A stretch of DNA of 64,000 bases from an uncultured Lachnospiraceae bacterium (GTDB lineage: Bacteria; Bacillota; Clostridia; Lachnospirales; Lachnospiraceae). This document shows, one piece after another, positions 1 to 64,000 of the stretch. A model generated the notes under the pieces. The model searched no databases. It was given only the letters and a program-made list of their open reading frames with translations, and had not been told where the DNA came from. How positions within the stretch are numbered: position 1 is the stretch's first letter; every line of letters begins with the position of its first letter. The stretch lies in the NCBI GenBank assembly GCA_947245585.1, contig CAMXPV010000007.1, forward strand, positions 1 through 64,000. Reading direction: 5' to 3'. Position numbers and translations under genes: made by a program.

Positions 1-40
1 AAAGTGCGTAAGTTTTTGTTACCGGTAACTTACACACTTT
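1..40 (-). terminator. Hairpin closing the immunity-like operon
   Basis: Bases 1-14 and 27-40 form an inverted repeat that pairs at 13 of 14 positions around a 12-base loop. The loop region contains a short palindrome (gttaccggtaac). It lies 3 bases past the stop of the gene at 44-538, so it fits an intrinsic terminator for that minus-strand operon. Any U-tract lies outside the window. Confidence 0.5.
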
Positions 41-43
41 ATA

Positions 44-538
44 TTACACTCCCTGCAAGTCTTCTTCATCAAGTTCCCCTACCATATAATCCTTATACAT
101 CTTTATATATTTTTCGAGCGCATATTTAAATCTAAGCTTATATAACAGAAGCCACGAATAATGGAAAATATCTTCATCATTCAAATTATTGTCAGTATAG
201 AAAAATATCAATTGTATGATTCTATCCTTCCATTTTTTCATATTCAAATGGTTTAATGCCAGTCCCGCCCATCCCACGCACTCTTCACGTCCCATAATTG
301 CGATCTGCACCAAATCCTCTATAACCAACTCAATTGCATCAGAAAAAATATACCCTTCTCCCATCATCTTTAGAACAGATATTTGTCCAAATAAATCTGT
401 CTCATTTAAAGCTCTGCTTAAATCCTGATACTTCTTTTCTTCATCTATATTGTTAAAACTTATTGATGCCTTTTCAAATTCTTCCCTTCTTTTTATCAAT
501 TGCAACCATTCATTTGAATAATCCGTTTCCATAACCAT
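44..538 (-). CDS. Immunity-like hypothetical protein (164 aa)
   Basis: I do not recognise a named family with certainty. The protein is 164 residues, acidic, mostly helical in appearance and lacks a signal peptide or membrane segment, so it should be cytoplasmic. Its composition (many E, D, K, I, Y and W residues) and its place as last gene of a three-gene AT-rich operon resemble immunity proteins of polymorphic toxin systems, which are often stacked in arrays. The ATG at 538 is followed by a second ATG two codons later, so the start is uncertain by two residues. It is 33 bases downstream of the next immunity-like gene and is followed by a strong hairpin. The immunity role is inferred from context only. 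Confidence 0.5.
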   Translation of the reverse strand: MVMETDYSNEWLQLIKRREEFEKASISFNNIDEEKKYQDLSRALNETDLFGQISVLKMMGEGYIFSDAIELVIEDLVQIAIMGREECVGWAGLALNHLNMKKWKDRIIQLIFFYTDNNLNDEDIFHYSWLLLYKLRFKYALEKYIKMYKDYMVGELDEEDLQGV

Positions 539-571
539 ATCCTATCCCTATTTTCAAAGTTTTGTTAAGTG

Positions 572-985
572 TCAAATATCATTGTATGGATTTTCTTTAA
601 GAATTTCTTCTATTTCTTTCTCTTTTCTTTTTTCAAAATCTTGTCCAAATAAAGAAAAAATTTCTTTTTCTTTTGCAAAAAGAGCTCGGCGAAAATCTTT
701 TCCCTTTTCTCTATTGCATAACGCAAAGTTCATTATCATATCAATGGAAATCGTTTCTACTGCGTGCCACAAAACTTCTCTTTTTTCATCCGTTACAATT
801 TCGCTCCTTATCTTCCCTTTTTCAATAAACATAATATGATATTTATTATTCTTATTAAATATATATGTTCCCTCTACGCTGTGATCTGTTCCTTCAGCAA
901 AAAACAAATTGCCATAAGCCATCCTTCCTAAACTCGTCTGAATTTCATGATATATGTAATTTCTTAATTCTTCTGTTGATAACAT
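572..985 (-). CDS. Immunity-like hypothetical protein (137 aa)
   Basis: A 137-residue cytoplasmic protein without signal or membrane segment. A central beta-rich part (about residues 30-70, including a YHIMFIEKGK-type strand) is followed by a lysine/glutamate-rich helical tail. The overall look resembles small immunity families of polymorphic toxin systems (the Imm59/Imm63 type comes to mind), but I cannot confirm this without a profile search. It sits between the EF-Tu-domain-like gene and another immunity-like gene in one minus-strand operon. The base composition is clearly more AT-rich than the division genes nearby, which suggests acquired DNA. Confidence 0.5.
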   Translation of the reverse strand: MLSTEELRNYIYHEIQTSLGRMAYGNLFFAEGTDHSVEGTYIFNKNNKYHIMFIEKGKIRSEIVTDEKREVLWHAVETISIDMIMNFALCNREKGKDFRRALFAKEKEIFSLFGQDFEKRKEKEIEEILKENPYNDI

Positions 986-1063
986 CTTACACCCGTTCTT
1001 TCATTTATAGCAGCACCTTTTCCAATATAAATTTTCATGCCAATCCCTATTTCAATAATATCT

Positions 1064-1807
1064 TCAGGCTGTCTCATCGTCTAAAATCTTTTTTATTTCA
1101 TTATCATTTGCAATAAATACCTTGCCCCATGTAATATCATCTGCATCAAATTCTACATCATCCTCGTACAAAAATTCATCATCATATTCATAGTTTACAT
1201 AAATCTGAACAGCCTTTTCATCAACTATTTCTCTTGTGAAATCTTTATTAAGTTTAACAGCCGCCGGATAATACTTCAAATCATACACTGTAATCATATT
1301 TCCGCAATTACAGCACTTTGCAAAAATACTTGGATGTGCATCCTTGTAAACTATAAATCTTTCACAATGACAAGTACACTTTACCTTATACACAAATGAA
1401 GTTTTACCTGCAAAATTTTTATGTAAGGATATATACAACGGATCGTCTTCATCTTTAAAACAATATTTCTTTATGTGATCAGGCGCACCCGGATTCTCCT
1501 TATCGTCTTTGCACAATATCGGATTATAGATATTTGTTATTACTGCATGTCCAACATTTCTCTGCCCCTCATACATCATAATTTTCTTTCCGACCCATAC
1601 ACATGCCGGATAAACCTCCGGAGAAATAAACGTAATCGTCCCTTTCAGTTCTCCGTCGGTATTTTTCCCCAGATTATAGTAGCTGTGAACCCCCGAAGTT
1701 AAATAGCCTTCACAAATCAAATGTGCAGGACGATACCCCTCGTACAAATGCTCTTTTCTATATCCAACAAATTTAAATATGGCTTCCACATCAGGTTTTA
1801 ATTGCAT
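1064..1807 (-). CDS. EF-Tu domain III-like protein with zinc ribbon
   Basis: The first ~95 residues of this 247-aa protein resemble the C-terminal beta-barrel of elongation factor Tu: a GYRPAHLI segment, a TSGVHSYYNL strand, a TITFISPEVYP strand, and a YEGQRNVGHAVITNIY segment matching the conserved 'REGGRTVGAGVVTKI' end of EF-Tu. No GTPase domain is present. About residues 143-175 carry a CxC...CxxC zinc-ribbon pattern, and the last 40 residues are very acidic. The start is supported by an AAGGAG site 8 bases upstream. It heads an operon with two immunity-like genes. Related stand-alone EF-Tu barrels occur in Firmicutes, but their function is not established to my knowledge. Decoy or immunity against EF-Tu-targeting toxins is an inference. 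Confidence 0.6.
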   Translation of the reverse strand: MQLKPDVEAIFKFVGYRKEHLYEGYRPAHLICEGYLTSGVHSYYNLGKNTDGELKGTITFISPEVYPACVWVGKKIMMYEGQRNVGHAVITNIYNPILCKDDKENPGAPDHIKKYCFKDEDDPLYISLHKNFAGKTSFVYKVKCTCHCERFIVYKDAHPSIFAKCCNCGNMITVYDLKYYPAAVKLNKDFTREIVDEKAVQIYVNYEYDDEFLYEDDVEFDADDITWGKVFIANDNEIKKILDDETA

Positions 1808-1810
1808 CTA

Positions 1811-1933
1811 TCACAGCTCCTTATCCTGTCCTCTTATTACAAAACCATATTTCAGGAAATTTATGATTAAGTTTTCATCCACCACATATTCAAGATAAAA
1901 GGGATAGAAGAATCCCAATTCCTCTATCCCCAC
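1811..1933 (-). pseudogene. 40-codon ORF, possible tail of a lost gene
   Basis: Reading back from a TGA just before the EF-Tu-like gene, an open frame of 40 codons (from a GTG at 1933) gives a plausible protein ending: FFYPFYLEYVVDENL, then an INFLKYGFVIRGQDKEL end. Its stop overlaps the ribosome-binding region of the gene at 1064-1807 (TGA TAG ATG), as between operon neighbours. There is no good start or ribosome-binding site, and the 5' part overlaps the hairpin after the response-regulator gene. It may be the 3' relic of a gene removed by recombination. Confidence 0.35.
1897..1930 (-). terminator. Intrinsic terminator after the response-regulator gene
   Basis: Bases 1901-1908 (gggataga) and 1923-1930 (tctatccc) pair perfectly and the inner bases extend the stem. 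On the minus strand the stem is followed by TTTT (1897-1900). It lies 26 bases after the stop of the gene at 1956-3950. Confidence 0.55.
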
Positions 1934-1955
1934 ACCATCTTTTCTATATCATCCT

Positions 1956-3950
1956 TCATCCAAACTTCGCAATATCGTAAGTCAGCGTGATATCCTTCTC
2001 TCCATAAAGCTTAAAATAATTCTGTACGATACGGTCGGTCACCACGCGCACATTTTCCCGCTCCGTGCCGAGGAGTACCACCAAGAACTGGGAGCTGCTG
2101 TATCTGGCTCCCACGTCCACGCCGCGCAGGGACTTACAGATCGCCTGCTCCATGCACTGCATGGCCGTTTCCATCCGCTCCAACTTGACCTCGCTGCCAT
2201 TTGAGGAAAAGAGAGTAAACAACAGAAGCTGTGTCTCTTTCTTGCTTCGCTCCGACATATGCCGCACAAAATCATAGACATGATTGAATTCGTCGTAGTC
2301 CACCTGAAATACGCCCTGATAACTCTCCCTGTTTTTGATGGCATCCATAATCTTATCCAAATCGCCCTGGGACTGTTCCGGTGTCCGCAAAATACCCGAT
2401 TTCTGATAAAATCCATAGTGCAGTCCGTGATTCTGCTTCACCAAATACAGCGCCTTATCAGCCCGCCTGTAAAGCTCCTCAAACTCTCTTCCGTCCGTGC
2501 CGGAAATGCTGATACCCACCGAGAGCTCCGCATCCCTGAGCACTTCCACCTCCTCCTGCTTTTTACGGAAAGCATCCAAAAGTTCTTTCACCTTGGCCTT
2601 GACTATCTCCTCATCCATCACCCCGTCGAGGTAGTATAAGAACTCGTCTCCACCTGTTCTGCAAACCAGATTATTGCCACAGACTTCCCGCAGTACATCC
2701 GCCGTCATCTTTAAAGCAACGTCTCCCATCAGGTGTCCGTACTCATCATTAATTTTTCTAAAATGATCCATGTCAATGAGCATCAGGCTGCCGCCATCCG
2801 CCCGCAGGCTCAAAGCAATATCATGTTCACCCTTCTGCTTGCTCAAAAGACCCGTCAAATAATCCACCGGTGAATCCAAAACATTCTCAAAAGACATGGA
2901 CTCTCCAAGAATCTTGCCGCTGCCAAAAATCGGGGTCGCCATATCCTCCTCCGGCATCCACATCTTTGCCAGTGCGCCCTCTTTGATCAGATCCACAAAT
3001 ATATCTACAAGGTCAGGGTCCCACTGGCTTCCCTTTCCCTTCTCCAACTCCTGCATGACAATATCGTCACTCAGTCTTTTACGATAAACACGGTTGCTAG
3101 TCATGGCATCATAGGAATCCACCAGACCGATCACCCTGGCCACCAGAGGAATGGACTCTCCCTTGAGTCCCTCCGGATATCCCTTTCCGTCATAACGTTC
3201 ATGATGGTACTTCGCACCTACACTGATATTGGGAAACATTCTGAAATCGTTTAATATTTCAGCTCCCATCAACGTATGTCCCTTAATCAGACGAAATTCC
3301 ACATCCGTCAGCTTAAAAGGCTTGTTGAGCACAGCGTCAGGAACGCCGATCTTTCCCACATCATGAAGCATCGCCACATAATAGATGTTCTGAATTTCTT
3401 CCTCAGACCACCCCAGACGCTGTGCCAAGAGTTCAGAGTACGCTGCCACCCGCATGGAGTGTCCTTTTGTGTAGTCATCTTTCGCATCCACCGTGTTGGC
3501 AACCGTCATGATCGCCTGGATGGTAACACGCTCCATCTCCTTCGTCTTTTCGTCCAACCTCCGCTGTAGATCCTTACGATAGCCGTCCAGTTCTATCGTG
3601 CTTCTCGTGCGGCTTAAAAGAATATTAGGCTCAAAGGGTTTTGAAATATAGTCGTTTGCTCCCACCCGAAAACACTCAATCTCCGTCTCGGCGCTTCGGT
3701 CTGCCGTCAAAAAGATAACCGGTATCTTGCCCAGACGCGCATCCTTCTGCAGAGTCTCCATTACCTCAAAACCGCCGATCTCCGGCATATTGATATCCAA
3801 AAGAATCAGGTCCGGCGTGTGCCGTTCAAGATACTTATAAGCCTGTTTGGCGGAATTTACGGCCACCACCTTATATTCCCCGTCCAACAGCTTCTGCGCC
3901 GTCGCCAACGTCAGCCTGTCATCATCGACAATCAAAATTATCTTTTTCAT
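1956..3950 (-). CDS. Response regulator with REC, HD-GYP and GGDEF domains
   Basis: A 664-aa soluble signalling protein. Residues 3-120 are a receiver domain with the DDD acidic pocket (9-11), phosphoacceptor Asp52 and a conserved SKP lysine. Residues ~145-330 are an HD-GYP phosphodiesterase domain with LHDVGKIG and HHERYDGKGYP, so its metal and GYP motifs are intact. Residues ~370-530 are a GGDEF diguanylate-cyclase domain with intact GGDEF and no obvious RxxD inhibitory site just before it. The final ~125 residues match nothing I can name. Both cyclic-di-GMP synthesis and breakdown could therefore reside in one protein. No sensor kinase is adjacent. It has its own promoter (3992-4020) and a GGGGG-type ribosome-binding site. 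Confidence 0.85.
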   Translation of the reverse strand: MKKIILIVDDDRLTLATAQKLLDGEYKVVAVNSAKQAYKYLERHTPDLILLDINMPEIGGFEVMETLQKDARLGKIPVIFLTADRSAETEIECFRVGANDYISKPFEPNILLSRTRSTIELDGYRKDLQRRLDEKTKEMERVTIQAIMTVANTVDAKDDYTKGHSMRVAAYSELLAQRLGWSEEEIQNIYYVAMLHDVGKIGVPDAVLNKPFKLTDVEFRLIKGHTLMGAEILNDFRMFPNISVGAKYHHERYDGKGYPEGLKGESIPLVARVIGLVDSYDAMTSNRVYRKRLSDDIVMQELEKGKGSQWDPDLVDIFVDLIKEGALAKMWMPEEDMATPIFGSGKILGESMSFENVLDSPVDYLTGLLSKQKGEHDIALSLRADGGSLMLIDMDHFRKINDEYGHLMGDVALKMTADVLREVCGNNLVCRTGGDEFLYYLDGVMDEEIVKAKVKELLDAFRKKQEEVEVLRDAELSVGISISGTDGREFEELYRRADKALYLVKQNHGLHYGFYQKSGILRTPEQSQGDLDKIMDAIKNRESYQGVFQVDYDEFNHVYDFVRHMSERSKKETQLLLFTLFSSNGSEVKLERMETAMQCMEQAICKSLRGVDVGARYSSSQFLVVLLGTERENVRVVTDRIVQNYFKLYGEKDITLTYDIAKFG

Positions 3951-3991
3951 TTGTCCCCCAAATTAATTATGTACATATGACTCCTTTTTTT

Positions 3992-4020
3992 ATTATACCC
4001 GCTGTGAAGCCAAAAAGCAA
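3992..4020 (-). promoter_or_regulatory. Sigma-A-type promoter for the response-regulator gene
   Basis: On the minus strand, TTGCTT (4015-4020) and TATAAT (3992-3997) are separated by 17 bases. The start codon at 3950 lies about 40 bases downstream. The perfect -10 box and ideal spacing make this a convincing vegetative promoter. Confidence 0.65.
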
Positions 4021-4042
4021 ACACATATCCGCTCAATTATTC

Positions 4043-4084
4043 GGGATTGCCGGATCAGCTATCTGGGATTGCTGGTCAGCTATC
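4043..4084. repeat. Tandem ~20-base duplication at the end of sigE
   Basis: gggattgccggatcagctat (4043-4062) is followed by a near copy, gggattgctggtcagctatc (4065-4084). They differ by one substitution and one indel. The second copy contains the sigE stop codon. On the minus strand each unit can form a small hairpin (GGGAT...ATCCC), so the pair may act as a weak terminator. Confidence 0.6.
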
Positions 4085-4816
4085 CCGGCTCATTTCCTTC
4101 TTTAAGCGCCGCATAATCTTTTTTTCCAGTCTGGAAATATAAGATTGCGAAATTCCCAACAGTTCCGCCACCTCCTTCTGTGTTAATTCCTTCCCATCCG
4201 CGTTTCCGATCCCGAAACGCAGGCGTATGATCGTCTGTTCCCGCTCGGAAAGCTTGGCGATCGCCTTAATTAACAGTTTTCTCTCCACTTCGTTTTCCAG
4301 ATTCTTATAAATCACATCCTCGTCCGTTCCCAAAATATCGGAAAGCAGAAGTTCATTTCCATCCCAGTCCACGTTCAGGGGTTCGTCTATGGAAACCTCC
4401 ATCCGATGCTTGTTGTTTCTTCTCAGGTACATCAATATCTCGTTCTCAATACAGCGTGAGGCATAGGTCGCCAGTTTAATATTTTTTCCGGGGTTAAACG
4501 TATTGATGGATTTGATCAGTCCGATCGTCCCAATGGAAATCAGATCCTCCACGCCCACACCCGTATTGTCAAACTTCTTTGCAATATAAACGACCAGTCT
4601 TAAGTTATGTTCTATCAGAATCGATTTCGCCTCGTCCTCATATTCCGTTCCGAGATCACCGATGATCTCATTCTCCCTGTCGCTCTCGAGAGGCGGCGGC
4701 AGTACCTCTGCCCCTCCTATGTAATGGATATCTCCCTGACTGTTCATCAGGAATTTCGGATTCTTCTGCACCATCTTGAACTGAATCTTACCGGGAATTG
4801 CCACTTTTAAAACCAT
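4076..4816 (-). CDS. sigE: Sporulation sigma factor SigE precursor
   Basis: A 246-aa sigma-70-family factor. It has an N-terminal leader of ~45 residues, region 2 ([12 protein letters not shown], then [17 protein letters not shown] and the -10-reading [19 protein letters not shown]), and region 4 with a C-terminal helix-turn-helix ([21 protein letters not shown]). The leader and the gene's position directly after spoIIGA identify mother-cell SigE, made as an inactive pro-protein and cleaved by SpoIIGA at the forespore septum. ATG at 4816 has an AGGAGG site 8 bases upstream. The gap to spoIIGA is 11 bases, indicating one operon. The sigG gene that often follows is absent here and is replaced by a response regulator. 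Confidence 0.93.
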
Positions 4817-4827
4817 CTTTTTTCCTC

Positions 4828-5640
4828 CTAGTTTTCTAATAGCCCGGGGTGTAATATCATCTGATACTCTCCTCTCTCCGATATCCCTGTATCACAAACC
4901 GCAACTATGACATGTTCTCTCTTCAGCCGGTATCCCGCCTCCTCTATCACCATCTCCGGCAGCTCATAGGCATAAAGAATGCCCCTTCGCTTTCCCACAC
5001 TTCTGTAGGGAATCGCATGAAACTTTTCCTGAGACAGGCAGGATGCCATACAGGCAGCTGTTTTCCTGCTTATGATGCTCACCGGTGCGCCGCTTATGGG
5101 ATCTGTCAGATGGTTTCCCGTATCCACAAGCGCCCTGATTCGGACGTTCTGTCCAAGAGCCGGCACATAGAAGCACACCGTCCGCAGACTTTCCTCTCTC
5201 TTTCTCATAAATCCCAAAAGCAAAACTCTCAGAATCAGATAGGACAACGCCCCCACCGCCATGGATAGAAACAGACCTCCGCGCCTCTTCATAACAAATC
5301 TCAGGCGGTTCAGAATCCATATCATGACACCCCCTAAAAAAAAGCCGGCCGCCGCCATAACGCAAGACGCCTTAAAGAGATTTCTCACACCGTGTATTCT
5401 GTAGGTGAGACACATCATACACATACTGACAGGCACTGCGCCGAGTAAAAGCCTGACTCCCATCGCAAACACCGGAATCATCAAGCTCAGGCAGTTCATC
5501 CCTGCTCCCACCGCTGCTCCCAACCAGATTCTGCGGCGCGTGGCAGTACGCCTCATAATTTGTCCGGCTAAAGACAGCAGATACAGATTGGTCAAAAGCT
5601 GAAGGATGAAAACACTGTCAATATATAGTTTGTAATACAC
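4828..5640 (-). CDS. spoIIGA: Sigma-E processing peptidase SpoIIGA
   Basis: A 270-aa protein with about five hydrophobic segments in the first ~150 residues and a C-terminal aspartic-protease-like domain. The catalytic motif is [12 protein letters not shown] (D in DTGN), with [17 protein letters not shown] beyond it. It sits in the sporulation septum membrane and cleaves the SigE pro-sequence after a signal from the forespore (SpoIIR). The start is a GTG at 5640 preceded by GGAGG at a 6-base spacing. It is the first gene of the spoIIGA-sigE operon and is separated from ftsZ by the ftsZ terminator and its own promoter. Confidence 0.9.
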
Positions 5641-5664
5641 TTTCCACCTCCGTATTTCCTATTC

Positions 5665-5697
5665 ATTATAGAAAATAGCGGTTGCATATTCTGTCAT
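5665..5697 (-). promoter_or_regulatory. Candidate long-spacer spoIIG promoter
   Basis: On the minus strand a perfect TATAAT (5665-5670) has no good -35 at 17 bases, but ATGACA (5692-5697, 5 of 6 to consensus) lies 21 bases upstream. The B. subtilis spoIIG promoter likewise has an over-long (22-base) spacer and depends on Spo0A. A weak 0A-box-like sequence overlaps this -35. Regulation by Spo0A is inferred. Confidence 0.45.
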
Positions 5698-5740
5698 AAT
5701 CAGGGAGCATTTCCCTTATTTTTCCAGACACATAACAACA

Positions 5741-5772
5741 AAAATCGAGCAGGGAGGATGTTCTCCCTGCTC
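5741..5772 (-). terminator. Intrinsic terminator of the ftsZ transcript
   Basis: gagcagggag (5747-5756) pairs perfectly with ctccctgctc (5763-5772) around a 6-base loop. On the minus strand the stem is followed by GATTTTTG. It starts 18 bases after the ftsZ stop codon and insulates ftsZ from spoIIGA. Confidence 0.85.
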
Positions 5773-5790
5773 GCTGTGTCATAATCTGTT

Positions 5791-7002
5791 TTATTTTCTC
5801 AAAAAACTGGGAATATCCAACGATTTTTCCTCAACAGAGCTCTTGATATCGTTGGTCTTCTGAATGCCGATCTGCTTGAGCTGCGTCTGTGCCTTAGCCT
5901 GTCCTCCCTGCGCGGAAACCGGCTGCTTCAATCCCATATTTGCCGCCGCGAAAGCGCTTAAGCCTGCGCCGGTTCCGACAGTGCTCTTCCCCTGCAGGGA
6001 AGTGGGGGTTATGTATCCGCTCTTGAATCCCAGACCGCTCTGTCTTGCCGCCTTCTCCTCAATACCTGTAGCAATAATAGTCACATTACAGGTATCTGTC
6101 ATACTGGAATCATACATCGCACCAAAGATGATGTTTACCTCATCGCCCGTAAGATTTCTCACATAATCGGAAGCATCGGACGCATCCGCCAGTGAGATAT
6201 CGCCTGAAACATTGATAATCACATGGGTCGCGCCGGTAATCGTCGTCTCCAAAAGCGGGCTCTCCACCGCCATCTTAGCCGCCTCGGAGGCCTTGTCATC
6301 CCCCTTGCCTGTGCCGATTCCGATATGCGCGATCCCCTTGTCCTTCATAACCGTCTGCACATCTGCAAAGTCCAGATTGATGATCGCCGGCATATTAATC
6401 AGATCCGTAATGCCCTGCACTGCCTGCTGCAACACCTCGTCCGCCTTCTTCAATGCCTCCGGCATGGTAGTCCGCCTGTCCACGATTTCCAAAAGCTTAT
6501 CGTTGGGAATCACAATCAGCGTGTCCACATTATCCTTAATCTTCTCAATACCGGCAAGCGCATTGGTCATGCGCGTCTTCGCCTCAAACCGAAACGGCTT
6601 CGTCACCACGCCGACAGTCAAAATTCCCATATCTTTCGCAAGCTTGGCCACCACGGGAGCAGCTCCTGTCCCGGTGCCGCCCCCCATACCGCAGGTGACA
6701 AACACCATATCTGCGCCCTTTAATGCCTGCGCCACTTCCTCAGAGCTCTCCTCGGCTGCCTTCTCGCCGATCTCCGGCTTCGCGCCTGCGCCCAAGCCCT
6801 TGGTCAGTTTCTCTCCGATCTGCAGCAGTCTGGTCGCCCTGCAGAGCTGCAGCGCCTGTTTATCCGTATTGATCCCGATAAACTCCACACCGTCAATCTC
6901 TTCATCTATCATTCTATTTACAGCGTTATTACCCGCGCCACCAACGCCGACCACTATGATCTTTGCCGCGGACTCCGCTTCGTTCGACTTAATCTCTAGC
7001 AA
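5791..7002 (-). CDS. ftsZ: Cell division GTPase FtsZ
   Basis: A 403-aa tubulin-like GTPase that forms the cytokinetic Z ring. The nucleotide-binding signature GGGTGTG is intact ([16 protein letters not shown], near residue 108), as are the [13 protein letters not shown] loop and the T7 loop with [12 protein letters not shown] variable linker from ~320 ends in the conserved C-terminal peptide LDIPSFLRK, which binds FtsA/SepF-type partners. The start is a TTG at 7002 with AGGAGG 7 bases upstream. Its own promoter (7053-7081) and terminator indicate expression apart from the upstream murein genes, and it lies 134 bases downstream of ftsQ. No ftsA is present between them. Confidence 0.97.
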
Positions 7003-7052
7003 GGTGATTCCTCCTTCTACTCCCTCATACTCCGAATAAACTCATATAGCTT

Positions 7053-7081
7053 ATCATATAATTATTTTCCGAACTTAGCAA
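7053..7081 (-). promoter_or_regulatory. Sigma-A-type promoter for ftsZ
   Basis: TTGCTA (7076-7081) and TATGAT (7053-7058) on the minus strand are separated by 17 bases, about 50 bases upstream of the ftsZ TTG start. Surrounding DNA is AT-rich. Confidence 0.65.
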
Positions 7082-7136
7082 GCCATTTTTTTGTTTTTAT
7101 CTCTTTTTATCCCAATTCTCTCAAACACCGGTCCGT

Positions 7137-7997
7137 CTAATCTTTCTCAAAACTGTAGCTTTTCGTGTCTTCACTGTATTCTCTCATATCCAAAGTACCA
7201 CTTTTTCCCAACAAACTTGGCAAAATATTTTGCAGCACCATAATCTTTTCATCAATATCCACATTGTCCCCCAACACAACTTTCGCATCTCCAAAATATA
7301 ATGTCACCTGATAAGCGCTGTCAAAATAAATCCGGTCCGCCGAAAGCGAATACTTGGCAAGCTGCTGTGTAATATTCAAAATCTCGTCAAACAGTTCCGG
7401 CTTGTCCACCGGCAGGGGCTCATGCAGGATCACATGGTCAAACGTAAGGCCTGTCACCTGCGGGATACCGGCGGTCTCCTCCTCCGAAGTCTCCACCACA
7501 ATACCGTCTTTATCAAAATAAATATATCTTCCCAAATATCTGACATATCCGGCCAACGCCTTCTCATACACGGTGATGCGGATCGTGTCCTTCGCCTCGA
7601 TCGATACGTCCATCATCTCGATAAAAGGAACCCCTTCTATTCCCTTGTCCCGGTATTTCAGGGACAAAAACAGGGAATTATCCCCGAATCCGTCCCCCAT
7701 AACCATATCCATGATCTCCTCATTTGTATAGTGTACGCTGCCGTCCACATACACCGTCGTCACCTTATAGTTGTTGATAATATATAAACCGCCGCCAATC
7801 AGGAGGAAAAGGAGAGACAAAAAAACCGCAAGCAGGATGCCCGCCCGCTTGGTTTTGCCAAAACGGAGCTTTTCCGGTTTTGGCTCCCTTTTCTTTCCGC
7901 TTCTCTTTTTCTTTTCCCGCCCGGTTTCCCCATTCTTTACAAGCCGCAGATTCGGGTTTCTCTTCTTTCCCTTTTTAACGGTTTTTTTGCTTCCCAT
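7137..7997 (-). CDS. ftsQ: Cell division protein FtsQ/DivIB
   Basis: A bitopic division protein of 286 aa. A strongly basic cytoplasmic tail (about 55 residues, rich in K and R) precedes a single membrane helix (LLAVFLSLLFLLIGGGLYII). The extracellular part starts with a POTRA-like domain (VTTVYVDGSVHYTNEEIMDMV) and continues with an FtsQ/DivIB beta domain. It forms a subcomplex with FtsL and DivIC at the septum. I chose ATG at 7997, which has a GAGG-type site; a TTG two codons upstream is an alternative. It lies between murA and ftsZ, as in other Firmicutes. Confidence 0.85.
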   Translation of the reverse strand: MGSKKTVKKGKKRNPNLRLVKNGETGREKKKRSGKKREPKPEKLRFGKTKRAGILLAVFLSLLFLLIGGGLYIINNYKVTTVYVDGSVHYTNEEIMDMVMGDGFGDNSLFLSLKYRDKGIEGVPFIEMMDVSIEAKDTIRITVYEKALAGYVRYLGRYIYFDKDGIVVETSEEETAGIPQVTGLTFDHVILHEPLPVDKPELFDEILNITQQLAKYSLSADRIYFDSAYQVTLYFGDAKVVLGDNVDIDEKIMVLQNILPSLLGKSGTLDMREYSEDTKSYSFEKD

Positions 7998-8016
7998 CCG
8001 CAAACCTCATCCTCTT

Positions 8017-9267
8017 TTACGCCAACTCAATATCTGCACCCAACTCTCGCAGACTGAGCGTAATATCTTCATATCCCCGGTCTATATAATGGCGGTTTCG
8101 CACAATACCGGTGCCTTCCGCTGCCAAAGATGCCACCACAAGGGCCGCGCCGCCCCGAAGTTCTTTCGCATCCACAATCGTGTTATGAAGCGTCTTACCG
8201 CCCTGGACATAAGCCCGGCTCCCCTCCACTTTAATGTCAGCTCCCATTTTACAAAGCTCCGGCACAATCCGAAAGCGGTTTTCAAAAACCGTTTCCTCAA
8301 TCTGTCCGCCCTGACCTGACAGCGCCATCACTGCCATGAAAAGAGACTGTAAATCTGTTGGAAATCCGGGATAGACCTCCGTCACCAGAACTCCCCCCAG
8401 TTTATTGGAGGCCTTTCCTTCCACAAACAAACCATCCGGCCAAACCGTACGTCCCGCCCCCATCGCCTTTGCACAGGCAAGTACGCTCTGCATCTGTTCG
8501 CAGGGCGCATCCTCCAAAAAGACATTACCGCCGGCACACAGACAGGCTGTCAGGTAAGTGCCCGCGACAATCCGATCCGCCGGCACCCGAAAGCGCACCG
8601 GATAGAGCTTTTTTACGCCCTCAATAACCAACCGGTCCGTCCCCACGCCGGATATTCTGCCTCCGGCTTTCACCAGAAATTCGCACAATGCCTGTATCTC
8701 CGGCTCCCTTGCCGCCGGATGGATCACCGTTTCTCCCTCCGCCAAAACCGCAGCCAGAATCAGATTCTCCGTCACGCCCACGCTGACAAACGGAAGCTCC
8801 TGCACCGCGCCGCACAACTTCACCGCTCTGGCGCAAAACTCTTCCCGCTCTTCGGCAATCTCCACTCCCATCCGCCGAAGTGCGCACAGATGTTGGTCGA
8901 TGGGGCGTTTCCCGATCACACAGCCGCCCGGATACTCCATGGAAACAGCGCCCATTCTCGCAAGCAGAGCACCCAGAAGCATGATGGAGGAACGCATCAC
9001 CCCCACAGAATCGGCCGGCATATCATGGGCCGCTACCCCGCCTGTGTCCACGCGGATCTTATTCTTTTCCTTGGTAATCCGACAGCCCAGACTTTCCAAC
9101 AGCCTCAGCATGTGATACACATCCGAAATATCCGGGCAGTTTTCGATCTCGCAGATACCGTCTATCAAAAGCGTCGCCGCCAGAATCGGCAGCGAAGCAT
9201 TCTTGGAACCTTGTATCCTCGTCTCTCCTGAAAGACTCTTTCCACCATAGATACGAACAGCGTCCAT
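8017..9267 (-). CDS. murA: UDP-N-acetylglucosamine 1-carboxyvinyltransferase MurA
   Basis: This 416-aa enzyme transfers enolpyruvate from PEP to UDP-GlcNAc, the first committed step of peptidoglycan precursor synthesis in the cytoplasm. The N-terminal GSKNASLPILAATLL loop and the catalytic cysteine in PGGCVIGKRPIDQH (the fosfomycin-sensitive Cys) are intact, as is the FPTDLQSLFMAVMAL segment. The length is typical. The ATG at 9267 has GAGG 8 bases upstream. It sits 13 bases upstream of the longer ftsQ frame and follows ftsW, in the middle of the cell-wall gene cluster. Confidence 0.95.
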   Translation of the reverse strand: MDAVRIYGGKSLSGETRIQGSKNASLPILAATLLIDGICEIENCPDISDVYHMLRLLESLGCRITKEKNKIRVDTGGVAAHDMPADSVGVMRSSIMLLGALLARMGAVSMEYPGGCVIGKRPIDQHLCALRRMGVEIAEEREEFCARAVKLCGAVQELPFVSVGVTENLILAAVLAEGETVIHPAAREPEIQALCEFLVKAGGRISGVGTDRLVIEGVKKLYPVRFRVPADRIVAGTYLTACLCAGGNVFLEDAPCEQMQSVLACAKAMGAGRTVWPDGLFVEGKASNKLGGVLVTEVYPGFPTDLQSLFMAVMALSGQGGQIEETVFENRFRIVPELCKMGADIKVEGSRAYVQGGKTLHNTIVDAKELRGGAALVVASLAAEGTGIVRNRHYIDRGYEDITLSLRELGADIELA

Positions 9268-9338
9268 AAATTTACCTCAAATCTCAAATTATGACCTATT
9301 CTATCTATATGGATTTTCGATTAAAAATTATCTTGTCC

Positions 9339-10505
9339 TCATAAATCTTTTAGGTGAATGCCTTTCGCCACACTCAAAGTCAGGCCAATTTCTATCAAAA
9401 GGAACATGACCGACGAGCCTCCGTAACTGATAAACGGCAGGGAAATACCCGTGTTCGGAATCGTGTTCGTTACCACCGCAATATTTAAGATCACCTGAAC
9501 GGCAATATGTCCCAACACCCCCACCACCAGAAGCGCGCCGTAAAGATCGGGCGCATTGTTGGCTATAATCATCAGCCGCCAGATCAACAGCAAAAACATG
9601 ACGATAACCGCGATGCCGCCAAATAATCCCAATTCTTCGCAGATAATAGAAAAAATCATATCGTTCTGGGCCTCCGGCAGAAATCCTCTCTTCTGCATAC
9701 TCTGCCCAAGCCCCTTCCCCAACACGCCGCCGCTGCCGATGGCGTAGAGCGCCTGTATGGTCTGAAACGCCCTGTCATCGGAATAGGCCTCCGGGTCCAA
9801 CCATGCCAGTATGCGGGCACCTCTGAAATCCAGATCATCCATGTGGGCCTCCGCCGTCTGCACCACATAAAAGACCAAAACAGCCGCTACAGCCAACACA
9901 ATAAGACCCAGAAGAAAAAACCGTTTATAATCCGGGCAGGACACAAACAGCATCAACACCACAATACCCATAACGATGATCGCAGAACTCAAATTGTTGG
10001 TGATAAAATAAATCATGGCTGCCACCGGCGCAGGAGACAGCAGCACAAGCATAAATCCCTTGTTCGTCCGTATTCCTTTTCCCAACGTACAGATCAAACT
10101 GGACAAAAACAGGATCATACCCAGTTTTGCCACCTCCGCCACCTGCAGGGAGATGGGCCCTATGTACAGCCAACGCGTGGCGCCGCCGGAACTGTGGCCG
10201 AAGGGAATAATCAAAAGAATCAGCACCACCGAACTGATATAGGCCGGCACTGCAAATCTTTCCCAAAAGTGATAGGGTATATTTGCCACCACCATCATGG
10301 CCACAAGCCCCAAAATGGATGCAAAAAGCTGCTGCCGTAAGTATCTGGTGGAATCCCCAAGTTTTATATTGGCCTCGTAAGAGCTTGAGGAAAACACCAT
10401 TACCATACCGAATCCCACGAGAAACAGCACGATGAAAAGCAGACTGTAATCCATGAAGCTCTCGCCCCTTTTTTGCCCTCTACGGGAAGCATTTCTCTGT
10501 GCCAC
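9339..10505 (-). CDS. ftsW: Septal peptidoglycan glycosyltransferase FtsW (SpoVE-like)
   Basis: A 388-aa SEDS-family integral membrane protein with about ten hydrophobic segments. It polymerises lipid II into glycan strands together with a class B PBP. Family signatures are visible: the FGMVMVFSSSS first helix, a GGATRWLYIGP loop, the large extracellular loop with GSGGVLGKGLGQSMQKRGFLPEAQNDMIF, and ISLPFISYGGSSV near the end. The start is a GTG at 10505 with a GGAGAA site 7 bases upstream, 3 bases after murD. Both spo (SpoVE) and vegetative (FtsW) paralogues exist in relatives; the dcw position favours division, possibly serving both roles. Confidence 0.9.
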   Translation of the reverse strand: MAQRNASRRGQKRGESFMDYSLLFIVLFLVGFGMVMVFSSSSYEANIKLGDSTRYLRQQLFASILGLVAMMVVANIPYHFWERFAVPAYISSVVLILLIIPFGHSSGGATRWLYIGPISLQVAEVAKLGMILFLSSLICTLGKGIRTNKGFMLVLLSPAPVAAMIYFITNNLSSAIIVMGIVVLMLFVSCPDYKRFFLLGLIVLAVAAVLVFYVVQTAEAHMDDLDFRGARILAWLDPEAYSDDRAFQTIQALYAIGSGGVLGKGLGQSMQKRGFLPEAQNDMIFSIICEELGLFGGIAVIVMFLLLIWRLMIIANNAPDLYGALLVVGVLGHIAVQVILNIAVVTNTIPNTGISLPFISYGGSSVMFLLIEIGLTLSVAKGIHLKDL

Positions 10506-10508
10506 TTA

Positions 10509-11873
10509 TCAGTTCTCCTCCATCTGATTCACCATTTCCTTAAACATCTGCCCCCTGACCTCATAGTTGGGAAACATCCCCCAACTTGCGCAGGCCGGCG
10601 ACAACAAAACCGCGTCTCCCGGTTCAGCCTGCTCCACACAGACCGAAAACGCCTCCTCGAAGGTGTCCGCCAATACGATATTTTCCACACCGTGCCGTCT
10701 CGCACAGTCCGCAATCTTCTCTCTCGTCTGTCCGATTAACACCAGACATTTCACCTTGCCGTCAAAAGCTTCGATCCACTCGTCGTACTCGCTCTGCTTA
10801 TCATAACCGCCGCCAATCAGCACCGTGGGCCGGTCCATGGCCTTGATTCCCTGAATCGCCGCGTCCGGATTTGTTCCTTTGGAGTCATTGTAATAGTCTA
10901 CGCCCCGCTTTGTGGCCACAAACTCAATTCTGTGCTCTACCGGCGCAAACGTTCTGATCACCGACAGGATTTCCTCCATGGGCACGCCGCAGGCCGTTGC
11001 AACTGCCATGGCGGCCATCACGTTTTCCACGTTGCACAGCCCCACCAACTTCATATCATGGATGTTCATAAGCCTTTCGCTGACACCCTTTTTTGCCCGG
11101 TAAATCTCCTCCCCGTCCAGATAAAAGCCGTCCTCCAGTCTCCGCGCCGAGGAAAACCACACCACCTGCGCGGGACATTGCTCCCCGAAATCCCTTGTAT
11201 AGCTGTTTTCATAATTTAAGACGCAGGTTTCCTCCTTGGTCTGATTTTTGCAGACCGCCTCCTTGGCCGCCGCATAATTCTCCATGGTATGATGCCGGTT
11301 CAAGTGATCCGGCGTAATGTTCAAAATCGCGGAAACCTTCGGTCGAAACCGCTCCACCGTCTCCAACTGGAAGCTGCTGATCTCCGCCACCGTCACCGTC
11401 TCCTCCGTGGAGTCAAGGGCCGTTAGCGTATACGGATTCCCGATATTCCCCACCACATCCACATCCTGATAATGGGCAGCCATGATAGCTCCCACCAGAG
11501 AAGTTGTGGTGGTTTTCCCGTTTGTTCCCGTGATACCGATCACAGTGCCCTTCCCAATCTCGTAGGCAAGTTCGATCTCCCCCCAGATCTTAACGCCCCT
11601 TTTCCGGAAGGATTCCACAAATGCCGTGTCCGTAGGCACGCCGGGGCTCAACACCACCAAATCCACAGACTGTTTTATCTCCTCCGGCAAACTTCCTATC
11701 ACAATCTCCGCCCGCAGGCCCGGTTTCAGTTTTGCTCTGACATCCTCCGCTTGCAGTTTTTCATTTTCATCGAACAGAATCGGTTCCGCTTTTGCATGGT
11801 TTAAGGCCTCCACGGCCCCCATTCCGCTGATTCCCGAACCGACCACCAACACTTTCTTTCCCTGTAAATCCAT
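10509..11873 (-). CDS. murD: UDP-N-acetylmuramoylalanine-D-glutamate ligase MurD
   Basis: A Mur ligase of 454 aa that adds D-glutamate to UDP-MurNAc-L-Ala with ATP. It has an N-terminal Rossmann-like domain (KVLVVGSGISGMGA), the ATP-binding loop GITGTNGKTTTTSL, central LNITPDHLNRHHTMENY, and a C-terminal domain with YYNDSKGTNPDA and LLSPACASWGMF. An upstream in-frame ATG at 11960 would add 29 residues lying inside mraY. I prefer ATG at 11873, which starts the conserved MDLQGKKVLVVG sequence 2 bases after the mraY stop and has a GGGGG-type site. Confidence 0.95.
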   Translation of the reverse strand: MDLQGKKVLVVGSGISGMGAVEALNHAKAEPILFDENEKLQAEDVRAKLKPGLRAEIVIGSLPEEIKQSVDLVVLSPGVPTDTAFVESFRKRGVKIWGEIELAYEIGKGTVIGITGTNGKTTTTSLVGAIMAAHYQDVDVVGNIGNPYTLTALDSTEETVTVAEISSFQLETVERFRPKVSAILNITPDHLNRHHTMENYAAAKEAVCKNQTKEETCVLNYENSYTRDFGEQCPAQVVWFSSARRLEDGFYLDGEEIYRAKKGVSERLMNIHDMKLVGLCNVENVMAAMAVATACGVPMEEILSVIRTFAPVEHRIEFVATKRGVDYYNDSKGTNPDAAIQGIKAMDRPTVLIGGGYDKQSEYDEWIEAFDGKVKCLVLIGQTREKIADCARRHGVENIVLADTFEEAFSVCVEQAEPGDAVLLSPACASWGMFPNYEVRGQMFKEMVNQMEEN

Positions 11874-11875
11874 GA

Positions 11876-12832
11876 TTATACCCCCATCAGCGCCACCAGA
11901 CAAAGCAGCGCCGTCACAATCGAGAATACCGCCACAACCCGGGTCTCCGACCATCCGCAAAGTTCAAAATGATGGTGGATCGGCGCCATCTTAAAGATGC
12001 GTTTTCCGCCCGTTGCCTTAAAGTAGGTAACCTGCATTATAACAGACAAGACCTCTGCCAGATAAATCAATCCCACAATCACGATAAAGAGCGGCATCTG
12101 CATCATATAGGCGGCAGCCGCCACAAATCCGCCAAGCGCAAGGGACCCCGTATCTCCCATAAACACACTGGCCGGATGCACGTTGAACAACAGAAATCCG
12201 AGCAGGGCTCCCACCACCGCGCAGGTGATCGGTTCAATACCGCTATTTGTTCCAATGGCCACCACGGTAAAGAACGTCGCCACAAGCACCGTCACGGAAC
12301 TCGCCAGACCGTCCAGGCCGTCCGTAAAATTGGTGCCGTTTACCGTACCAATCACCACAAAGAACAGAAAGGGAATATTAAACCACCCAAAATCCAGATA
12401 CACTCCCGAAAGAAACGGCACCTTCATGGACAGCGAAACATCCGTGTAGTGCAGCAGATAAAAAGTAAAAATCCCCGTCACCAAAATCTGCAGCGCAAAT
12501 TTCTGCCAGGCCCGAAGCCCCATGGACCGTTTCAAAACCACTTTGATATAGTCATCCAAAAAGCCGACAAGCCCAAACCCCAACGTTAAAAACAGCACCG
12601 GAATGATCCTCGGATAATCGCGCACAAAAAGCAGGGAGGTAATCACCACGCTGACTAAAATCAGAATGCCCCCCATGGTGGGCGTTCCGTTTTTTTTCAA
12701 ATGGCTCTCCGGCCCCTCCGTCCGCTCCGTCTGTCCGATCTTCAACCGCCGCAAAAACGGAATCACCACCGGCCCCAACAGTACGCTGATCGCAAAAGAT
12801 ACTAACACTGATATTAAAATTACGCTGTTCAT
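11876..12832 (-). CDS. mraY: Phospho-N-acetylmuramoyl-pentapeptide transferase MraY
   Basis: A 318-aa integral membrane enzyme with about ten helices. It moves phospho-MurNAc-pentapeptide to undecaprenyl phosphate, making lipid I. Diagnostic segments include GPESHLKKNGTPTMGG near the N-terminus, FLDDYIKV, TNFTDGLDGLASS (catalytic aspartates), VHPASVFMGDTGSLALGG and MAPIHHHFE. ATG at 12832 has GGAGG 4-5 bases upstream and gives the usual family N-terminus. A second ATG at 12874 overlaps the upstream stop (ATGA) and would add 14 residues. I consider the shorter form more likely. Confidence 0.95.
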   Translation of the reverse strand: MNSVILISVLVSFAISVLLGPVVIPFLRRLKIGQTERTEGPESHLKKNGTPTMGGILILVSVVITSLLFVRDYPRIIPVLFLTLGFGLVGFLDDYIKVVLKRSMGLRAWQKFALQILVTGIFTFYLLHYTDVSLSMKVPFLSGVYLDFGWFNIPFLFFVVIGTVNGTNFTDGLDGLASSVTVLVATFFTVVAIGTNSGIEPITCAVVGALLGFLLFNVHPASVFMGDTGSLALGGFVAAAAYMMQMPLFIVIVGLIYLAEVLSVIMQVTYFKATGGKRIFKMAPIHHHFELCGWSETRVVAVFSIVTALLCLVALMGV

Positions 12833-12870
12833 GCTTCCTCCGTCCGTTCTCAGTCTGCGAAGAATATACT

Positions 12871-14616
12871 TCATGTTCGATTATAGTCCATTTTTTCCAA
12901 ATAGGGAAGGATATTCTCAAAGAGCTGTCTCACCACCGGCGCAGCAATCTGTCCGCCATAGTATGTTCCCTGCGGATTGTGGATGATCGCCAATGCTAAA
13001 ACCTGAGGATCGTCCGCCGGTGCAAACCCCAAAAAAGAGGCAATATATCTGCCACTTCCACGGGGTAATGTCTGGCTGGTGGCCGTCTTGCCGCCCACAC
13101 GATACCCTTCTACCGCTCCATTTTTGCCGCTTCCCTCCGCCACCACCTGTTCCAGAATATAGCGCATGGTCTCGGAAGTCTGTGCCGACACCACATCGTT
13201 TCTCACCGGATAGGAAAAAACCTGGCTATCCGTTCCGTCCGCCGATACCGCTTTCACGGCAAAGTGGGGCGTGATGCGTCTGCCGCCGTTTACAATGGAG
13301 GAGGCCGTGGTCGCTAACTGAATGGGCGTAATCTGAAAGGACTGTCCAAAGGAGATCGTTGCCAGTTCCACAGGCCCGATATTTTCCATCTTGTGCATAA
13401 TGGTACCGGCCTCTCCAGGCAGATCAATCCCCGTTTTATCAAGAAGGCCAAATTGTCTGAAATAGGAGTAATACCGCTCCACGCCGATTCGCAAACCCAC
13501 TGTGATAAAGACAGGATTGCAGGAGTTCATCGTGCCCTGTACAAAGTTTTCCGCGCCGTGGCCTCCCACCTTATGACAGCGGATCTTCCTGTCCTCTACC
13601 ATAATAAATCCGGGACAGTTAAAGGTGTCCTCCGGTTTTACCGCGCCGGATTCCAACCCGGCAGCCGCCGTGATAATCTTAAACGTGGAGCCCGGCTCAT
13701 AGGTGTCGTTGATACAGCCGTTTCTCCACATGGTATTTAACAGTTCCTGCCTTTTCTTCTCCGAAAAGGCGGAGGCATCCATCCCGTTTGGCAGGGTATA
13801 GGGGTTGTTTAAGTCAAATTCCGGCACGTCTACCATGGCCAGAATTTCCCCATTTTGCGGATTCATCACCAGGATGGACACGCGATCGGCCTCTTTCGTC
13901 TCCATGGTCTGCTTCGCAAGCTGGGTCGCATAGCTTTGAATATTGATGTCCAGACTGACATAGAGATCGCGTCCGCTCACGGGCTCCACTCTCTCCTCGC
14001 CCTCCTCGTCCTGCTCCACGCCCTTCGCGTCGGTCACCGTTAAGATCGTTCCCGCTTCTCCCTTCAGATATTCCTCATAGATCACCTCAAGTCCGATGAT
14101 GCCCTGATTATCCCCTCCGGTAAATCCCAGTGCCTTGGATGCCAACGTATCATAGGGATAGTACCGTTTGTAGTCCTCATCCACCTTGACACCGTCAAGG
14201 GCATAGCTCCTGATGATATCCCCCGTCGCTTTATCTACATTACTCTTAATCTTCTCAATAGACGAATATTTCTCCACCCGCTTTCTGACATAGTCCTGAG
14301 AAAGCCCCAGTTCTTCTGAGAGCACAGCAATCACGTTTTCAGTGTCCGTGATCTGGCTGTGTATCACAGAAACCGTACAGACCGTCTTATTGTCCGCCAG
14401 AATTTTTCCGTTGGCATCAATAATCCGCCCTCTTGCCGCCTTGATGCTTCTCTCCCTCTCGTGAAGTTCTTTTGCTTTTAACGTATAATATTCTGACTGG
14501 AATATCATGAGATAAGCCAATCTTCCCGCAAGGCCAAACAGGATGAGCGCACACAGAAAAAAAACTGTCACTGTCTTGCTCCTGTGATAGGTCTTATGGT
14601 TCATCTTATCATCCAT
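12871..14616 (-). CDS. spoVD: SpoVD-type class B penicillin-binding protein
   Basis: A class B PBP of 581 aa with one N-terminal membrane anchor (VTVFFLCALILFGLAGRLAYL), a PBP dimer domain and a transpeptidase domain. The active-site motifs are STFK (acyl-serine, in EPGSTFKIITAAAG) and SCN (NSCNPVF), but the third motif reads KTA (GGKTATSQTLPRG) rather than KTG. It cross-links peptidoglycan outside the membrane. Its place in the dcw cluster next to a longer PBP mirrors the pbpB/spoVD pair of B. subtilis, where SpoVD makes spore cortex. No PASTA domain is present. The ATG at 14616 has a GAGG site. Which PBP serves division and which serves sporulation is inferred. Confidence 0.8.
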   Translation of the reverse strand: MDDKMNHKTYHRSKTVTVFFLCALILFGLAGRLAYLMIFQSEYYTLKAKELHERERSIKAARGRIIDANGKILADNKTVCTVSVIHSQITDTENVIAVLSEELGLSQDYVRKRVEKYSSIEKIKSNVDKATGDIIRSYALDGVKVDEDYKRYYPYDTLASKALGFTGGDNQGIIGLEVIYEEYLKGEAGTILTVTDAKGVEQDEEGEERVEPVSGRDLYVSLDINIQSYATQLAKQTMETKEADRVSILVMNPQNGEILAMVDVPEFDLNNPYTLPNGMDASAFSEKKRQELLNTMWRNGCINDTYEPGSTFKIITAAAGLESGAVKPEDTFNCPGFIMVEDRKIRCHKVGGHGAENFVQGTMNSCNPVFITVGLRIGVERYYSYFRQFGLLDKTGIDLPGEAGTIMHKMENIGPVELATISFGQSFQITPIQLATTASSIVNGGRRITPHFAVKAVSADGTDSQVFSYPVRNDVVSAQTSETMRYILEQVVAEGSGKNGAVEGYRVGGKTATSQTLPRGSGRYIASFLGFAPADDPQVLALAIIHNPQGTYYGGQIAAPVVRQLFENILPYLEKMDYNRT

Positions 14617-14685
14617 AAAGAAGACCTCATAAAAAGGTATTAATATAATCTATTATCCTTTTTACGAGGTTATTCTTACTTCCGG

Positions 14686-17007
14686 CTATTCTGTTCCCTC
14701 AGGTTCTTCCTCCTCTGTCGGCTCTCCACCCTGCTCTTCTTCGGCTGTCTCCCCCAAAAGGCTGCCACCGCTTACCACAGTGCCAAGCTGCGGATCAAGG
14801 AAATTGCCTGTGGTCGGGTCCACCAGATAACCGGTCTCCGGATCTTTCGGGAAACTCTTCCACTCCTCATTGACCTCCGGTTCTTCTTCCCCGCCTTCTT
14901 CTCCCTCTGCAGGCGTTTCCTCTCCGCCTTCTCCTCCAGCGGCTTCCCCTCCCTCTTCGGGCGGAATCGGATTACCCTCCTCGTCCAGTTCTACCTCCTC
15001 ATCCGTCGTCTGCGGCTGCCTGATCTGGATTTGGAGCTGTTCCAGTTCTTCTCTCTCCTTATCGCTCAACTCCTCTGTCATAAAGATGTTCATATAGGGG
15101 AGGACTTCCGTCAGAATATTTCTGACAATTACAGTGGCATATCTGGCGTTATCCTGCAGCTGCACGTTCGGTCTGTCCACCACCACATAAATGACAACCT
15201 GCGGATCGTCCGCCGGGGCGTATCCCATAAAGGAAACTACATACTCTTTATTGCCTCGGGGCAAAGTCTCCGCCGTTCCCGTCTTGCCGCCTATCATATA
15301 GCCTGCCGGTCTGGCCGTATGCCCGGTACCATTTTCCCCGCTCACCACCGTATTGCAAAACTCTCTCACCGTATCGCTGGTGGACTGGGATATGGTCTGT
15401 TTCAAAAGTCTTGGCTCAATATTTTCAATCGTAGCGCCGTCCGCCGTGGTGATTCTGCTAGCCAGATGAGGCGCATAGTAATTGCCGCCGTTAATCAGGG
15501 AACAAAAACCCGTAATCGTCTGAATCATGGTCGCGTTAAAACCCTGTCCGAAGGAATTGGTGGCAAGATCCGTCATGCCGATATTATCTTTGTGAAAGAT
15601 CACGGTATCCGTCCTTGGTTCCCCCGCCAGATCAATATTCGTCTTTAAGCCAAAATTAAAGTTATGTTGATACTCTACAAACTTATCCTTTCCAACCGCA
15701 AAAGCTACATTCATCAAAACCACATTGCAGGAACGCTCGATTCCCTCCTGTACCGTGAGAAGACCGTCGCCGTAAATCTGGTGGCATTTAATGTCGTGGT
15801 CTCCCACATGCAGCTCGCCCTCGCACAGGTAGGTCTCATTTCCGTTGATGGAGCCGCTCTCCAACGCAGCCGCCACCGTAAAGGGCTTGGCCACCGAACC
15901 GGGCTCATAGGAATCCACGATACAGAAATTTTTCCACAGTGCATTCAGGTGTTGGTACATGACCTCGTCGTTCATTTCCGCAAGGGCTTCCTCCGTCACG
16001 CAGGCACCCTTGATCGAGTTTCCCTCCTCATCGACCGTAACCTTTTTCCCTTCCTTATCAAGCAAAGGCATGCCGAGCAGATTATCCGTATTTCTGACGT
16101 CGTTTAAGTCATAGGTGGGATAGCTAGCCATAGCCAATATATTGGCCGTATCCGGCTCCATAATAATACAGCCGATATTCTCCGCGCCGTTGCCGGGCCT
16201 TGCGTTATCCTTGTACTCGTCGTTAAACGCTTTCAGATATTTTTCCACGATGGTCTGAATATTCGCGTCTATGGTAATCTGGATATTGTTGCCGTCCCTT
16301 GCCGCTATGGTGGTGCGCTCCAATGTGGAATCGTCGTTCAGATAGCCGTACTGCCGCCCGTTGACGCCGCTGAGCATATCGTTATAATACTCTTCCAGTC
16401 CGTATGTACCCGCATTGTCGCCCGTGGTAAAGCCGATCACGTCGCAGGCCAAAGACCCGTTCGGGTACTCTCTCTTATACTCGTCCTCAAACCAGACGCC
16501 CTTGATATTCCTTCCTTTCTTTACCTTTTTACCCTCTTCTTCCTCCTCTTCCTCGCAGAACTCCTCAAAGGCAATCTTCTTCTCGTATTCCACCCGCCTT
16601 GCCATGACATAATAAGAAGACTCCGGATGTTCAGCGATATAAGCCCTCACCGCACTCGTGTCTATATCGAAGAAACGGTTCAACGCACTTAAAGTCGGCT
16701 CCAGATAATCCTCCTTCCGAAGCAGGAGTTTGGCATCCAGGATGACATTGTAAACCTTATTGCTCACCGCCAAAACCGTGCCGTTGGCATCGATGATTTC
16801 ACCACGTTTAAAAGGTATTGTCACAGAGTCGTACTCCTGATGTGACAATACCTGTTTTTTGTACTCTTCCCCATTATCCCTGTTGATCAAAAACAGCCTT
16901 GCGCTGAGTCCCAAAAAGGATGCCAAAATTAACAAGTATAATACCACCAGTTTCTTCTGCATCTTAATTGTAAACTTCAACACGGAATTTCTTTTTCGTT
17001 CAGCCAA
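14686..17007 (-). CDS. ftsI: FtsI/PBP2B-type penicillin-binding protein with acidic tail
   Basis: A class B PBP of 773 aa. It has a single N-terminal anchor (LVVLYLLILASFLGLSARLFL), a dimerisation domain (KRGEIIDANGTVLAVS) interrupted by a charged EEEEEEGKKVKKG stretch, and a transpeptidase domain with SVAK, SCN (ERSCNVVLMN) and KTG (GGKTGTAETLPRG). It should cross-link septal wall with FtsW. The last ~125 residues are an unusual E/G/P-rich low-complexity tail, where relatives may have PASTA repeats. The start is a TTG at 17007 preceded by AGGTGA. It lies between ftsL and spoVD. Confidence 0.88.
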   Translation of the reverse strand: MAERKRNSVLKFTIKMQKKLVVLYLLILASFLGLSARLFLINRDNGEEYKKQVLSHQEYDSVTIPFKRGEIIDANGTVLAVSNKVYNVILDAKLLLRKEDYLEPTLSALNRFFDIDTSAVRAYIAEHPESSYYVMARRVEYEKKIAFEEFCEEEEEEEGKKVKKGRNIKGVWFEDEYKREYPNGSLACDVIGFTTGDNAGTYGLEEYYNDMLSGVNGRQYGYLNDDSTLERTTIAARDGNNIQITIDANIQTIVEKYLKAFNDEYKDNARPGNGAENIGCIIMEPDTANILAMASYPTYDLNDVRNTDNLLGMPLLDKEGKKVTVDEEGNSIKGACVTEEALAEMNDEVMYQHLNALWKNFCIVDSYEPGSVAKPFTVAAALESGSINGNETYLCEGELHVGDHDIKCHQIYGDGLLTVQEGIERSCNVVLMNVAFAVGKDKFVEYQHNFNFGLKTNIDLAGEPRTDTVIFHKDNIGMTDLATNSFGQGFNATMIQTITGFCSLINGGNYYAPHLASRITTADGATIENIEPRLLKQTISQSTSDTVREFCNTVVSGENGTGHTARPAGYMIGGKTGTAETLPRGNKEYVVSFMGYAPADDPQVVIYVVVDRPNVQLQDNARYATVIVRNILTEVLPYMNIFMTEELSDKEREELEQLQIQIRQPQTTDEEVELDEEGNPIPPEEGGEAAGGEGGEETPAEGEEGGEEEPEVNEEWKSFPKDPETGYLVDPTTGNFLDPQLGTVVSGGSLLGETAEEEQGGEPTEEEEPEGTE

Positions 17008-17019
17008 AAAATCACCTAC

Positions 17020-17478
17020 TCAATCCTGCTTGGGAATCTCAGCCATCTGCTTCACATAATCACTGTTCTCACTGGCAAAAGAAACGATCTGTCCCTCCTG
17101 CGCGTACTGCATCCCAAGCTCCTGTATCGCAATTCTGCGGATCTCTTCCAAATCCACGCTACTCGATATTCTGCTGTAGTTCTCCTCGTTTGCAACCTTC
17201 AAATCGTTCAGTTGACTCTCCAATGTGGAGATATGCTTCACGCTGTTTGTGATATCCGACTGCAATCCAATATAGTATACCAGAATCATACCGGTGGCGA
17301 CAAGTGCCAACCCCAAAAACAGGACATACCCCGCGTCCATATGCTTCGCGCGGTCCCTGTTTCTTCTCACACTGTTATTGACTTTTTTCTTCGGTTTTTG
17401 GGTAACTTCCCGGTCCGGCCGGACCTTTCTTACCGTATTGCCCTGCACATAATAGGCGTTTTGCCTCGTTGCTGCCAT
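17020..17478 (-). CDS. ftsL: Cell division protein FtsL
   Basis: A small bitopic protein of 152 aa. A basic cytoplasmic tail of about 45 residues is followed by one membrane helix (AGYVLFLGLALVATGMILVYY) and an extracellular leucine-zipper-like coiled coil (ISTLESQLNDLKVANEENYS), then a segment typical of FtsL (DLEEIRRIAIQELGM). It forms a complex with FtsQ/DivIB and DivIC that activates the FtsW-PBP synthase. Sequence conservation in this family is poor, so the call rests on topology and on its place between rsmH and the PBP gene, which is invariant across dcw clusters. Confidence 0.85.
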   Translation of the reverse strand: MAATRQNAYYVQGNTVRKVRPDREVTQKPKKKVNNSVRRNRDRAKHMDAGYVLFLGLALVATGMILVYYIGLQSDITNSVKHISTLESQLNDLKVANEENYSRISSSVDLEEIRRIAIQELGMQYAQEGQIVSFASENSDYVKQMAEIPKQD

Positions 17479-17512
17479 CTTCCTTACTTCCCCTTCAAAC
17501 TTTTTCCGCTAT

Positions 17513-18451
17513 CTAACATTTTTTCATAAAAACCCGGAGCTTTGCGCTCTTAGCCCGGCTGTTTTCCTCCATCTCCTGCCCGGTTGGCAGAATCGGCTTT
17601 CTCGTAATCACAGTTCCTTTCGACTCCTGACCGCACACACACACCGGAAAATCCGGCGGACAGGTGCAGGGATTCTCATTTTTCCGAAAAGCGGATTTCA
17701 CGATCCGGTCCTCCAACGAGTGAAACGTGATGACACAGATCCTTCCGCCCGGATTCAGCAAATCAATCAACCCGTCCAGGGAATCCTTGAGTACTTCCAA
17801 CTCTCTGTTACACTTGATCCTGATCGCCTGAAAGGTCCTCTTGGACGGATGTCCTCCCACAGCCCGCATCTTCGCCGGAATCGCCGCTTTTATAATTTCG
17901 TTTAACTCTCCCGTGGTCTTAAGCGGCTTGTCCTTTCTGGCTGCCACAATATGTTTCGCGATATTCTTTGCAAACTTCTCTTCCCCGTAATCCCGCAGGA
18001 TGCGGGTGAGCTCTGTCTCAGAATATTCGTTTACAATTTCTTTTGCGCTTAAAGACTGCCTCCTGTCCATCCTCATGTCAAGAGCCGTGTCGTACCGGTA
18101 GGAAAAGCCTCTTTCTTCATTGTCCAATTGATAGGAAGAAACCCCCAGATCCAACACAATGCCATCCACCCCGCAAATGCCGTTCCCTGCAAGAGCCGCC
18201 GCCGCGTTCGCATAATTGTCACGAATCAATGTGATCCGTTCCCTGTAGGGCTTAAGCCTCTCACCTGCCGCCGCGATGGCATCCTCATCCTGGTCAATGC
18301 CGATAAGCCGTCCCTCTCCTTTTAATTTCGAGGCAACCGCCAGGGCATGTCCTCCGCCGCCCAAAGTCCCGTCCAGATAAATTCCTTCCGGTTTGATATC
18401 CAAATTCTCTATGGTTTCTTCAAGTAGCACCGAGGTGTGCTTAAATTCCAT
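17513..18451 (-). CDS. rsmH: 16S rRNA m4C1402 methyltransferase RsmH (MraW)
   Basis: A 312-aa SAM-dependent methyltransferase that N4-methylates C1402 in the ribosomal P site. Recognisable segments are [13 protein letters not shown] at the start, the SAM loop [55 protein letters not shown] and the C-terminal [12 protein letters not shown]. The length is normal. It is 15 bases downstream of mraZ and cotranscribed with the division genes, a conserved link between translation and division. Confidence 0.96.
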
Positions 18452-18466
18452 TTTGCCCTTCCTTAC

Positions 18467-18904
18467 CTATATCCCTAACCCGAGCTGCGCCATGTGTTCC
18501 GCTATCTCATCCATATCGTCAATGGCCGCCGAATCTTCAAATCGTTCTCTGCCCCAGATTTCTATCCTGCTGCCCACGCCCACAAGAACCACATCCTTTG
18601 TGAGCCCTGCGAACTCCCGCAAAACATTGGGAATCAGGATTCTGCCCTGTTTGTCCACTTCCGCTTCCGCAGCTCCAGCCAGAAAAAACCTTACGAACTG
18701 TCTGGCTTCCTTATTGGTGATGGGCAGGGCTCTCAATTTTTCTTCAAAGAGCTTCCACTCTTCGTTATCATACACAAACAGACAGCCGTCCAATCCCTTG
18801 GTTACCACAAATACATCCCCGAGGATTTCCCTGAACTTTGAGGGAACAATCAGCCTGCCCTTCGCGTCGATTGTGTGATTGTATTCTCCCATAAACATGT
18901 GCAA
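18467..18904 (-). CDS. mraZ: Transcriptional regulator MraZ
   Basis: A 145-aa protein with two AbrB-like half-barrels, each with the family's DxxGR motif: [16 protein letters not shown] (about residues 12-27) and [15 protein letters not shown] (about 85-100). MraZ forms a ring that binds tandem repeats and represses the dcw operon. Four phased repeats lie upstream at 18984-19019, between the predicted transcription start and the mraZ ATG, which supports autorepression. It is the first gene of the long murein/division operon. Confidence 0.95.
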
Positions 18905-18983
18905 TCACCCTGCCCGCGTGTAACGCTGTACACTACGCTTTCTCTTAAAAGAAAATGGTCTGCCACGAAAAGGGATTACTCTG

Positions 18984-19019
18984 CCACTTCAAACCACTTT
19001 ACTCCACTTTTCACCACTT
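18984..19019 (-). promoter_or_regulatory. MraZ operator: four phased AAGTGG repeats
   Basis: The minus strand carries AAGTGG at 18984-18989, 18994-18999, 19004-19009 and 19014-19019, spaced exactly 10 bases apart (ccactt on the + strand). This matches the known MraZ-box architecture of short tandem repeats at one helical turn. The array lies just downstream of the -10 box, in the predicted leader of mraZ. Confidence 0.85.
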
Positions 19020-19027
19020 TTATATCA

Positions 19028-19056
19028 ATTCTATCCTATTTACGAGGAGAATGCAA
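19028..19056 (-). promoter_or_regulatory. Promoter of the mraZ/dcw operon
   Basis: TTGCAT (19051-19056) and TAGAAT (19028-19033) on the minus strand have a 17-base spacer. The MraZ repeats begin about 9 bases downstream of the -10 box, so bound MraZ would cover the start site. Confidence 0.7.
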
Positions 19057-19079
19057 GGAAAAGATGGAAAAAAGCGCAT

Positions 19080-19116
19080 AAAAAAACAGACATATGGATT
19101 TCCCATGATATCTGTT
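19080..19116 (-). terminator. Intrinsic terminator after lgt
   Basis: Minus-strand AACAGA (19111-19116) pairs with TCTGTT (19085-19090), extended inside by ATGG/CCAT pairs, and is followed by a run of T (19080-19086). It lies 36 bases beyond the lgt stop and separates lgt from the mraZ promoter. Confidence 0.7.
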
Positions 19117-19152
19117 TCTCATCACATCAATACGATTTCCTGATACTATTAA

Positions 19153-20055
19153 TTATTCGCCATCCGACTCTACCCTGACTGTGGGAGTCTTATTCTTTTG
19201 TAAATACCGTCGAATGATAATATCCGCCAGAAGCGCCGCCACAAAAAGTACAACCGCCAAAACCTGTGACACCGCGATCGTGGTATGGGGAATAAACAGG
19301 GTGTCGGTACGAATTCCCTCAATCCATGCTCTGCCCAGGCCGTAACCGCCCAGATACAGAAGCCACTGTTCTCCCTCGAATTTCTTATGCCTCCGGTAAA
19401 GAAGCAGCAGTACAAGCAGGCCCAGATTCCACAAACTCTCATAAAGAAACGTGGGATGCACCTGAATGTAGTTTGTCCCCTCCGCCATATGCGCCGCAAT
19501 CGTCTCGGAAATGTCTCCTGCCCTGACCATCTGCGTGGGGAGGCGCATGGCGAAAAGGCTGTCTGTATATTCCCCGAAGACTTCCCTGTTAGTGAAATTG
19601 CCCCACCGGCCAATCACCTGCCCCAGTACAAGCCCCGGTACACAAATGTCCGCAAGCTGTAAAAAACTTTGTCCTTTCTTGCGGCAGTAAACCCACAAAG
19701 TGAGGAAAGCGGCAATCACTGCGCCGTAAATGGCCAATCCGCCATTTCTCAAATTAAAAATGCCAAGCAGATCGTCCTTGTATCTGTCCCACGAGAATAC
19801 CACATAGTAAACCCTGGCCCCGATAATGGAAAAAATGATTGCATAGATCGCAAAATCCCAGATCACGTCCGAATCCAGTTTTTCCAACTTAGCTACCTTG
19901 GACGCTAAAAGCACGCCGCCAAGCACACCGACCGCTATGATGACACCGTAGAGCGCGATCTGAAAGCCAAAAACAGAGAAAGCCTTTGGAACATTTCTCA
20001 AATAAATTCCCAAATTGGGAAAAGCGATATCCATATTGCCCATCATATCCTGCAT
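19153..20055 (-). CDS. lgt: Prolipoprotein diacylglyceryl transferase Lgt
   Basis: A 300-aa membrane protein with about seven helices. It attaches diacylglycerol to the lipobox cysteine of prolipoproteins. The signature GQVIGRWGNFTNREVFG (with the essential Arg and Asn) and GLAIYGAVIAAFL are present, as are HPTFLYESLWN and the late GYGLGRAWIEGIRTD. The ATG at 20055 has GGAG 8 bases upstream; alternative ATGs lie at codons 4, 5 and 8. It is 14 bases downstream of ychF, probably in one transcript, and ends at a terminator. Confidence 0.95.
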   Translation of the reverse strand: MQDMMGNMDIAFPNLGIYLRNVPKAFSVFGFQIALYGVIIAVGVLGGVLLASKVAKLEKLDSDVIWDFAIYAIIFSIIGARVYYVVFSWDRYKDDLLGIFNLRNGGLAIYGAVIAAFLTLWVYCRKKGQSFLQLADICVPGLVLGQVIGRWGNFTNREVFGEYTDSLFAMRLPTQMVRAGDISETIAAHMAEGTNYIQVHPTFLYESLWNLGLLVLLLLYRRHKKFEGEQWLLYLGGYGLGRAWIEGIRTDTLFIPHTTIAVSQVLAVVLFVAALLADIIIRRYLQKNKTPTVRVESDGE

Positions 20056-20069
20056 TTAAGAATCTCCTA

Positions 20070-21167
20070 TCAGACGTTAAACCGAAACAGGATCACGTCG
20101 CCATCCTGCACCACATACTCTTTTCCTTCCATGCCGACAAGCCCCTTCTCCCTCGCCGCTGCGAGAGAGCCCTGCTCCAAAAGGTCTTTGTAATTAACCA
20201 CTTCAGCCTTGATAAAGCCACGCTCGAAATCGGTATGTATCTTTCCGGCCGCCTGGGGCGCCTTAGTGCCAATCTTAATCGTCCACGCCCTCGTCTCGTC
20301 CTCTCCCGCCGTCAAAAAGCTCATCAATCCCAACAGGCTGTAGCTTGCACGGATCAGCTTCTGCAGACCAGACTCCTTAAGCCCCAGATCCTCAAGGAAC
20401 ATGGCCGTCTCCTCCTCGTCCAACTCCGCAATCTCCTGCTCGATCTGTGCGCAGATCACAAACACCTCGCTGCCATTTTCGGCCGCAAACGCCTTGACGT
20501 TTTTCACGCCCTCGTTTCCTGCACCGTCATCCGCCAGATCATCTTCTGCCACATTGGCGGCAAAAATCACCGGTTTGTAAGTGAGAAGGTTGTAAGAGGT
20601 AAGAAGAGCCTGTTCATCCTCATCCTCCGTCTCAAACAATTTGGCCAGCTTTCCCTCCTCCAGATGGGCTTTGATCCGCTCCAGAAGAGCATACTCCTTC
20701 GCCGCCGTCTTATCCATCTTGGCGATCTTAGCCGTCTTGGCCATTCTGCGGTCCAGAATCTCGATATCGGAAAAAATCAGTTCCAGATTGATCGTCTCAA
20801 TATCCCGAAGAGGATCGATGGAACCGTCCACGTGGACAATATTGGAGTCTTCAAAACACCGCACCACATGGACAATCGCATCCACTTCGCGAATATTGCT
20901 CAAAAACTGGTTGCCAAGTCCCTCACCCTTTGAGGCACCCTTCACGAGTCCCGCGATATCCACAAACTCTATGGTCGCGGGGGTTACCTTCTTGGAGTGG
21001 TACATGTCTCCCAGAAGCCTTAACCGCTCATCCGGCACCGTCACGATCCCGATATTCGGGTCGATGGTGCAGAAGGGGTAGTTTGCGGATTCTGCGCCCG
21101 CTTTGGTGAGTGAATTAAAAAGGGTGCTCTTTCCCACGTTGGGGAGCCCGACAATTCCTAGTTTCAT
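20070..21167 (-). CDS. ychF: Redox-regulated ATPase YchF (OLA1 family)
   Basis: A P-loop protein of 365 aa in the Obg family that prefers ATP to GTP. It has GLPNVGKST (P-loop), the DIAGLVKGASKGEGLGNQFL switch II region, and NVAE in place of the GTP-specific NKxD, the family hallmark. A coiled coil (EILDRRMAKTAKIAKMDKT) and a C-terminal TGS domain (FIKAEVVNYKDL...VQDGDVILFRFNV) follow. It associates with ribosomes and stress responses in other bacteria. The length and the start (MKLGIVGLPNVG) are as in homologues. Confidence 0.96.
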   Translation of the reverse strand: MKLGIVGLPNVGKSTLFNSLTKAGAESANYPFCTIDPNIGIVTVPDERLRLLGDMYHSKKVTPATIEFVDIAGLVKGASKGEGLGNQFLSNIREVDAIVHVVRCFEDSNIVHVDGSIDPLRDIETINLELIFSDIEILDRRMAKTAKIAKMDKTAAKEYALLERIKAHLEEGKLAKLFETEDEDEQALLTSYNLLTYKPVIFAANVAEDDLADDGAGNEGVKNVKAFAAENGSEVFVICAQIEQEIAELDEEETAMFLEDLGLKESGLQKLIRASYSLLGLMSFLTAGEDETRAWTIKIGTKAPQAAGKIHTDFERGFIKAEVVNYKDLLEQGSLAAAREKGLVGMEGKEYVVQDGDVILFRFNV

Positions 21168-21187
21168 TTTATCTTATTCCTCCATAT

Positions 21188-21343
21188 CTATTCATTAAAA
21201 AGAGCCTTAACAGCTAAGATAGTATAGCATAGTAAGGCCCAAAAGTAAATTATGGGATTTTTGCTGAAGATATCCTGAACTAAAAAACACAACAGAACGC
21301 TGCCCAACATGAAATAGATTATCCGTAATCTAATTGTACTCCA
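21188..21343 (-). pseudogene. Membrane-protein tail relic
   Basis: The frame ending at 21188 encodes about 45 residues that look like a real protein end: a hydrophobic segment (YFMLGSVLLCFLVQDIF), then NPIIYFWALLCYTILAVKALFNE. There is no start or ribosome-binding site for this part alone. The ending resembles the last two helices of polysaccharide polymerase/ligase-type membrane proteins. It directly follows the stop of the frameshifted gene at 21330-22873. It could be a recombination remnant or a chance frame. Confidence 0.3.
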
Positions 21344-22873
21344 AATTGGAAAAATTGTAGTCCGATCCGTAGACATACAAATCTTCAATCTTTGTCTCCA
21401 ACCGTATCTCTTCCGGATGTAACACCAAAAATTGATCGAATGCAGCCTTATCTGTTTCCGACACAACATATGCGGTTCTCTGCCGATATGGCACATTGGG
21501 CACATACCATTCCTCACTGCTCAGCCATCTACATATATTCATTGTTTTAAAAGAAGCCACAGCCGCGCCACGGACTTCACCTCCTGACAAAATGGTTATC
21601 ATATTGCCCTTATCAAAGCTTGCATACGCTATTTCATAATCATTTTCTTTCAAATAGCGGCACACCTCATATTCTGTGGAAGGAGACGGTTCCTCACTGC
21701 GCAGAATCGGCAGATAAATCTCACATATATTGGAAAATAGCAAAAAGCATACCATTGTGACGATAACCATTTGAAAAAACCAATGTTTCTTCCTGACAGA
21801 ATGTACAAAACGGACAACTCCAAAAGCCACGAGCGGCAAAATGACAAAATAATATCTGGAGGAAGTTTCTGTCGTTGTGAACGCCACTGCCATTATTGAA
21901 GTGCCAAGTGACATCCACAGCAGAACATTCGCCCAATCAAACAGTTCCGCCCCCTGAATTTTAAAATGCGAAGCAGGCAGCCAGTCAATACTCCTATTGC
22001 AATCAGTAGAAAAAAAAGCAGTATGCCGCATCGTATATCACTGATTTCCACAATCCCTAAAGCTTCAAACACCTCCGGCAATACCGTTTTCCACAGTTTT
22101 CCGAAACCTTTCCTAATATTTCTGGAAACCCTCTGTCCGATAGAGTATGGCGTAAAAGTCCCGGCACACCCTGCAAGCAGTAATAGCGCGCACCACCCCA
22201 CAATATCACCATCTCTCATTTTCCATTTTTTTGAATACCACAGATAAATTTGTCTTGTTATCTCTGTCACAAACATCGGCACATTGAGCACTAAAAGCCC
22301 CCGCACTCCCTGCATTCCGATAAGAAAGGTAAAGATGATAAAAAGTGCCTGCCAGACTCTATGAACACGCACACCGCCAAGAAGTCTTACATATATACCC
22401 AAGGTCAAAAACAGCAGAATCACATGGATCGCATAGTAGGCGCCAAACAGATAAAACAGTTCCAGCGTAACAAAATGATTGGACAGAATCATGCACAACA
22501 GTACAAACATAAATTTCTCTTCCCGCTCAAATGAAAACTGAGAGATAAAGAAATAAAGGCTTCCCAAAACACCAAACGTCAAAACACTGCACGCACAGCC
22601 CATGGCAAACGACATATCCCCAAATATACCATAGAATAACGCTGCCAAATTGGCCGAGGCAAGAATTCTAAATTCCGTAGAGGGATACCATGATCTCGGG
22701 AACCGCTCGCCGCTCTCCCATATGAGCCGGGCAAGTACCGCCTCCGAAGCAATATCCGCATTCATTTTATAGCAATAGTGAAACAGATTTGTGTATACAA
22801 TCAGTCCTGTCACCATAAGGATAGCTGCGAACAGAAAACCTTCACCGATTTTTCTCCTTTTCCTCCATATCAT
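21330..22873 (-). pseudogene. Polytopic membrane protein, frameshifted in a G tract
   Basis: Two overlapping minus-strand frames, 21893-22873 and 21330-22031, are halves of one protein. Adding a single G to the G5 tract at 21950-21954 joins ...GCLLRILKFRG to AELFDWANVLLWM and restores a 514-residue protein, with total length divisible by three. The product has about ten membrane segments (FLFAAILMVTGLIVYTN, ILLFLTLGIYVRLL, ILLFFLLIAIGVLTGCLL and others) and a soluble C-terminal ~110 residues. The topology resembles membrane glycosyltransferases of the GT-C type, but no family is certain. The ATG at 22873 has GGAGGAATTGTG upstream. A promoter with paired operators precedes it. Confidence 0.6.
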
Positions 22874-22993
22874 CACAATTCCTCCATCTGTAAAAGGCCT
22901 TCCTGTTCGACAGCTTATAAACCAGAAAAATACAGACACCCATCAGACGTTCTTTTTGCTTCTTTCTCCTCAATAACTCCAATTTTTCTCAAT

Positions 22994-23012
22994 TGACATT
23001 CAGTGAATGTCA
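22994..23012. promoter_or_regulatory. Operator O1: TGACA-N9-TGTCA, perfect palindrome
   Basis: tgacattcagtgaatgtca is a perfect 19-base palindrome. It starts about 11 bases downstream of the minus-strand -10 box, so it covers the start of the transcript toward the membrane protein gene. The same half-sites and spacing recur at 23047-23065. Confidence 0.7.
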
Positions 23013-23023
23013 TTTTCCCATTG

Positions 23024-23052
23024 ATTGTATCATATAGTGAAACAAATGACAA
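23024..23052 (-). promoter_or_regulatory. Promoter of the frameshifted membrane protein gene
   Basis: TTGTCA (23047-23052) and TACAAT (23024-23029) on the minus strand have a 17-base spacer. The -35 box overlaps operator O2, and O1 lies just past the predicted start site, a classic repression layout. Confidence 0.65.
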
Positions 23053-23065
23053 GCAGTAGGTGTCA
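23047..23065. promoter_or_regulatory. Operator O2: TGACA-N9-TGTCA
   Basis: tgacaagcagtaggtgtca shares the half-sites and 9-base gap of O1, with an unrelated middle. It overlaps the -35 box of the minus-strand promoter and is 53 bases from O1. The nearby XRE regulator (23177-23425) is the natural candidate ligand. Confidence 0.65.
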
Positions 23066-23176
23066 TATAGGGCACGCTTAGAATATTGAAAATCTCTTTT
23101 CTTTATCTGTCTGCGCGTTTCTGCATAAGAAAAATTTTGTGGGAAAAGTTCATGTTAGAAGGGCGATAATATTACT

Positions 23177-23425
23177 ATGTATAAGAATAGAGCAGACTCA
23201 GGGAAAAATAACATATCCGGCAGCAACATCGCGCGTATCCGGAAGGAACTGTCCCCAAAAGTATCTCAACGACTTTTAGCGGATAAAATGCAATTGGAAG
23301 GAATCGAACTAGATAAAAACGCAATTCAGCGCATTGAAAGTGGTGCCAGATTCATTACTGATATCGAGTTAAAAACCTTTGCCAAAGTCCTTGACGTAAG
23401 CTATGAAGAACTGCTCGCGGAATGA
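23177..23425 (+). CDS. XRE-family helix-turn-helix regulator
   Basis: An 82-aa DNA-binding protein with one Cro/CI-type domain filling most of its length (NIARIRKELSPKVSQRLLADK... NAIQRIESGARFITDIELKTFAKVLDVSYEELL). It is one of the few + strand genes and is divergent from the membrane protein gene whose promoter is bracketed by two identical-type operators, so it probably represses that promoter and perhaps its own. The ribosome-binding site (AAGGG) is rather distant from the ATG, so the exact start is less certain. No ligand domain is present. Confidence 0.8.
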   Translation: MYKNRADSGKNNISGSNIARIRKELSPKVSQRLLADKMQLEGIELDKNAIQRIESGARFITDIELKTFAKVLDVSYEELLAE

Positions 23426-23727
23426 TTACGGCAGAAATTATCAACAACATATTTCTATCTAAATACAAAAAAGGAAGCCCCAACGACTTCCTAGCTCTGC
23501 TTCATCACAACCTAACAGTTTCTCCTCTGTTTGTAAAATTGCCTATCAGTGAACAAAAATTTAAATTTCCAAACTGTTCTCCTGCAAAAGAAAATCAAAA
23601 ATACTCATCGTAACGATACCATTCGCGCAGCAAGCGCTTTCAAATATCGTTCTCTTTGAAACTCCATAAAGCCTCCGCAATTGAAATTTATGGGTCATTG
23701 CGCCCTTCTTTTTCAACATTATACATT
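23426..23727. other. Intergenic region without a supported gene
   Basis: About 300 AT-rich bases lie between the XRE gene and the Imm26-like gene, which converge. A 63-codon frame on the + strand starts inside the XRE stop (ATGA), but its protein has no recognisable features. I see no strong hairpin with a U-tract, and no tRNA-like sequence. Confidence 0.5.
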
Positions 23728-24834
23728 TTACCTTCTCATCTGCTTTAATACATACTCTAGTTCCTTTTCATAAGCAGGATTGCGCAGATCGCGATCCCAT
23801 TCCGTTTTCGGTTTTTGTCTCCAATAAGGCGCGTTTGATTCTTGTTTGATACATTCTTCTGCAACCGCCTTATTCAGGTAAAGCGTCCACCCAATACAGT
23901 TGTTTCTAAAACTTCCCTTCACGGGCACATTTCCCTCAGATGGAATTTCACGATACTCTCTTCCCCTGCAATAACAGATTTTATTCCTGCCATGCGTATC
24001 ATACATAATAGGAAAATCAATCTCTTTCTGATTTTCCGGAAGAGATGCGTTCCCGATGATTTCATATTCTCCGTAATAAAAACAGTTATCCATAAGATAT
24101 TCAGACGGAAAGCTTTTAAGTTTTAGCAATTCTTCCATATCCACATTCGGATTCTCCGTCACAATATGGTAAACAGAAACGCAAAGCGGCTTCCCCATCA
24201 AGATATCCAAAAACTTTCCTCCGCCTTTTATAAACTGACGCACATCAAACAAAATCCGTCCGTAGCCATAACTCCTGCGGTCATACTTAAAACGGAAGAA
24301 ATCACCTTCCCTATATTTACAATGCCTTCTTTTTGCGTGTGCAAATGCCTGTATTTCAGCCAGATCTTCAGGGCTTGTATCTGTAATCCATTTGTCGAGA
24401 AAACTTTGAAATTCCTCCTCATTCATATAGGGAATGCCTGCAAATTTTGAGGAGTAATATGTTTGCTGCGTCGTGTAATTCGCAATACGGACATATCCGC
24501 GAAGTTCCTTCCCGCCTCCAAATTCAAGATACATACCATACGGATTACAGCGTTTCATATTCTCATCAGTCAAACGCTTCGGCTTACCTCTATCGGTAAG
24601 AGGCGCAATCATCGTTCTGTTATCCTGCGTTTTCAGTTTATAGGAGTTTTCAAGAAAACTCCCGTCGTTATTTAACCAAATCACCTTTCTGAGTACGTCG
24701 CCGTCAAAAAACAGAACATCTTTCCCTGTAGAAAGCTCCGGATTACGACTATTATTGGGAATTTCCATGCGCTCCCATGAAGGGTCGATAAGCTCTAGCC
24801 CCAGATATTCTCGCTGTTCATTTGTTAACTCCAT
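23728..24834 (-). CDS. Imm26-like immunity protein
   Basis: A 368-aa cytoplasmic protein. Around residues 175-190 it contains GDFFRFKYDRRSYGYGRILFD, closely resembling the start of the Imm26 immunity domain, in which a G-D-x-F strand precedes a YGYGRIL strand. The N-terminal ~170 residues (SSKFAGIPYMNEEEFQSFLD and others) and the tryptophan-rich C-terminus (NCIGWTLYLNKAVAEECI) are unassigned. ATG at 24834 has AAGGA 8 bases upstream and is 13 bases after the next immunity-like gene; a longer frame to 24891 would run into that gene. Imm26 members neutralise nuclease toxins in polymorphic toxin systems. The cognate toxin may be the broken gene upstream. Confidence 0.6.
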   Translation of the reverse strand: MELTNEQREYLGLELIDPSWERMEIPNNSRNPELSTGKDVLFFDGDVLRKVIWLNNDGSFLENSYKLKTQDNRTMIAPLTDRGKPKRLTDENMKRCNPYGMYLEFGGGKELRGYVRIANYTTQQTYYSSKFAGIPYMNEEEFQSFLDKWITDTSPEDLAEIQAFAHAKRRHCKYREGDFFRFKYDRRSYGYGRILFDVRQFIKGGGKFLDILMGKPLCVSVYHIVTENPNVDMEELLKLKSFPSEYLMDNCFYYGEYEIIGNASLPENQKEIDFPIMYDTHGRNKICYCRGREYREIPSEGNVPVKGSFRNNCIGWTLYLNKAVAEECIKQESNAPYWRQKPKTEWDRDLRNPAYEKELEYVLKQMRR

Positions 24835-24847
24835 GTGCTCATCCTTC

Positions 24848-25177
24848 TTATAAATATTTTTCAAAAAATCCACGACAGACCCATTTCTCAATGCAGGCCA
24901 CTATTTCCTTTTTTGATCTTGTTGAAACTTGTTCCAAAGGATTATCCCAATCAAAATTTTTCACAAGCATCAATAGATAGCTTCCGTCGATTTCATAACT
25001 TGGATACCAACCCAAATCAATAATCAACGTTTCACTCATATGGCGTAATCGTAATAAATCTTCATGCAGCTCAAACGAATCATCCATACCATGGATATCC
25101 ATATCATACTCTGTAAAATTGTTATATTCTATTTGCCATCCCGCTTGCATCCGCAATGGCTGTAATTCATAATACAA
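24848..25177 (-). CDS. Small immunity-like protein (109 aa)
   Basis: A compact acidic protein with several aromatic residues (GWQIEYNNFTEYD, LIIDLGWYPSYEIDGSYLLMLV) and a late WDNPLEQVSTRSKKEIVACIEKW. This pattern recurs in short Firmicutes proteins found beside polymorphic toxins, though I cannot give it a family number. The start is a TTG at 25177 preceded by AAGGAGG at 8 bases. It lies 15 bases downstream of the toxin-like pseudogene and 13 bases upstream of the Imm26-like gene, so all three form one transcript from the promoter at 25849-25877. Confidence 0.55.
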   Translation of the reverse strand: MYYELQPLRMQAGWQIEYNNFTEYDMDIHGMDDSFELHEDLLRLRHMSETLIIDLGWYPSYEIDGSYLLMLVKNFDWDNPLEQVSTRSKKEIVACIEKWVCRGFFEKYL

Positions 25178-25192
25178 CTGCGTACCTCCTTA

Positions 25193-25676
25193 CTATAAAA
25201 ATACATCTTCCATATACAGCATCCCAAAATTATCATAAATCCTTATGCATTTTACTTTCATTGTCCTCTGATTTCGAATATACAAATCCGTTAAATCATG
25301 AAAAAAAGATTCGGCATACTTTTTGCCATTTCCATCTTCCGCAATACACAAGTGATTATATCCCTGTTTCTTTTTCTCAAACAAAACATATTTTGCTTTT
25401 AAATTTGACCCAATCACTTCTTTTAATAATATTTTCCGTAAGCAGTTCTTGCTTTTTAATTTTTGAAATTATATACTTTGCACCAATTACAAGATTATTC
25501 TTATCATTAAATTGACGTATGACCGGTATGTCAATCAATTTATGTAATCCCAATAAATGCGGAAAATCTGTCTGTTTCAATTTAAAACTAATAACGGAAT
25601 CATCCTCAAATATGTACTCCATACGAAAATTTGCAACTAATTTATATTCATTGAATTTATCTAATAGTTGATTCAA
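25193..25676 (-). pseudogene. PBECR4-like nuclease domain gene, frameshifted
   Basis: Two frames join into one protein. The first (from a TTG at 25676, GGAGG 5 bases upstream) gives NEYKLVANFRMEYIFEDD and KQTDFPHLLGLHKLIDIPVI, the look of the PBECR4 group of BECR-fold nucleases. The second gives IGSNLKAKYVLFEKKKQGYN and ends CIRIYDNFGMLYMEDVFL. The frame changes near the ATTATTAAAAGAAG run around 25425-25435: the second frame there reads ILLKEVIGS, continuing naturally. As written, the first frame runs into a stop at 25377. It may be an inactivated toxin retained with its immunity genes, or a sequencing error. Confidence 0.55.
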
Positions 25677-25692
25677 ACAATCCTCCATATAC

Positions 25693-25842
25693 ATCAAAAG
25701 CTCTTGACCGCAGCCAAGAGCTTTCTGAAATTCTATAAATCGGCTCTTTTTTCTTCAGCTTGCGCCTATTCGGTGTAAGTGAACCGTAACTTACGGAAGA
25801 ACCTCCACTTATGAATCCGAAAAATCATAAGCTTCTTTGGTT
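25693..25842 (-). ncRNA. Candidate small RNA or attenuator leader
   Basis: A promoter (25849-25877) is followed by ~150 bases without an obvious gene. These hold three hairpins on the minus strand: CTTATGA/TCATAAG (25808-25831), overlapping repeats around CCGTAA-C-TTACGG and GTAAGT/ACTTAC (25775-25796), and a perfect 10-bp terminator-like stem (25697-25706 with 25715-25724) followed by TTTTG. The toxin-like gene begins right after. This could be a free small RNA or a regulated leader that ends transcription before the toxin. I do not recognise an Rfam-type family. Confidence 0.4.
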
Positions 25843-25848
25843 AATTTT

Positions 25849-25877
25849 ATTATATGCAATAACTGACATAAGATCAA
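25849..25877 (-). promoter_or_regulatory. Promoter upstream of the toxin/immunity genes
   Basis: TTGATC (25872-25877) and a perfect TATAAT (25849-25854) on the minus strand have a 17-base spacer. It lies between the retron-like operon and the toxin remnant and would drive the structured leader at 25693-25842. Confidence 0.65.
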
Positions 25878-25977
25878 TATCTGTCACAGAAATATTTTAA
25901 ATTTCTATTTTTTCTTTTGTTTTATCCAATCCTTGTTTTCTGGCTCCATGCATTGTGACACCTATCTAACGTATTTC

Positions 25978-26865
25978 TTAACACCTTTGTGCAGAAGTCA
26001 TATCGCAGTGTATTTCTTTTGACTTCCATTCATACTGCATCCCTTCCGGGAAATTGAAAAATCCCGGTTGTTTTCCATGATTTCTTCCCGCACTGTAATA
26101 AACATCCAAAATCCCTTTCAACAAAAACTGAAGTCCGAGATGCTCCTCCTTGTCCCGATGAATATACATCTGGTACTCCGCCCGCTCATCACTCCTTTTA
26201 TCCCTTAACCCCGTTCCCGGTTTATGACACTTATGTATAGTCCATTCCGACAAATTACCGACAAAACATGGTAAAGCCTCGTAACAGACCGGTTTTTTCA
26301 CAAAGGCATCATTGATTTTCCTTTCTATCATATTGGCACGTGTCATATCCTTTTTGCCAAGCTCGTCTTCCATACCCACTAAAGCAAGAAACGGCCCCTT
26401 TCTCCCTTTTAGCGAACATAATTCTGCCGCCCGCTTCAATGCTCCAATTTCTCCGACAATCTCTTTTGTACGTAAAGTCTTCTTAACCGATATTATACCA
26501 AGCACTCCCTCCGGCAAAACCACCGCCGTGTCTTCAAATCTTTGATAAACCGGATAATTTTGCACATCATATACAATCAAATCCAACTGGGAAGAATGTT
26601 GATCCTCATCATTTTTTCTTGCTTTTCCAGACATACCGCTTTCCACTCCCGAACGCAGAATGAAACCCGTTAAAATCTCAACGCCCTCTGGCAGAAATTT
26701 CTTTAAAGTCTCTTTCAAAATACTTTCAATATAGCGTCCGTCCTCACCTCTGTGCGCCGCCCCTTTACCCTTAGATGCCGGAATCAACGTTTCAAATTGT
26801 TTGTATTTTTCCAAAATCGACTTCATTTCATATGACCAATAATCTTCAATGCGCTTACCACCCAT
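25978..26865 (-). CDS. DUF6602-like protein, possible nuclease-fold accessory
   Basis: A 295-aa soluble protein resembling the DUF6602 group. Visible are an AAHRGEDGRYIESILKETL helix (residues ~36-54), a KFLPEGVEILTGFILR segment, SSQLDLIVYD (about 91-100), then PEGVLGIISVKKTL. In a PD-(D/E)xK-type reading the aspartate of LDLIVYD and the lysine of SVK are kept, but the acidic residue before the lysine is serine, so activity is doubtful. It starts 5 bases after the reverse transcriptase gene and is the last gene of that operon. Its role as effector, effector partner or regulator of a retron-like system is inferred from this linkage. Confidence 0.6.
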   Translation of the reverse strand: MGGKRIEDYWSYEMKSILEKYKQFETLIPASKGKGAAHRGEDGRYIESILKETLKKFLPEGVEILTGFILRSGVESGMSGKARKNDEDQHSSQLDLIVYDVQNYPVYQRFEDTAVVLPEGVLGIISVKKTLRTKEIVGEIGALKRAAELCSLKGRKGPFLALVGMEDELGKKDMTRANMIERKINDAFVKKPVCYEALPCFVGNLSEWTIHKCHKPGTGLRDKRSDERAEYQMYIHRDKEEHLGLQFLLKGILDVYYSAGRNHGKQPGFFNFPEGMQYEWKSKEIHCDMTSAQRC

Positions 26866-26870
26866 ATGTA

Positions 26871-28013
26871 TTACTCCTCTATCGTTTTTGACTCATATTT
26901 CTCCAATTCCTTCAGCAACAGCTCGATGTGCTCTAAAAAGCGGCGAATCTTCTTATCTACGCTGTCCTTGCCGTCCCCCGTCTGCAATACGGCAATCAGC
27001 CACGAACGATAACCGCAAAGGTATTGAATCAATTTTGCTACCGAATCAAAAATTATTTTTTCAGAATGATTTTGCAAATCAAGGCTGCTTAAATCCTGCA
27101 ATATCTTTTTCAAAACATTCTCCCTGTCCGGCGCCGTAGGAGACGGAAAAAGATTACGATCTATCCTGTATTGTTCTGAACTCTTATCACGAAAAAAATA
27201 GAGAATCCGACGAATATTTTGCAGCTTTTTTCTGGATAAATGCAGCTTATTATCCAAAACATAGCCGTTCAGCACTACTTTTTCTCTTCCCATGACTGTT
27301 TTCTGCTTATTAATCAGGAACCCGTTTTCCTTTAAAATTCTTCTTATCATACGAAGAAAATTCAGGTTCTCTTCGAAATCGAAGCAATTAGAGCTAAAGA
27401 GCAGATCGTCGGCATATCGGGTATAACAAATGACCATCCTTTCTCCCTGTTTCAATTCCGAATCGTAATTTTGCCTGCGCCCTTCTTCAATCGTCTGGCA
27501 ATATTTTAAAATTCTTTGATCGACCCTACGGAAAAGAACATTGGAAAGCACCGGCGACGTACAGATTCCCTGCGGCAATTTGTCATGCAGTGTACACAAT
27601 TGTATCACGTCAAAACGTGCAAGATCATTTTCGATATGTTCCTGTAAAACAGTATCTAGCAATTCTAGGGAAAAAGAGGGAAAGAAATTTTCGATATCCA
27701 GTCTCATAAAAAAAGATTTTCCCAGATGCGGTCCCAAAAAAGTTTGATAATTTTTTCCTTTTACAAAGCCGTGTGCCGGTGTAGCAACAGGAAGCTTACA
27801 CAAAAAATTCTGATACAAGTTTTTCTGTACCCATACCAGTTTTTTGCCTTCATCATTTTTCACCGGCGTATGAATCTCCCTCATTCCATTCTTTTTAGGT
27901 ATTTCAAAAGATTCATATAACGAGTCCCTGTTTCTTATAAGCGACTCAATATTCTCCTGCCGGCTTTTCACTATCACATTAAGGAAATATTGATAATCAT
28001 ATATTTTCATCAT
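26871..28013 (-). CDS. Retron-like reverse transcriptase
   Basis: A 380-aa reverse transcriptase. Motif A is RLDIENFFPSF (Asp106), motif B-like QGICTSPVLSN (148-158), and the catalytic YADD is at 200-203 (YTRYADDLLFSS). AHGFVKGKN (80-88) is as in retron RTs, but the following NAxxH motif is only partly kept (TFLGPH, His96), and the thumb VTG motif reads LNG (248-250), followed by a basic KLHLSRKKLQNIRR segment that may bind the RNA. There is no maturase, integrase or endonuclease domain, arguing against a group II intron. It starts with tandem ATGs and a weak ribosome-binding site, 16 bases after the a2 arm of the predicted RNA. Confidence 0.85.
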   Translation of the reverse strand: MMKIYDYQYFLNVIVKSRQENIESLIRNRDSLYESFEIPKKNGMREIHTPVKNDEGKKLVWVQKNLYQNFLCKLPVATPAHGFVKGKNYQTFLGPHLGKSFFMRLDIENFFPSFSLELLDTVLQEHIENDLARFDVIQLCTLHDKLPQGICTSPVLSNVLFRRVDQRILKYCQTIEEGRRQNYDSELKQGERMVICYTRYADDLLFSSNCFDFEENLNFLRMIRRILKENGFLINKQKTVMGREKVVLNGYVLDNKLHLSRKKLQNIRRILYFFRDKSSEQYRIDRNLFPSPTAPDRENVLKKILQDLSSLDLQNHSEKIIFDSVAKLIQYLCGYRSWLIAVLQTGDGKDSVDKKIRRFLEHIELLLKELEKYESKTIEE

Positions 28014-28028
28014 TTGTTACCAAAAAAA

Positions 28029-28208
28029 GAGCAAGCACACCTTGAAATTTCCATCAGGGAATTATTCAGTCCGAAGGATCATTCTAATCCATCGATCGAT
28101 AAAAATTATTTATCTCTCAAAGCTACCCATATCCCATGGATTACCGATATTTCCATATCGTCTCATGAGTTTGTGATATAACGTTACACACAAAATTACT
28201 GCTTGCTC
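28029..28208 (-). ncRNA. Candidate retron msr-msd RNA
   Basis: The segment between the ATPase and RT genes is bounded by a perfect 9-bp inverted repeat: GAGCAAGCA (28200-28208, minus strand) and TGCTTGCTC (28029-28037). A G follows the first arm at once, the position of the branching guanosine in retrons. Inside are TTTGTG/CACAAA (28170-28175 with 28189-28194), a 6-bp stem with a GGAA loop (28145-28160), GATAAA/TTTATC (28098-28114), and a longer imperfect stem near 28044-28072. The 5' arm overlaps the last ATPase codons, so the RNA would be cut from or made on the operon transcript. No cDNA evidence is available. Confidence 0.6.
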
Positions 28209-30232
28209 AATGTTAGTTTACCACTATTTTTCCCTATTGTCATCTCTAATTTGTCTAATAAAGCATATAATTCTACAAAATCCCCTTCTACCTGCCTTCT
28301 GATATATTCCCTATGATTACCCTGTTCTATCCACTTTCGGAATTGTTGAAAGTTATCTATATCCGCAGATTCATCTAGCCATTTCACCAGTTTCAAAAAA
28401 TAATACTCCAACCACTTACTCACCCATCCGCTTGTCTTTTTTACTAGGTTCATATTTTCCAAAAATTCATCATAAATAGCCGCATTCTCCTCCCCAATTT
28501 TCTTTTTTGAAAGCAGAAAATCACTTTTTCCACAAAAAATCAGCCGCAAATAATTTAACTGCTGATTCCTTTCTTTCTTTAAAAAAGGGAACTCCTCCAA
28601 CATCTGGGCAAAATCAAAAGGATATCTATTTTCCCTTGTAAAATCAATAAAACAATCCAGATTTTTATTAGTGATAAGCGCCCCTTCCACCGTATTACGC
28701 CATAAATGCACGCAATAATTTTCATAATAATCTATTACTAGCTCTAATAAAATATTGAAATTTCCATCTTCGCAACTGAAAAAAGGATACTGAAAAAAGA
28801 AGCTACATTTTTCACACATGCTCTTAATACGTTTTCTAAGATACAGCGTCTCTCTTCTTTTCTTCCCATAATGATAAATCTCTTTTTCAATCGGATAATC
28901 TTCTTTGAGTTCCTTAAAAACAAATCTATTTTGACTGTCTTTTTTCACCAATACCTTGTCCATATCCATAACACAAAAACCAGGCACCTGATAATTCCTT
29001 TTCCCCGGCGCAGTCAGATTATAGATGACATGATTGCTCATACCACTGACAATCTCTACTTCTTTTAACCGAGGAAAAACCAGCTTGAGATATTTATTTC
29101 TGAATAACTCTAACTCGGTTTCTCCCTCAACGTTTAAAACCATTTTGGAGAAGCAGCTGTTCGTATAGGCCTCCGTGATAACTGCCCGCTCTCTGGCCTC
29201 CTCTTTTTCCAACGAACGCACACGCTTTATTTTCGTATATTGTCCGCTTAACACGATATGATAGATGTTATAATTTTCTTCCTCAGACTGTAGCAATGCT
29301 TTCACACATCTTGACGAATGCGTCGCTATAAAAAACTGCAAATTATCTGAAATCTCAAAAATTTTATCGAGCAGCGAATCGATCAGCAAATAATGAAGAC
29401 TGATCTCCGGTTCATCAAGAACAATAATCGGCTCTTTTAATTTATAGCGCTTCAACATATATAATATATCCATCAAAAAAACCGTATAATTATACGCATT
29501 GGTTCCATTCGAACATTCCTTCAGACTGCGCTCCCCATATTGGAACATCTGTCCACCCACCGCAATTTTCGCAATTACTTCCCCAAGCTGTCTTGATGTC
29601 AATTTTTTTACATTGATACTTTTTTCTTCTAACAATCTGCCCAAATGTTCCAAACGGCCGTTTGTGGATGCATAGTCGTCTTTGATTTTCTCCTTTATAT
29701 CGTTTTGCAGTCTTTCAGAATCCTCATTTCGCAGCTTTACCAGATCCCCGATCAGTTCCCACAGATTTCTCCAGTCAGTAAGCATAATCTGACGGGAATC
29801 CACAACATAGATTGGAAAGAGAAACGAAACGATCTGACGGATATTATAGCTCTGGTTCCACATAGTCCGTTTTCCTTTTCTCTTTATCATTTCCAAAACA
29901 ACTTCATCATTCTTTGCAATCGCTAATATTTTCCGATAGTAATTCTCATATTCATTAGCCTCAGCATTCTGGTTATGATGCACCTTTTTCAAGATATCCT
30001 TCAAATCATAAGTAATCCGGATACACACTTCGTTCCGCAGCGGATTGTTAGCATCAAAAATATTCTCTTCCCTCTGCTCTGTCGTCAGACTTGTATAAAA
30101 CAGATTCAGTGCCGAAAGAATATTAGATTTCCCGCTTCCATTTGCCCCTATAAAAGCCGTTATCTGCTCCGCCTCTAACTTCATATCATCTATGGAACGA
30201 TATCCCCTTATTTCCAGTCTTTTTATTGCCAT
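28196..30232 (-). CDS. OLD-like ATPase with TOPRIM nuclease domain
   Basis: A 678-aa protein of the OLD class (overcoming lysogenization defect). It has an N-terminal ABC/SMC-type ATPase with Walker A GANGSGKS (29-36), Walker B IIVLDEPE (~270-277) and a FFIATHSSRC switch, then a TOPRIM domain with VEGETE (368-373) and DMDK (423-426). The remaining ~230 residues are lysine/tyrosine rich and unassigned. OLD proteins are ATP-dependent nucleases found in phage-defence systems, including Gabija and some retrons. It is the first gene of the operon ATPase, RNA, RT, DUF6602-like. Only 53 bases separate it from the upstream gene and no clear promoter is visible there. Confidence 0.82.
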   Translation of the reverse strand: MAIKRLEIRGYRSIDDMKLEAEQITAFIGANGSGKSNILSALNLFYTSLTTEQREENIFDANNPLRNEVCIRITYDLKDILKKVHHNQNAEANEYENYYRKILAIAKNDEVVLEMIKRKGKRTMWNQSYNIRQIVSFLFPIYVVDSRQIMLTDWRNLWELIGDLVKLRNEDSERLQNDIKEKIKDDYASTNGRLEHLGRLLEEKSINVKKLTSRQLGEVIAKIAVGGQMFQYGERSLKECSNGTNAYNYTVFLMDILYMLKRYKLKEPIIVLDEPEISLHYLLIDSLLDKIFEISDNLQFFIATHSSRCVKALLQSEEENYNIYHIVLSGQYTKIKRVRSLEKEEARERAVITEAYTNSCFSKMVLNVEGETELELFRNKYLKLVFPRLKEVEIVSGMSNHVIYNLTAPGKRNYQVPGFCVMDMDKVLVKKDSQNRFVFKELKEDYPIEKEIYHYGKKRRETLYLRKRIKSMCEKCSFFFQYPFFSCEDGNFNILLELVIDYYENYCVHLWRNTVEGALITNKNLDCFIDFTRENRYPFDFAQMLEEFPFLKKERNQQLNYLRLIFCGKSDFLLSKKKIGEENAAIYDEFLENMNLVKKTSGWVSKWLEYYFLKLVKWLDESADIDNFQQFRKWIEQGNHREYIRRQVEGDFVELYALLDKLEMTIGKNSGKLTLSKQ

Positions 30233-30285
30233 GTGTACCTATCACCCACCTTCTTCTTTTGCAATAATTACGGCACTTACTGCTT

Positions 30286-31878
30286 CTACAACCCATAACT
30301 TCCTCCCACTCCCGCATCCTCCCACGAGGTAACGTCCCGCTCAGCCTTTCGCCAGAAGTCCTTAACGTTGTTGTCCCAAATCACATTTTCATAATAAAAG
30401 CAGCTTCCAAACGTATCATAATGATAATTAATCGTCACAATATCATTTTCCCAATGAATGATCTCTCCGACCGTATACCCTTTCGCTTCGATCTCCTCTA
30501 TGATATCCGTTTCACTAAGCTTTGCAAACGCCTCCCCGGAAATGATCTCTCCCCCGTATGCCTCCAACTGGTCACTCTCTGTATTGTAATGATAAAAATA
30601 GGGTTTCCATGTATGCCCAAGCCAAATGTCTAGATCAAGTTCCACATCTATGTCGTTCTCCCAATCATACGCATCCACCCAGACCTCAAACTCGTCCCCG
30701 CCTCGGTACGACACCTCTCCGGTTTGCAATAAACCGCTTTCTTCTACCGGCTCTCCATCTCGTACCGTCCATAATTCGCTGACGTTTACCGTTGTATACT
30801 GATCCGTATCAAAGAAGAGATATTTTCTACCACTTGAAAATTCCATCTTTCCGTCTATCATGCGGTAACCGTAGTCGTTATCCCGCACTAGCTCACAGCG
30901 GTCCGCACTGGCAAAGTAGAGCCTGCCCTCATAAACGCCGCCAGACACCCAGTCATATTCGGAATCCATCCTGTCCCCGACAAGCATAAACGCTTCATAA
31001 CTACCGTCGTCATCATAATCGTCATAATCAAGCAATAAAATATCGCTCTCCTGCGCCCCTGCTTTGAGCAGCATGTTTTGCTTCAGCACTTCCTCCTGTG
31101 TCAAAGTCAGGCTTTCCAGTTCTTCCTGTAAAGCCTCCCGTATATTGGTTCTCGGCAACATCCGGCAGTCACTGTATCGTATACTCTTACATCCGTCTGT
31201 GCTCCATTTCTCTAAAATCTCTCGGTATTGTTCCTCTGACACTTCTTTCTCGTCTACCCAATAGGTAAATTCTTCTCCCATAATCCCCTCTGAACACATA
31301 TCGTAGCTTTGCAAGACTACTGCCTGATTTTCCTCAAGCTGATATACCCAGTTGTGATAATTACCCTGTGTTGCATAGTTATCCATTATGAGCCCTTCCT
31401 TTTCCCGATAGCTCATTTCGCCCCACTCGCCATATTCTCCAAGCAAGACCACCTCTCCATCCTGAAACCGATAAACAAACGCACCCTGTCCGTGCGCCCA
31501 TCCCTCTGTCAAGGCCAATTCCGGAACATCGTCATTATCCAAATAAAATAAGGCAAATTGGAGTCCCCGCTCATCCGTCCTTTGCGGCTCGTATTCCTCC
31601 AAAAACGCGGCGTACCCATCCAATGCCGCCGCCTGCTCCGTATCCTGATCGTCTTCCGCGTCTGCGTCTGTCAGTTCCGCACCTCGCCCGCTTTCCGCGT
31701 CTGCTTCTGTCAGTTCCGCCGTTTCCAAGCTCTCATCATCTTCCGGCACGGGTTTTGCCGCCTTGTCCTCTATCCGCCTCTCTGCCTGAAAAGCGTCCAT
31801 ATTTGTCTGATCCACACCGCAGACTGCAAACAGGACGCAGATCACTATCACTGTACTCAGTATCCGTCTTGTTTTCAT
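30286..31878 (-). CDS. Exported protein, copy 1 of a paralogous pair
   Basis: A 530-aa protein with an N-terminal export signal (RRILSTVIVICVLFAVCG). A cysteine follows the hydrophobic core, but the preceding FAV is a poor lipobox. An acidic, repetitive linker (ELTEADAESGRGAELTDADA, residues ~54-85) precedes a YAAFLEEYEP helix and an ALFYLDNDDVPELAL segment, typical of secreted Lachnospiraceae proteins of unknown role. The C-terminus ends DAGVGGSYGL. Copy 2 at 32742-34328 matches along its whole length, and a toxin-antitoxin pair lies between them. No enzymatic motif is visible. Confidence 0.65.
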   Translation of the reverse strand: MKTRRILSTVIVICVLFAVCGVDQTNMDAFQAERRIEDKAAKPVPEDDESLETAELTEADAESGRGAELTDADAEDDQDTEQAAALDGYAAFLEEYEPQRTDERGLQFALFYLDNDDVPELALTEGWAHGQGAFVYRFQDGEVVLLGEYGEWGEMSYREKEGLIMDNYATQGNYHNWVYQLEENQAVVLQSYDMCSEGIMGEEFTYWVDEKEVSEEQYREILEKWSTDGCKSIRYSDCRMLPRTNIREALQEELESLTLTQEEVLKQNMLLKAGAQESDILLLDYDDYDDDGSYEAFMLVGDRMDSEYDWVSGGVYEGRLYFASADRCELVRDNDYGYRMIDGKMEFSSGRKYLFFDTDQYTTVNVSELWTVRDGEPVEESGLLQTGEVSYRGGDEFEVWVDAYDWENDIDVELDLDIWLGHTWKPYFYHYNTESDQLEAYGGEIISGEAFAKLSETDIIEEIEAKGYTVGEIIHWENDIVTINYHYDTFGSCFYYENVIWDNNVKDFWRKAERDVTSWEDAGVGGSYGL

Positions 31879-31918
31879 AACATATATGCCTCTGATTCTT
31901 TTGAAACGGTCTTATTCT

Positions 31919-32284
31919 TTATTGGCTGTTTCTTTTTTCCATAGGAACTACTGCTAACGTCTTTCCCAAGGGAGCCAATACCTTTAAGATCGTATCTAAC
32001 TGCGGGCTTGTAATCCCTTTTTCCATCCTTGCAATAACAGGCTGTTTTACCCCGCTTAACTCTTCCAATTTTTTTTGGCTTATCCCCTTTTCCTGTCTTG
32101 CCTTTATCAATTCTCCAATAATAGACACCCGCAGTTCACTCTCCGCTATTTCATCTGGCGTAAGAATATTTTCCATAAATTCCAGAACATTTCCGCCGAC
32201 AGCTTCCGATCCCCGTTCGTTCAAATCAGCCAGATTCTCCTTCGCCTGTATGATAGCTTGTGAATATTCTTTATTCATTCTCAT
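31919..32284 (-). CDS. HigA-type antitoxin, XRE family
   Basis: A 121-aa protein with a C-terminal helix-turn-helix ([34 protein letters not shown], residues ~54-87) and an N-terminal helical part that likely wraps the toxin. Its ATG overlaps the end of the toxin gene by 14 bases, so translation is coupled, and the toxin-first order is typical of HigBA modules. It should neutralise the RelE-fold partner and repress the promoter at 32663-32691. The gene is complete. Confidence 0.8.
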
Positions 32285-32636
32285 GATGTTTCCTCCTTCT
32301 ATAATCGGTTAAATTTCGTTTCGCCCGCTCTATCTCCTTCTGCGGCGTTTTTTGTGTCCGCTTCATAAAAACATGTAATAGGACAAAGCCGCTGCCGTCC
32401 CATGCCGCAAATAAGACTCTGTCTCTCAATGGCCGTAATTCCCATATCTCTCCGTCAATATGTTTTATATACGGCTCCCCAGCCCTCGTTCCATATTCAC
32501 TAAGTGTTTTTACATAATCCATGATTTTGTTCAGCTTGATCCGGCTGTCTTTATCCTTCTTTGCGGCCAGTCCTGCTATGTACTCTTTTACCGGCTCTTT
32601 TCCGTTCTTATCTTTATAAAAATAAATCTCGTACAA
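32271..32636 (-). CDS. HigB/RelE-type toxin (phage Gp49-like)
   Basis: A 121-aa protein of the Gp49-like/HigB group of ribosome-dependent or RelE-fold mRNA interferases. Family segments are [16 protein letters not shown] at the start, [35 protein letters not shown] and [20 protein letters not shown], containing the basic and aromatic residues expected in the active groove. The start is a TTG at 32636 with AGGAGG 9 bases upstream. It is the first gene of a two-gene toxin-antitoxin operon placed between two paralogous exported-protein genes. Confidence 0.82.
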
Positions 32637-32662
32637 ATTTAGTTTCCTCCTGCTATAAATAA

Positions 32663-32691
32663 ATTATACCTTAAAGTTATTAAAAGATCAA
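32663..32691 (-). promoter_or_regulatory. Promoter of the toxin-antitoxin operon
   Basis: TTGATC (32686-32691) and a perfect TATAAT (32663-32668) on the minus strand have a 17-base spacer. The -35 box lies within an arm of the hairpin at 32682-32715. Copies of AGTTATT/AATAACT in and beside that hairpin could be antitoxin binding sites. Confidence 0.65.
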
Positions 32692-32715
32692 TAACTCAAA
32701 AGTTATTGATCTTTT
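32682..32715. terminator. 15-bp perfect hairpin after exported-protein copy 2
   Basis: Bases 32682-32696 pair perfectly with 32701-32715 around a CAAA loop. Both strands end the stem in TTTT, so it can terminate transcription either way. It lies 26 bases downstream of the stop of the gene at 32742-34328. Confidence 0.75.
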
Positions 32716-32741
32716 CTATGTTGAAGTAAGATTTACTGATT

Positions 32742-34328
32742 TTACAGCCCGTAGCTTCCTCCCACTCCCGCACTCTCCCAAGAAGACGCCTTTCTCCCGT
32801 CCTCTCGCCAGAAATCCTTGGCGTTATTATCCCAAATCACATTATCGTAAATATATTCTACCTCCGAATCGTCCTCGCCCCAAAAAGATACATAATGATA
32901 GTTGATCGTCACAATACCGTTTTCCCAATAAATGATCTCCCCCACCGTATACCCTTTTGCTTCGATCTCCGCTATGATAGTCGTTTCACTGAGTTCGGAA
33001 AATTTCTCCCTGGAAATGAGTTCCCCCGCATAGGCCTCAAGCTGATCACGGCTGTCGTTGTAATGATAGAAATAAGGTTTCCATGTATGCCCTGTCCACA
33101 TGTCATCGCCTTTGCCCAAGCCATCTTTAAGGCAATAATTATCATACGCGTCCACCCAAATTTCAAACTCGTCCCCGCCGCGGTATGACACCTCCCCATG
33201 CTGTAAAAGCCTGCCTTCCTCTACCGGCTTCCCGTCCCTCACTGTCCAAACTTCACTGATATTTGCCGTAAAGACGTAGTCCATATCAAAAAACAGATAC
33301 TTTCTTGATCCGAAATCCATTTTCCCGTCCATGGCACGATAACCGCCATGGGTATTCAGCCCAAGTGTGCAGCCGTCCGCTCCCGCAAAGCAAAGCGTCT
33401 CTTCGTTATAATATACATTTCCGTCCTCACCCTCAAAGATATTCCCGACAATCATAAACGCCTCATATCTGCCGTCCCCGTCATAATCATCATAATCAAA
33501 CAATAAAATGTTGTCTTCATGCGCGCCTGTTGCAAGCAGCAAATTTTCCTTCAGCGCTTCCTTCTGTGTCGAAATCACATTTTCCAGTTCTTCCTGCAAT
33601 TCCTCCCGTATCCTGGTTTCCGAAAGTGTCCGGCACCTATCATAAGTAATCTCTTTGTAATCTTCCTCATACCATTCATTTTGAACCTTTTGGTATTGCT
33701 CCCACGACACCTCTTTTCCATCTACCATATAGACAGAGCCAAGCCATTCCCCTTCCGTTTCCGAAGTTTCAGCCCTTTTACTAAAGCTTTGCAAAAGCGT
33801 AACCTGATTGCCCTCAATCTGATATACATAATCATAACCATCGCCGAAGCTGTCGTAAGAATCTAATATGATTCCCTCCCTTTCCCGGTAAAACAGTGTG
33901 CCGTACTGCCCGTAGGAACCGACAGGGACTGTCCCTCCCTCTTCAAACCGATAGACAAAAGCATCGCATAAATGCGCATCTCCATTCATCACGACCAACT
34001 CCGGAACCTCATCACCGTCCAGAAATATAAGCGTAAATACGGACGTTTGCTCACCGACGCTCTCTTTTTGCTCCGCCGCATACTCCCTCAAAAACGCAGC
34101 ATACCCATCCAGTACCTCCGACTGTTCCACGCTCTGAACGCTTTCCGTGCCTGCGTCTGTCAGTCCCGCCTCTTCCACTCTTACATCGTCTTCCGGCACG
34201 GATTTTGCCGCCGTGTCTTCTATCCGTCTCTTTAACTGAAAAGCGTCCATATCTGCCTGATCCGCACCACGGACAGCAAACAGGACACAGATCACTACAG
34301 CAATACTCAATATCCGTTCTTTTTTCAT
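32742..34328 (-). CDS. Exported protein, copy 2 of a paralogous pair
   Basis: A 528-aa homologue of the protein at 30286-31878. Shared landmarks are the RILS...VVICVLFAV signal, MDAFQ...RRIEDTAAKSVPEDD, LDGYAAFLREYA, the repeated LLFDYDDYDGDGRYEAFMIVG, EIEAKGYTVGEIIYWENGIV and the identical GVGGSYGL end. The cysteine after the signal core in copy 1 is arginine here (FAVRG), so this copy cannot be lipid-anchored and is presumably secreted. ATG at 34328 has GGAG 8 bases upstream and lies 17 bases after the rsgA stop. The function is unknown. Confidence 0.65.
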   Translation of the reverse strand: MKKERILSIAVVICVLFAVRGADQADMDAFQLKRRIEDTAAKSVPEDDVRVEEAGLTDAGTESVQSVEQSEVLDGYAAFLREYAAEQKESVGEQTSVFTLIFLDGDEVPELVVMNGDAHLCDAFVYRFEEGGTVPVGSYGQYGTLFYREREGIILDSYDSFGDGYDYVYQIEGNQVTLLQSFSKRAETSETEGEWLGSVYMVDGKEVSWEQYQKVQNEWYEEDYKEITYDRCRTLSETRIREELQEELENVISTQKEALKENLLLATGAHEDNILLFDYDDYDGDGRYEAFMIVGNIFEGEDGNVYYNEETLCFAGADGCTLGLNTHGGYRAMDGKMDFGSRKYLFFDMDYVFTANISEVWTVRDGKPVEEGRLLQHGEVSYRGGDEFEIWVDAYDNYCLKDGLGKGDDMWTGHTWKPYFYHYNDSRDQLEAYAGELISREKFSELSETTIIAEIEAKGYTVGEIIYWENGIVTINYHYVSFWGEDDSEVEYIYDNVIWDNNAKDFWREDGRKASSWESAGVGGSYGL

Positions 34329-34345
34329 GGAATGTTCTCCGGCCT

Positions 34346-35224
34346 TCAATACCGTTTCGTCTCCTGTAGTTCCCGATACAAAATCTTATAATTCTCATAC
34401 CGCACAGCGCTGATCTTTCCCGCCTCCACGGCCTCCTTCACTCCACAGGAAGGCTCGCTCAGATGAGCGCAGCCGCGGAATTTGCAAAAGGGTTCGTATT
34501 CCCGAAACTCGGGATAATAGCCGCCAAGTTCCTCCTTGGTAATATCAAGGATATCCAGAGAAGTAAATCCAGGCGTGTCTACGATGTAAGTCTCTCCCCC
34601 CAGTGCAATCATCTCCGAATGTCTGGTGGTATGCCTGCCCCTTTCAATCTTTTGGCTGATCTCCCCTGTTTCCATGTGTGTGTCCGGCGAAAGCTGATTG
34701 ATCAGAGAAGACTTCCCCACGCCGCTTGGCCCTGCCAGTGTAGTGGTTTTCCCTGCAAGCACATCCCTTACCTGATCTAAGCCGCGGTTCTCCAACGCGC
34801 TTATAAATAACACATGATATCCGCAAGTCTCATAGGCTGTCCGCAAATCTTCCTTCTCCTGTGGGGAAGCAATATCTTCCTTGTTAAAGCATATAATCGT
34901 CGGAAGTTTTTGCTGCTCCATGCGGATCAGAAACCGGTCTAACAGATTGAAATTAGGATTGGGTTTCACGATTGCAAACAGAACAAGCGCCTGATCCACA
35001 TTAGCCACCGCAGGCCGGATCAGCGCGCTTTTTCTCGGCAGAATCCGACGAATATTGCCGAGTTTGTCTGCCTCATCCAGTACGTCAAGCTCCACGTTAT
35101 CCCCCACAAGCGGCTTGACGCCCTCTTTTCTGAATATTCCCTTTGCCTTGCACTCATAGATGCCGTGCCCCTCCACGTGCACATAGTAGAAGCCGGCGAT
35201 CCCTTTCATAATCTTCCCATACAT
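34346..35224 (-). CDS. rsgA: Ribosome small subunit-dependent GTPase RsgA
   Basis: A circularly permuted GTPase of 292 aa that checks late 30S assembly. Order: an OB-fold (GKIMKGIAGFYYVHVEG), then G4 FNKED, G1 GPSGVGKSSLINQL, G3 VDTPGF, and a C-terminal zinc knuckle (CKFRGCAHLSEPSCGVKEAV). I chose ATG at 35224 (MYGKIMKGIAGFYYV), matching homologues. An ATG at 35263 would add 13 residues encoded by a dispersed hairpin repeat, not by conserved protein. It follows prkC, as in many Firmicutes (prpC-prkC-rsgA). Confidence 0.94.
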   Translation of the reverse strand: MYGKIMKGIAGFYYVHVEGHGIYECKAKGIFRKEGVKPLVGDNVELDVLDEADKLGNIRRILPRKSALIRPAVANVDQALVLFAIVKPNPNFNLLDRFLIRMEQQKLPTIICFNKEDIASPQEKEDLRTAYETCGYHVLFISALENRGLDQVRDVLAGKTTTLAGPSGVGKSSLINQLSPDTHMETGEISQKIERGRHTTRHSEMIALGGETYIVDTPGFTSLDILDITKEELGGYYPEFREYEPFCKFRGCAHLSEPSCGVKEAVEAGKISAVRYENYKILYRELQETKRY

Positions 35225-35227
35225 ATA

Positions 35228-35270
35228 TTTCAACCCATGCGGAGAATGCCTGCTTTTGGGCATTCTCCCA
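35228..35270. repeat. Dispersed hairpin repeat, copy 1
   Basis: ggagaatgcc (35241-35250) pairs perfectly with ggcattctcc (35259-35268). The flank tcaacccatgc and the AAAAGC-type loop recur at 40711-40750. It lies between the prkC stop and the rsgA start. Read on the minus strand it encodes MPKSRHSPHGLK, in frame with rsgA. Confidence 0.75.
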
Positions 35271-35283
35271 AGTTCTTCTCACT

Positions 35284-37392
35284 TTATTCTTCTGTGAAGT
35301 TCACCTGTCTCTCTATCGTCTTAACCTCCGATCCGCCGCCTTCGGTGGTCGTTTCCCCGGTTTCCGGATTGGTAACCGTGGTAGGTTCGGTCTTCACCGT
35401 AAAGCTGTAGCGAATCACACCGGAAGGGGATTTGATCCCCGTATAGTTGGCCGCCACCGGAAAAGTTGTCGTCTGGGTGCTCAAAAGCTGTGTGCCGTCA
35501 TGGGTCACAAGCGTCACCCAGACCTCCATGCCGTTCTGATACTCAGGCGCTTCCGTGGGCGCGGTGATCGACTCGGAATAGCGGTACGTCTTCTGGGAGG
35601 GGCCTGAACTGATCCGAAGATCTACAGCCGTCCCTTTATCCACGTAGGAGCCCTCAGAATAGCTCTGGTAGCACACCAGATCAACCTCTGTCTCCTCATT
35701 CTCCACCTGTGTCACCGTTCCAACGGTAAGGCCGCTCTCCGTCAGGGTAGCTGTGGCATCCATCTCGGTCATATCCATCACCTTCGGCACCCTGACTTTA
35801 TTGTCCTCCGCCCCCTGGCTGACACGGATCGTGATATTGGAGCCTGCGGGAGCCTTCGTCTCCGCCTCCGGCGATTGGGAAATCACCATGCCCTTTTCCA
35901 CCGACGAGTCATAGCTTTCCACCACGTTGACAACAAAGCCTTCCTTCGTCAGTACAGACTCCGCCTCCGTCTGTGACTTTCCTGTGACATTGGGCACCTG
36001 CACGCCTTCCGCCGCCTCCGCCACCGTCAACACAACATTAGTGCCTTTGTCCAACATAATTTTTTCCTTAACACTAGCTTTCAGTACGGTTCCCGCATCG
36101 TAACTGCTGTTCTCTTCATACTTGATCTCCGGCGACAGGCCCAGATCCAACAGAGCTTTCTTAGCCTCGTCCACGTGCATACCCACCACACGGATCATCT
36201 CCACCTGTTCCGTCTCCTGCGCCTGCTCTTCCTCATTCGCGCCAAAATGGAAGACACCCATGGTTCTGCCCACCATAAAGATCAGGATACAGCCGATCAG
36301 GAGAGCCGCCACCACCGCCAATATCGTGGTGATCTTCTCCATTTTGGGATCGTAATCTTCCTCATCGTCATCCCAGTCTTCATCCTCATCCTCTTCGTAA
36401 TAACGATCGTTATCTCTTCTATCCCTGTCACGGACATCTTTTTTCAGGCGCATGGCCTCATCCATGGAATCCCGGCTCTCTGACTGCCGCTTAATCTGCA
36501 CCATATCTTTGTCCGTAATCATGCGGGTGGAGGCCTCTTCATCGGGATCGGCCACTTTGACAAAATCCTCATCCGGACTGATCAGGGACTGTTTCAAATC
36601 TGAAATCAGCTCGGCCATGGACTGGTATCTTCTGTCGGGACTTTTCTGACAACATTTCAATACGATCTGTTCCACACAGACCGGAATTTCCGCCACATAC
36701 TCTCTTGGGGAGGGGAACTCCTCCTGAATGTGTTTGATGGCGATGGCAACAGTGGTCTCCCCGTTAAAAGGCACCCTGCCTGTCAGCATCTCAAACATGG
36801 TTACACCGAGGGAATAAATATCGCTCTTCTCATCACTGTAGCCGCCCCTTGCCTGTTCCGGAGAAGTATAGTGAACGGAACCCATGACATTGGAGGTAAT
36901 GGTGTTGCTAGTGGCCGCCTTAGCGATACCAAAGTCCGTCACTTTCACCTTTCCTTCCTTGGAAATGATAATATTCTGCGGTTTGATATCCCTGTGGATA
37001 ATATGGTTGTTGTGAGCCGCCTCTATGCCCATGGAAACCTGAATTGCAATGCTCACAGCCTCCTTTACGGAAAGCCTTGCCTTCTTCTCAATATACTTCT
37101 TGAGGGTAATTCCTTCCACGAGTTCCATGACAATGTAGTGGTTCTCGCTTTCCTCTCCCACGTCATAGACATTGACGATATTGGGATGCATCAGCCCGGC
37201 CGCCGCCTGTGCCTCTATGCGGAACTTGGACACAAAGTTGGCATTCTCACTGAATTCCTGCTTTAAAACCTTCACCGCCACAAAACGGTTCAGCTTATGG
37301 TCTTTTGCTTTATATACATCTGACATGCCGCCGGTACCGATCTTTTCCAAGATCTCATACCGATCCACAATCATCATTCCTATCTTAATCAT
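35284..37392 (-). CDS. prkC: Serine/threonine kinase PrkC with PASTA repeats
   Basis: A 702-aa membrane kinase sensing cell wall fragments. The kinase domain (~10-270) has the GTGGMSDVYKAK glycine loop, AVKVLK lysine, HRDIKPQN catalytic loop and DFG. An acidic/basic juxtamembrane stretch precedes a membrane helix (ITTILAVVAALLIGCILIFMVG, ~360-382). Three PASTA repeats follow (VGMHVDEAKKALLDLGL, VPNVTGKSQTEAESVL, VPKVMDMTEMDATATL) and then a ~120-residue beta-rich extracellular tail ending VERQ-type sequence, which is less common. The ATG at 37392 overlaps the end of prpC by 8 bases. Partner phosphatase and rsgA flank it. Confidence 0.95.
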   Translation of the reverse strand: MIKIGMMIVDRYEILEKIGTGGMSDVYKAKDHKLNRFVAVKVLKQEFSENANFVSKFRIEAQAAAGLMHPNIVNVYDVGEESENHYIVMELVEGITLKKYIEKKARLSVKEAVSIAIQVSMGIEAAHNNHIIHRDIKPQNIIISKEGKVKVTDFGIAKAATSNTITSNVMGSVHYTSPEQARGGYSDEKSDIYSLGVTMFEMLTGRVPFNGETTVAIAIKHIQEEFPSPREYVAEIPVCVEQIVLKCCQKSPDRRYQSMAELISDLKQSLISPDEDFVKVADPDEEASTRMITDKDMVQIKRQSESRDSMDEAMRLKKDVRDRDRRDNDRYYEEDEDEDWDDDEEDYDPKMEKITTILAVVAALLIGCILIFMVGRTMGVFHFGANEEEQAQETEQVEMIRVVGMHVDEAKKALLDLGLSPEIKYEENSSYDAGTVLKASVKEKIMLDKGTNVVLTVAEAAEGVQVPNVTGKSQTEAESVLTKEGFVVNVVESYDSSVEKGMVISQSPEAETKAPAGSNITIRVSQGAEDNKVRVPKVMDMTEMDATATLTESGLTVGTVTQVENEETEVDLVCYQSYSEGSYVDKGTAVDLRISSGPSQKTYRYSESITAPTEAPEYQNGMEVWVTLVTHDGTQLLSTQTTTFPVAANYTGIKSPSGVIRYSFTVKTEPTTVTNPETGETTTEGGGSEVKTIERQVNFTEE

Positions 37393-38131
37393 GTTCTACC
37401 TCGTCTGCTAACGGTTCGATAACGATTGCCGATATATTGTCTCTGCCGCCGTTCCTGTTGGCCGTCTGTACCAGTTCTTCTACCCTGTCCTTGAGGCTTT
37501 TGCCATTCTTTAAGATTTGGCATATCGTCTCGTCGTCCACCATGTTAGTCAAACCATCCGAACAAAGTAAAACCATATCTCCTGTCTCTAATTCCAGATC
37601 AAAAAAATCCACTTCCACATCATCCCTTGCCCCTACCGCCCGGGTGATGATATTTTTATCCGGGTGGTTTCTGGCCTCTTCCCGGCCGATGCCGCCCATT
37701 CTGACCATCTCCTCCACAAGGGAATGGTCTTGCGTGATCTGTGTAATCTTATCGCCTATGACGTAGAGCCTGCTGTCCCCCACATTCGCCACCTGTAAAA
37801 GCCGGTCGATGCAGGTTGCCGCAACAAGCGTCGTTCCCATGCCGTTTAAAGCGAAATCCTCACTGGCCCGCTCACGCAGAACCTGATTCGCCCTGGATAT
37901 GGCATGATTTAATATCTTCACGGGACTCTTCTCTAAAGAGGACGACACCTCCCCCGTCACCGTCTTCACCGCCAGATCGGAGGCGTAGTCTCCCGCCTTA
38001 TGGCCGCCCATACCATCCGCTACAATGAAGAGATTTGGCAGGTTCCCGATGGGATTCTCCGTGAGATAAATATAGTCCTGATTCAGTTGTCTTCTTCGCC
38101 CGATATCAGTCAGCGCATAAGACCTGAGCAC
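37385..38131 (-). CDS. prpC: PP2C-type phosphatase PrpC/Stp
   Basis: A 248-aa manganese-dependent protein phosphatase that reverses PrkC phosphorylation. PP2C motifs are visible: TDIGRRRQLNQDY, VADGMGGHKAGDYAS (metal-binding Asp and Gly), LNGMGTTLVAA, VGDSRLYVIGDKITQITQDHS, VLLCSDGLTNMV and NRNGGRDNISAIVIEPL. The frame is open further upstream to a TTG at 38173, but a GTG at 38131 with GGAGG 8 bases before it begins the conserved sequence and is the better start. Stop and prkC start overlap, indicating coupled translation. Confidence 0.93.
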   Translation of the reverse strand: MLRSYALTDIGRRRQLNQDYIYLTENPIGNLPNLFIVADGMGGHKAGDYASDLAVKTVTGEVSSSLEKSPVKILNHAISRANQVLRERASEDFALNGMGTTLVAATCIDRLLQVANVGDSRLYVIGDKITQITQDHSLVEEMVRMGGIGREEARNHPDKNIITRAVGARDDVEVDFFDLELETGDMVLLCSDGLTNMVDDETICQILKNGKSLKDRVEELVQTANRNGGRDNISAIVIEPLADEVEHD

Positions 38132-38235
38132 AGCGTATTCCTCCGTTATTAAGCGATTTGCATATTTTACCAATTACCAATGTTAGCATATTACCTGTAA
38201 AAAAGCAAATGTAACTGCTCTACACAGGATTTTAT

Positions 38236-39291
38236 TTACATCTCTTTCATTTCTTCTAAAAAGCGCCGCCTGAGCTGGCCGCAGGCTCCATCGATATCCC
38301 GGCCCATCTCCCGGCGGATCGTGGCGTTTACCCCTTTTTTTTGCAAAAGCGCCGCAAAAGTCTCTACTGACTGACGCTCGGACTGTACATAATTTCTCTC
38401 TCTAACCGGATTCACCGGTATCAGATTCACATGACAGTTAAGCCCTCTGATTAGTGCTGCCAAAGTCTCCGCATCTTTTCTGGAATCATTCACATCCCGC
38501 ACCAGACTGTACTCAAAAGTAATCCGTCGTCCGGTCTGTTCAAAATAGTAGGCGCAGCAAGCCATCAACTCTTCCAGGCTGTACTGATTGGCGATCGGCA
38601 TAAGTTCCCGCCGTTTTTCATCCGTTGCCGCATGGAGGGAAAGGGCCAGTGTAATCTGTAATTTCTCCTGGGCCAGGCTTCTCATCTTCGGCACAATGCC
38701 ACAGGTTGACACGGTCACGTTTCTCTGGCTGATATGCAGTCCGTTCTCATCCGTGAGCAAGGTGATAAACTGCAGAAGATTCTCATAATTATCCAACGGT
38801 TCCCCGCTTCCCATCACAACCACGTTTGACACCCGCTCTCCCGTCTCCAACGTGATGGCGTAAATCTGGTCAAGCATCTCCGCCGGCGTCAGATTCCGCA
38901 CAAGCCCATCCAATGTGGACGCACAGAAACGACAGCCCATCCGGCACCCCACCTGAGAGGAGACACAGACTGAGTTTCCGTGCTTATAGCGCATCCATAC
39001 GCTCTCCACCACATTGCCGTCAGAAAGGGCAAACAGATATTTTTTCGTGCCGTCCACGGCCGACTCCTGCACCGCCACCGTTTTCAGCGCCGTATACCTA
39101 TATCTTTCCCCACATTTCGCTTTCATAGCCGCCGGAATATTGCTCATTTCCCCATAATCCCGCGAAAGCTTCCTGTGCATCCACTCATAGAGCTGTGCGC
39201 CGCGAAAAGGTTTCTCGCCGATCTGCTCCATTTCCTCCTTGAGCTGTGCAAGCGTGAGGGACTTGATCTCTTTTTTCTCCATTGTCTCCAT
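38236..39291 (-). CDS. rlmN: Dual-specificity RNA methyltransferase RlmN
   Basis: A radical-SAM enzyme of 351 aa that makes 2-methyladenosine at A2503 of 23S rRNA and A37 of some tRNAs. The CxxxCxxC cluster (GCRMGCRFCAST) is intact, with the GSGEPLDNYENLLQF segment, LALSLHAATDEKRRELMPI, and VNLIPVNPV. The C-terminal methyl-carrying cysteine is in DIDGACGQLRR. The start at 39291 has AGGT nearby; a second ATG three codons later is possible. It lies between rsmB and prpC in a conserved order. Confidence 0.95.
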   Translation of the reverse strand: METMEKKEIKSLTLAQLKEEMEQIGEKPFRGAQLYEWMHRKLSRDYGEMSNIPAAMKAKCGERYRYTALKTVAVQESAVDGTKKYLFALSDGNVVESVWMRYKHGNSVCVSSQVGCRMGCRFCASTLDGLVRNLTPAEMLDQIYAITLETGERVSNVVVMGSGEPLDNYENLLQFITLLTDENGLHISQRNVTVSTCGIVPKMRSLAQEKLQITLALSLHAATDEKRRELMPIANQYSLEELMACCAYYFEQTGRRITFEYSLVRDVNDSRKDAETLAALIRGLNCHVNLIPVNPVRERNYVQSERQSVETFAALLQKKGVNATIRREMGRDIDGACGQLRRRFLEEMKEM

Positions 39292-39316
39292 TTGGACCTG
39301 CCTTCTCCCCGTCGCG

Positions 39317-40696
39317 CTACGTTAGGTTCTCCCGCTTCTTTAGCTTGGCGAAAAAGAACCCGTCCGCCTCATGAATGCCCGGCAAAAGCTGAATCATACC
39401 CTGTCCTGCCTCTTTTTTCAGTTTCTCAGGCATATCTTTTTCCATACTCACTCTCTCCAAACCAAAACTCTCACAGATCCACTCCACCATCCTTTCATTT
39501 TCACCGGGATTCATGGTACAGGTACTGTACATCAAAATTCCCCCCGGCTTGATATAATCAATAACATTCGCTATTATACTTCTTTGCAGTTCCTCAATTT
39601 CCCGCAGTGATTCCGCCGTCACCCGGTATTTGATATCCTGTTTATGGCCGATCACGCCAAGCCCTGAACAGGGTACATCCGCCAAAAGGATATCCGCCTT
39701 TCCCACAAGGCCCTCGTTTCTCTCTCTCGCATCCTGCACTCTGACAGTCACATTTTGGAGCCCAAGGCGGGCGCGGTTTTCCTCGATCTTTGCCGTTTTA
39801 TACGGACTCACATCGCAGGCAATCACCTGTCCTGTACCCTGCAGCTTACCCGCCGCGTGGAGCGCCTTCCCTCCGGGCGCCGCACAGACATCAATCACCG
39901 TATCTCCGGGACGAATGCCTGCCGCCTCCACCACCAACATGGAACTCACATCCTGTACCGCAAAACGGCCCTCCGTATATCCGTCAAGCCGGCGGATTCC
40001 CGTTGCTTTCTGAATCTCCACCGCATAGGACAGATAGGGATGCTCCGCCACCTGCACACCGGCATCTTCCCAGGCCGTCAAAAGCGTTTTCCGCTCCTGG
40101 TCCGTAAGGTCTTCGTCCAACCGGACGCAAACTGCCCTTCTCTCAAGAAAAGCTTCCGAAGTCTTCTCGCAGGCCTCCTGTCCATAGGCACCTGAAAGAT
40201 GAGCGACCAACCACGGCGGCATGGAGTATCGCACGGAAAGCCAACCCTCCAAATCTTTCTCCCTGTCCGGGTAGACAATCCTTTTCTTCTCCCTGTCAAC
40301 GGTTCGCAAAACCCCGTTCACATATCCCTGCAGTTGTTGAAACCGCCGCTTTTTTGCCAGTTTCACCGCCTCGTTGCAGACCGCCGCAGAAGGAATATGT
40401 TCCATAAAAAGAAGTTGGTACACGCCCATGCGCAGAAGCGCCCGGATCAGTGGTTTCATTTTCGTAACAGGTGTTTTTGAATACTGGTCAAGCACATAGT
40501 CGATCTGTATTCTCCGCTCAATCGTCCCCTCGCAGACCCGCTTAATAAAAGCTTTTTCTTTCCCGTCAAGATAATCGTACTTGTCAAGGGCTGCCGCAAT
40601 CAGGACATTGCTGTATTCCTCGCTCTTTTCCAGTTCCAACAGAATATCCAAAACCACTTCCCGCACATTGATTCCCGCCACGTTTCCCTCTCCCAT
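39317..40696 (-). CDS. rsmB: 16S rRNA m5C967 methyltransferase RsmB
   Basis: A 459-aa enzyme with an N-terminal NusB-like RNA-binding domain (VREVVLDILLELEKSEEYSN, KAFIKRVCEGTIERRIQIDYVL) and a C-terminal SAM domain with DVCAAPGGKALHAAG and the catalytic cysteines in DVPCSGLGVIG and YSTCTMNPGENE. It methylates C967 of 16S rRNA. The open frame extends to 40831 but the extra 45 codons lie in a dispersed hairpin repeat and inside the upstream protease gene, so I use ATG at 40696. The ribosome-binding site there is weak; GTG codons slightly downstream are alternatives. Confidence 0.92.
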   Translation of the reverse strand: MGEGNVAGINVREVVLDILLELEKSEEYSNVLIAAALDKYDYLDGKEKAFIKRVCEGTIERRIQIDYVLDQYSKTPVTKMKPLIRALLRMGVYQLLFMEHIPSAAVCNEAVKLAKKRRFQQLQGYVNGVLRTVDREKKRIVYPDREKDLEGWLSVRYSMPPWLVAHLSGAYGQEACEKTSEAFLERRAVCVRLDEDLTDQERKTLLTAWEDAGVQVAEHPYLSYAVEIQKATGIRRLDGYTEGRFAVQDVSSMLVVEAAGIRPGDTVIDVCAAPGGKALHAAGKLQGTGQVIACDVSPYKTAKIEENRARLGLQNVTVRVQDARERNEGLVGKADILLADVPCSGLGVIGHKQDIKYRVTAESLREIEELQRSIIANVIDYIKPGGILMYSTCTMNPGENERMVEWICESFGLERVSMEKDMPEKLKKEAGQGMIQLLPGIHEADGFFFAKLKKRENLT

Positions 40697-40710
40697 GATT
40701 CCGCTTACTC

Positions 40711-40750
40711 TCAACCCATACAGAGAATGCCGCTTTTCAGGCATTCTCAC
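40711..40750. repeat. Dispersed hairpin repeat, copy 2
   Basis: gagaatgcc (40723-40731) pairs with ggcattctc (40739-40747), with flanking tcaacccat as in copy 1 at 35228-35270. It lies between the stop of the protease gene and the rsmB start. On the minus strand it reads MPEKRHSLYGLR in frame with rsmB, close to copy 1's MPKSRHSPHGLK. Confidence 0.75.
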
Positions 40751-40751
40751 A

Positions 40752-41462
40752 TTAGTCGCGCCTTCTGTCGTTCCCGAACAACAACACCAACCGCAGCAGT
40801 TGTAAAATCGCCGATGCGGCCGCCGCCACATAGGTCAGGGCCGCCGCCTTAAGCACCTTCCTGCACCCGTTCGTCTCGTCCCTGTCCAACATACCGTAAT
40901 CTCCCAACATAGCAAGGGCTCTGCCGGAAGCGTTAAACTCCACAGGCAGGGTCACCACCTGAAACAGCACCGCCAGGGCAAATACCCAGATTCCGATCTG
41001 AATCAATGTCTGGTTCATCCCCAGAATCGCGCCCAGGATAATCAGCGGGATCCCCGCCTTGGAACCGATATTCGCCACCGGCACAAGCGCAGAGCGAAAC
41101 CGCAAAGGCGCATAGCCCTTGTCATGCTGCACTGCATGGCCGCACTCATGGGCCGCCACACCGATGGCTGCCACGGAATTGGAACCGTACACCGAATCGG
41201 AGAGCCGCAGCACTTTGTTTGACGGGTCATAGTGATCCGTCAGGCTTCCGGCCACATGCTCAATACGCACGTCATAGATCCCCGAAAGCTGCAAGATCCG
41301 CTGCGCCGCCTGCGCGCCTGTCATGCCCGTCCTGCTAAGCACTTTAGAATACTTGCTGTAAGTGGAGCTGACTCTCGCCTGCGCCCAGAGACAGAGCACA
41401 GCCCCGATCAACACCAAAAAATACGTCGGGTCAAAATAATATCCAAAACCATAATATCCCAT
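40752..41462 (-). CDS. Membrane zinc metallopeptidase, YugP family
   Basis: A 236-aa membrane protein with the zinc motif HECGH (AAHECGHAVQHDKGY, about residues 120-134), flanked by LRLSDSVYGSNSVAAIGVA. Membrane segments lie at the N-terminus (YFLVLIGAVLCLWAQARV), after the motif (VANIGSKAGIPLIILGAIL) and at IGIWVFALAVLFQVVTLPVEF, with AFNASGRALAML nearby. ATG at 41462 has GGAGG 8 bases upstream; the longer frame to 41486 overlaps fmt. The biological substrate of this family is not well defined. It sits between fmt and rsmB, a frequent arrangement in Clostridia. Confidence 0.88.
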   Translation of the reverse strand: MGYYGFGYYFDPTYFLVLIGAVLCLWAQARVSSTYSKYSKVLSRTGMTGAQAAQRILQLSGIYDVRIEHVAGSLTDHYDPSNKVLRLSDSVYGSNSVAAIGVAAHECGHAVQHDKGYAPLRFRSALVPVANIGSKAGIPLIILGAILGMNQTLIQIGIWVFALAVLFQVVTLPVEFNASGRALAMLGDYGMLDRDETNGCRKVLKAAALTYVAAAASAILQLLRLVLLFGNDRRRD

Positions 41463-41478
41463 ATCTTTTCCTCCAAAT

Positions 41479-42420
41479 CTACTCAAACAGTTCGCCGACC
41501 TTCACAGGATAACCCAGTAAAAAGTCCTTCACCGCCATCCGCTTCTTCCCCTCCGGCTGTACCGCTTTTATTTTCAGCAGGCCCTTCCCTGTCTGCACAT
41601 AAAAAGCGTCCTTGTCCACCCGGACGATAGCGCCCGGCACCGCCTGTTTGTCCATCGCCTGTGTTTCCTCCTCAGGCTCCTCTTCCCAAATTTTTAAAGT
41701 TTTCCCGCGAAAGACCGTGGAAGCGCCGGGCCAGGAAATGAGTCCCCTGATCAGACAGTCCAACTTCCCCGCCTCCATACTCCAGTCAATCTTTCCCATG
41801 GCTTTGGTCAGCATCTTCGCGTAGGAGGAATCCTCATCCCGCTGTTTTTCCGGTGTCACTTCCCCCGCCTCTATTCTTGGAATGGCCTCCACAATCAGCT
41901 GTGCGCCTGCCAAAGCCAACTTGTCATGCAGGGTGTCCGCCGTCTCGTCAGGGGCAATCTCCACCGACCTGCGAAAAAGCATATCCCCGGTGTCCAGACC
42001 TTTCTCCATCCGCATAATAGTAACGCCCGTTATCTTTTCTCCATTGATGATAGCCCACTGAATCGGCCCGGCGCCCCGGTACTTTGGCAAAAGAGAGGCA
42101 TGGATATTCACACAGCCGTACTTTGGCATGTCGAGAATCTCCTCCGAGAGAATCTGTCCGAAGGCCGCCACCACAAAGAGATCTGCATCATAGCTGCGCA
42201 GATGCTCTACCGCCTCCGCCTCCTTGATCTTCACCGGTTGAAAAACGGGAATCCCATGGGCAAGCGCACACTGCTTGACAGGTGTCATCTGCATCTCTTT
42301 CCCCCTGCCCTTTGGCTTATCTGGCTGGGTCACCACTGCCGCCACCTGATGGCCTGCCTCCACGATGGCGTTTAACGCCCCCACCGCAAAATCCGGCGTT
42401 CCCATGAACACCACTCTCAT
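41479..42420 (-). CDS. fmt: Methionyl-tRNA formyltransferase
   Basis: A 313-aa enzyme that formylates initiator Met-tRNA with 10-formyl-THF. Typical segments are VVFMGTPDFAVGAL, TQPDKPKGRGKEM, the catalytic NIHASLLPKYRGAGPIQWAI, GVTIMRMEKGLDTGDML, and a C-terminal OB-like domain (SWPGASTVFRGKTLKI). It follows def by 3 bases, a universal pairing since deformylase removes the group Fmt adds. Confidence 0.96.
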   Translation of the reverse strand: MRVVFMGTPDFAVGALNAIVEAGHQVAAVVTQPDKPKGRGKEMQMTPVKQCALAHGIPVFQPVKIKEAEAVEHLRSYDADLFVVAAFGQILSEEILDMPKYGCVNIHASLLPKYRGAGPIQWAIINGEKITGVTIMRMEKGLDTGDMLFRRSVEIAPDETADTLHDKLALAGAQLIVEAIPRIEAGEVTPEKQRDEDSSYAKMLTKAMGKIDWSMEAGKLDCLIRGLISWPGASTVFRGKTLKIWEEEPEEETQAMDKQAVPGAIVRVDKDAFYVQTGKGLLKIKAVQPEGKKRMAVKDFLLGYPVKVGELFE

Positions 42421-42423
42421 AAA

Positions 42424-42906
42424 TCAGTCCTCCTCATCCTGCAGATCTTCCGTATTCATCAGGGGGCCTTCCACCTTTTCCACATAGAGGTGTCCCTCCA
42501 GATGATCCAACTCATGACAGATGGCTCTGGCAAGCAGCTCCGTCCCCTCCACCTCAAAAGGTTTCAAATCTTCGTCATAGGCCAAAGCCTTCACATAATT
42601 GGGCCTCTTCACATGTCCGGTCTTTCCGGGAACACTCAGACAACCCTCATAGCCCTCCTGTTCTCCACTGGTCTCCAAAATCTTGGGATTAATCATCAAT
42701 AAGGGGTCCTCCCCTGTCGTATCGATTACCACCACGCGCTTCAGAATACCCACCTGGGGCGCTGCAAGTCCCACGCCGTTCTCCTCATAAAGCGTCTCAA
42801 ACATATCGTCGATCAGCTCTTTAAGCCGCGGCGTAACTTCTGTCACCTCCTTGCATTTCTTCGTCAAAACCGGATCTCCGATCTCCCTGACTTTTCTGGT
42901 TGCCAT
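42424..42906 (-). CDS. def: Peptide deformylase
   Basis: A 160-aa metalloenzyme removing the N-formyl group from new proteins. All three motifs are present: GVGLAAPQVG, EGCLSVPG (metal-binding Cys) and HELDHLEG (HExxH-type). The length is short to normal for a type 1 enzyme. The ATG at 42906 starts MATRKVREIGDPVL, as in homologues. It lies between priA and fmt in the same operon. Confidence 0.96.
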   Translation of the reverse strand: MATRKVREIGDPVLTKKCKEVTEVTPRLKELIDDMFETLYEENGVGLAAPQVGILKRVVVIDTTGEDPLLMINPKILETSGEQEGYEGCLSVPGKTGHVKRPNYVKALAYDEDLKPFEVEGTELLARAICHELDHLEGHLYVEKVEGPLMNTEDLQDEED

Positions 42907-42968
42907 GATACCTTTCCTCCTGTCTTTCCCTTTTGTCTCTCCTTTTAGGAGTGCTCGTGCCTTGCTCT

Positions 42969-45206
42969 TTAGTATGTATTCATCGGGTCAAAGTCAAACT
43001 GAACTGTTTGTTCCCGCTGTTCATGCTCTTTACAAAAACGTTCCAACTTATCCTTAACCTCCACCAAAACCTGATAGTTCCCATGGCGCAGATAAAGTGT
43101 GTGCCGATACCAATCGGATAGTTTTCCGATGGAAGCCTGCGCCGGCCCGATCACCCGAAGGCCGCCCGCCTCTCCCATCTCTTTTCGAATCAGTTCCGCC
43201 ATCTGCTCCCCCAGTTTTTCACCCTCCTCCTGCACGCGAGAGGCGATGAGAACGGCTAACATATGTTCCACGGGCGGGTAGCCCAACAGTTCCCTGTAGG
43301 CAATCTCCTCCCCGTAAAATCCTCCATAATCCTGCTTCGCCGCATAGACCACGCTATAGTGTTCCGGTTGGTAGGTCTGGATCACCACCTCACCAGGCCT
43401 CTCTCCCCGGCCTGCCCGCCCGGCGGCCTGGGTCAGAAGCTGAAAGGTTCTCTCCCCCGCCCGGTAATCACTCCGGTTCAGGGAAAGATCCGCCGCCAAC
43501 ACGCCCACCAAAGTCACGCCCGGAAAATCATGTCCCTTCACAATCATCTGTGTGCCCACCAGAATATCCGCCTCCTCATCCGCAAAGGCAGACAGAATCT
43601 TTTCATAGCTTTCCTTCTTTCTGGTGGTATCCGCATCCATGCGAAGCACCCTCGCCCCCGGAAATTCCCTGTGAATGGCTTCCTCCACCTGCTCTGTGCC
43701 GGCCTTAAACCCCATCAGATAGGGGGAGGCACAGGTCGGGCATTTTTCCGGTTTTCTCTCCTGATATCCACAATAATGGCAAGTCAGTGTGCCGTTTCTG
43801 TGCTCCGAGAGTGATACATCGCAGTGGGGACACTTCATCACATGCCCGCAGGCCCTGCAGGATACAAACCCGGCATACCCCCTCCGATTTAGAAACAGGA
43901 TCGTCTGCTCCTTTTGGAAAAGCCGCTCTTCCATCAAACTTCGCAGCTTCCTGCCAAATATGGAACGGTTTCCCTCCTTTAACTCCTTTCGCAGGTCTGT
44001 GATATGCACCACCGGCAGCACGCTGTTTCCGGGGCGCTCCCTCATCTCGTACAACTGATATTGTCCCAGACTTGCCCTATAATATGCCTCCAGAGAGGGG
44101 GTTGCCGATCCGAGGACCACACTTGCCCCACATAGGGATGCAATATATATGGCCGTCTCCCTGGCATGATATTTGGGACTCGTCTCGCTCTTGTAACTGT
44201 TCTCATGCTCCTCATCCATAACAATGACACCCAGATTCGGAAATGGCGTAAACAATGCCGAACGGGGGCCGATGATCACATCGATCTCACCCGACTTGGC
44301 ACGCTCAATCTGATCGTACTTTTCCCCTGCGGACAAGGTGGAGTTCATCACCGATACCCGGTCTCCGAACCGCTTATAAAACCGCAGGAGAGTCTGATAG
44401 GTCAGCGCAATCTCCGGGATCAGCATGACAGCCTGCTTTCCCATGGCAATCATCTGCTCAATGATCCCCAGATACACTTCCGTCTTGCCGCTTCCCGTGA
44501 CGCCATGGACAAGATGCACGCCGGGATGTCCTTCCCGGTAGGAACCCATGACACCGTCTATGACCTTCTGCTGTGCCGGGTTTAAAACGGGCCGGTTCTC
44601 CTGTCTGTCCGTCATTCTGACCGGATTCCGGTAACAGGATTCCTTCTCGATTGTAAGATATCCCTGCTTCTCCAAGGCCTGCAGGGTGGATGCCGCCACA
44701 TTCAGCTTCTGCCTGACCAACTCGTAGGGCAGCTCTTCCTCTGTCTCCAAAGCCGCAAGCATACGCGCTTTCGCCCGTTGGTGTTTCTTTGCACACTCCA
44801 CCGCCGCCTGCGCCGTCTGTGCCGCTGACAGACAGCGCAGCACCTTCTTTTTTTCCAAAGGTTTCTGCTTCTGCCTGACAGGAAGCACCGTCTTCAAAGC
44901 CGCAATGGTGGTGGAGCCGTACTGGCTTTTCAGCCAATAGGCAATCTGAATCTGTCTGCCCTCCACGGACATTCCTTTTTCATCCACCCCAAGAACTGCC
45001 TTGATCTTTTCGGCAGGATAGTCCGTTTCCTCTGAAATGTCAACCACATATCCTACCTTTTCCTGATTTCCCCTGCCGAAGGGCACATGTACCCGCACCC
45101 CCGGATATACCGCCTGTGCAAGCCCGGTTGGAATTTTATACTGAAACACCTTATCTACTTTTTCATGGGCGATATCGATAATGACATCCGCATAGCGCTC
45201 CGTCAT
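42969..45206 (-). CDS. priA: Primosomal helicase PriA
   Basis: A 745-aa replication-restart helicase. It has the N-terminal DNA-binding domain (ADVIIDIAHEKVDKVFQYKI), Walker A HGVTGSGKTEVY, DEEH box (IVMDEEHENSYKS), and a zinc-binding region with eight cysteines (CRACGHVMKCPHCDVSLSEH, then CHYCGYQERKPEKCPTC). Late helicase motifs are MIVKGHDFPGVTLVGVLAAD and QAAGRAGRG. The ATG overlaps the murE stop by 4 bases (ATGA), with GAGGAG upstream. Confidence 0.96.
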   Translation of the reverse strand: MTERYADVIIDIAHEKVDKVFQYKIPTGLAQAVYPGVRVHVPFGRGNQEKVGYVVDISEETDYPAEKIKAVLGVDEKGMSVEGRQIQIAYWLKSQYGSTTIAALKTVLPVRQKQKPLEKKKVLRCLSAAQTAQAAVECAKKHQRAKARMLAALETEEELPYELVRQKLNVAASTLQALEKQGYLTIEKESCYRNPVRMTDRQENRPVLNPAQQKVIDGVMGSYREGHPGVHLVHGVTGSGKTEVYLGIIEQMIAMGKQAVMLIPEIALTYQTLLRFYKRFGDRVSVMNSTLSAGEKYDQIERAKSGEIDVIIGPRSALFTPFPNLGVIVMDEEHENSYKSETSPKYHARETAIYIASLCGASVVLGSATPSLEAYYRASLGQYQLYEMRERPGNSVLPVVHITDLRKELKEGNRSIFGRKLRSLMEERLFQKEQTILFLNRRGYAGFVSCRACGHVMKCPHCDVSLSEHRNGTLTCHYCGYQERKPEKCPTCASPYLMGFKAGTEQVEEAIHREFPGARVLRMDADTTRKKESYEKILSAFADEEADILVGTQMIVKGHDFPGVTLVGVLAADLSLNRSDYRAGERTFQLLTQAAGRAGRGERPGEVVIQTYQPEHYSVVYAAKQDYGGFYGEEIAYRELLGYPPVEHMLAVLIASRVQEEGEKLGEQMAELIRKEMGEAGGLRVIGPAQASIGKLSDWYRHTLYLRHGNYQVLVEVKDKLERFCKEHEQREQTVQFDFDPMNTY

Positions 45207-46672
45207 GCCCGCTCCTCTAAAATTTCCTCTATCAATACTCTCTCATCCATCGGATACTTCACCCCGTTTATCTCCTGATAGTCCTCATGGCCCTTGCCCG
45301 CAAGCACAATGATGTCCCCCGGCTCGCCGTGATCAATGGCGTAAGCAATGGCTTCCTTCCTGTCACAGATCTCCACATACCTGCCCTGCGTCTTACCGAT
45401 CCCGGTCTTAATGTCGTCTATGATCGCCTGAGGCTCCTCCCTGCGCGGATTGTCCGAAGTGATAATCGTCAAATCCGCCATATTACCGCTGACCTCCCCC
45501 ATCTCATAGCGTCTGGATTTGGCCCGGTTGCCGCCGCAGCCAAAGAGACAGACCAACCTGTGTGGATGGTAAGCCCGCAGCGTCTCCAACAAGCTCTTTA
45601 GCGCCATGGCGTTATGCGCGTAATCAATCATCAGGGTAAACTCATCGGAAACCTTAACCATCTCCGTGCGTCCTTTCACCTTGGCCGCCGCAAGCGCCCG
45701 CCTGATCTCTTCCTCCCCCACGCCAAAGTGACGGCATATGGCGATGGCTGTCAGCGCATTATATACGTTAAACCGGCCGGGCGAGGCAATCTTTACGGGA
45801 AACTCTGCAAGACCCTTCACCGTAAAAGCCATGCCAAGACTTCCTCCCTCATTTAAGAATGTAATGTCCTCCGCCCGCAGATCCGCCTGTGTATCAATCC
45901 CATAAGTTTCAAGCGCACAGGTACAATCCCTGGTAACCGCCTCCCAGTGGACATCGTCTTGATTGACAATCCCCACCTTGCACTGCCTGAACAGAAGACT
46001 CTTACAGTGGAGATAATCATCGAAATCTTTGTGTTCATTCTCCCCGATATGATCCGGCTCTAAATTCGTAAAGATACCGAAATCAAAGACAAAGCCCTGG
46101 GTTCTATGGAGCATCAGCCCTTGGGAAGACACCTCCATCACCACCGTGTCACAGCCCGCATCCGCCATCATCCGAAAATATTTCTGCACCAGATAGGACT
46201 GGGGCGTGGTGTTCTCCGCATGAATATGCGTCTCTCCTATGATAATCTCTATGGTGCCGATGAGTCCCACCTTTCTTCCCGCCTGCTCCAAAATAGAACG
46301 GACCAGATACGTGGTGGTGGTCTTTCCCTTCGTGCCTGTGACCCCGATAATCTTCATCTGCTTTGCCGGATGGCCAAAATAGGCCGCCGAGACAAACGCC
46401 ATCGCATAACATGTGCTGTCAACGCGAATCACCGTCACGTCAGCTCCTTCAGGAAGCTCCACCTTATGCTGTGCCAAAATCGCCACCGCGCCTTTTTCCA
46501 CCGCCGCCGCCGCATACTGATGGCCGTCCGCTTTTGCGCCGGGAATGCAGACAAACAGACAGCCCGCCTCCACCTTCCTGGAATCATAGACAATATCCGA
46601 TATTTCCCGATCCAATCTGCCGCAGACACACTCGTAAGAGATTCCTTCCAACAATTCACTTAAAACCGCCAT
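45203..46672 (-). CDS. murE: UDP-MurNAc-tripeptide synthetase MurE
   Basis: A 489-aa Mur ligase adding the third residue of the stem peptide. ATP loop GVTGTKGKTTTTYL, carbamylated-lysine region, LEPDHIGENEHKDFDDY and GRFNVYNALTAI are present. The substrate motif reads DNPRREEP, the form typical of meso-diaminopimelate enzymes, so the wall is probably DAP type. ATG at 46672 has GGAGGT 4 bases upstream; the longer frame to 46732 is not needed. It heads the murE-priA-def-fmt run. Confidence 0.94.
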   Translation of the reverse strand: MAVLSELLEGISYECVCGRLDREISDIVYDSRKVEAGCLFVCIPGAKADGHQYAAAAVEKGAVAILAQHKVELPEGADVTVIRVDSTCYAMAFVSAAYFGHPAKQMKIIGVTGTKGKTTTTYLVRSILEQAGRKVGLIGTIEIIIGETHIHAENTTPQSYLVQKYFRMMADAGCDTVVMEVSSQGLMLHRTQGFVFDFGIFTNLEPDHIGENEHKDFDDYLHCKSLLFRQCKVGIVNQDDVHWEAVTRDCTCALETYGIDTQADLRAEDITFLNEGGSLGMAFTVKGLAEFPVKIASPGRFNVYNALTAIAICRHFGVGEEEIRRALAAAKVKGRTEMVKVSDEFTLMIDYAHNAMALKSLLETLRAYHPHRLVCLFGCGGNRAKSRRYEMGEVSGNMADLTIITSDNPRREEPQAIIDDIKTGIGKTQGRYVEICDRKEAIAYAIDHGEPGDIIVLAGKGHEDYQEINGVKYPMDERVLIEEILEERA

Positions 46673-46877
46673 AGTTACCTCCATATTCACTCCTGCGCTT
46701 TTTTTCACAGGCTTCTCACAATAAGATAGCACGAAAAGCAGGGTTTTTAAAGATTCTTAATGTTTTTTTATTTTTCCTTCATACTCTAAACACATTTTGA
46801 ACACAATTACCCTTTATGATAAATATCAAGATAGTTGATGAATTCACTATCTCCCCCTCATAAGAAAACTGCGAAAG

Positions 46878-46899
46878 AGCCCGGGCATCCGGGCTTTTT
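46878..46899. terminator. Terminator after recJ (both strands possible)
   Basis: agcccgg (46878-46884) pairs with ccgggct (46889-46895) around gcat, and the flanking gaaag/ctttttc bases extend the stem. The U-run is best on the + strand; on the minus strand it is CTCTTTC. It lies 15 bases past the recJ stop. A second hairpin (agatagt/actatct, 46829-46852) follows in the 180-base gap before murE. Confidence 0.65.
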
Positions 46900-46913
46900 C
46901 GTGCCCTTTTGCG

Positions 46914-48704
46914 TCATACGCTATAGTCCTGCATAATCATCTGTAACTGCTCCCGCCCCCGAAACACGTTAATATCGGGATAATAAACCACGCTGATAAC
47001 GATTTCACTGCCGCCTCCTCCATAGAGCCTATCCACCGATCCCGCGCCAAACTGTTTCGTCAGAAAAGCATGCCATGCGTCCAAATCACCAAAGTACATC
47101 ATATCATATTCATGTCCGGTCTCGTCCGATACCCGATATTTCCCCACATTTCTATTTTTTCCCAAAATCTGTCCTCTACATACCTTAACCGCTTTCTGTG
47201 CGAAGACAGGCTTGGGATTACCGTTTCCAAAAGGTTCCAACAGGGAAAACTGGCGGATCAGCTCCGCGGTCACATAGGACATGGGCATAGGTACATCGAT
47301 ATGAACCACCTCGGTGAGATCCTCTTCTTTTAAGCCGCTGTGGGCATTCAGATAGCTGCGAAAAGCCTCCAAATTCTCCTCCGGCAGGGACAATCCGGCC
47401 GCCATTTTATGCCCGCCATACTTCGTGTACAGCTCCTTGCACTCGCTCATCTTATCATACATATGATAAGCCTCCACAGAGCGTCCCGATCCCTTCACGC
47501 CCTCCTCTGCCCGTGTCAGAACAAACACCGGCTTGTAATAGCGTTCCCGTATCCGTCCGGCTATGATTCCGGCAAGACTCTCATGACAATCCGGCAGAAA
47601 GACAACCAGTACCTTATCCGCCTGCAGTGTAGAGTTTTCAATCATGTCTATGGCCTGCAGCGTCCCCTGTCTGGTCATCTCTTTTCTGCTGTCATTTAGC
47701 GCCTTAAGCTCCCCCGCTATAGTAAAAGCCTCCGCCGGATCCCTCGTGCGGAACATGGCAAGCGCTCTGGCCGCCGTATCAAGCCTGCCCGTTGCGTTCA
47801 GACAGGGCCCCAGAATAAAACCGATGTGATATCCGGTCAGCTTTTTACCCTCTAGCTCATTCACTGCTATCAGCGCCCGCAGCCCCGGATTTTGCGACTG
47901 CTCAATCTGCCTGAGCCCGTATTTTACCAGAAGACGGTTTTCATCGGTCAGCTCCATCACATCCCCCACCGTGGCAAAGCCTGCAAATGCTAAGAGTTCC
48001 TGTAAAAGATGTTTTTTCTCTTCCCCCGTCACGGCACCCGTGCTGCACATTTTTTCCAGATAAATCTGCATCAGTTTATAGGCCACCACCGCGCCGCAGA
48101 TTCCCTTGTATGGGTAAGTGCAGCCACCCTGCTTCGGATCCACCACCGCATCCGCATCCGGCAGTGTCTCCCTGCGGCTTTGGTCCTCCTGTACTTCATA
48201 GGGCACCTCGTGGTGATCCGTCACAATCACTGTCATGCCCATTGTCTTTGCACCGGCAATCTGGGGAAGAGCGGCAATGCCGTTATCGCAGGTCAGAATC
48301 GTATCCGCGCCATCGTGGTCCGCCTCTTCGATCAGCCTCTCGCTCAACCCGTACCCATCCGTAATCCGGTGGGGAATCACCGCATCCACATCCGCACCGG
48401 CCGCCTCCAGACAAGCCGTCAGTATGTAGGTGGCGCAGACACCGTCGATGTCATAGTCCCCGATCACGCGTATCTTTTTCTTTTCCTCCGTTTTTTCACA
48501 TAATATCTGCGCCGCCTTTTCGGCATCCTTAAGAAGCGCCGGCTCATACAGATCGTCTATCGTACCGTGAAGAAATTTTTCTATCTCTTTCTCCCCTGCC
48601 ACGTCCCTGTTGCGTATGATTCTGGCAATCACCGGGTCAATACCAAACTTCTCCGCTATCCCGTTAAAATCCGCCTTTTTGGCGGACACCATCCATTTCG
48701 CCAT
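46914..48704 (-). CDS. recJ: Single-stranded-DNA exonuclease RecJ
   Basis: A 596-aa DHH-family 5'-3' exonuclease acting in recombination and repair. Visible motifs are VIGDYDIDGVCATYIL, DTILTCDNGIAALPQI and VTDHHEVPYE (DHH), and the DHHA1 signature GGHKMAAGLSLPEENLEAF. A C-terminal OB-like domain (FAQKAVKVCRGQILGK) follows. The length matches the Firmicutes form. Its ribosome-binding site GGAGGG lies inside a strong hairpin (48711-48751). It is downstream of secDF, in the same direction. Confidence 0.94.
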   Translation of the reverse strand: MAKWMVSAKKADFNGIAEKFGIDPVIARIIRNRDVAGEKEIEKFLHGTIDDLYEPALLKDAEKAAQILCEKTEEKKKIRVIGDYDIDGVCATYILTACLEAAGADVDAVIPHRITDGYGLSERLIEEADHDGADTILTCDNGIAALPQIAGAKTMGMTVIVTDHHEVPYEVQEDQSRRETLPDADAVVDPKQGGCTYPYKGICGAVVAYKLMQIYLEKMCSTGAVTGEEKKHLLQELLAFAGFATVGDVMELTDENRLLVKYGLRQIEQSQNPGLRALIAVNELEGKKLTGYHIGFILGPCLNATGRLDTAARALAMFRTRDPAEAFTIAGELKALNDSRKEMTRQGTLQAIDMIENSTLQADKVLVVFLPDCHESLAGIIAGRIRERYYKPVFVLTRAEEGVKGSGRSVEAYHMYDKMSECKELYTKYGGHKMAAGLSLPEENLEAFRSYLNAHSGLKEEDLTEVVHIDVPMPMSYVTAELIRQFSLLEPFGNGNPKPVFAQKAVKVCRGQILGKNRNVGKYRVSDETGHEYDMMYFGDLDAWHAFLTKQFGAGSVDRLYGGGGSEIVISVVYYPDINVFRGREQLQMIMQDYSV

Positions 48705-48705
48705 A

Positions 48706-48751
48706 AAAATCCCTCCGAAAAAGTCACATTTATTGTAACATTTTCGGAGGG
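48706..48751 (-). promoter_or_regulatory. Hairpin sequestering the recJ ribosome-binding site
   Basis: ccctccgaaaa (48711-48721) pairs perfectly over 11 bp with ttttcggaggg (48741-48751), with further near-pairing in the 19-base loop. On the minus strand the 3' arm contains the GGAGGG of recJ, followed by ATTTTTATG. The structure could both stop transcription arriving from secDF and hide the recJ ribosome-binding site. Confidence 0.65.
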
Positions 48752-48815
48752 TAATTTATAGTACTTTATTACATTTGCGAATGGCGCGGGCTGAACTAGA
48801 CTGAATTGAGCTTCC

Positions 48816-51074
48816 CTACTTTGCCTTCACCAACTTCGTGCGGAACACATACCAGAGCGCGCCCGTCAGGCAGATGGAAGAATAAGTGCCGCACACGATA
48901 CCTGCCATCAATGGCAGTGCAAATTCCCTGATGGAAGATACGCCGAACACCTCAAGCGCCGCCACCATAAAGAACGTTGTCAGGGAAGTGAAAATACTTC
49001 TCGTAAGCGTCTGGGTGATGCTTCGGTTGACCATCCCATCCAATCCCTCTTTGCTCCGCATCTCCCGCATGTTTTCACGCACACGGTCGAAAATAACAAT
49101 GGTGGCATTGATCGAGTAACCCACAATTGTCAGCATACAGGCGATAAAGGTATTGCCCACGGAAACCCGCACAATCGCATAGAAGGCAAGCACCACTAAC
49201 ACGTCGTGCAAAAGCGCAATCACCGAACTTGCGCCGAAACGGATATCCTTAAACCTAAACCAGATATACAAAAGCATCAACACCGTGGAAACGAGAATCG
49301 CCTTGATCGCATCAGACTGCATTTCAGAGCTGACCGTCGCGCTGATGGTCTCCGCCGTGATACTGTTCTCATCCACACCAAACTGGTTCACCATCACGTC
49401 GTTGAAGCGTTCTCTCTCCTCCACATTCAGGGTTCTTGTCTTGATAATCACCTGATTGGAACCGGCCACTTTCGTAGTCTGTACATTGCCGTCCCCCGTG
49501 ATCTCCTCCACATAGGGAACGATCTGCGCGTCGATCTCCTCAATGCTCATATCTTCATTCAGCGTCATGGTCGTAGACGTACCGCCCACAAAATCCAGAC
49601 TGAAATTCAAGGCCATACCGTCACTGGACTTGTGAATGCCCATAGCCACAAAACCGGCCAGAATCGCCGCCACGGAAATGCCAAAGAACACATATCTTTT
49701 GGAGAGGAAATTGATGGTCTTTCTCTCCTTTGCCACGCCGTAAGCCTTTTCGCTCTGAATACCAAGGGCGTAAAAAATATTGACCAAAAATTTCGTCACA
49801 ATCAACGCGGTAAACATGGATAAAATAATACCAAGCATCAGCGTGATAGAGAATCCCTTGATCGTACCGCTTCCCATAAAGTAGAGCACCAACCCCGCAA
49901 TCAGGGTAGTGATATTACCGTCTAAAATAGCAGATAAAGCCTTGTTAAAACCAATCTTAATGGCATTTTCCACGCTCTTACCGGCCGCAAGTTCCTCCCT
50001 GATCCGGGCGAAAATAATCACGTTTGCATCCACCGCCATACCCACGGTCAGGATAATACCCGCAATGCCGGGCAGCGTCAACGTCACCTCGAAGGAATAC
50101 ATCAATATCACAAGGAGTTCCGTATAAAGGCACAGCGCCAGAGACGCCGCGAAACCCGCCACATAATACACCGCAATCATAAAGATCACGACCAGTGCAA
50201 AACCTACCGCCGCCGCTTTCAAACTGGAGGCAATCGCCGCAGAACCAAGCTGCGCGCCCACCACATTGGAGCGAAGCTCTTCCAGTTCCAGTTTCAGGCC
50301 GCCGATTCGGATGGTGGAAGCAAGCTGTTCCGCCTCCGCTGCCGTGCTCTGTCCCGTGATCACCGCATTGCCGTCGGTGATGGCGGAAATCACATTGGGC
50401 ACGCTCACCAACTCTCCGTCATAGTAGATCGCAATGGTCTCGCCATTTTCATAGGCCTTGGTCGTCGCATCCGCAAAGGCCTGCTTGCCCTGCTCATTAA
50501 AGGTGAGGGACACCACGTTTTCCCGGTTCCCCATGGAGTCCTCCTGACTCCCTGCCCGGGCGCCCTCCACCTCCGTACCGGTGAGGACGATGGAGCCATC
50601 CGCCTGCAGTTCTTCAATGCTTTTCGTCAACTGGTACTGCGGGATGACATTCCCCTCGCTGTCGATTCCAAAACCCATCTCATAGTTGTTATTGCCTTCG
50701 CTGTCCGTCTGCGCGATAAAATAGAGGCTGCCGGGCTTACCAAGCTCCTCCAGAATGGCGTTGGCATCGGTAACACCGGGAATCTCGATGTTGATGCGAT
50801 CGCTTCCCTCCTGATACACCTGCGCCTCCGTACTGTAACCGTCCACACGCTGTTGAAGCTTATAGATGGTATCGGCCATATCCTCCGCACTCGGATTCTC
50901 ATCTCCCACCACCTGATAGGTGATGCTGACACCGCCCGCCAGGTCCAGTCCAAGCTTAATGCTGCCCGCCGCACCCGACTTGTCCGATCCCACGCCAAAA
51001 ATCGCCGTGTACCCCAAAAGCCCAAGGATCAACACATAAACGATCAGACTGACAACCGCTCTGCTCTTTTTCAT
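48816..51074 (-). CDS. secDF: Protein translocase subunit SecDF (fused)
   Basis: A 752-aa fusion of SecD and SecF, each with six membrane helices and a large extracellular loop. It uses the proton gradient to pull exported proteins from SecYEG. SecD: GLDLAGGVSITYQV, the P1 loop, and AVDANVIIFARIREEL. SecF: LNFSLDFVGGTSTTM, IWFRFKDIRFGASSVIALLHD and YSINATIVIFDRVREN. A fused form is common in Firmicutes. The ATG overlaps the stop of scfB by 4 bases, so export and the SCIFF locus are transcriptionally linked. Confidence 0.96.
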   Translation of the reverse strand: MKKSRAVVSLIVYVLILGLLGYTAIFGVGSDKSGAAGSIKLGLDLAGGVSITYQVVGDENPSAEDMADTIYKLQQRVDGYSTEAQVYQEGSDRINIEIPGVTDANAILEELGKPGSLYFIAQTDSEGNNNYEMGFGIDSEGNVIPQYQLTKSIEELQADGSIVLTGTEVEGARAGSQEDSMGNRENVVSLTFNEQGKQAFADATTKAYENGETIAIYYDGELVSVPNVISAITDGNAVITGQSTAAEAEQLASTIRIGGLKLELEELRSNVVGAQLGSAAIASSLKAAAVGFALVVIFMIAVYYVAGFAASLALCLYTELLVILMYSFEVTLTLPGIAGIILTVGMAVDANVIIFARIREELAAGKSVENAIKIGFNKALSAILDGNITTLIAGLVLYFMGSGTIKGFSITLMLGIILSMFTALIVTKFLVNIFYALGIQSEKAYGVAKERKTINFLSKRYVFFGISVAAILAGFVAMGIHKSSDGMALNFSLDFVGGTSTTMTLNEDMSIEEIDAQIVPYVEEITGDGNVQTTKVAGSNQVIIKTRTLNVEERERFNDVMVNQFGVDENSITAETISATVSSEMQSDAIKAILVSTVLMLLYIWFRFKDIRFGASSVIALLHDVLVVLAFYAIVRVSVGNTFIACMLTIVGYSINATIVIFDRVRENMREMRSKEGLDGMVNRSITQTLTRSIFTSLTTFFMVAALEVFGVSSIREFALPLMAGIVCGTYSSICLTGALWYVFRTKLVKAK

Positions 51075-52468
51075 AGATAACTCTCCCTTTCTTCATCGGC
51101 AAGCGCCGCTTTAATCATGATGGCGCATTCCACCCGCTTCCTCTGAAGCTCACAGCCGAGCTCATAGGAACCGTTCACATCGCCGCACTCATGGTAGGCA
51201 TTCGCCGCACAGCCACCGCTGCAATAAAATTTTGCGAAACAATCCCTGCACTCCTTTTTGGAGTAGACATTGCACGCCTTAAATTGATCCCGAATATCCT
51301 TGCGGACAATTCCGTCTTCCACATTTCCCATTAGGAATTCTTCCTGCCCCACAAACTGATGGCAGGGATAAAGGTCTCCCCACGGAGTCACCGCGAGATA
51401 TTCCGTACCGGACCCACAACCCGACAATCTCTTTGCCACGCAAGGGCCACCTTCTAAATCTATCATAAAATGAAAGAATTGAAAACCCTTTCCTTCTCTT
51501 TTTCTGTTAATATATTCCACCGCCAGCTTATCATACTCGGAAAGGAGCTTTGGCACATCCTCCATGCGAAGCGCGTAGTCTTCCCGTTTGTCCGCCACCA
51601 CAGGCTCCACGGAAATCTGCTCAAATCCCTCGTCTGCCAGATGCAGCACATCCTCTGAAAAGTCTGTATTGTTGTGCGTATAGGTACCCCGCACATAATA
51701 GTTCATCTGGTTTCTGCTCTCAGCCGCCTTTTTATATTTCGGCAGGATCTCATCATAGCTGCCCTGCCCGCCCCGATGCGGCCGCATCAGGTCGTGTATC
51801 TCTTTTCTGCCGTCTATGCTGAGCACCAGATTCGACATCTCCCGGTTCGCAAAGTCCATCACCTCATCGTCAAGCAGCACACCGTTGGTGGTCAGAGTAA
51901 AGCGGAATTTCTTGTGGTGCGGCTCCTCCAGCGACCTGCCGTAGGCCACCAAATCTTTTACCACCTGCCAGTTCATAAGAGGCTCCCCGCCGAAAAAATC
52001 CACTTCCAGATTCACCCGGTTCCCGGAGTTTGCCACCAAAAAATCCAGTGCCTTCTTTCCCACTTCAAAGCTCATCAGCGCGCGTCTTCCATGGTATTCT
52101 CCCTCTCCCGCAAAGCAGTATTTGCAGGCAAGATTGCAGTCGTGGGCAATATGCAGGCAGAGCGCCTTCACTACTGTCTCCCGTTCCTTGAAGGCATCTA
52201 TATAATTTTCATAAATATCCTCTGCAAAGAGCTGTCCGGCCTCTTTCAGTTCCAAAAGCTCCTCCGTCATCTCCTTTGCCTCGGGAAACGCCATGGAAAG
52301 CTCCTTTGCCACCACCCGCGCAATTTCTTCCTGATCTTTTATCCCCTGCTCTATCAGACGTTCCACAATGGGAACCGCATCATAGGCAGGCTTGTCCATC
52401 ACGTGCACACTGCCGCTGTTTATGTCCATCACAATATGATAGCCATTGTTCGTATATCTGTGTATCAC
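51071..52468 (-). CDS. scfB: SCIFF peptide maturase, radical SAM/SPASM
   Basis: A 465-aa radical-SAM enzyme that forms thioether cross-links in the SCIFF peptide. It starts IHRYTNNGYHIVMDINSGS, a RiPP-recognition-like N-terminal part, then has the CxxxCxxC cluster in HDCNLACKYCFAG, FFGGEPLMNW, LTTNGVLL and LSIDGRKEIHD. The SPASM region has the auxiliary-cluster cysteines (CGSGTEYLAVTPWGDLYPCH; CRDCFAKFYCSGGCAANAY). The frame opens at 52546, but a GTG at 52468 with AAGGAG upstream begins the conserved sequence. The peptide gene lies 133 bases upstream. Confidence 0.93.
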   Translation of the reverse strand: MIHRYTNNGYHIVMDINSGSVHVMDKPAYDAVPIVERLIEQGIKDQEEIARVVAKELSMAFPEAKEMTEELLELKEAGQLFAEDIYENYIDAFKERETVVKALCLHIAHDCNLACKYCFAGEGEYHGRRALMSFEVGKKALDFLVANSGNRVNLEVDFFGGEPLMNWQVVKDLVAYGRSLEEPHHKKFRFTLTTNGVLLDDEVMDFANREMSNLVLSIDGRKEIHDLMRPHRGGQGSYDEILPKYKKAAESRNQMNYYVRGTYTHNNTDFSEDVLHLADEGFEQISVEPVVADKREDYALRMEDVPKLLSEYDKLAVEYINRKREGKGFQFFHFMIDLEGGPCVAKRLSGCGSGTEYLAVTPWGDLYPCHQFVGQEEFLMGNVEDGIVRKDIRDQFKACNVYSKKECRDCFAKFYCSGGCAANAYHECGDVNGSYELGCELQRKRVECAIMIKAALADEERESYL

Positions 52469-52601
52469 AAGTCTTCTCCTTCTCCCTTTTCCTAACACCT
52501 TCCGACTCTGCACCTGCATAAGCAGTTCAGGCCCGTCATGCGCCACATGCCGAGCCTGCCTGATTTTCCTGAATTTTGTTCGTTCTCCGCCGTTTGAAAA
52601 C

Positions 52602-52745
52602 TTATCTCGCCTTCTCGCAGCTCTGGTTTCCTACAGTACAAGAGGTCTTACAAGCAGACTGGCAGGATGTCTGGCACTCACCGCAGCCGCCCTTTTTCAT
52701 GGATTCCTTTAAATCTCTGGTGGATAAAGTTTTAATATGTTTCAT
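52602..52745 (-). CDS. scfA: SCIFF ribosomally made peptide precursor (47 aa)
   Basis: A 47-codon gene with a near-perfect AAGGAGG site 8 bases before the ATG at 52745. Its product has a leader (MKHIKTLSTRDLKESMKKGG) and a core with six cysteines (CGECQTSCQSACKTSCTVG followed by NQSC), the defining pattern of the SCIFF (six cysteines in forty-five residues) family nearly universal in Clostridia. ScfB cross-links these cysteines. The biological role of the mature product is not known. It stands between the TIGR04086-type gene and scfB. Confidence 0.95.
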   Translation of the reverse strand: MKHIKTLSTRDLKESMKKGGCGECQTSCQSACKTSCTVGNQSCEKAR

Positions 52746-52811
52746 AAAATGTCCTCCTTATGTAATAAATGGTATTTTACTATGCTGTAATCCTCCGCAG
52801 AGTCTTTGACA

Positions 52812-52820
52812 AGTATAGCA
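52812..52820 (-). promoter_or_regulatory. Extended -10 promoter for scfA
   Basis: On the minus strand, TGCTATACT (TATACT at 52812-52817, with an upstream TGC) fits an extended -10 element. No good -35 is visible at 17 bases. The scfA ATG is about 65 bases downstream. Confidence 0.45.
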
Positions 52821-52852
52821 CAGATTCCACGATACGGGAAGTCTTTTTTAAC

Positions 52853-53227
52853 TCAACTGACCATCCCGCCCAACATCCCGCTGCCGGCGCACAGGAAAAA
52901 TACTGTCAACATATTTCCGGCCACATCCTCCACACCCTTATTCACCACGAGGGACACCACTGTCAAAATCCCGAAATAGAGAAGGCCCATGACCAGTCCC
53001 CACAAAAATTTCCGTTTTCCCTCCCGTTTTCCTGCAAGCAGACCCGCCAAAAATGTAACTACAATGTAAATGGCAATGATACACACGGAAACCACCTTCT
53101 CCGACAGCCCGAAACGATACAGAATAAAAGCCAGCAGTAAGAGCAGGCCCGCCGTCAGAATGTAGGCTCCCAACATACATTTAATGATAAATACAGCCTT
53201 TCCCATATATAATTCCTTTTTTCCCAT
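52853..53227 (-). CDS. TIGR04086-type small membrane protein
   Basis: A 124-aa protein with four predicted membrane helices (AVFIIKCMLGAYILTAGLLL, VVSVCIIAIYIVVTFLAGLLAG, FLWGLVMGLLYFGILTVVSLVV, TVFFLCAGSGMLGGMV) and a short basic loop (GKREGKRK). Its topology and location next to the SCIFF and SecDF genes match the TIGR04086 family, which is conserved beside yajC and scfA in Clostridia and has no known function. ATG at 53227 follows AAGGGGG; an ATG eight codons in also has a usable site. It is divergent from the CNNM-family gene. Confidence 0.8.
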   Translation of the reverse strand: MGKKELYMGKAVFIIKCMLGAYILTAGLLLLLAFILYRFGLSEKVVSVCIIAIYIVVTFLAGLLAGKREGKRKFLWGLVMGLLYFGILTVVSLVVNKGVEDVAGNMLTVFFLCAGSGMLGGMVS

Positions 53228-53405
53228 GATTACCCCCTTGTCCTTTCCTTTCCGCTCCTCTATCTACCCTATACTTATTCTCCTTCTCACAAAAACTTGA
53301 CACAATCTTTCGCATCTAGTAATATTTTTTAACAGAAAGCCATGCCATGCGATTTTGCAAATGGGCGTGTGCTGAACTGTTATCAAGAACAAAAATAAGG
53401 AGTGA

Positions 53406-54713
53406 ATGATAATTTTGGATACCTCAGGTGTCATACAACTGATTTCTCTGGCTGTTCTCGTTTTTCTGTCAGCCTTTTTCTCCTCCGCGGAGACAGCTTT
53501 CTCTACGGTAAACCGCGTGCGGCTGCGCACCCTGGCCGAAGAAAACCACAAGGGAGCCATCCGCGTGCTTGCCATTCTGGACCAGTACGGCAAAATGCTG
53601 AGCGCCATTCTGATCGGCAATAACATTGTCAATCTGTCCGCTTCTTCCTTAATGACCACTTTTGCTATCAGTTTCTGGGGCAATAAGGCCGTAGGCGTCG
53701 CCACCGGCATTCTGACTCTCATAATTCTGATGTTTGGAGAAATCGTCCCCAAAACATGGGCCATGCAGCGGGCCGAGCCTATCGCTCTCCTGTTCAGTCC
53801 CATTATCCGGCTGCTGATGACGATCCTTACACCGGTTATCTTTTTAGTTGACCTGCTATCCAACTGGATTCTCCGGCTGTTACATATCAGCTCCGAAGGA
53901 AATAATTTCAGCATATCCGAAAAAGAACTGAAAACCTATGTGGACGTAAGCCACGAGGGCGGCGGCATCGAATCGGAGGAGCGCACCTGGATCTACAACG
54001 TATTTGACTTCGGGGACACCGTCGCAAAAGACATAATGATCCCCCGTATTCAGATGATCACCGTGCCCTTAAGCGCCACCTATCAGGAACTGCTCTCCAC
54101 CTTCCAGTCCTGCATGTTTACGCGAATTCCGGTCTATGATGACGACCCGGATCATATCATCGGCATTGTCAATATCAAAGACTTTATTTTGGTAAAAGAT
54201 AAGGAAAAATTCAGCCTCAAGAAGATTCTACGGGAGGCCTACTATACTTACGAATATAAGAATGTGTCAGATCTTATGATGGAAATACGGGAAAAATCCT
54301 GCACCGTCGCTTTCGTGCTGAGCGAATACGGCGCTACGGTCGGCATGATCACCATGGAAGATATGATCGAAGAGTTGGTGGGTGAAATCCGCGACGAGTA
54401 CGATGCGGACGAAGAAGAACTGATTCAGGAGACGGAGGAAGGCCAGTATCTGGTTGAGGGCGGCATGAAGTTGGACGATATCAACAACGCTCTGGAAATT
54501 TCCCTCGACTCGGAAGATTATGATTCCATCGGCGGCCTCATGCTTGAACAACTGGACCGCCTGCCGCAGGATAAAGAGACCATCACATTGGAAAACGGCA
54601 TCTCCTTACAGGCCTGCGGCATTCAGGACAACCATATTGTAAAGGTGTTGATCACCCTTCCTCCTGAAGCCGAAGAAGCAGAGGAAGAAGATTCTGAGGA
54701 ATCCCGATCATAA
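53406..54713 (+). CDS. CNNM/CorC (hemolysin-related) transporter family protein
   Basis: A 435-aa membrane protein, one of two clear + strand genes. An N-terminal DUF21/CNNM domain (~1-185) has FLSAFFSSAETAFSTVN and GEIVPKTWAMQRAEP. A CBS pair follows (~205-330; VAKDIMIPRIQMITV, FTRIPVYDDDPDHIIGIVNIKDF) and then a CorC/HlyC C-terminal domain (~340-425) with an acidic tail. The family is linked to magnesium or cation export. AAGGAG stands 3-4 bases before the ATG at 53406. Its 3' end overlaps the convergent phosphatase gene by 62 bases. Confidence 0.9.
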   Translation: MIILDTSGVIQLISLAVLVFLSAFFSSAETAFSTVNRVRLRTLAEENHKGAIRVLAILDQYGKMLSAILIGNNIVNLSASSLMTTFAISFWGNKAVGVATGILTLIILMFGEIVPKTWAMQRAEPIALLFSPIIRLLMTILTPVIFLVDLLSNWILRLLHISSEGNNFSISEKELKTYVDVSHEGGGIESEERTWIYNVFDFGDTVAKDIMIPRIQMITVPLSATYQELLSTFQSCMFTRIPVYDDDPDHIIGIVNIKDFILVKDKEKFSLKKILREAYYTYEYKNVSDLMMEIREKSCTVAFVLSEYGATVGMITMEDMIEELVGEIRDEYDADEEELIQETEEGQYLVEGGMKLDDINNALEISLDSEDYDSIGGLMLEQLDRLPQDKETITLENGISLQACGIQDNHIVKVLITLPPEAEEAEEEDSEESRS

Positions 54714-55317
54714 ACTTTTCAACCGCACCGGCGGCCTTTAACTGTTCGGCGGTGCGAAATCCCCATGTGACGCTGATGCAGGGCAGCGACGCGTTTTTCG
54801 CCGTCTGGATATCCACCTCGGAATCTCCCACATAGACTGCGCGGGAACCGTCACAGGAAAGTTCACGAAGCGCCCGGTACACCGTATCGGGCGCCGGTTT
54901 TCTCTTCACATCCGCACTCTCCCCAATCGCCACCTCTATATAATCTCCGAAATATTTTCCGCACAGCCGCTTGACTGCGCCGTCAAACTTGTTGGATACC
55001 ACAGCCAGTCGATAGCCTTTTTCTTTCAAATCCGCCAAAAGCGCCATGACCCCTTCGTAGGGATTCGTCTTGTCCTCACAGTGGGCGGCATAATACTCCT
55101 TAAAAGCCGCAAGAACCGCATCATAGGAGGGATTCTCCTTTCCCTGCGGAATGCTCCTCTCAATCAGTTTAGGCGCACCGTTTCCCACAAAGCGGCGGAT
55201 TTCCTCAATCGTATGCACCGGAAACCCAAACTTTTCCATGGCATAATTGACGCTGTCCGTCAAGTCTTCCAAAGTATCGAGCAGTGTGCCGTCCAGATCA
55301 AAAATAATGGTATTCAT
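54652..55317 (-). CDS. HAD-family phosphatase (phosphoglycolate phosphatase-like)
   Basis: A 221-aa HAD hydrolase with all four motifs: FDLDGTLLDTLEDL (nucleophile Asp), AVVSNK, KRKPAPDTVY and VGDSEVDIQTA. The cap region (residues ~15-85) is of the small helical C1 type, as in Gph phosphoglycolate phosphatase and pyrophosphatase PpaX, so the substrate cannot be fixed from sequence. It is downstream of the SseB-like gene and its 3' end overlaps the convergent CNNM-family gene by 62 bases. Confidence 0.88.
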   Translation of the reverse strand: MNTIIFDLDGTLLDTLEDLTDSVNYAMEKFGFPVHTIEEIRRFVGNGAPKLIERSIPQGKENPSYDAVLAAFKEYYAAHCEDKTNPYEGVMALLADLKEKGYRLAVVSNKFDGAVKRLCGKYFGDYIEVAIGESADVKRKPAPDTVYRALRELSCDGSRAVYVGDSEVDIQTAKNASLPCISVTWGFRTAEQLKAAGAVEKFMIGIPQNLLPLLLRLQEEG

Positions 55318-55327
55318 TTTCGCCCTC

Positions 55328-56257
55328 TCAATTCCGCGTTACGAGATTCAAAACCGCCTCGATCTCCGCCCCGTTATCCGGTGCCGGCTCCACCACTTCG
55401 TGTACCCCGTCCGCCGTAATCCTGGCAATCACATTTCCTTCTTTCCTTTTCTCCAACGTGTAGTACTGAAGTTCCTCCACGTCCCGTTTCCACACTACAT
55501 AGACTCTGTAACACAGGCCGTTCTTCACCGCCTCGTCCGGCATATCCAGACGGGTGAGCTGTATCGTGTCCGTGAGATTCAATGTCATCAGGGAAAAGTC
55601 ATCCGGCCGGCAGGAAGCTTTTTGTCCCTTCGGATATATCTCCTCGTAAAAGCCCATGAGGAAACCGCCCTCCTCCTGCTGCAGCTTCTTTAAGCCCTCT
55701 TCTTTCTTTTCAAATAAATATTTGGGCAGAAGCGAAAGCGCCATCCTGTTGTGGGCCAGATCCTGAAACTGCTCCTTCGTGACCTGCACGGTTTTGATCT
55801 GTCCCGCCGCCTTTCTGCGCTTTTCCGCGATCTCCAACACCGATTTATTCAGAACCACAATCCCGGTAAAGGGATTCACCACAACCTCGGCCACCTTATC
55901 CTGATTGGCAGACACCATGGAAACCACCCCCATAAACGGCATCGCCATCAGCATCGGGCTCTTTTTATCCTCCGGTATCTGCGCAGGCGAAGTAAAGACA
56001 GGCAGCGCCTGTTCTCCTGTCTCCTTGCGAAGCAGACAGGGCACAATCTTCGTATCTTTGGAAAACTGCACCGGCTTTCCCGCTTTCAGCTGCTCCAGAA
56101 GTTCAGGGGCAATATCCTTGGGCGGCATGGCAGGCACTAACACAATGGACTTTTCCAAAAGCTCCATCACCTTCACGTAGCTGTCCCGTTCCTTGTCCCC
56201 GCGGAATGTCTCTATCGCCTCTTCCAACGCTTTGTTATCTATTTTCTGTTCCGCCAT
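55328..56257 (-). CDS. SseB-like protein
   Basis: A 309-aa soluble protein with an SseB-type N-terminal domain: NKALEEAIETFRGDKERDSY, SIVLVPAMPPK, LPVFTSPAQIPEDKK, and VVVNPFTGIVVLNKSVLE near residue 140. The C-terminal half (FLMGFYEEIYPKGQKAS, YCYRVYVVWKRDVEELQYYTL) resembles the SseB C-terminal domain. Members are often found near secretion or housekeeping genes and their role is unclear. ATG at 56257 has GGAGG 5 bases upstream and lies within the end of aspS (23-base overlap), so the two are cotranscribed. Confidence 0.7.
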   Translation of the reverse strand: MAEQKIDNKALEEAIETFRGDKERDSYVKVMELLEKSIVLVPAMPPKDIAPELLEQLKAGKPVQFSKDTKIVPCLLRKETGEQALPVFTSPAQIPEDKKSPMLMAMPFMGVVSMVSANQDKVAEVVVNPFTGIVVLNKSVLEIAEKRRKAAGQIKTVQVTKEQFQDLAHNRMALSLLPKYLFEKKEEGLKKLQQEEGGFLMGFYEEIYPKGQKASCRPDDFSLMTLNLTDTIQLTRLDMPDEAVKNGLCYRVYVVWKRDVEELQYYTLEKRKEGNVIARITADGVHEVVEPAPDNGAEIEAVLNLVTRN

Positions 56258-58046
56258 CGTCTCCTCCATCTTGAATTGCAATCTGCAATTCCGCAAGCTG
56301 CTTTTCGTCCACCGCGCCCGGCGCCTGTGTCATGAGGCAGGAAGCATCCTTAATCTTCGGGAAGGCAATCACCTCACGGATGCTGTCCGCATGGGTCAGA
56401 AGCATAACGAAACGGTCCAACCCGTACGCAAGCCCTGCATGAGGCGGCACGCCATACTGGAATGCGCTTAACAGGAAGCCAAACTGCTCCCACGCCTGTT
56501 CCTTCGTAAAACCCAGCACCTCAAACATTTTTTCCTGAATATCATCCTGATGGATCCTGACGGAACCGCCGCCAAGCTCCACACCGTTTAACACGATATC
56601 GTAAGCCTTGGCACGGACCCTTCCCGGGTCGGAATCAATGTACTGCCAATCCTCCTCCATGGGCATGGTGAAGGGATGGTGCATGGCCATAAAGCGGTTC
56701 TCCTCCTCGCTCCACTCCAAAAGCGGGAATTCCACCACCCAGAGGAAATGGAACTTCGACTCATCAATCAACCCAAGCTGTTTTCCCAATTCTACACGCA
56801 GCGCGCCGAGCACGCTGTAGACAATATTTTTCTTATCGGCCGCAAAGAGAAGCAGATCCCCCTTCTCTCCCTGCATGGCCTTCACCAGATTGTCCAGTTC
56901 TTCCTCCGTCATAAATTTTGCAAAAGAAGACTTGTAGGAACCGTCCTCCTGCACACTCAAGTATGCCAGTCCCTTGGCTCCATACCCTTTCGCAAAATCC
57001 ACCAACGCGTCGATCTTTTTCCGGGGCATGGCCGCCTGTCCCTTTACATTCAAGCCGCGGACCGAACCGCCATTTTCCAATGCGGAGGTAAACACGCCAA
57101 ACCCACAGCCTGCAACCACCTCGGAAACATCCGTCAGTTCCATGGCAAAACGGGTGTCCGGCTTGTCGGAACCGAAACGGTCCATGGCCTCCTGCCATGT
57201 CATACGGGGCAGGGGAAGCTGCACCTCCAAGCCAATGGCCTCCTTGCAGACATGCGCAATCAACCGCTCGTTGACATCAATCACATCATCCACATCCACA
57301 AAGGAAAGCTCCATATCCGCCTGGGTAAATTCCGGCTGTCTGTCCGCCCGCAAATCCTCGTCCCGGAAACACTTTGCGATCTGGAAATACCGGTCGTACC
57401 CGGAGCACATCAGAAGCTGCTTGTAAAGCTGCGGCGACTGGGGCAGCGCATAGAAATTGCCAGGATGCACGCGGCTTGGCACCAGATAGTCCCTTGCTCC
57501 CTCCGGCGTGGACTTACAAAGAATCGGTGTCTCGATCTCCAAAAAGCCCTCCTGCGCCATAAACGCGCGCATCTCGGAGGCAATCTTGCTCCTGAGAATC
57601 AGTTTTTCCTGCAGGTCCGGTCTTCTCAAATCCAGATACCGGTATTTTAAACGAATTTCCTCCTTGGTCTTGGAGTCAGCCTCCACCGGGAAGGGCGGCG
57701 TATCGGACTCGGACAGGATGCGCACCTCGGCGGCCCGCACCTCAATCTCACCCGTTGCCAGATTTTCATTGACGGCACCGGAACGCTTCTCCACCTTGCC
57801 CACCACGGCGATGACGAACTCGCTTCTCATCTTCTCCGCCTTGGCAAATGCCTCCGCGCCGCAGTCGCTCTCCTCAAAAATAATCTGCAGGATGCCGGAC
57901 CGGTCGCGCAGATCCACAAAAATGATACCGCCCTTGTTTCTCTGCTTCTGCACCCAGCCCATAACCGTGACTTCTTCACCTACATTTTGTACGGAAAGCT
58001 CCGCACAGCGGTGCGACCGCTTCCAACCCTTCATTGATTCTGCCAT
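56235..58046 (-). CDS. aspS: Aspartyl-tRNA synthetase
   Basis: A 603-aa class IIb synthetase. The N-terminal OB anticodon-binding domain (VMGWVQKQRNKGGIIFVDLRDRSG) is followed by the catalytic domain with motif 1, motif 2 (FRDEDLRADRQPEFTQADME) and motif 3 (GLAYGLDRFVMLLTHADSIREVIAFP), and a bacterial GAD insertion in the middle. The ATG at 58046 has GAGG 5 bases upstream. It follows hisS by 33 bases; this hisS-aspS order is common in Firmicutes. Confidence 0.97.
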   Translation of the reverse strand: MAESMKGWKRSHRCAELSVQNVGEEVTVMGWVQKQRNKGGIIFVDLRDRSGILQIIFEESDCGAEAFAKAEKMRSEFVIAVVGKVEKRSGAVNENLATGEIEVRAAEVRILSESDTPPFPVEADSKTKEEIRLKYRYLDLRRPDLQEKLILRSKIASEMRAFMAQEGFLEIETPILCKSTPEGARDYLVPSRVHPGNFYALPQSPQLYKQLLMCSGYDRYFQIAKCFRDEDLRADRQPEFTQADMELSFVDVDDVIDVNERLIAHVCKEAIGLEVQLPLPRMTWQEAMDRFGSDKPDTRFAMELTDVSEVVAGCGFGVFTSALENGGSVRGLNVKGQAAMPRKKIDALVDFAKGYGAKGLAYLSVQEDGSYKSSFAKFMTEEELDNLVKAMQGEKGDLLLFAADKKNIVYSVLGALRVELGKQLGLIDESKFHFLWVVEFPLLEWSEEENRFMAMHHPFTMPMEEDWQYIDSDPGRVRAKAYDIVLNGVELGGGSVRIHQDDIQEKMFEVLGFTKEQAWEQFGFLLSAFQYGVPPHAGLAYGLDRFVMLLTHADSIREVIAFPKIKDASCLMTQAPGAVDEKQLAELQIAIQDGGDDGGTENR

Positions 58047-58079
58047 GATAACCTCTTTTCTGAAGCATTTACGCTTCCC

Positions 58080-59342
58080 TTATCGCTTTAATTCTTCCCT
58101 GTAAAACTCCTGGAACTCCTCATATCCCTGGGCGGTCAGCTGTTCCTTCTGGAACTTTTTGTTCTTATTCATCCGCGCCACCAAAATCTGATTTCCATTC
58201 TCCCGCTCTGCCTGCGCCTGCGCCATCACCGCACACAGCCTGTCAGCGGGCAGGCCTTTTTCCATGAGATAGGCGATTTTTTTACCCGCCTTCGGCACCT
58301 TGAAGCCGCTCTCCAAAAGCAATAGGATAATCCGCTCAAAGCCGATGGAAAAGCCGCAGGCCGGCACATCGTTTCCCGTAAATTTACCGACCATCTTATC
58401 ATATCTTCCGCCGCCGCCGCAGCTGCCGCCAAATTCCGGCATGTCGATCTCAAAGATGGTGCCTGTGTAGTAGGACATACCCCGCACTAAGGTGGGGTCA
58501 AACACCAACTGGAAGAAATCCCCCTTGGTAGCCTCCACACTGTCTATGATCTCCTGAAAGCTCTCTTTTACCCCCTCGGGCAGCACACCCGAAAGTGTTT
58601 CCGTAATATAGGCGATTGGGTCATCCGCCTCCTCCATTCCCTGAAACAGCGCCAGATATTTCTCCACAGTCTCCTTCGCAAATCCGGCCTCCAGAAGTTC
58701 CGCCTGCACGCCCTCTTTGCCGATCTTGTCCATCTTGTCCAAAATGATAAACACCTGATCGTAGTCTTCCTCGGCAAAGCCGCTGTAGGCCGCCATAGCC
58801 TTCAAAATCTGTCTGTCATTGATACGGATATTAAAATTTTTAAACCCGATCCTACCGAGGGTGGTGGTGGTGGCCAGAATCAGCTCGATCTCCGCCAGAT
58901 TGGAGGCCTCCCCCAGAATGTCGATATCGCACTGCATAAACTGGCGGTAACGCCCCCTCTGAGGCCTGTCCGCCCGCCAAACATTGCCCATCTGCAATGC
59001 CTTAAAAGGCGCGGGCAGTTCGTTCGCATGGTTGGAATAATACCGCACAAGGGGCACCGTCAAATCGTATCGCAGACCGCCGTCCGTCAAGTCTTCCTCA
59101 CTCTTTGCCTCGTCGATGCGCAGCTTCTCACCCCGCTTCAATATCTTAAAAATCAGCTTCTCGTTTTCGCCGCCCGCCTTGCAGTTTAAGTTGGCAAGGT
59201 TTTCCACGCAGGGCGTCTCAATGGAAGTAAAGCCAAAATTTCCATAGGTTTCTTTTATGATGCCGATCACATAGTCGCGAATCTCCATTTCCTCGGGAAG
59301 GATGTCCTTCATGCCTGTCATCGGTTTTTTACTAAGCGCCAT
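58080..59342 (-). CDS. hisS: Histidyl-tRNA synthetase
   Basis: A 420-aa class IIa synthetase charging tRNA-His. Motif 2 is NVWRADRPQRGRYRQFMQCD, and the histidine-specific motif LVRGMSYYTGTIFEI is present, as is GGRYDKMVG and motif 3 CGFSIGFERIILLL. A C-terminal anticodon-binding alpha/beta domain is recognisable (NQILVARMNKNKKFQKEQL). ATG at 59342 has AAGGAGG 5 bases upstream. Confidence 0.96.
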   Translation of the reverse strand: MALSKKPMTGMKDILPEEMEIRDYVIGIIKETYGNFGFTSIETPCVENLANLNCKAGGENEKLIFKILKRGEKLRIDEAKSEEDLTDGGLRYDLTVPLVRYYSNHANELPAPFKALQMGNVWRADRPQRGRYRQFMQCDIDILGEASNLAEIELILATTTTLGRIGFKNFNIRINDRQILKAMAAYSGFAEEDYDQVFIILDKMDKIGKEGVQAELLEAGFAKETVEKYLALFQGMEEADDPIAYITETLSGVLPEGVKESFQEIIDSVEATKGDFFQLVFDPTLVRGMSYYTGTIFEIDMPEFGGSCGGGGRYDKMVGKFTGNDVPACGFSIGFERIILLLLESGFKVPKAGKKIAYLMEKGLPADRLCAVMAQAQAERENGNQILVARMNKNKKFQKEQLTAQGYEEFQEFYREELKR

Positions 59343-59409
59343 AATTACCTCCTTATATATGCTTGTTAGATTTTACACTCTTTTGGAAGGTTTTTCAAGA
59401 TGTGGAAAA

Positions 59410-60648
59410 TCAGCTTCCGGTATTCACATCACAGAGCATCCAGTCGATCGCAGAGATATCAGCCCTGCTGCCACAGTAAGTACAGCGTCCGTCGCCCAAC
59501 ATATCAATGGAAGCGCCACAGTTTCCGCATTTTAATATCTCAGGTTCAAGCCCTGTGCGCACATGTTTTTGCCGTTTCATTGTGACCGTACAGACCGTTT
59601 TCTTTTTCGTCAGTTTTTCTTCCTGCGCACAAATTAACCGCACCTTAAGCTTCATGGCAATATAAGTGAAATCGGCGTCTGTCCAAACCCGGCTTCCCTT
59701 ACAGCCCAGACAATCCACATCCAGAATACTTTCATCCCGGCAGTTTTCCACCTCGGAGATACAGCCCAGATCCGACGGCTTTGCAGACAGAAACCACAGC
59801 TTCATATAGGCCTGCGTCAGCCCGTAAAATTCCGTATGGGAAAAATGCGGGTCACGCTTTTGCATTTCATACCCCACCCTGTTTACGCGCGCGTTGGAGC
59901 AGCCCAGGGAAATGAGAATCGGCACAAACAAAAAATTGCCGAAAAACACACCCACCACGATACTCATTGGCGCGGAAGCTGCCGCCGCCAGCAAAAGATA
60001 AAAAAACATCCCTAAAACGGAACCGTAGGAAAAGTCACCCTCTTGTATCAATTCGATGACTCCTGAAATAAACATACAAACAAAAAAGAACAGGGAAACG
60101 CCCAGTATAAACCGCCATTGATACCAACCGCCGGACATTTCCCGGTCAATCGTCACAATCTTCTTACGAGCCCCTCGTATTCTGACCGTGCTGCCACAAT
60201 GGGGACAACCACCGTAATCCCTTGTCACATCCATCCGCGCGCCGCAGCTTTCGCAATAGAGGGTTTTGGCATTTTTGTATCCGACATCAGCCAGAATGTA
60301 CCTTTCCTGCAAATGCTCCCTCACCTTCAGGACGGGCCTGTCTCCCCGGCAGTAAACCTTTGTTCTGCATATCGGGCTGTGATACTGGATACGTTTCAAG
60401 CTGCCGTCGCCCATGGAAATCGTATAGTCCTTTTCCTTCTTCGACATCAGGGAATATTCTTCCCGCAGGCTCACGCCGTGATCGGCCATGATTTTATTGG
60501 CAAGCCTGTTTCCGTACCAGTAAGGCTGGGTTGTGCAGGCGATGCCGTCCTCGCCCTTTTCCCTTGCATGGCGGTACTGTTCAACTATGGATTTGACTTC
60601 CCTTTTTTCCGGGGAGTTGTAGGAGGTTTTGGGGAGTTGGAATTTCAT
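59410..60648 (-). CDS. Membrane protein with zinc ribbons (weak Tim44 resemblance)
   Basis: A 412-aa protein I cannot assign to a firm family. Its N-terminal 120 residues are soluble. A first zinc ribbon (CESCGARMDVTRDYGGCPHC, ~131-150) precedes two or three membrane helices (FILGVSLFFFVCMFISGVIEL; VLGMFFYLLLAAAASAPMSI; FLFVPILISLG). Then follow a DPHFSHTEFYGLTQAYMKLW helix and a strand pattern loosely like the Tim44 lipid-binding domain, and a last zinc ribbon (CGNCGASIDMLGDGRCTYC). It lies downstream of the Fic gene and upstream of hisS. The role is unknown. Confidence 0.6.
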   Translation of the reverse strand: MKFQLPKTSYNSPEKREVKSIVEQYRHAREKGEDGIACTTQPYWYGNRLANKIMADHGVSLREEYSLMSKKEKDYTISMGDGSLKRIQYHSPICRTKVYCRGDRPVLKVREHLQERYILADVGYKNAKTLYCESCGARMDVTRDYGGCPHCGSTVRIRGARKKIVTIDREMSGGWYQWRFILGVSLFFFVCMFISGVIELIQEGDFSYGSVLGMFFYLLLAAAASAPMSIVVGVFFGNFLFVPILISLGCSNARVNRVGYEMQKRDPHFSHTEFYGLTQAYMKLWFLSAKPSDLGCISEVENCRDESILDVDCLGCKGSRVWTDADFTYIAMKLKVRLICAQEEKLTKKKTVCTVTMKRQKHVRTGLEPEILKCGNCGASIDMLGDGRCTYCGSRADISAIDWMLCDVNTGS

Positions 60649-60683
60649 TTGGGTGTGCTCCGTTGTGATTTACAGTCAGCTTT

Positions 60684-61826
60684 TTATGTGTCTTTTCTTA
60701 ATATCTGCAAATATTCCTCATATGCGAAAACCCGATTCCGGGATGCGTTTGTTGTCTCTGACAGGATACCGACATCCTCCAGTTTTTTGACTCCCGCCGC
60801 CACGGTATTATAACTCAAATGAAGCGCATCCGCCGTTCGCTTGATGTCCATAATCGGGTGCTGTTCGATATAATCAAACAAGTTCCGCAAATTATCCTTA
60901 CTTCTGGTTGTCTTCGGTAACTTCTCTATATTTCTATCGTGTAAAGATGCCAACCGTTGAATCATATCTAGCGAGTCCTCCGCCGCTGCATACAGAGCCT
61001 CAAGGAAAAAATTGATCCACTGTTCATAATTGCCCAAACGCCGCACCTCACTCATACGATCATAATATTCGATCTGATTTTTTTTCAGGAAATAGGAAAC
61101 ATAAATGATCGGCTGACTCAACAACCCTCTCGACATAAGATAAACCAGAATAAGCAGTCTGCCAACCCGGCCGTTTCCGTCTAAAAAAGGATGAATGGTT
61201 TCAAATTGATAGTGAATCAACGCAGCCTGAATCAAAGAATCATATTCCGCCTCTGTATGAAAGTATTGTTCCAGTTCGTCCAACGCCTGATTCATATCCT
61301 CCACATTCGGAGGAATATATCTGGCATCCTTAAGGCTGCAGTTTGCCGGCCCGATCCAATTCTGGGAAACGCGGAACTCTCCCGGCATCTTATCCTGTCC
61401 TCTCACACCCTCCAGTAGCTTCTCATGCACTTCCCTGATATAACGTTTGCACAACGGTAACGTTTCCAGTCGTTCCATCGCATAATAAATTGCTTTCACA
61501 TAATTGACAACGTCCGCCACATCCAAATTTGCATTTTGATCGAGTTCCGGATCAAGCACGTCATCCAACGTACACTGTGTTCCCTCAATCTGTGAAGACA
61601 TCAGAGCCTCTTTGCGCACATACATGGAGACAAAAAGATCCACGTTGGGAATGAGCCTGGCCGCAGTATCTAATTCCGCAAGCCGCCTGTTCGCCCGGAT
61701 TAAATGGTTCAGCATATCACGATCTATATTGATCTCAGAAACAGACTGCAAAGGACTTGGTTTAAATGACCGATACTCTGCATCCCCGCTTAAGTTTTTT
61801 ACAAATTTGCCTGCACGTGTGTTCAA
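60684..61826 (-). CDS. Fic-domain protein with C-terminal winged helix
   Basis: A 380-aa protein with a complete Fic active site HPFLDGNGRVGRL (about residues 214-226), which transfers AMP or another moiety to target proteins. An inhibitory-helix-like motif SSQIEGT lies near residue 76, fitting the class II form where the helix is N-terminal in the same chain, so activity is normally held back. A C-terminal winged helix (DIKRTADALHLSYNTVAAGVKKLEDVGIL) suggests DNA binding. The start is a TTG with AAGGAGG upstream. Its promoter sits inside an inverted repeat. Confidence 0.85.
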   Translation of the reverse strand: MNTRAGKFVKNLSGDAEYRSFKPSPLQSVSEINIDRDMLNHLIRANRRLAELDTAARLIPNVDLFVSMYVRKEALMSSQIEGTQCTLDDVLDPELDQNANLDVADVVNYVKAIYYAMERLETLPLCKRYIREVHEKLLEGVRGQDKMPGEFRVSQNWIGPANCSLKDARYIPPNVEDMNQALDELEQYFHTEAEYDSLIQAALIHYQFETIHPFLDGNGRVGRLLILVYLMSRGLLSQPIIYVSYFLKKNQIEYYDRMSEVRRLGNYEQWINFFLEALYAAAEDSLDMIQRLASLHDRNIEKLPKTTRSKDNLRNLFDYIEQHPIMDIKRTADALHLSYNTVAAGVKKLEDVGILSETTNASRNRVFAYEEYLQILRKDT

Positions 61827-61837
61827 AAGAAACCTCC

Positions 61838-61886
61838 TTATTGAAATATCTGGGTTTAGTATATCCCTTTTATTTCAATAAGTAAA
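61838..61886 (-). promoter_or_regulatory. Promoter and inverted repeat for the Fic gene
   Basis: TTTACT (61881-61886) and TATACT (61858-61863) on the minus strand have a 17-base spacer. A perfect 10-bp inverted repeat, ttattgaaat (61838-61847) and atttcaataa (61872-61881), brackets the -10 box. One arm lies in the spacer and the other touches the ribosome-binding site. A third partial copy (tttttgaaata) follows near 61890. Confidence 0.55.
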
Positions 61887-61918
61887 CAGTTTTTGAAATA
61901 ACGGACGGCTTTTTCTTT

Positions 61919-64000
61919 TTATATTTCAAAATCTTTCTCTGTATACCGCCTCCGGTAATACTCCATCGTCCGGTATTCCAGAATATCTTTCATCTGTCTT
62001 CCAAACGCTTCGGTTTTTATGATCTCCACCAGTTCTTCCCTGATCGCCAGTGCATAACCTTCCCTGTCAACAAAAAAGCCTTTCCCGGAAGCTTTTAAAA
62101 AATGAATCGGCATACTTTTCGCTTTACTAAGATGCTGCCTGTCCGTCATTTTTTGATAGTCGGCATATGACATGTCCGGTGTCAGGTCTTTCCAATTTGT
62201 CCCGGTATCAAAAAACGCCTTCCAACTCGCCAATACAGCTTCGTCCGTGACCGCCATCCGCACATTTCCATGGTTATAGAAACTGTACAGAATCGGCATC
62301 TTATAGACCTTCTGCATATCCGTGGTTTCCATCAGCGAGAGGAATTCCCGGCCAATGCTGTCATACAGAGTTTGTTCCTTTTCGGACAGCTCATCCAGAT
62401 CATGCAAAAAATCCAGATACCGCCGGAAGGGATTTTCCTTTGCGTGCCTCATACAATACTGATATATTTCATCATCCATATAGGTAAAAAGCTCCATCCT
62501 CGTCGGCACCCTGTTGCCAAGCAGTTCCTTAACCCGGTGATATTCCAACGTAATCCTTTCCCTGATTGACAAAGACTTTTTCTCCATCTCGTAAAACAGA
62601 TCAATCAGTCTTATATCAAAATCCACAATACAGTCGTCCGGGTACTCTATCCTATCATGGTCGTTTATTACCCGCTCGCCACGGCTTCCTCCACCACTCA
62701 AAAGAAACGGCGCACGGCCCGCTTTCTCATAATTCCCGATAAAATCAAGCACATTCAAATATTCCTTGCCCCGGCAGGTGCGAAGCCCTCTTCCAAGCTG
62801 CTGTAAAAACACAATCGGCGATTCCGTAGGCCGCAAAAACATGACCATATCAAGGGCAGCAATGTCTACGCCCTCATTGAACATATCCACCGAAAAGATT
62901 ACCTGAATCTCCTGTCTTTTCAGCATTGCAACCGCCTGATCCCGATCCTTGGAAAACGCGCCGTCCGCATTGCTGTACACCGCCGCCGCTTTGATCCCGC
63001 GTTTACAAAATTCTCTTGCCATATCCTCCGCATGTTGTCTGGAGCAGCAGAAACCCAACGCTCTTTTTGACGGATATTTTCTGTAATATTTGTAGATCAA
63101 ATCGTATCTGCCACCATTGCCGATATAGGCCGCATTCAACTCCCTTTCCTCATAACGGCCCTTCACAAGATGCAGGGAAGAATAGTCTGTTGCATCATAG
63201 ATGCCGTAATAGTGAAACGGCACCAACATTCCCTTGTTGATTCCCTCTTTTAAAGAAATTTCATAGGGCACATTGTAATCGCAGATTTCATAAATATTTT
63301 TGCCGTCCATCCTCTCCGGCGTGGCTGTAAGCCCCAACAAAAACTGTGGGTTAAAATAATGGACGATTCTCTGATATTGTTCGTTTACGGCATGATGAAA
63401 TTCGTCAATCACCAGATAATCAAAATAATCCGCTGAAAAATACTCTTCCCTCAAATATTCTTCCCTGCCAAGCGTCGCCACCGATGCAAAAATAACGTCC
63501 TTGTCCGTATCCTTACGTTTTCCATCAAAAAAACCGTAATTCTCTGACTGTCTGACATTGCGAAAGGCCACCGCCGCCTGCTGTAATATTTCTTCCCGGT
63601 GAGCCACAAACAACACCCGTTTATATGGTGCAGAATCAAAGGCCGCCAAATAGGTTTTCCCGATTCCCGTAGCCGCCTGTACCAACCCCTTCGCCGCGCC
63701 CTCCGCCCGACTGTTTTCCAACGCATATAATGCCTCTATCTGGGCTCCTCTCGGTTGAAAAAAGTTTTGTATCTCTGTAGTTTCCGTCTCGTCCTGTATC
63801 GTTTCTTCCGATTTATCATACCTTGCCAAATCCTTTGCCAACGCCGGTTTGTGCCAATTCCGTGAATAGGACAAAAGCTCCCTGTCGTCAATCGCAATCG
63901 AATGGCGGGTAAACAAATCCATAAACGTCTCATAAAAAAGAGTGAAATTTTGACTGTCCGAAAGACTGCTGAAGCGATAATTCCATTCTATGCCGGAGGT
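61919..64000 (-). CDS. SF2 helicase with DUF3427-type end (5' part outside window)
   Basis: The frame is open to the window edge, so at least 26 residues lie before the first internal ATG (63922), and the true start is beyond 64000. Helicase motifs are QAATGIGKTYLAAF (Walker A), VIDEFHHA (DEFH in place of DEAH), LLGLTATPERMDG, FSVDMFNEGVDIAALDMVMFL and QQLGRGLRTC. The C-terminal ~250 residues (DRIEYPDDCIVDFDIRL, RVPTRMELFTYMDDEIYQYC) resemble DUF3427-type helicases, which often carry a PLD-like nuclease domain at the N-terminus. That would lie outside this window. Such proteins occur in defence and mobile regions. It ends 92 bases before the Fic gene. Confidence 0.85.
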   Translation of the reverse strand, partial: TSGIEWNYRFSSLSDSQNFTLFYETFMDLFTRHSIAIDDRELLSYSRNWHKPALAKDLARYDKSEETIQDETETTEIQNFFQPRGAQIEALYALENSRAEGAAKGLVQAATGIGKTYLAAFDSAPYKRVLFVAHREEILQQAAVAFRNVRQSENYGFFDGKRKDTDKDVIFASVATLGREEYLREEYFSADYFDYLVIDEFHHAVNEQYQRIVHYFNPQFLLGLTATPERMDGKNIYEICDYNVPYEISLKEGINKGMLVPFHYYGIYDATDYSSLHLVKGRYEERELNAAYIGNGGRYDLIYKYYRKYPSKRALGFCCSRQHAEDMAREFCKRGIKAAAVYSNADGAFSKDRDQAVAMLKRQEIQVIFSVDMFNEGVDIAALDMVMFLRPTESPIVFLQQLGRGLRTCRGKEYLNVLDFIGNYEKAGRAPFLLSGGGSRGERVINDHDRIEYPDDCIVDFDIRLIDLFYEMEKKSLSIRERITLEYHRVKELLGNRVPTRMELFTYMDDEIYQYCMRHAKENPFRRYLDFLHDLDELSEKEQTLYDSIGREFLSLMETTDMQKVYKMPILYSFYNHGNVRMAVTDEAVLASWKAFFDTGTNWKDLTPDMSYADYQKMTDRQHLSKAKSMPIHFLKASGKGFFVDREGYALAIREELVEIIKTEAFGRQMKDILEYRTMEYYRRRYTEKDFEI

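Follow-up and report, generated by a model that had tools for sequence, protein, structure and literature searches.

A type I-B2 (Eco8-family) retron locus with a fourth gene, probably encoding a second, NucC-fold nuclease

A retron operon with an additional gene

Three open reading frames with their translations occupy positions 25978-30232 of the window (the whole 64,000-nucleotide stretch of uncultured Lachnospiraceae DNA analysed here), all on the minus strand; 182 bases separate the effector gene from the reverse transcriptase (RT) gene, and 5 bases separate the latter from a gene for a DUF6602 protein. These positions and the short final spacing agree with the earlier note, which described four elements running in one direction. 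In the order in which the minus strand is read, the features are:

28196..30232, minus strand: OLD-type ATPase-TOPRIM effector of the Eco8 family, 678 aa (PADLOC, NCBIfam, match to an Eco8 chain)
28200..28208, minus strand: putative a1 arm of the retron RNA, GAGCAAGCA, within the last codons of the effector; a 9-bp perfect complement to 28029-28037, the helix being conserved across the 14 compared loci, with compensatory changes
28199..28199, minus strand: predicted branching guanosine, the base directly 3' of a1; G in 14 of 14 aligned loci
28171..28193, minus strand: putative first msr hairpin (compare RSLa of Eco8), helix 2 of the comparison
28133..28169, minus strand: putative second msr stem (CTCATG...CATGGG), helix 3 of the comparison
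28029..28037, minus strand: putative a2 arm of the retron RNA, TGCTTGCTC, pairing with a1 in the 14-locus comparison
26871..28013, minus strand: retron reverse transcriptase of type I-B, 380 aa, YADD present (PADLOC RT_I-B; solved retron RT chains)
25978..26865, minus strand: fourth gene, encoding an SxK-subfamily DUF6602 protein of 295 aa with the NucC nuclease fold and a predicted permuted site D95 / K128 / E139, S126 replacing the usual Glu (profile, fold, alignment)

Promoter-like sites (17, against 14.0, s.d. 3.5, in shuffles) and terminator-like sites (1 against 2.7) were uninformative.

Domain searches matched the effector to AAA_15 (5.9e-22) and AAA_21 (6.9e-16), the RT to RVT_1 (4.3e-16) and the fourth protein to DUF6602 (5.1e-17). 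Over residues 1-663 the effector is PADLOC ATPase-Toprim_I-B (1.3e-142); it scores 451.6 bits against NCBIfam retron_eff_Eco8 (cut-off 250) and matches the solved Eco8 OLD chain 23or_B (2.9e-26), with G29, N31, G32, G34, K35, D273, E274, P275, E276, E369, D423 and D425 invariant among five aligned sequences, the window's included. At 678 aa it is shorter than the effectors of loci L045 (746) and L047 (739). The top PADLOC model for the RT is RT_I-B (258 bits, 3.2e-77; runner-up RT_III-A, 165.3), as it is for all six relatives scored (L035, L036, L037, L038, L039 and L041), and among solved chains the closest are those of retron RTs (Ec86, 1.4e-19; Eco8, 5.6e-18). None of the NCBIfam RT models reached its cut-off for the window RT, the top one being retron_St85_RT at 160 of 235. 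Kinship with group II introns or DRT enzymes, which the earlier note had said would overturn its retron reading, was examined with the same profiles and is opposed by scores far under the cut-offs (group_II_RT_mat, 34.5 of 300 bits; Drt3a, 34.0 of 200; Drt2, 21.7 of 390; Drt4, 14.1 of 450); its proposal of a retron with an OLD ATPase-TOPRIM effector is backed by the PADLOC I-B models for effector and RT and by retron_eff_Eco8.

The locus combines an RT of the I-B group, an OLD ATPase-TOPRIM effector upstream of noncoding RNA and RT, and, by comparison, a noncoding RNA with an a1/a2 repeat and a priming G; judged by sequence, it is a type I-B2 (Eco8-family) retron plus a fourth gene.

Descriptions of retrons usually list three components (RT, noncoding RNA and a single effector), and a tripartite make-up is usual for type I-B2 but not required for membership. 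The window locus shares with type I-B2 and Retron-Eco8 an OLD ATPase-TOPRIM effector, a noncoding RNA and an RT in the same order, both proteins matching Eco8-family and I-B models, and differs by its extra gene after the RT. We term it a variant because the fourth gene or a remnant is found in 6 of the 16 readable I-B2 loci, which in this respect are not tripartite. Effector-RNA-RT is the published type I-B2 or class 3A OLD layout (PMC10568477), and the Eco8 construct is arranged OLD-ncRNA-RT (PMC12887533); we therefore rejected the effector-first order as a novelty, since the first three parts are already published in that order (PMC10568477, PMC12887533). Of the four-part layout that had seemed unfamiliar from the sequence, what stands as new is the last part, a gene not found in the searched literature and present, intact or as a remnant, in six loci. 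The literature searched gave no mention of DUF6602, with or without retrons; it may already name such a gene as NucC, and the Mestre 2020 retron classification lies outside the comparison.

The retron RNA in comparison

A structured segment had been proposed between the ATPase and RT genes; folding of the single sequence did not bear it out, whereas covariation across 14 loci did. Folded alone, the window segment gave z = -0.99, with 34 of 200 shuffles folding equally well, and its 9-bp a1/a2 stem was matched by 51 of 200 shuffles; single-sequence folding, not being significant, was dropped as proof of an RNA. Pairing of the a1/a2 helix reaches 97.0% across the 14 loci; both sides change in 10 of its 12 pairs, and the other 2 are invariant. 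Helix 2, the first msr hairpin, has 70.1% of cells paired and both-side changes in 5 of 6 pairs; the values for helix 3, the second msr stem, are 81.0% and 3 of 6. Over the whole named structure, 87.0% of cells are paired; shuffles give 67.4%, with none of 500 reaching the observed value, and sliding the structure gives 31.5-46.6%. The base directly after a1 (column 21 of alignment A7) is G in all 14 aligned loci, in the context A-G-N-A/G-A; from the role of its counterpart in known retrons, we infer that it is the branching guanosine.

When 16 regions were scanned for stems, one of the a1/a2 type ranked best in 12, and another stem came first in L035, L045, L046 and L047. For nine of the 16 regions no more than 2 of 200 shuffles gave a stem as good as the best one; the count was 8 for L036, 12 for L161 and at least 26 for the window, L035, L045, L046 and L047; in L045 and L047 the scan found no a1/a2 stem above chance. 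Rfam returned zero matches at curated thresholds for the window and six related loci, and at E up to 10 it gave a sub-threshold 'drum' match and three others within 25700-30500. It is thus comparison, rather than the window by itself, that supports the a1/a2 arms and the invariant G of a retron RNA, and the 14-locus alignment offers a starting model for this I-B2 retron RNA, unrecognised by Rfam.

A permuted active site predicted in a NucC fold

NucC is the DNase of CBASS and of type III CRISPR. Profile and fold comparison give the DUF6602 protein the NucC nuclease fold, the AlphaFold2 model, weak overall (mean pLDDT 54.6), being used for fold only; at 295 aa the protein is longer than the solved NucC chains (241-256 aa), and the three proteins of the operon had no cyclase or Cas10 model among their best family matches. 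E47, D95, E119 and K128 are present in all 23 intact DUF6602 proteins aligned (the relic at L043, with its active-site region missing, was not included). The catalytic D and E-x-K of NucC (D73, E104, K106) are nevertheless incomplete, with Ser at the E104 position in 8/8 intact subfamily members: S126 and E139 occur together in these eight, and neither in any of 15 other DUF6602 proteins. E139 lies 11 residues past the catalytic Lys in all eight, giving the spacing K-x10-E. Compared with the cA3-bound NucC structures in the PDB, therefore, E104 is exchanged for Ser126 and Glu139 is an addition.

CCGG-family enzymes work with permuted PD...K...D/E sites, an example being K165...D175 of BsaWI (PMC4652773, PMC6344858); most of these enzymes have K-x12-13-E, against x9 in BsaWI (PMC4652773). 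What the DUF6602 subfamily appears to share with Cfr10I, NgoMIV, Bse634I and BsaWI is an acidic ligand past the Lys rather than two before it; its K-x10-E spacing differs from theirs, and its nearest fold is NucC, not that of CCGG-family enzymes. On these alignments the SxK-subfamily site resembles the permuted active site of the Cfr10I/NgoMIV restriction enzymes, and the fourth protein is probably an active, second nuclease of the retron. The subfamily provides a testable activity for DUF6602 and a clear candidate for active-site migration inside the NucC fold.

The Ser in place of the ExK Glu (NucC E104) in all eight intact members could instead mark a catalytically dead NucC-like subunit with a structural, inhibitory or sensing part in the retron complex. 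In Eco8, msDNA holds together a 4:4:4 assembly (PMC12887533, PMC13158370), so that an added structural subunit is conceivable. We regard such a subunit as unlikely, if worth serious attention: the remaining metal and catalytic positions are kept in 23/23 proteins, the extra Glu found in 8/8 of the subfamily and 0/15 of the others would be needless in a dead enzyme, and the subfamily is also found outside retrons.

Inheritance of the fourth gene and a possible two-nuclease retron

The effector scan of genome contigs gave at least 77 loci, of which 13 were used (L035-L047, E 4e-36 or better), the other 64 listed matching over parts only at 1e-6 or weaker; further I-B2 loci may exist beyond those listed. 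L033 lies within L046 and L032 within L161, each pair making one count; L004, at a contig end, was left out of fourth-gene scoring, and the DUF6602 search gave no match in its genome (G105). Among the matches listed, the DUF6602 gene or a remnant occurs in 6 of the 16 I-B2 loci readable downstream and is absent from the other 10, where 2.0-7.5 kb were read past the RT; the gene is therefore not needed for the retron as such. A DUF6602 gene of the same subfamily directly follows the RT in the window, in L035 and L036 (1-base gap) and in L037 (overlap); in genome G310 it lies 15 bases past part of an RT at the end of contig C12, and in L043 a remnant is fused to a broken effector.

The effector and DUF6602 trees contain the same two groups with the same inner branching, (G310,(window,L043)) and (L037,(L035,L036)). 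The fourth-gene label takes 2 changes rather than 1 on the effector tree, whose deep node is without resolution, and the retron-linked rows of the DUF6602 tree form one side of a weakly supported branch (61/52). The other five effectors of DUF6602-bearing loci are 36-47% identical to the window's. The fourth gene is co-inherited with the effector and kept within its clade. Among 397 family genomes, 3 match the effector at 1e-100 or better, 16 have a DUF6602 gene and 2 have both, at a single locus in the window and at two contig ends fitting one locus in G310; 39 of the 397 match the effector at E 0.001, the 36 beyond the strong ones at 2.5e-7 or weaker. Order-level searches found the effector model in 3 of 392 genomes and the DUF6602 subfamily in 2 of 392.

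Our best explanation, held with modest confidence, is that a type I-B2 retron gained a fourth part, a nuclease with the NucC fold from a distinct DUF6602 subfamily, and kept it within its clade. The RT would make msDNA, which, as in Eco8, would keep the OLD TOPRIM nuclease inert in an RT-msDNA-OLD complex until a phage trigger, in Eco8 a single-stranded DNA-binding protein, released it. The DUF6602 protein would act as a metal-dependent DNase with a permuted PD...K...E site. In the least certain step, that same complex might restrain it, or the two might be activated together. With a nuclease-like gene stably added to a retron, one viral alarm may therefore control two different nucleases. If so, a conserved second nuclease-fold gene in one clade would imply that a further enzyme can come under the msDNA lock or assist it, and the four-gene operon is a natural system for asking how.

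Defence genes cluster, and outside retrons the same subfamily is found in G131 beside a SEC-C gene adjoining QatA/QatB, in G694 near a TIR gene, where it overlaps a gene that matches HNH weakly, and, apparently solitary, on a Rhizobium plasmid. An independent anti-phage nuclease, merely co-located with the retron in an operon or defence island and sharing no mechanism with it, would fit such company, but we think it distinctly improbable: the gap to the RT is 1-15 bases or an overlap, the gene is present (once as a relic) in 6/6 members of two retron groups, the paired trees branch alike while neighbours beyond the four parts differ (among L035, L036 and L037, judged by eye), and the only two of the 397 genomes with both genes have them at one locus or at contig ends consistent with one. 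An ordinary type I-B2 retron beside a chance neighbour, merely another member of the known type, accords with the 10 of 16 readable loci lacking the gene among the matches listed but is scarcely credible when the same position is kept in six loci despite so divergent effectors.

A broader generalization of the favoured two-nuclease reading is offered tentatively: a class of four-component retrons whose single RT-msDNA sensor would preside over two unlike DNases, an OLD TOPRIM enzyme and a permuted-site NucC fold, the latter being a mobile accessory shared by retron, Qat/SEC-C and TIR/HNH-like loci. Recurrently acquired nuclease-protease pairs offer a likeness (PMC12799240), with one nuclease module joined to several unrelated defence systems; theirs, however, is a metallo-beta-lactamase nuclease with a protease partner, and the three proteins encoded here show no protease in their best family matches. 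Viral contigs held no relative of the DUF6602 subfamily and, in the effector scan, 30 partial matches at E 1e-7 or weaker; phage records held no DUF6602 match. Among plasmids, 12 records match DUF6602, the best being H1, and 120 match the RT, each under 60% identity.

An I-B2 retron with a DUF6602 gene

All four elements proposed for this operon were found on the minus strand, in one direction:

28196-30232, minus strand: effector, an Eco8-family OLD ATPase-TOPRIM protein
28200-28208, minus strand: a1 arm of the retron RNA, within the effector's last codons
28029-28037, minus strand: a2 arm, the complement of a1
26871-28013, minus strand: reverse transcriptase (RT), best model RT_I-B
25978-26865, minus strand: DUF6602 gene

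Matches of the effector to PADLOC ATPase-Toprim_I-B (1.3e-142), NCBIfam retron_eff_Eco8 (451.6 bits, cut-off 250) and, among PDB chains, the Eco8 OLD protein (2.9e-26) agree in identifying it as the OLD ATPase-TOPRIM of a retron. We placed the RT from family-model scores and nearest solved chains: in PADLOC it scored 258 bits with RT_I-B vs 165.3 with the next group, and the closest structures in PDB were retron RT chains. None of the NCBIfam RT models reached its own cut-off; the group II intron and DRT models among them scored far below theirs, so that by model scores the RT stays with the retrons, as the earlier note had it.

That note did not recognise the layout from described retron types. 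Its effector-RNA-RT portion, however, follows published order: the available text of PMC10568477 puts OLD upstream of the ncRNA and RT in type I-B2 (class 3A OLD), that of PMC12887533 describes an Eco8 expression construct arranged OLD-ncRNA-RT, and every I-B locus we examined that shows both genes has the same order. The first three parts are therefore an ordinary I-B2 retron. The retron itself is already known; its four-part form is, as far as we could see, new. The term DUF6602 was not found in the searchable literature, where co-mentions of retrons and NucC exist and may hide the same link.

The retron RNA

The structured segment proposed between ATPase and RT is borne out by comparison across loci and not by the window's sequence taken singly: folding the 190-base gap gave nothing special (z -0.99), and in a locus-by-locus stem scan, where the best stem was equalled in at most 2 of 200 shuffles for only 9 of 16 regions, the window's own stem was not above chance. 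At 14 loci, of which the ten named belong to Bacillota or an unplaced bacterium, corresponding positions in the gap carry a long-range inverted repeat; an invariant G stands directly after its a1 arm, and another precedes a2. The a1/a2 helix is 97.0% paired on the 14-sequence alignment, whose ends are in register via the repeat itself because sequences were cut at the arms beforehand; both sides change in 10 of its 12 pairs, the remaining two being invariant. Two msr-like helices are 70.1% and 81.0% paired. Shuffled and slid alignment controls fell far below these values, in a comparison whose cells are not independent because some rows are close kin (L039, L040 and L044; L004 and L042). Two gammaproteobacterial, Eco8-like loci, L045 and L047, had no outstanding stem (equalled in 32 and 26 of 200 shuffles) and were excluded from the alignment. 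Conservation of the msd template region across the aligned loci was too low to delimit the DNA part.

Distribution and inheritance of the fourth gene

A second accessory protein was predicted after the RT, and the DUF6602 gene lies there, 5 bases on. Among the matches listed, 6 of 16 I-B2 loci with sequence past the RT (L004 is outside this count) carry the gene or a remnant. It is intact in the window and in loci L035 and L036 (gaps of 1 base each) and L037 (overlapping the RT); the genes that follow the four parts downstream differ among these last three, judged by eye. In genome G310 the genes are split over two contig ends: C12 finishes with DUF6602 and part of the RT, and the low end of C11 bears the second RT part and the effector, whose frame is interrupted by stops. 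Given this split, the contigs probably meet there. The remnant is L043 (6001-8051, a Hespellia genome bin), where the effector breaks near residue 518 and runs into the last half of a DUF6602 gene, RNA and RT being missing; this is either a four-part retron in decay or a misjoin in the assembly. No DUF6602 match was found within 2.0-7.5 kb past the RT at the other ten loci (L038-L042, L044-L047 and L161 of genome G600).

In a 17-row effector tree, the window groups with L043 and G310, and L035 with L036 and L037 (each 100/100); the DUF6602 tree repeats the inner branching (95/95 and 100/100), showing co-inheritance of the two genes. Both groups join the gene-less loci at one unresolved node, which is compatible with a single gain followed by losses and also with two gains.

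The window's DUF6602 protein has a NucC fold, with Ser for the usual Glu two residues before Lys (SxK subfamily). In Eco8, according to the available text of PMC12887533 and PMC13158370, RT, msDNA and OLD assemble into a 4:4:4 complex triggered by phage SSB. By analogy, msDNA would hold OLD inactive and the NucC-like protein would be a second nuclease controlled together with it; possibly the fourth protein is instead an independent nuclease, or a dead, structural subunit.

DUF6602 occurs in 16 of 397 genomes of the window's family, at 18 places, three of them SxK by phmmer (the window, G310 and genome G131). Eleven of the 18 have, by eye, Cas-like neighbours resembling Cas6, Cas10 or others (L115-L123, L125 and L128); PADLOC, run on L119 (426-3270) only, named NucC, Cas10 and Cas6. 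These Cas-adjacent proteins look NucC-type, with Q or E two before Lys. In G131, the SxK gene is downstream of a SEC-C-motif gene, itself beside QatA and QatB. At L167 (7455-10333, genome G694) it overlaps a gene with a weak, sub-cut-off HNH_5 match (0.085) that follows a TIR gene (PADLOC TIR-TM, 2.3e-116), possibly a separate defence unit; on a Rhizobium megaplasmid it is apparently solitary. The SxK gene appears to be a defence-locus accessory module that a retron operon took up.

Genomic setting

Flanking the operon are two genes named by eye, one ychF-like (20070-21167) and the other rsgA-like (34346-35263). The interval between them is variable: it spans about 13 kb here (21168-34345) vs about 34 kb between relatives of these genes in G370, a genome of the same genus in which neither the ORF list nor an effector search found the retron. 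DNA-level sharing with G370 between the flanking genes is limited to a toxin-antitoxin-like stretch (31926-32716).

Just downstream of the DUF6602 gene, 25738-25842 (minus strand) weakly matches Rfam 'drum' (27.6 bits against a gathering score of 43; E 0.031). The stretch 23728-25697, perhaps the remains of a polymorphic toxin locus, holds an Imm26 immunity-protein-like gene (7e-19) along with a short ORF whose PBECR4 nuclease match is below threshold (25.1 bits, cut-off 27). The genes at 30286-31878 (530 aa) and 32742-34349 (535 aa) resemble each other and run in the retron's direction, with a toxin-antitoxin-like pair, recognised by eye, between them (31919-32636).
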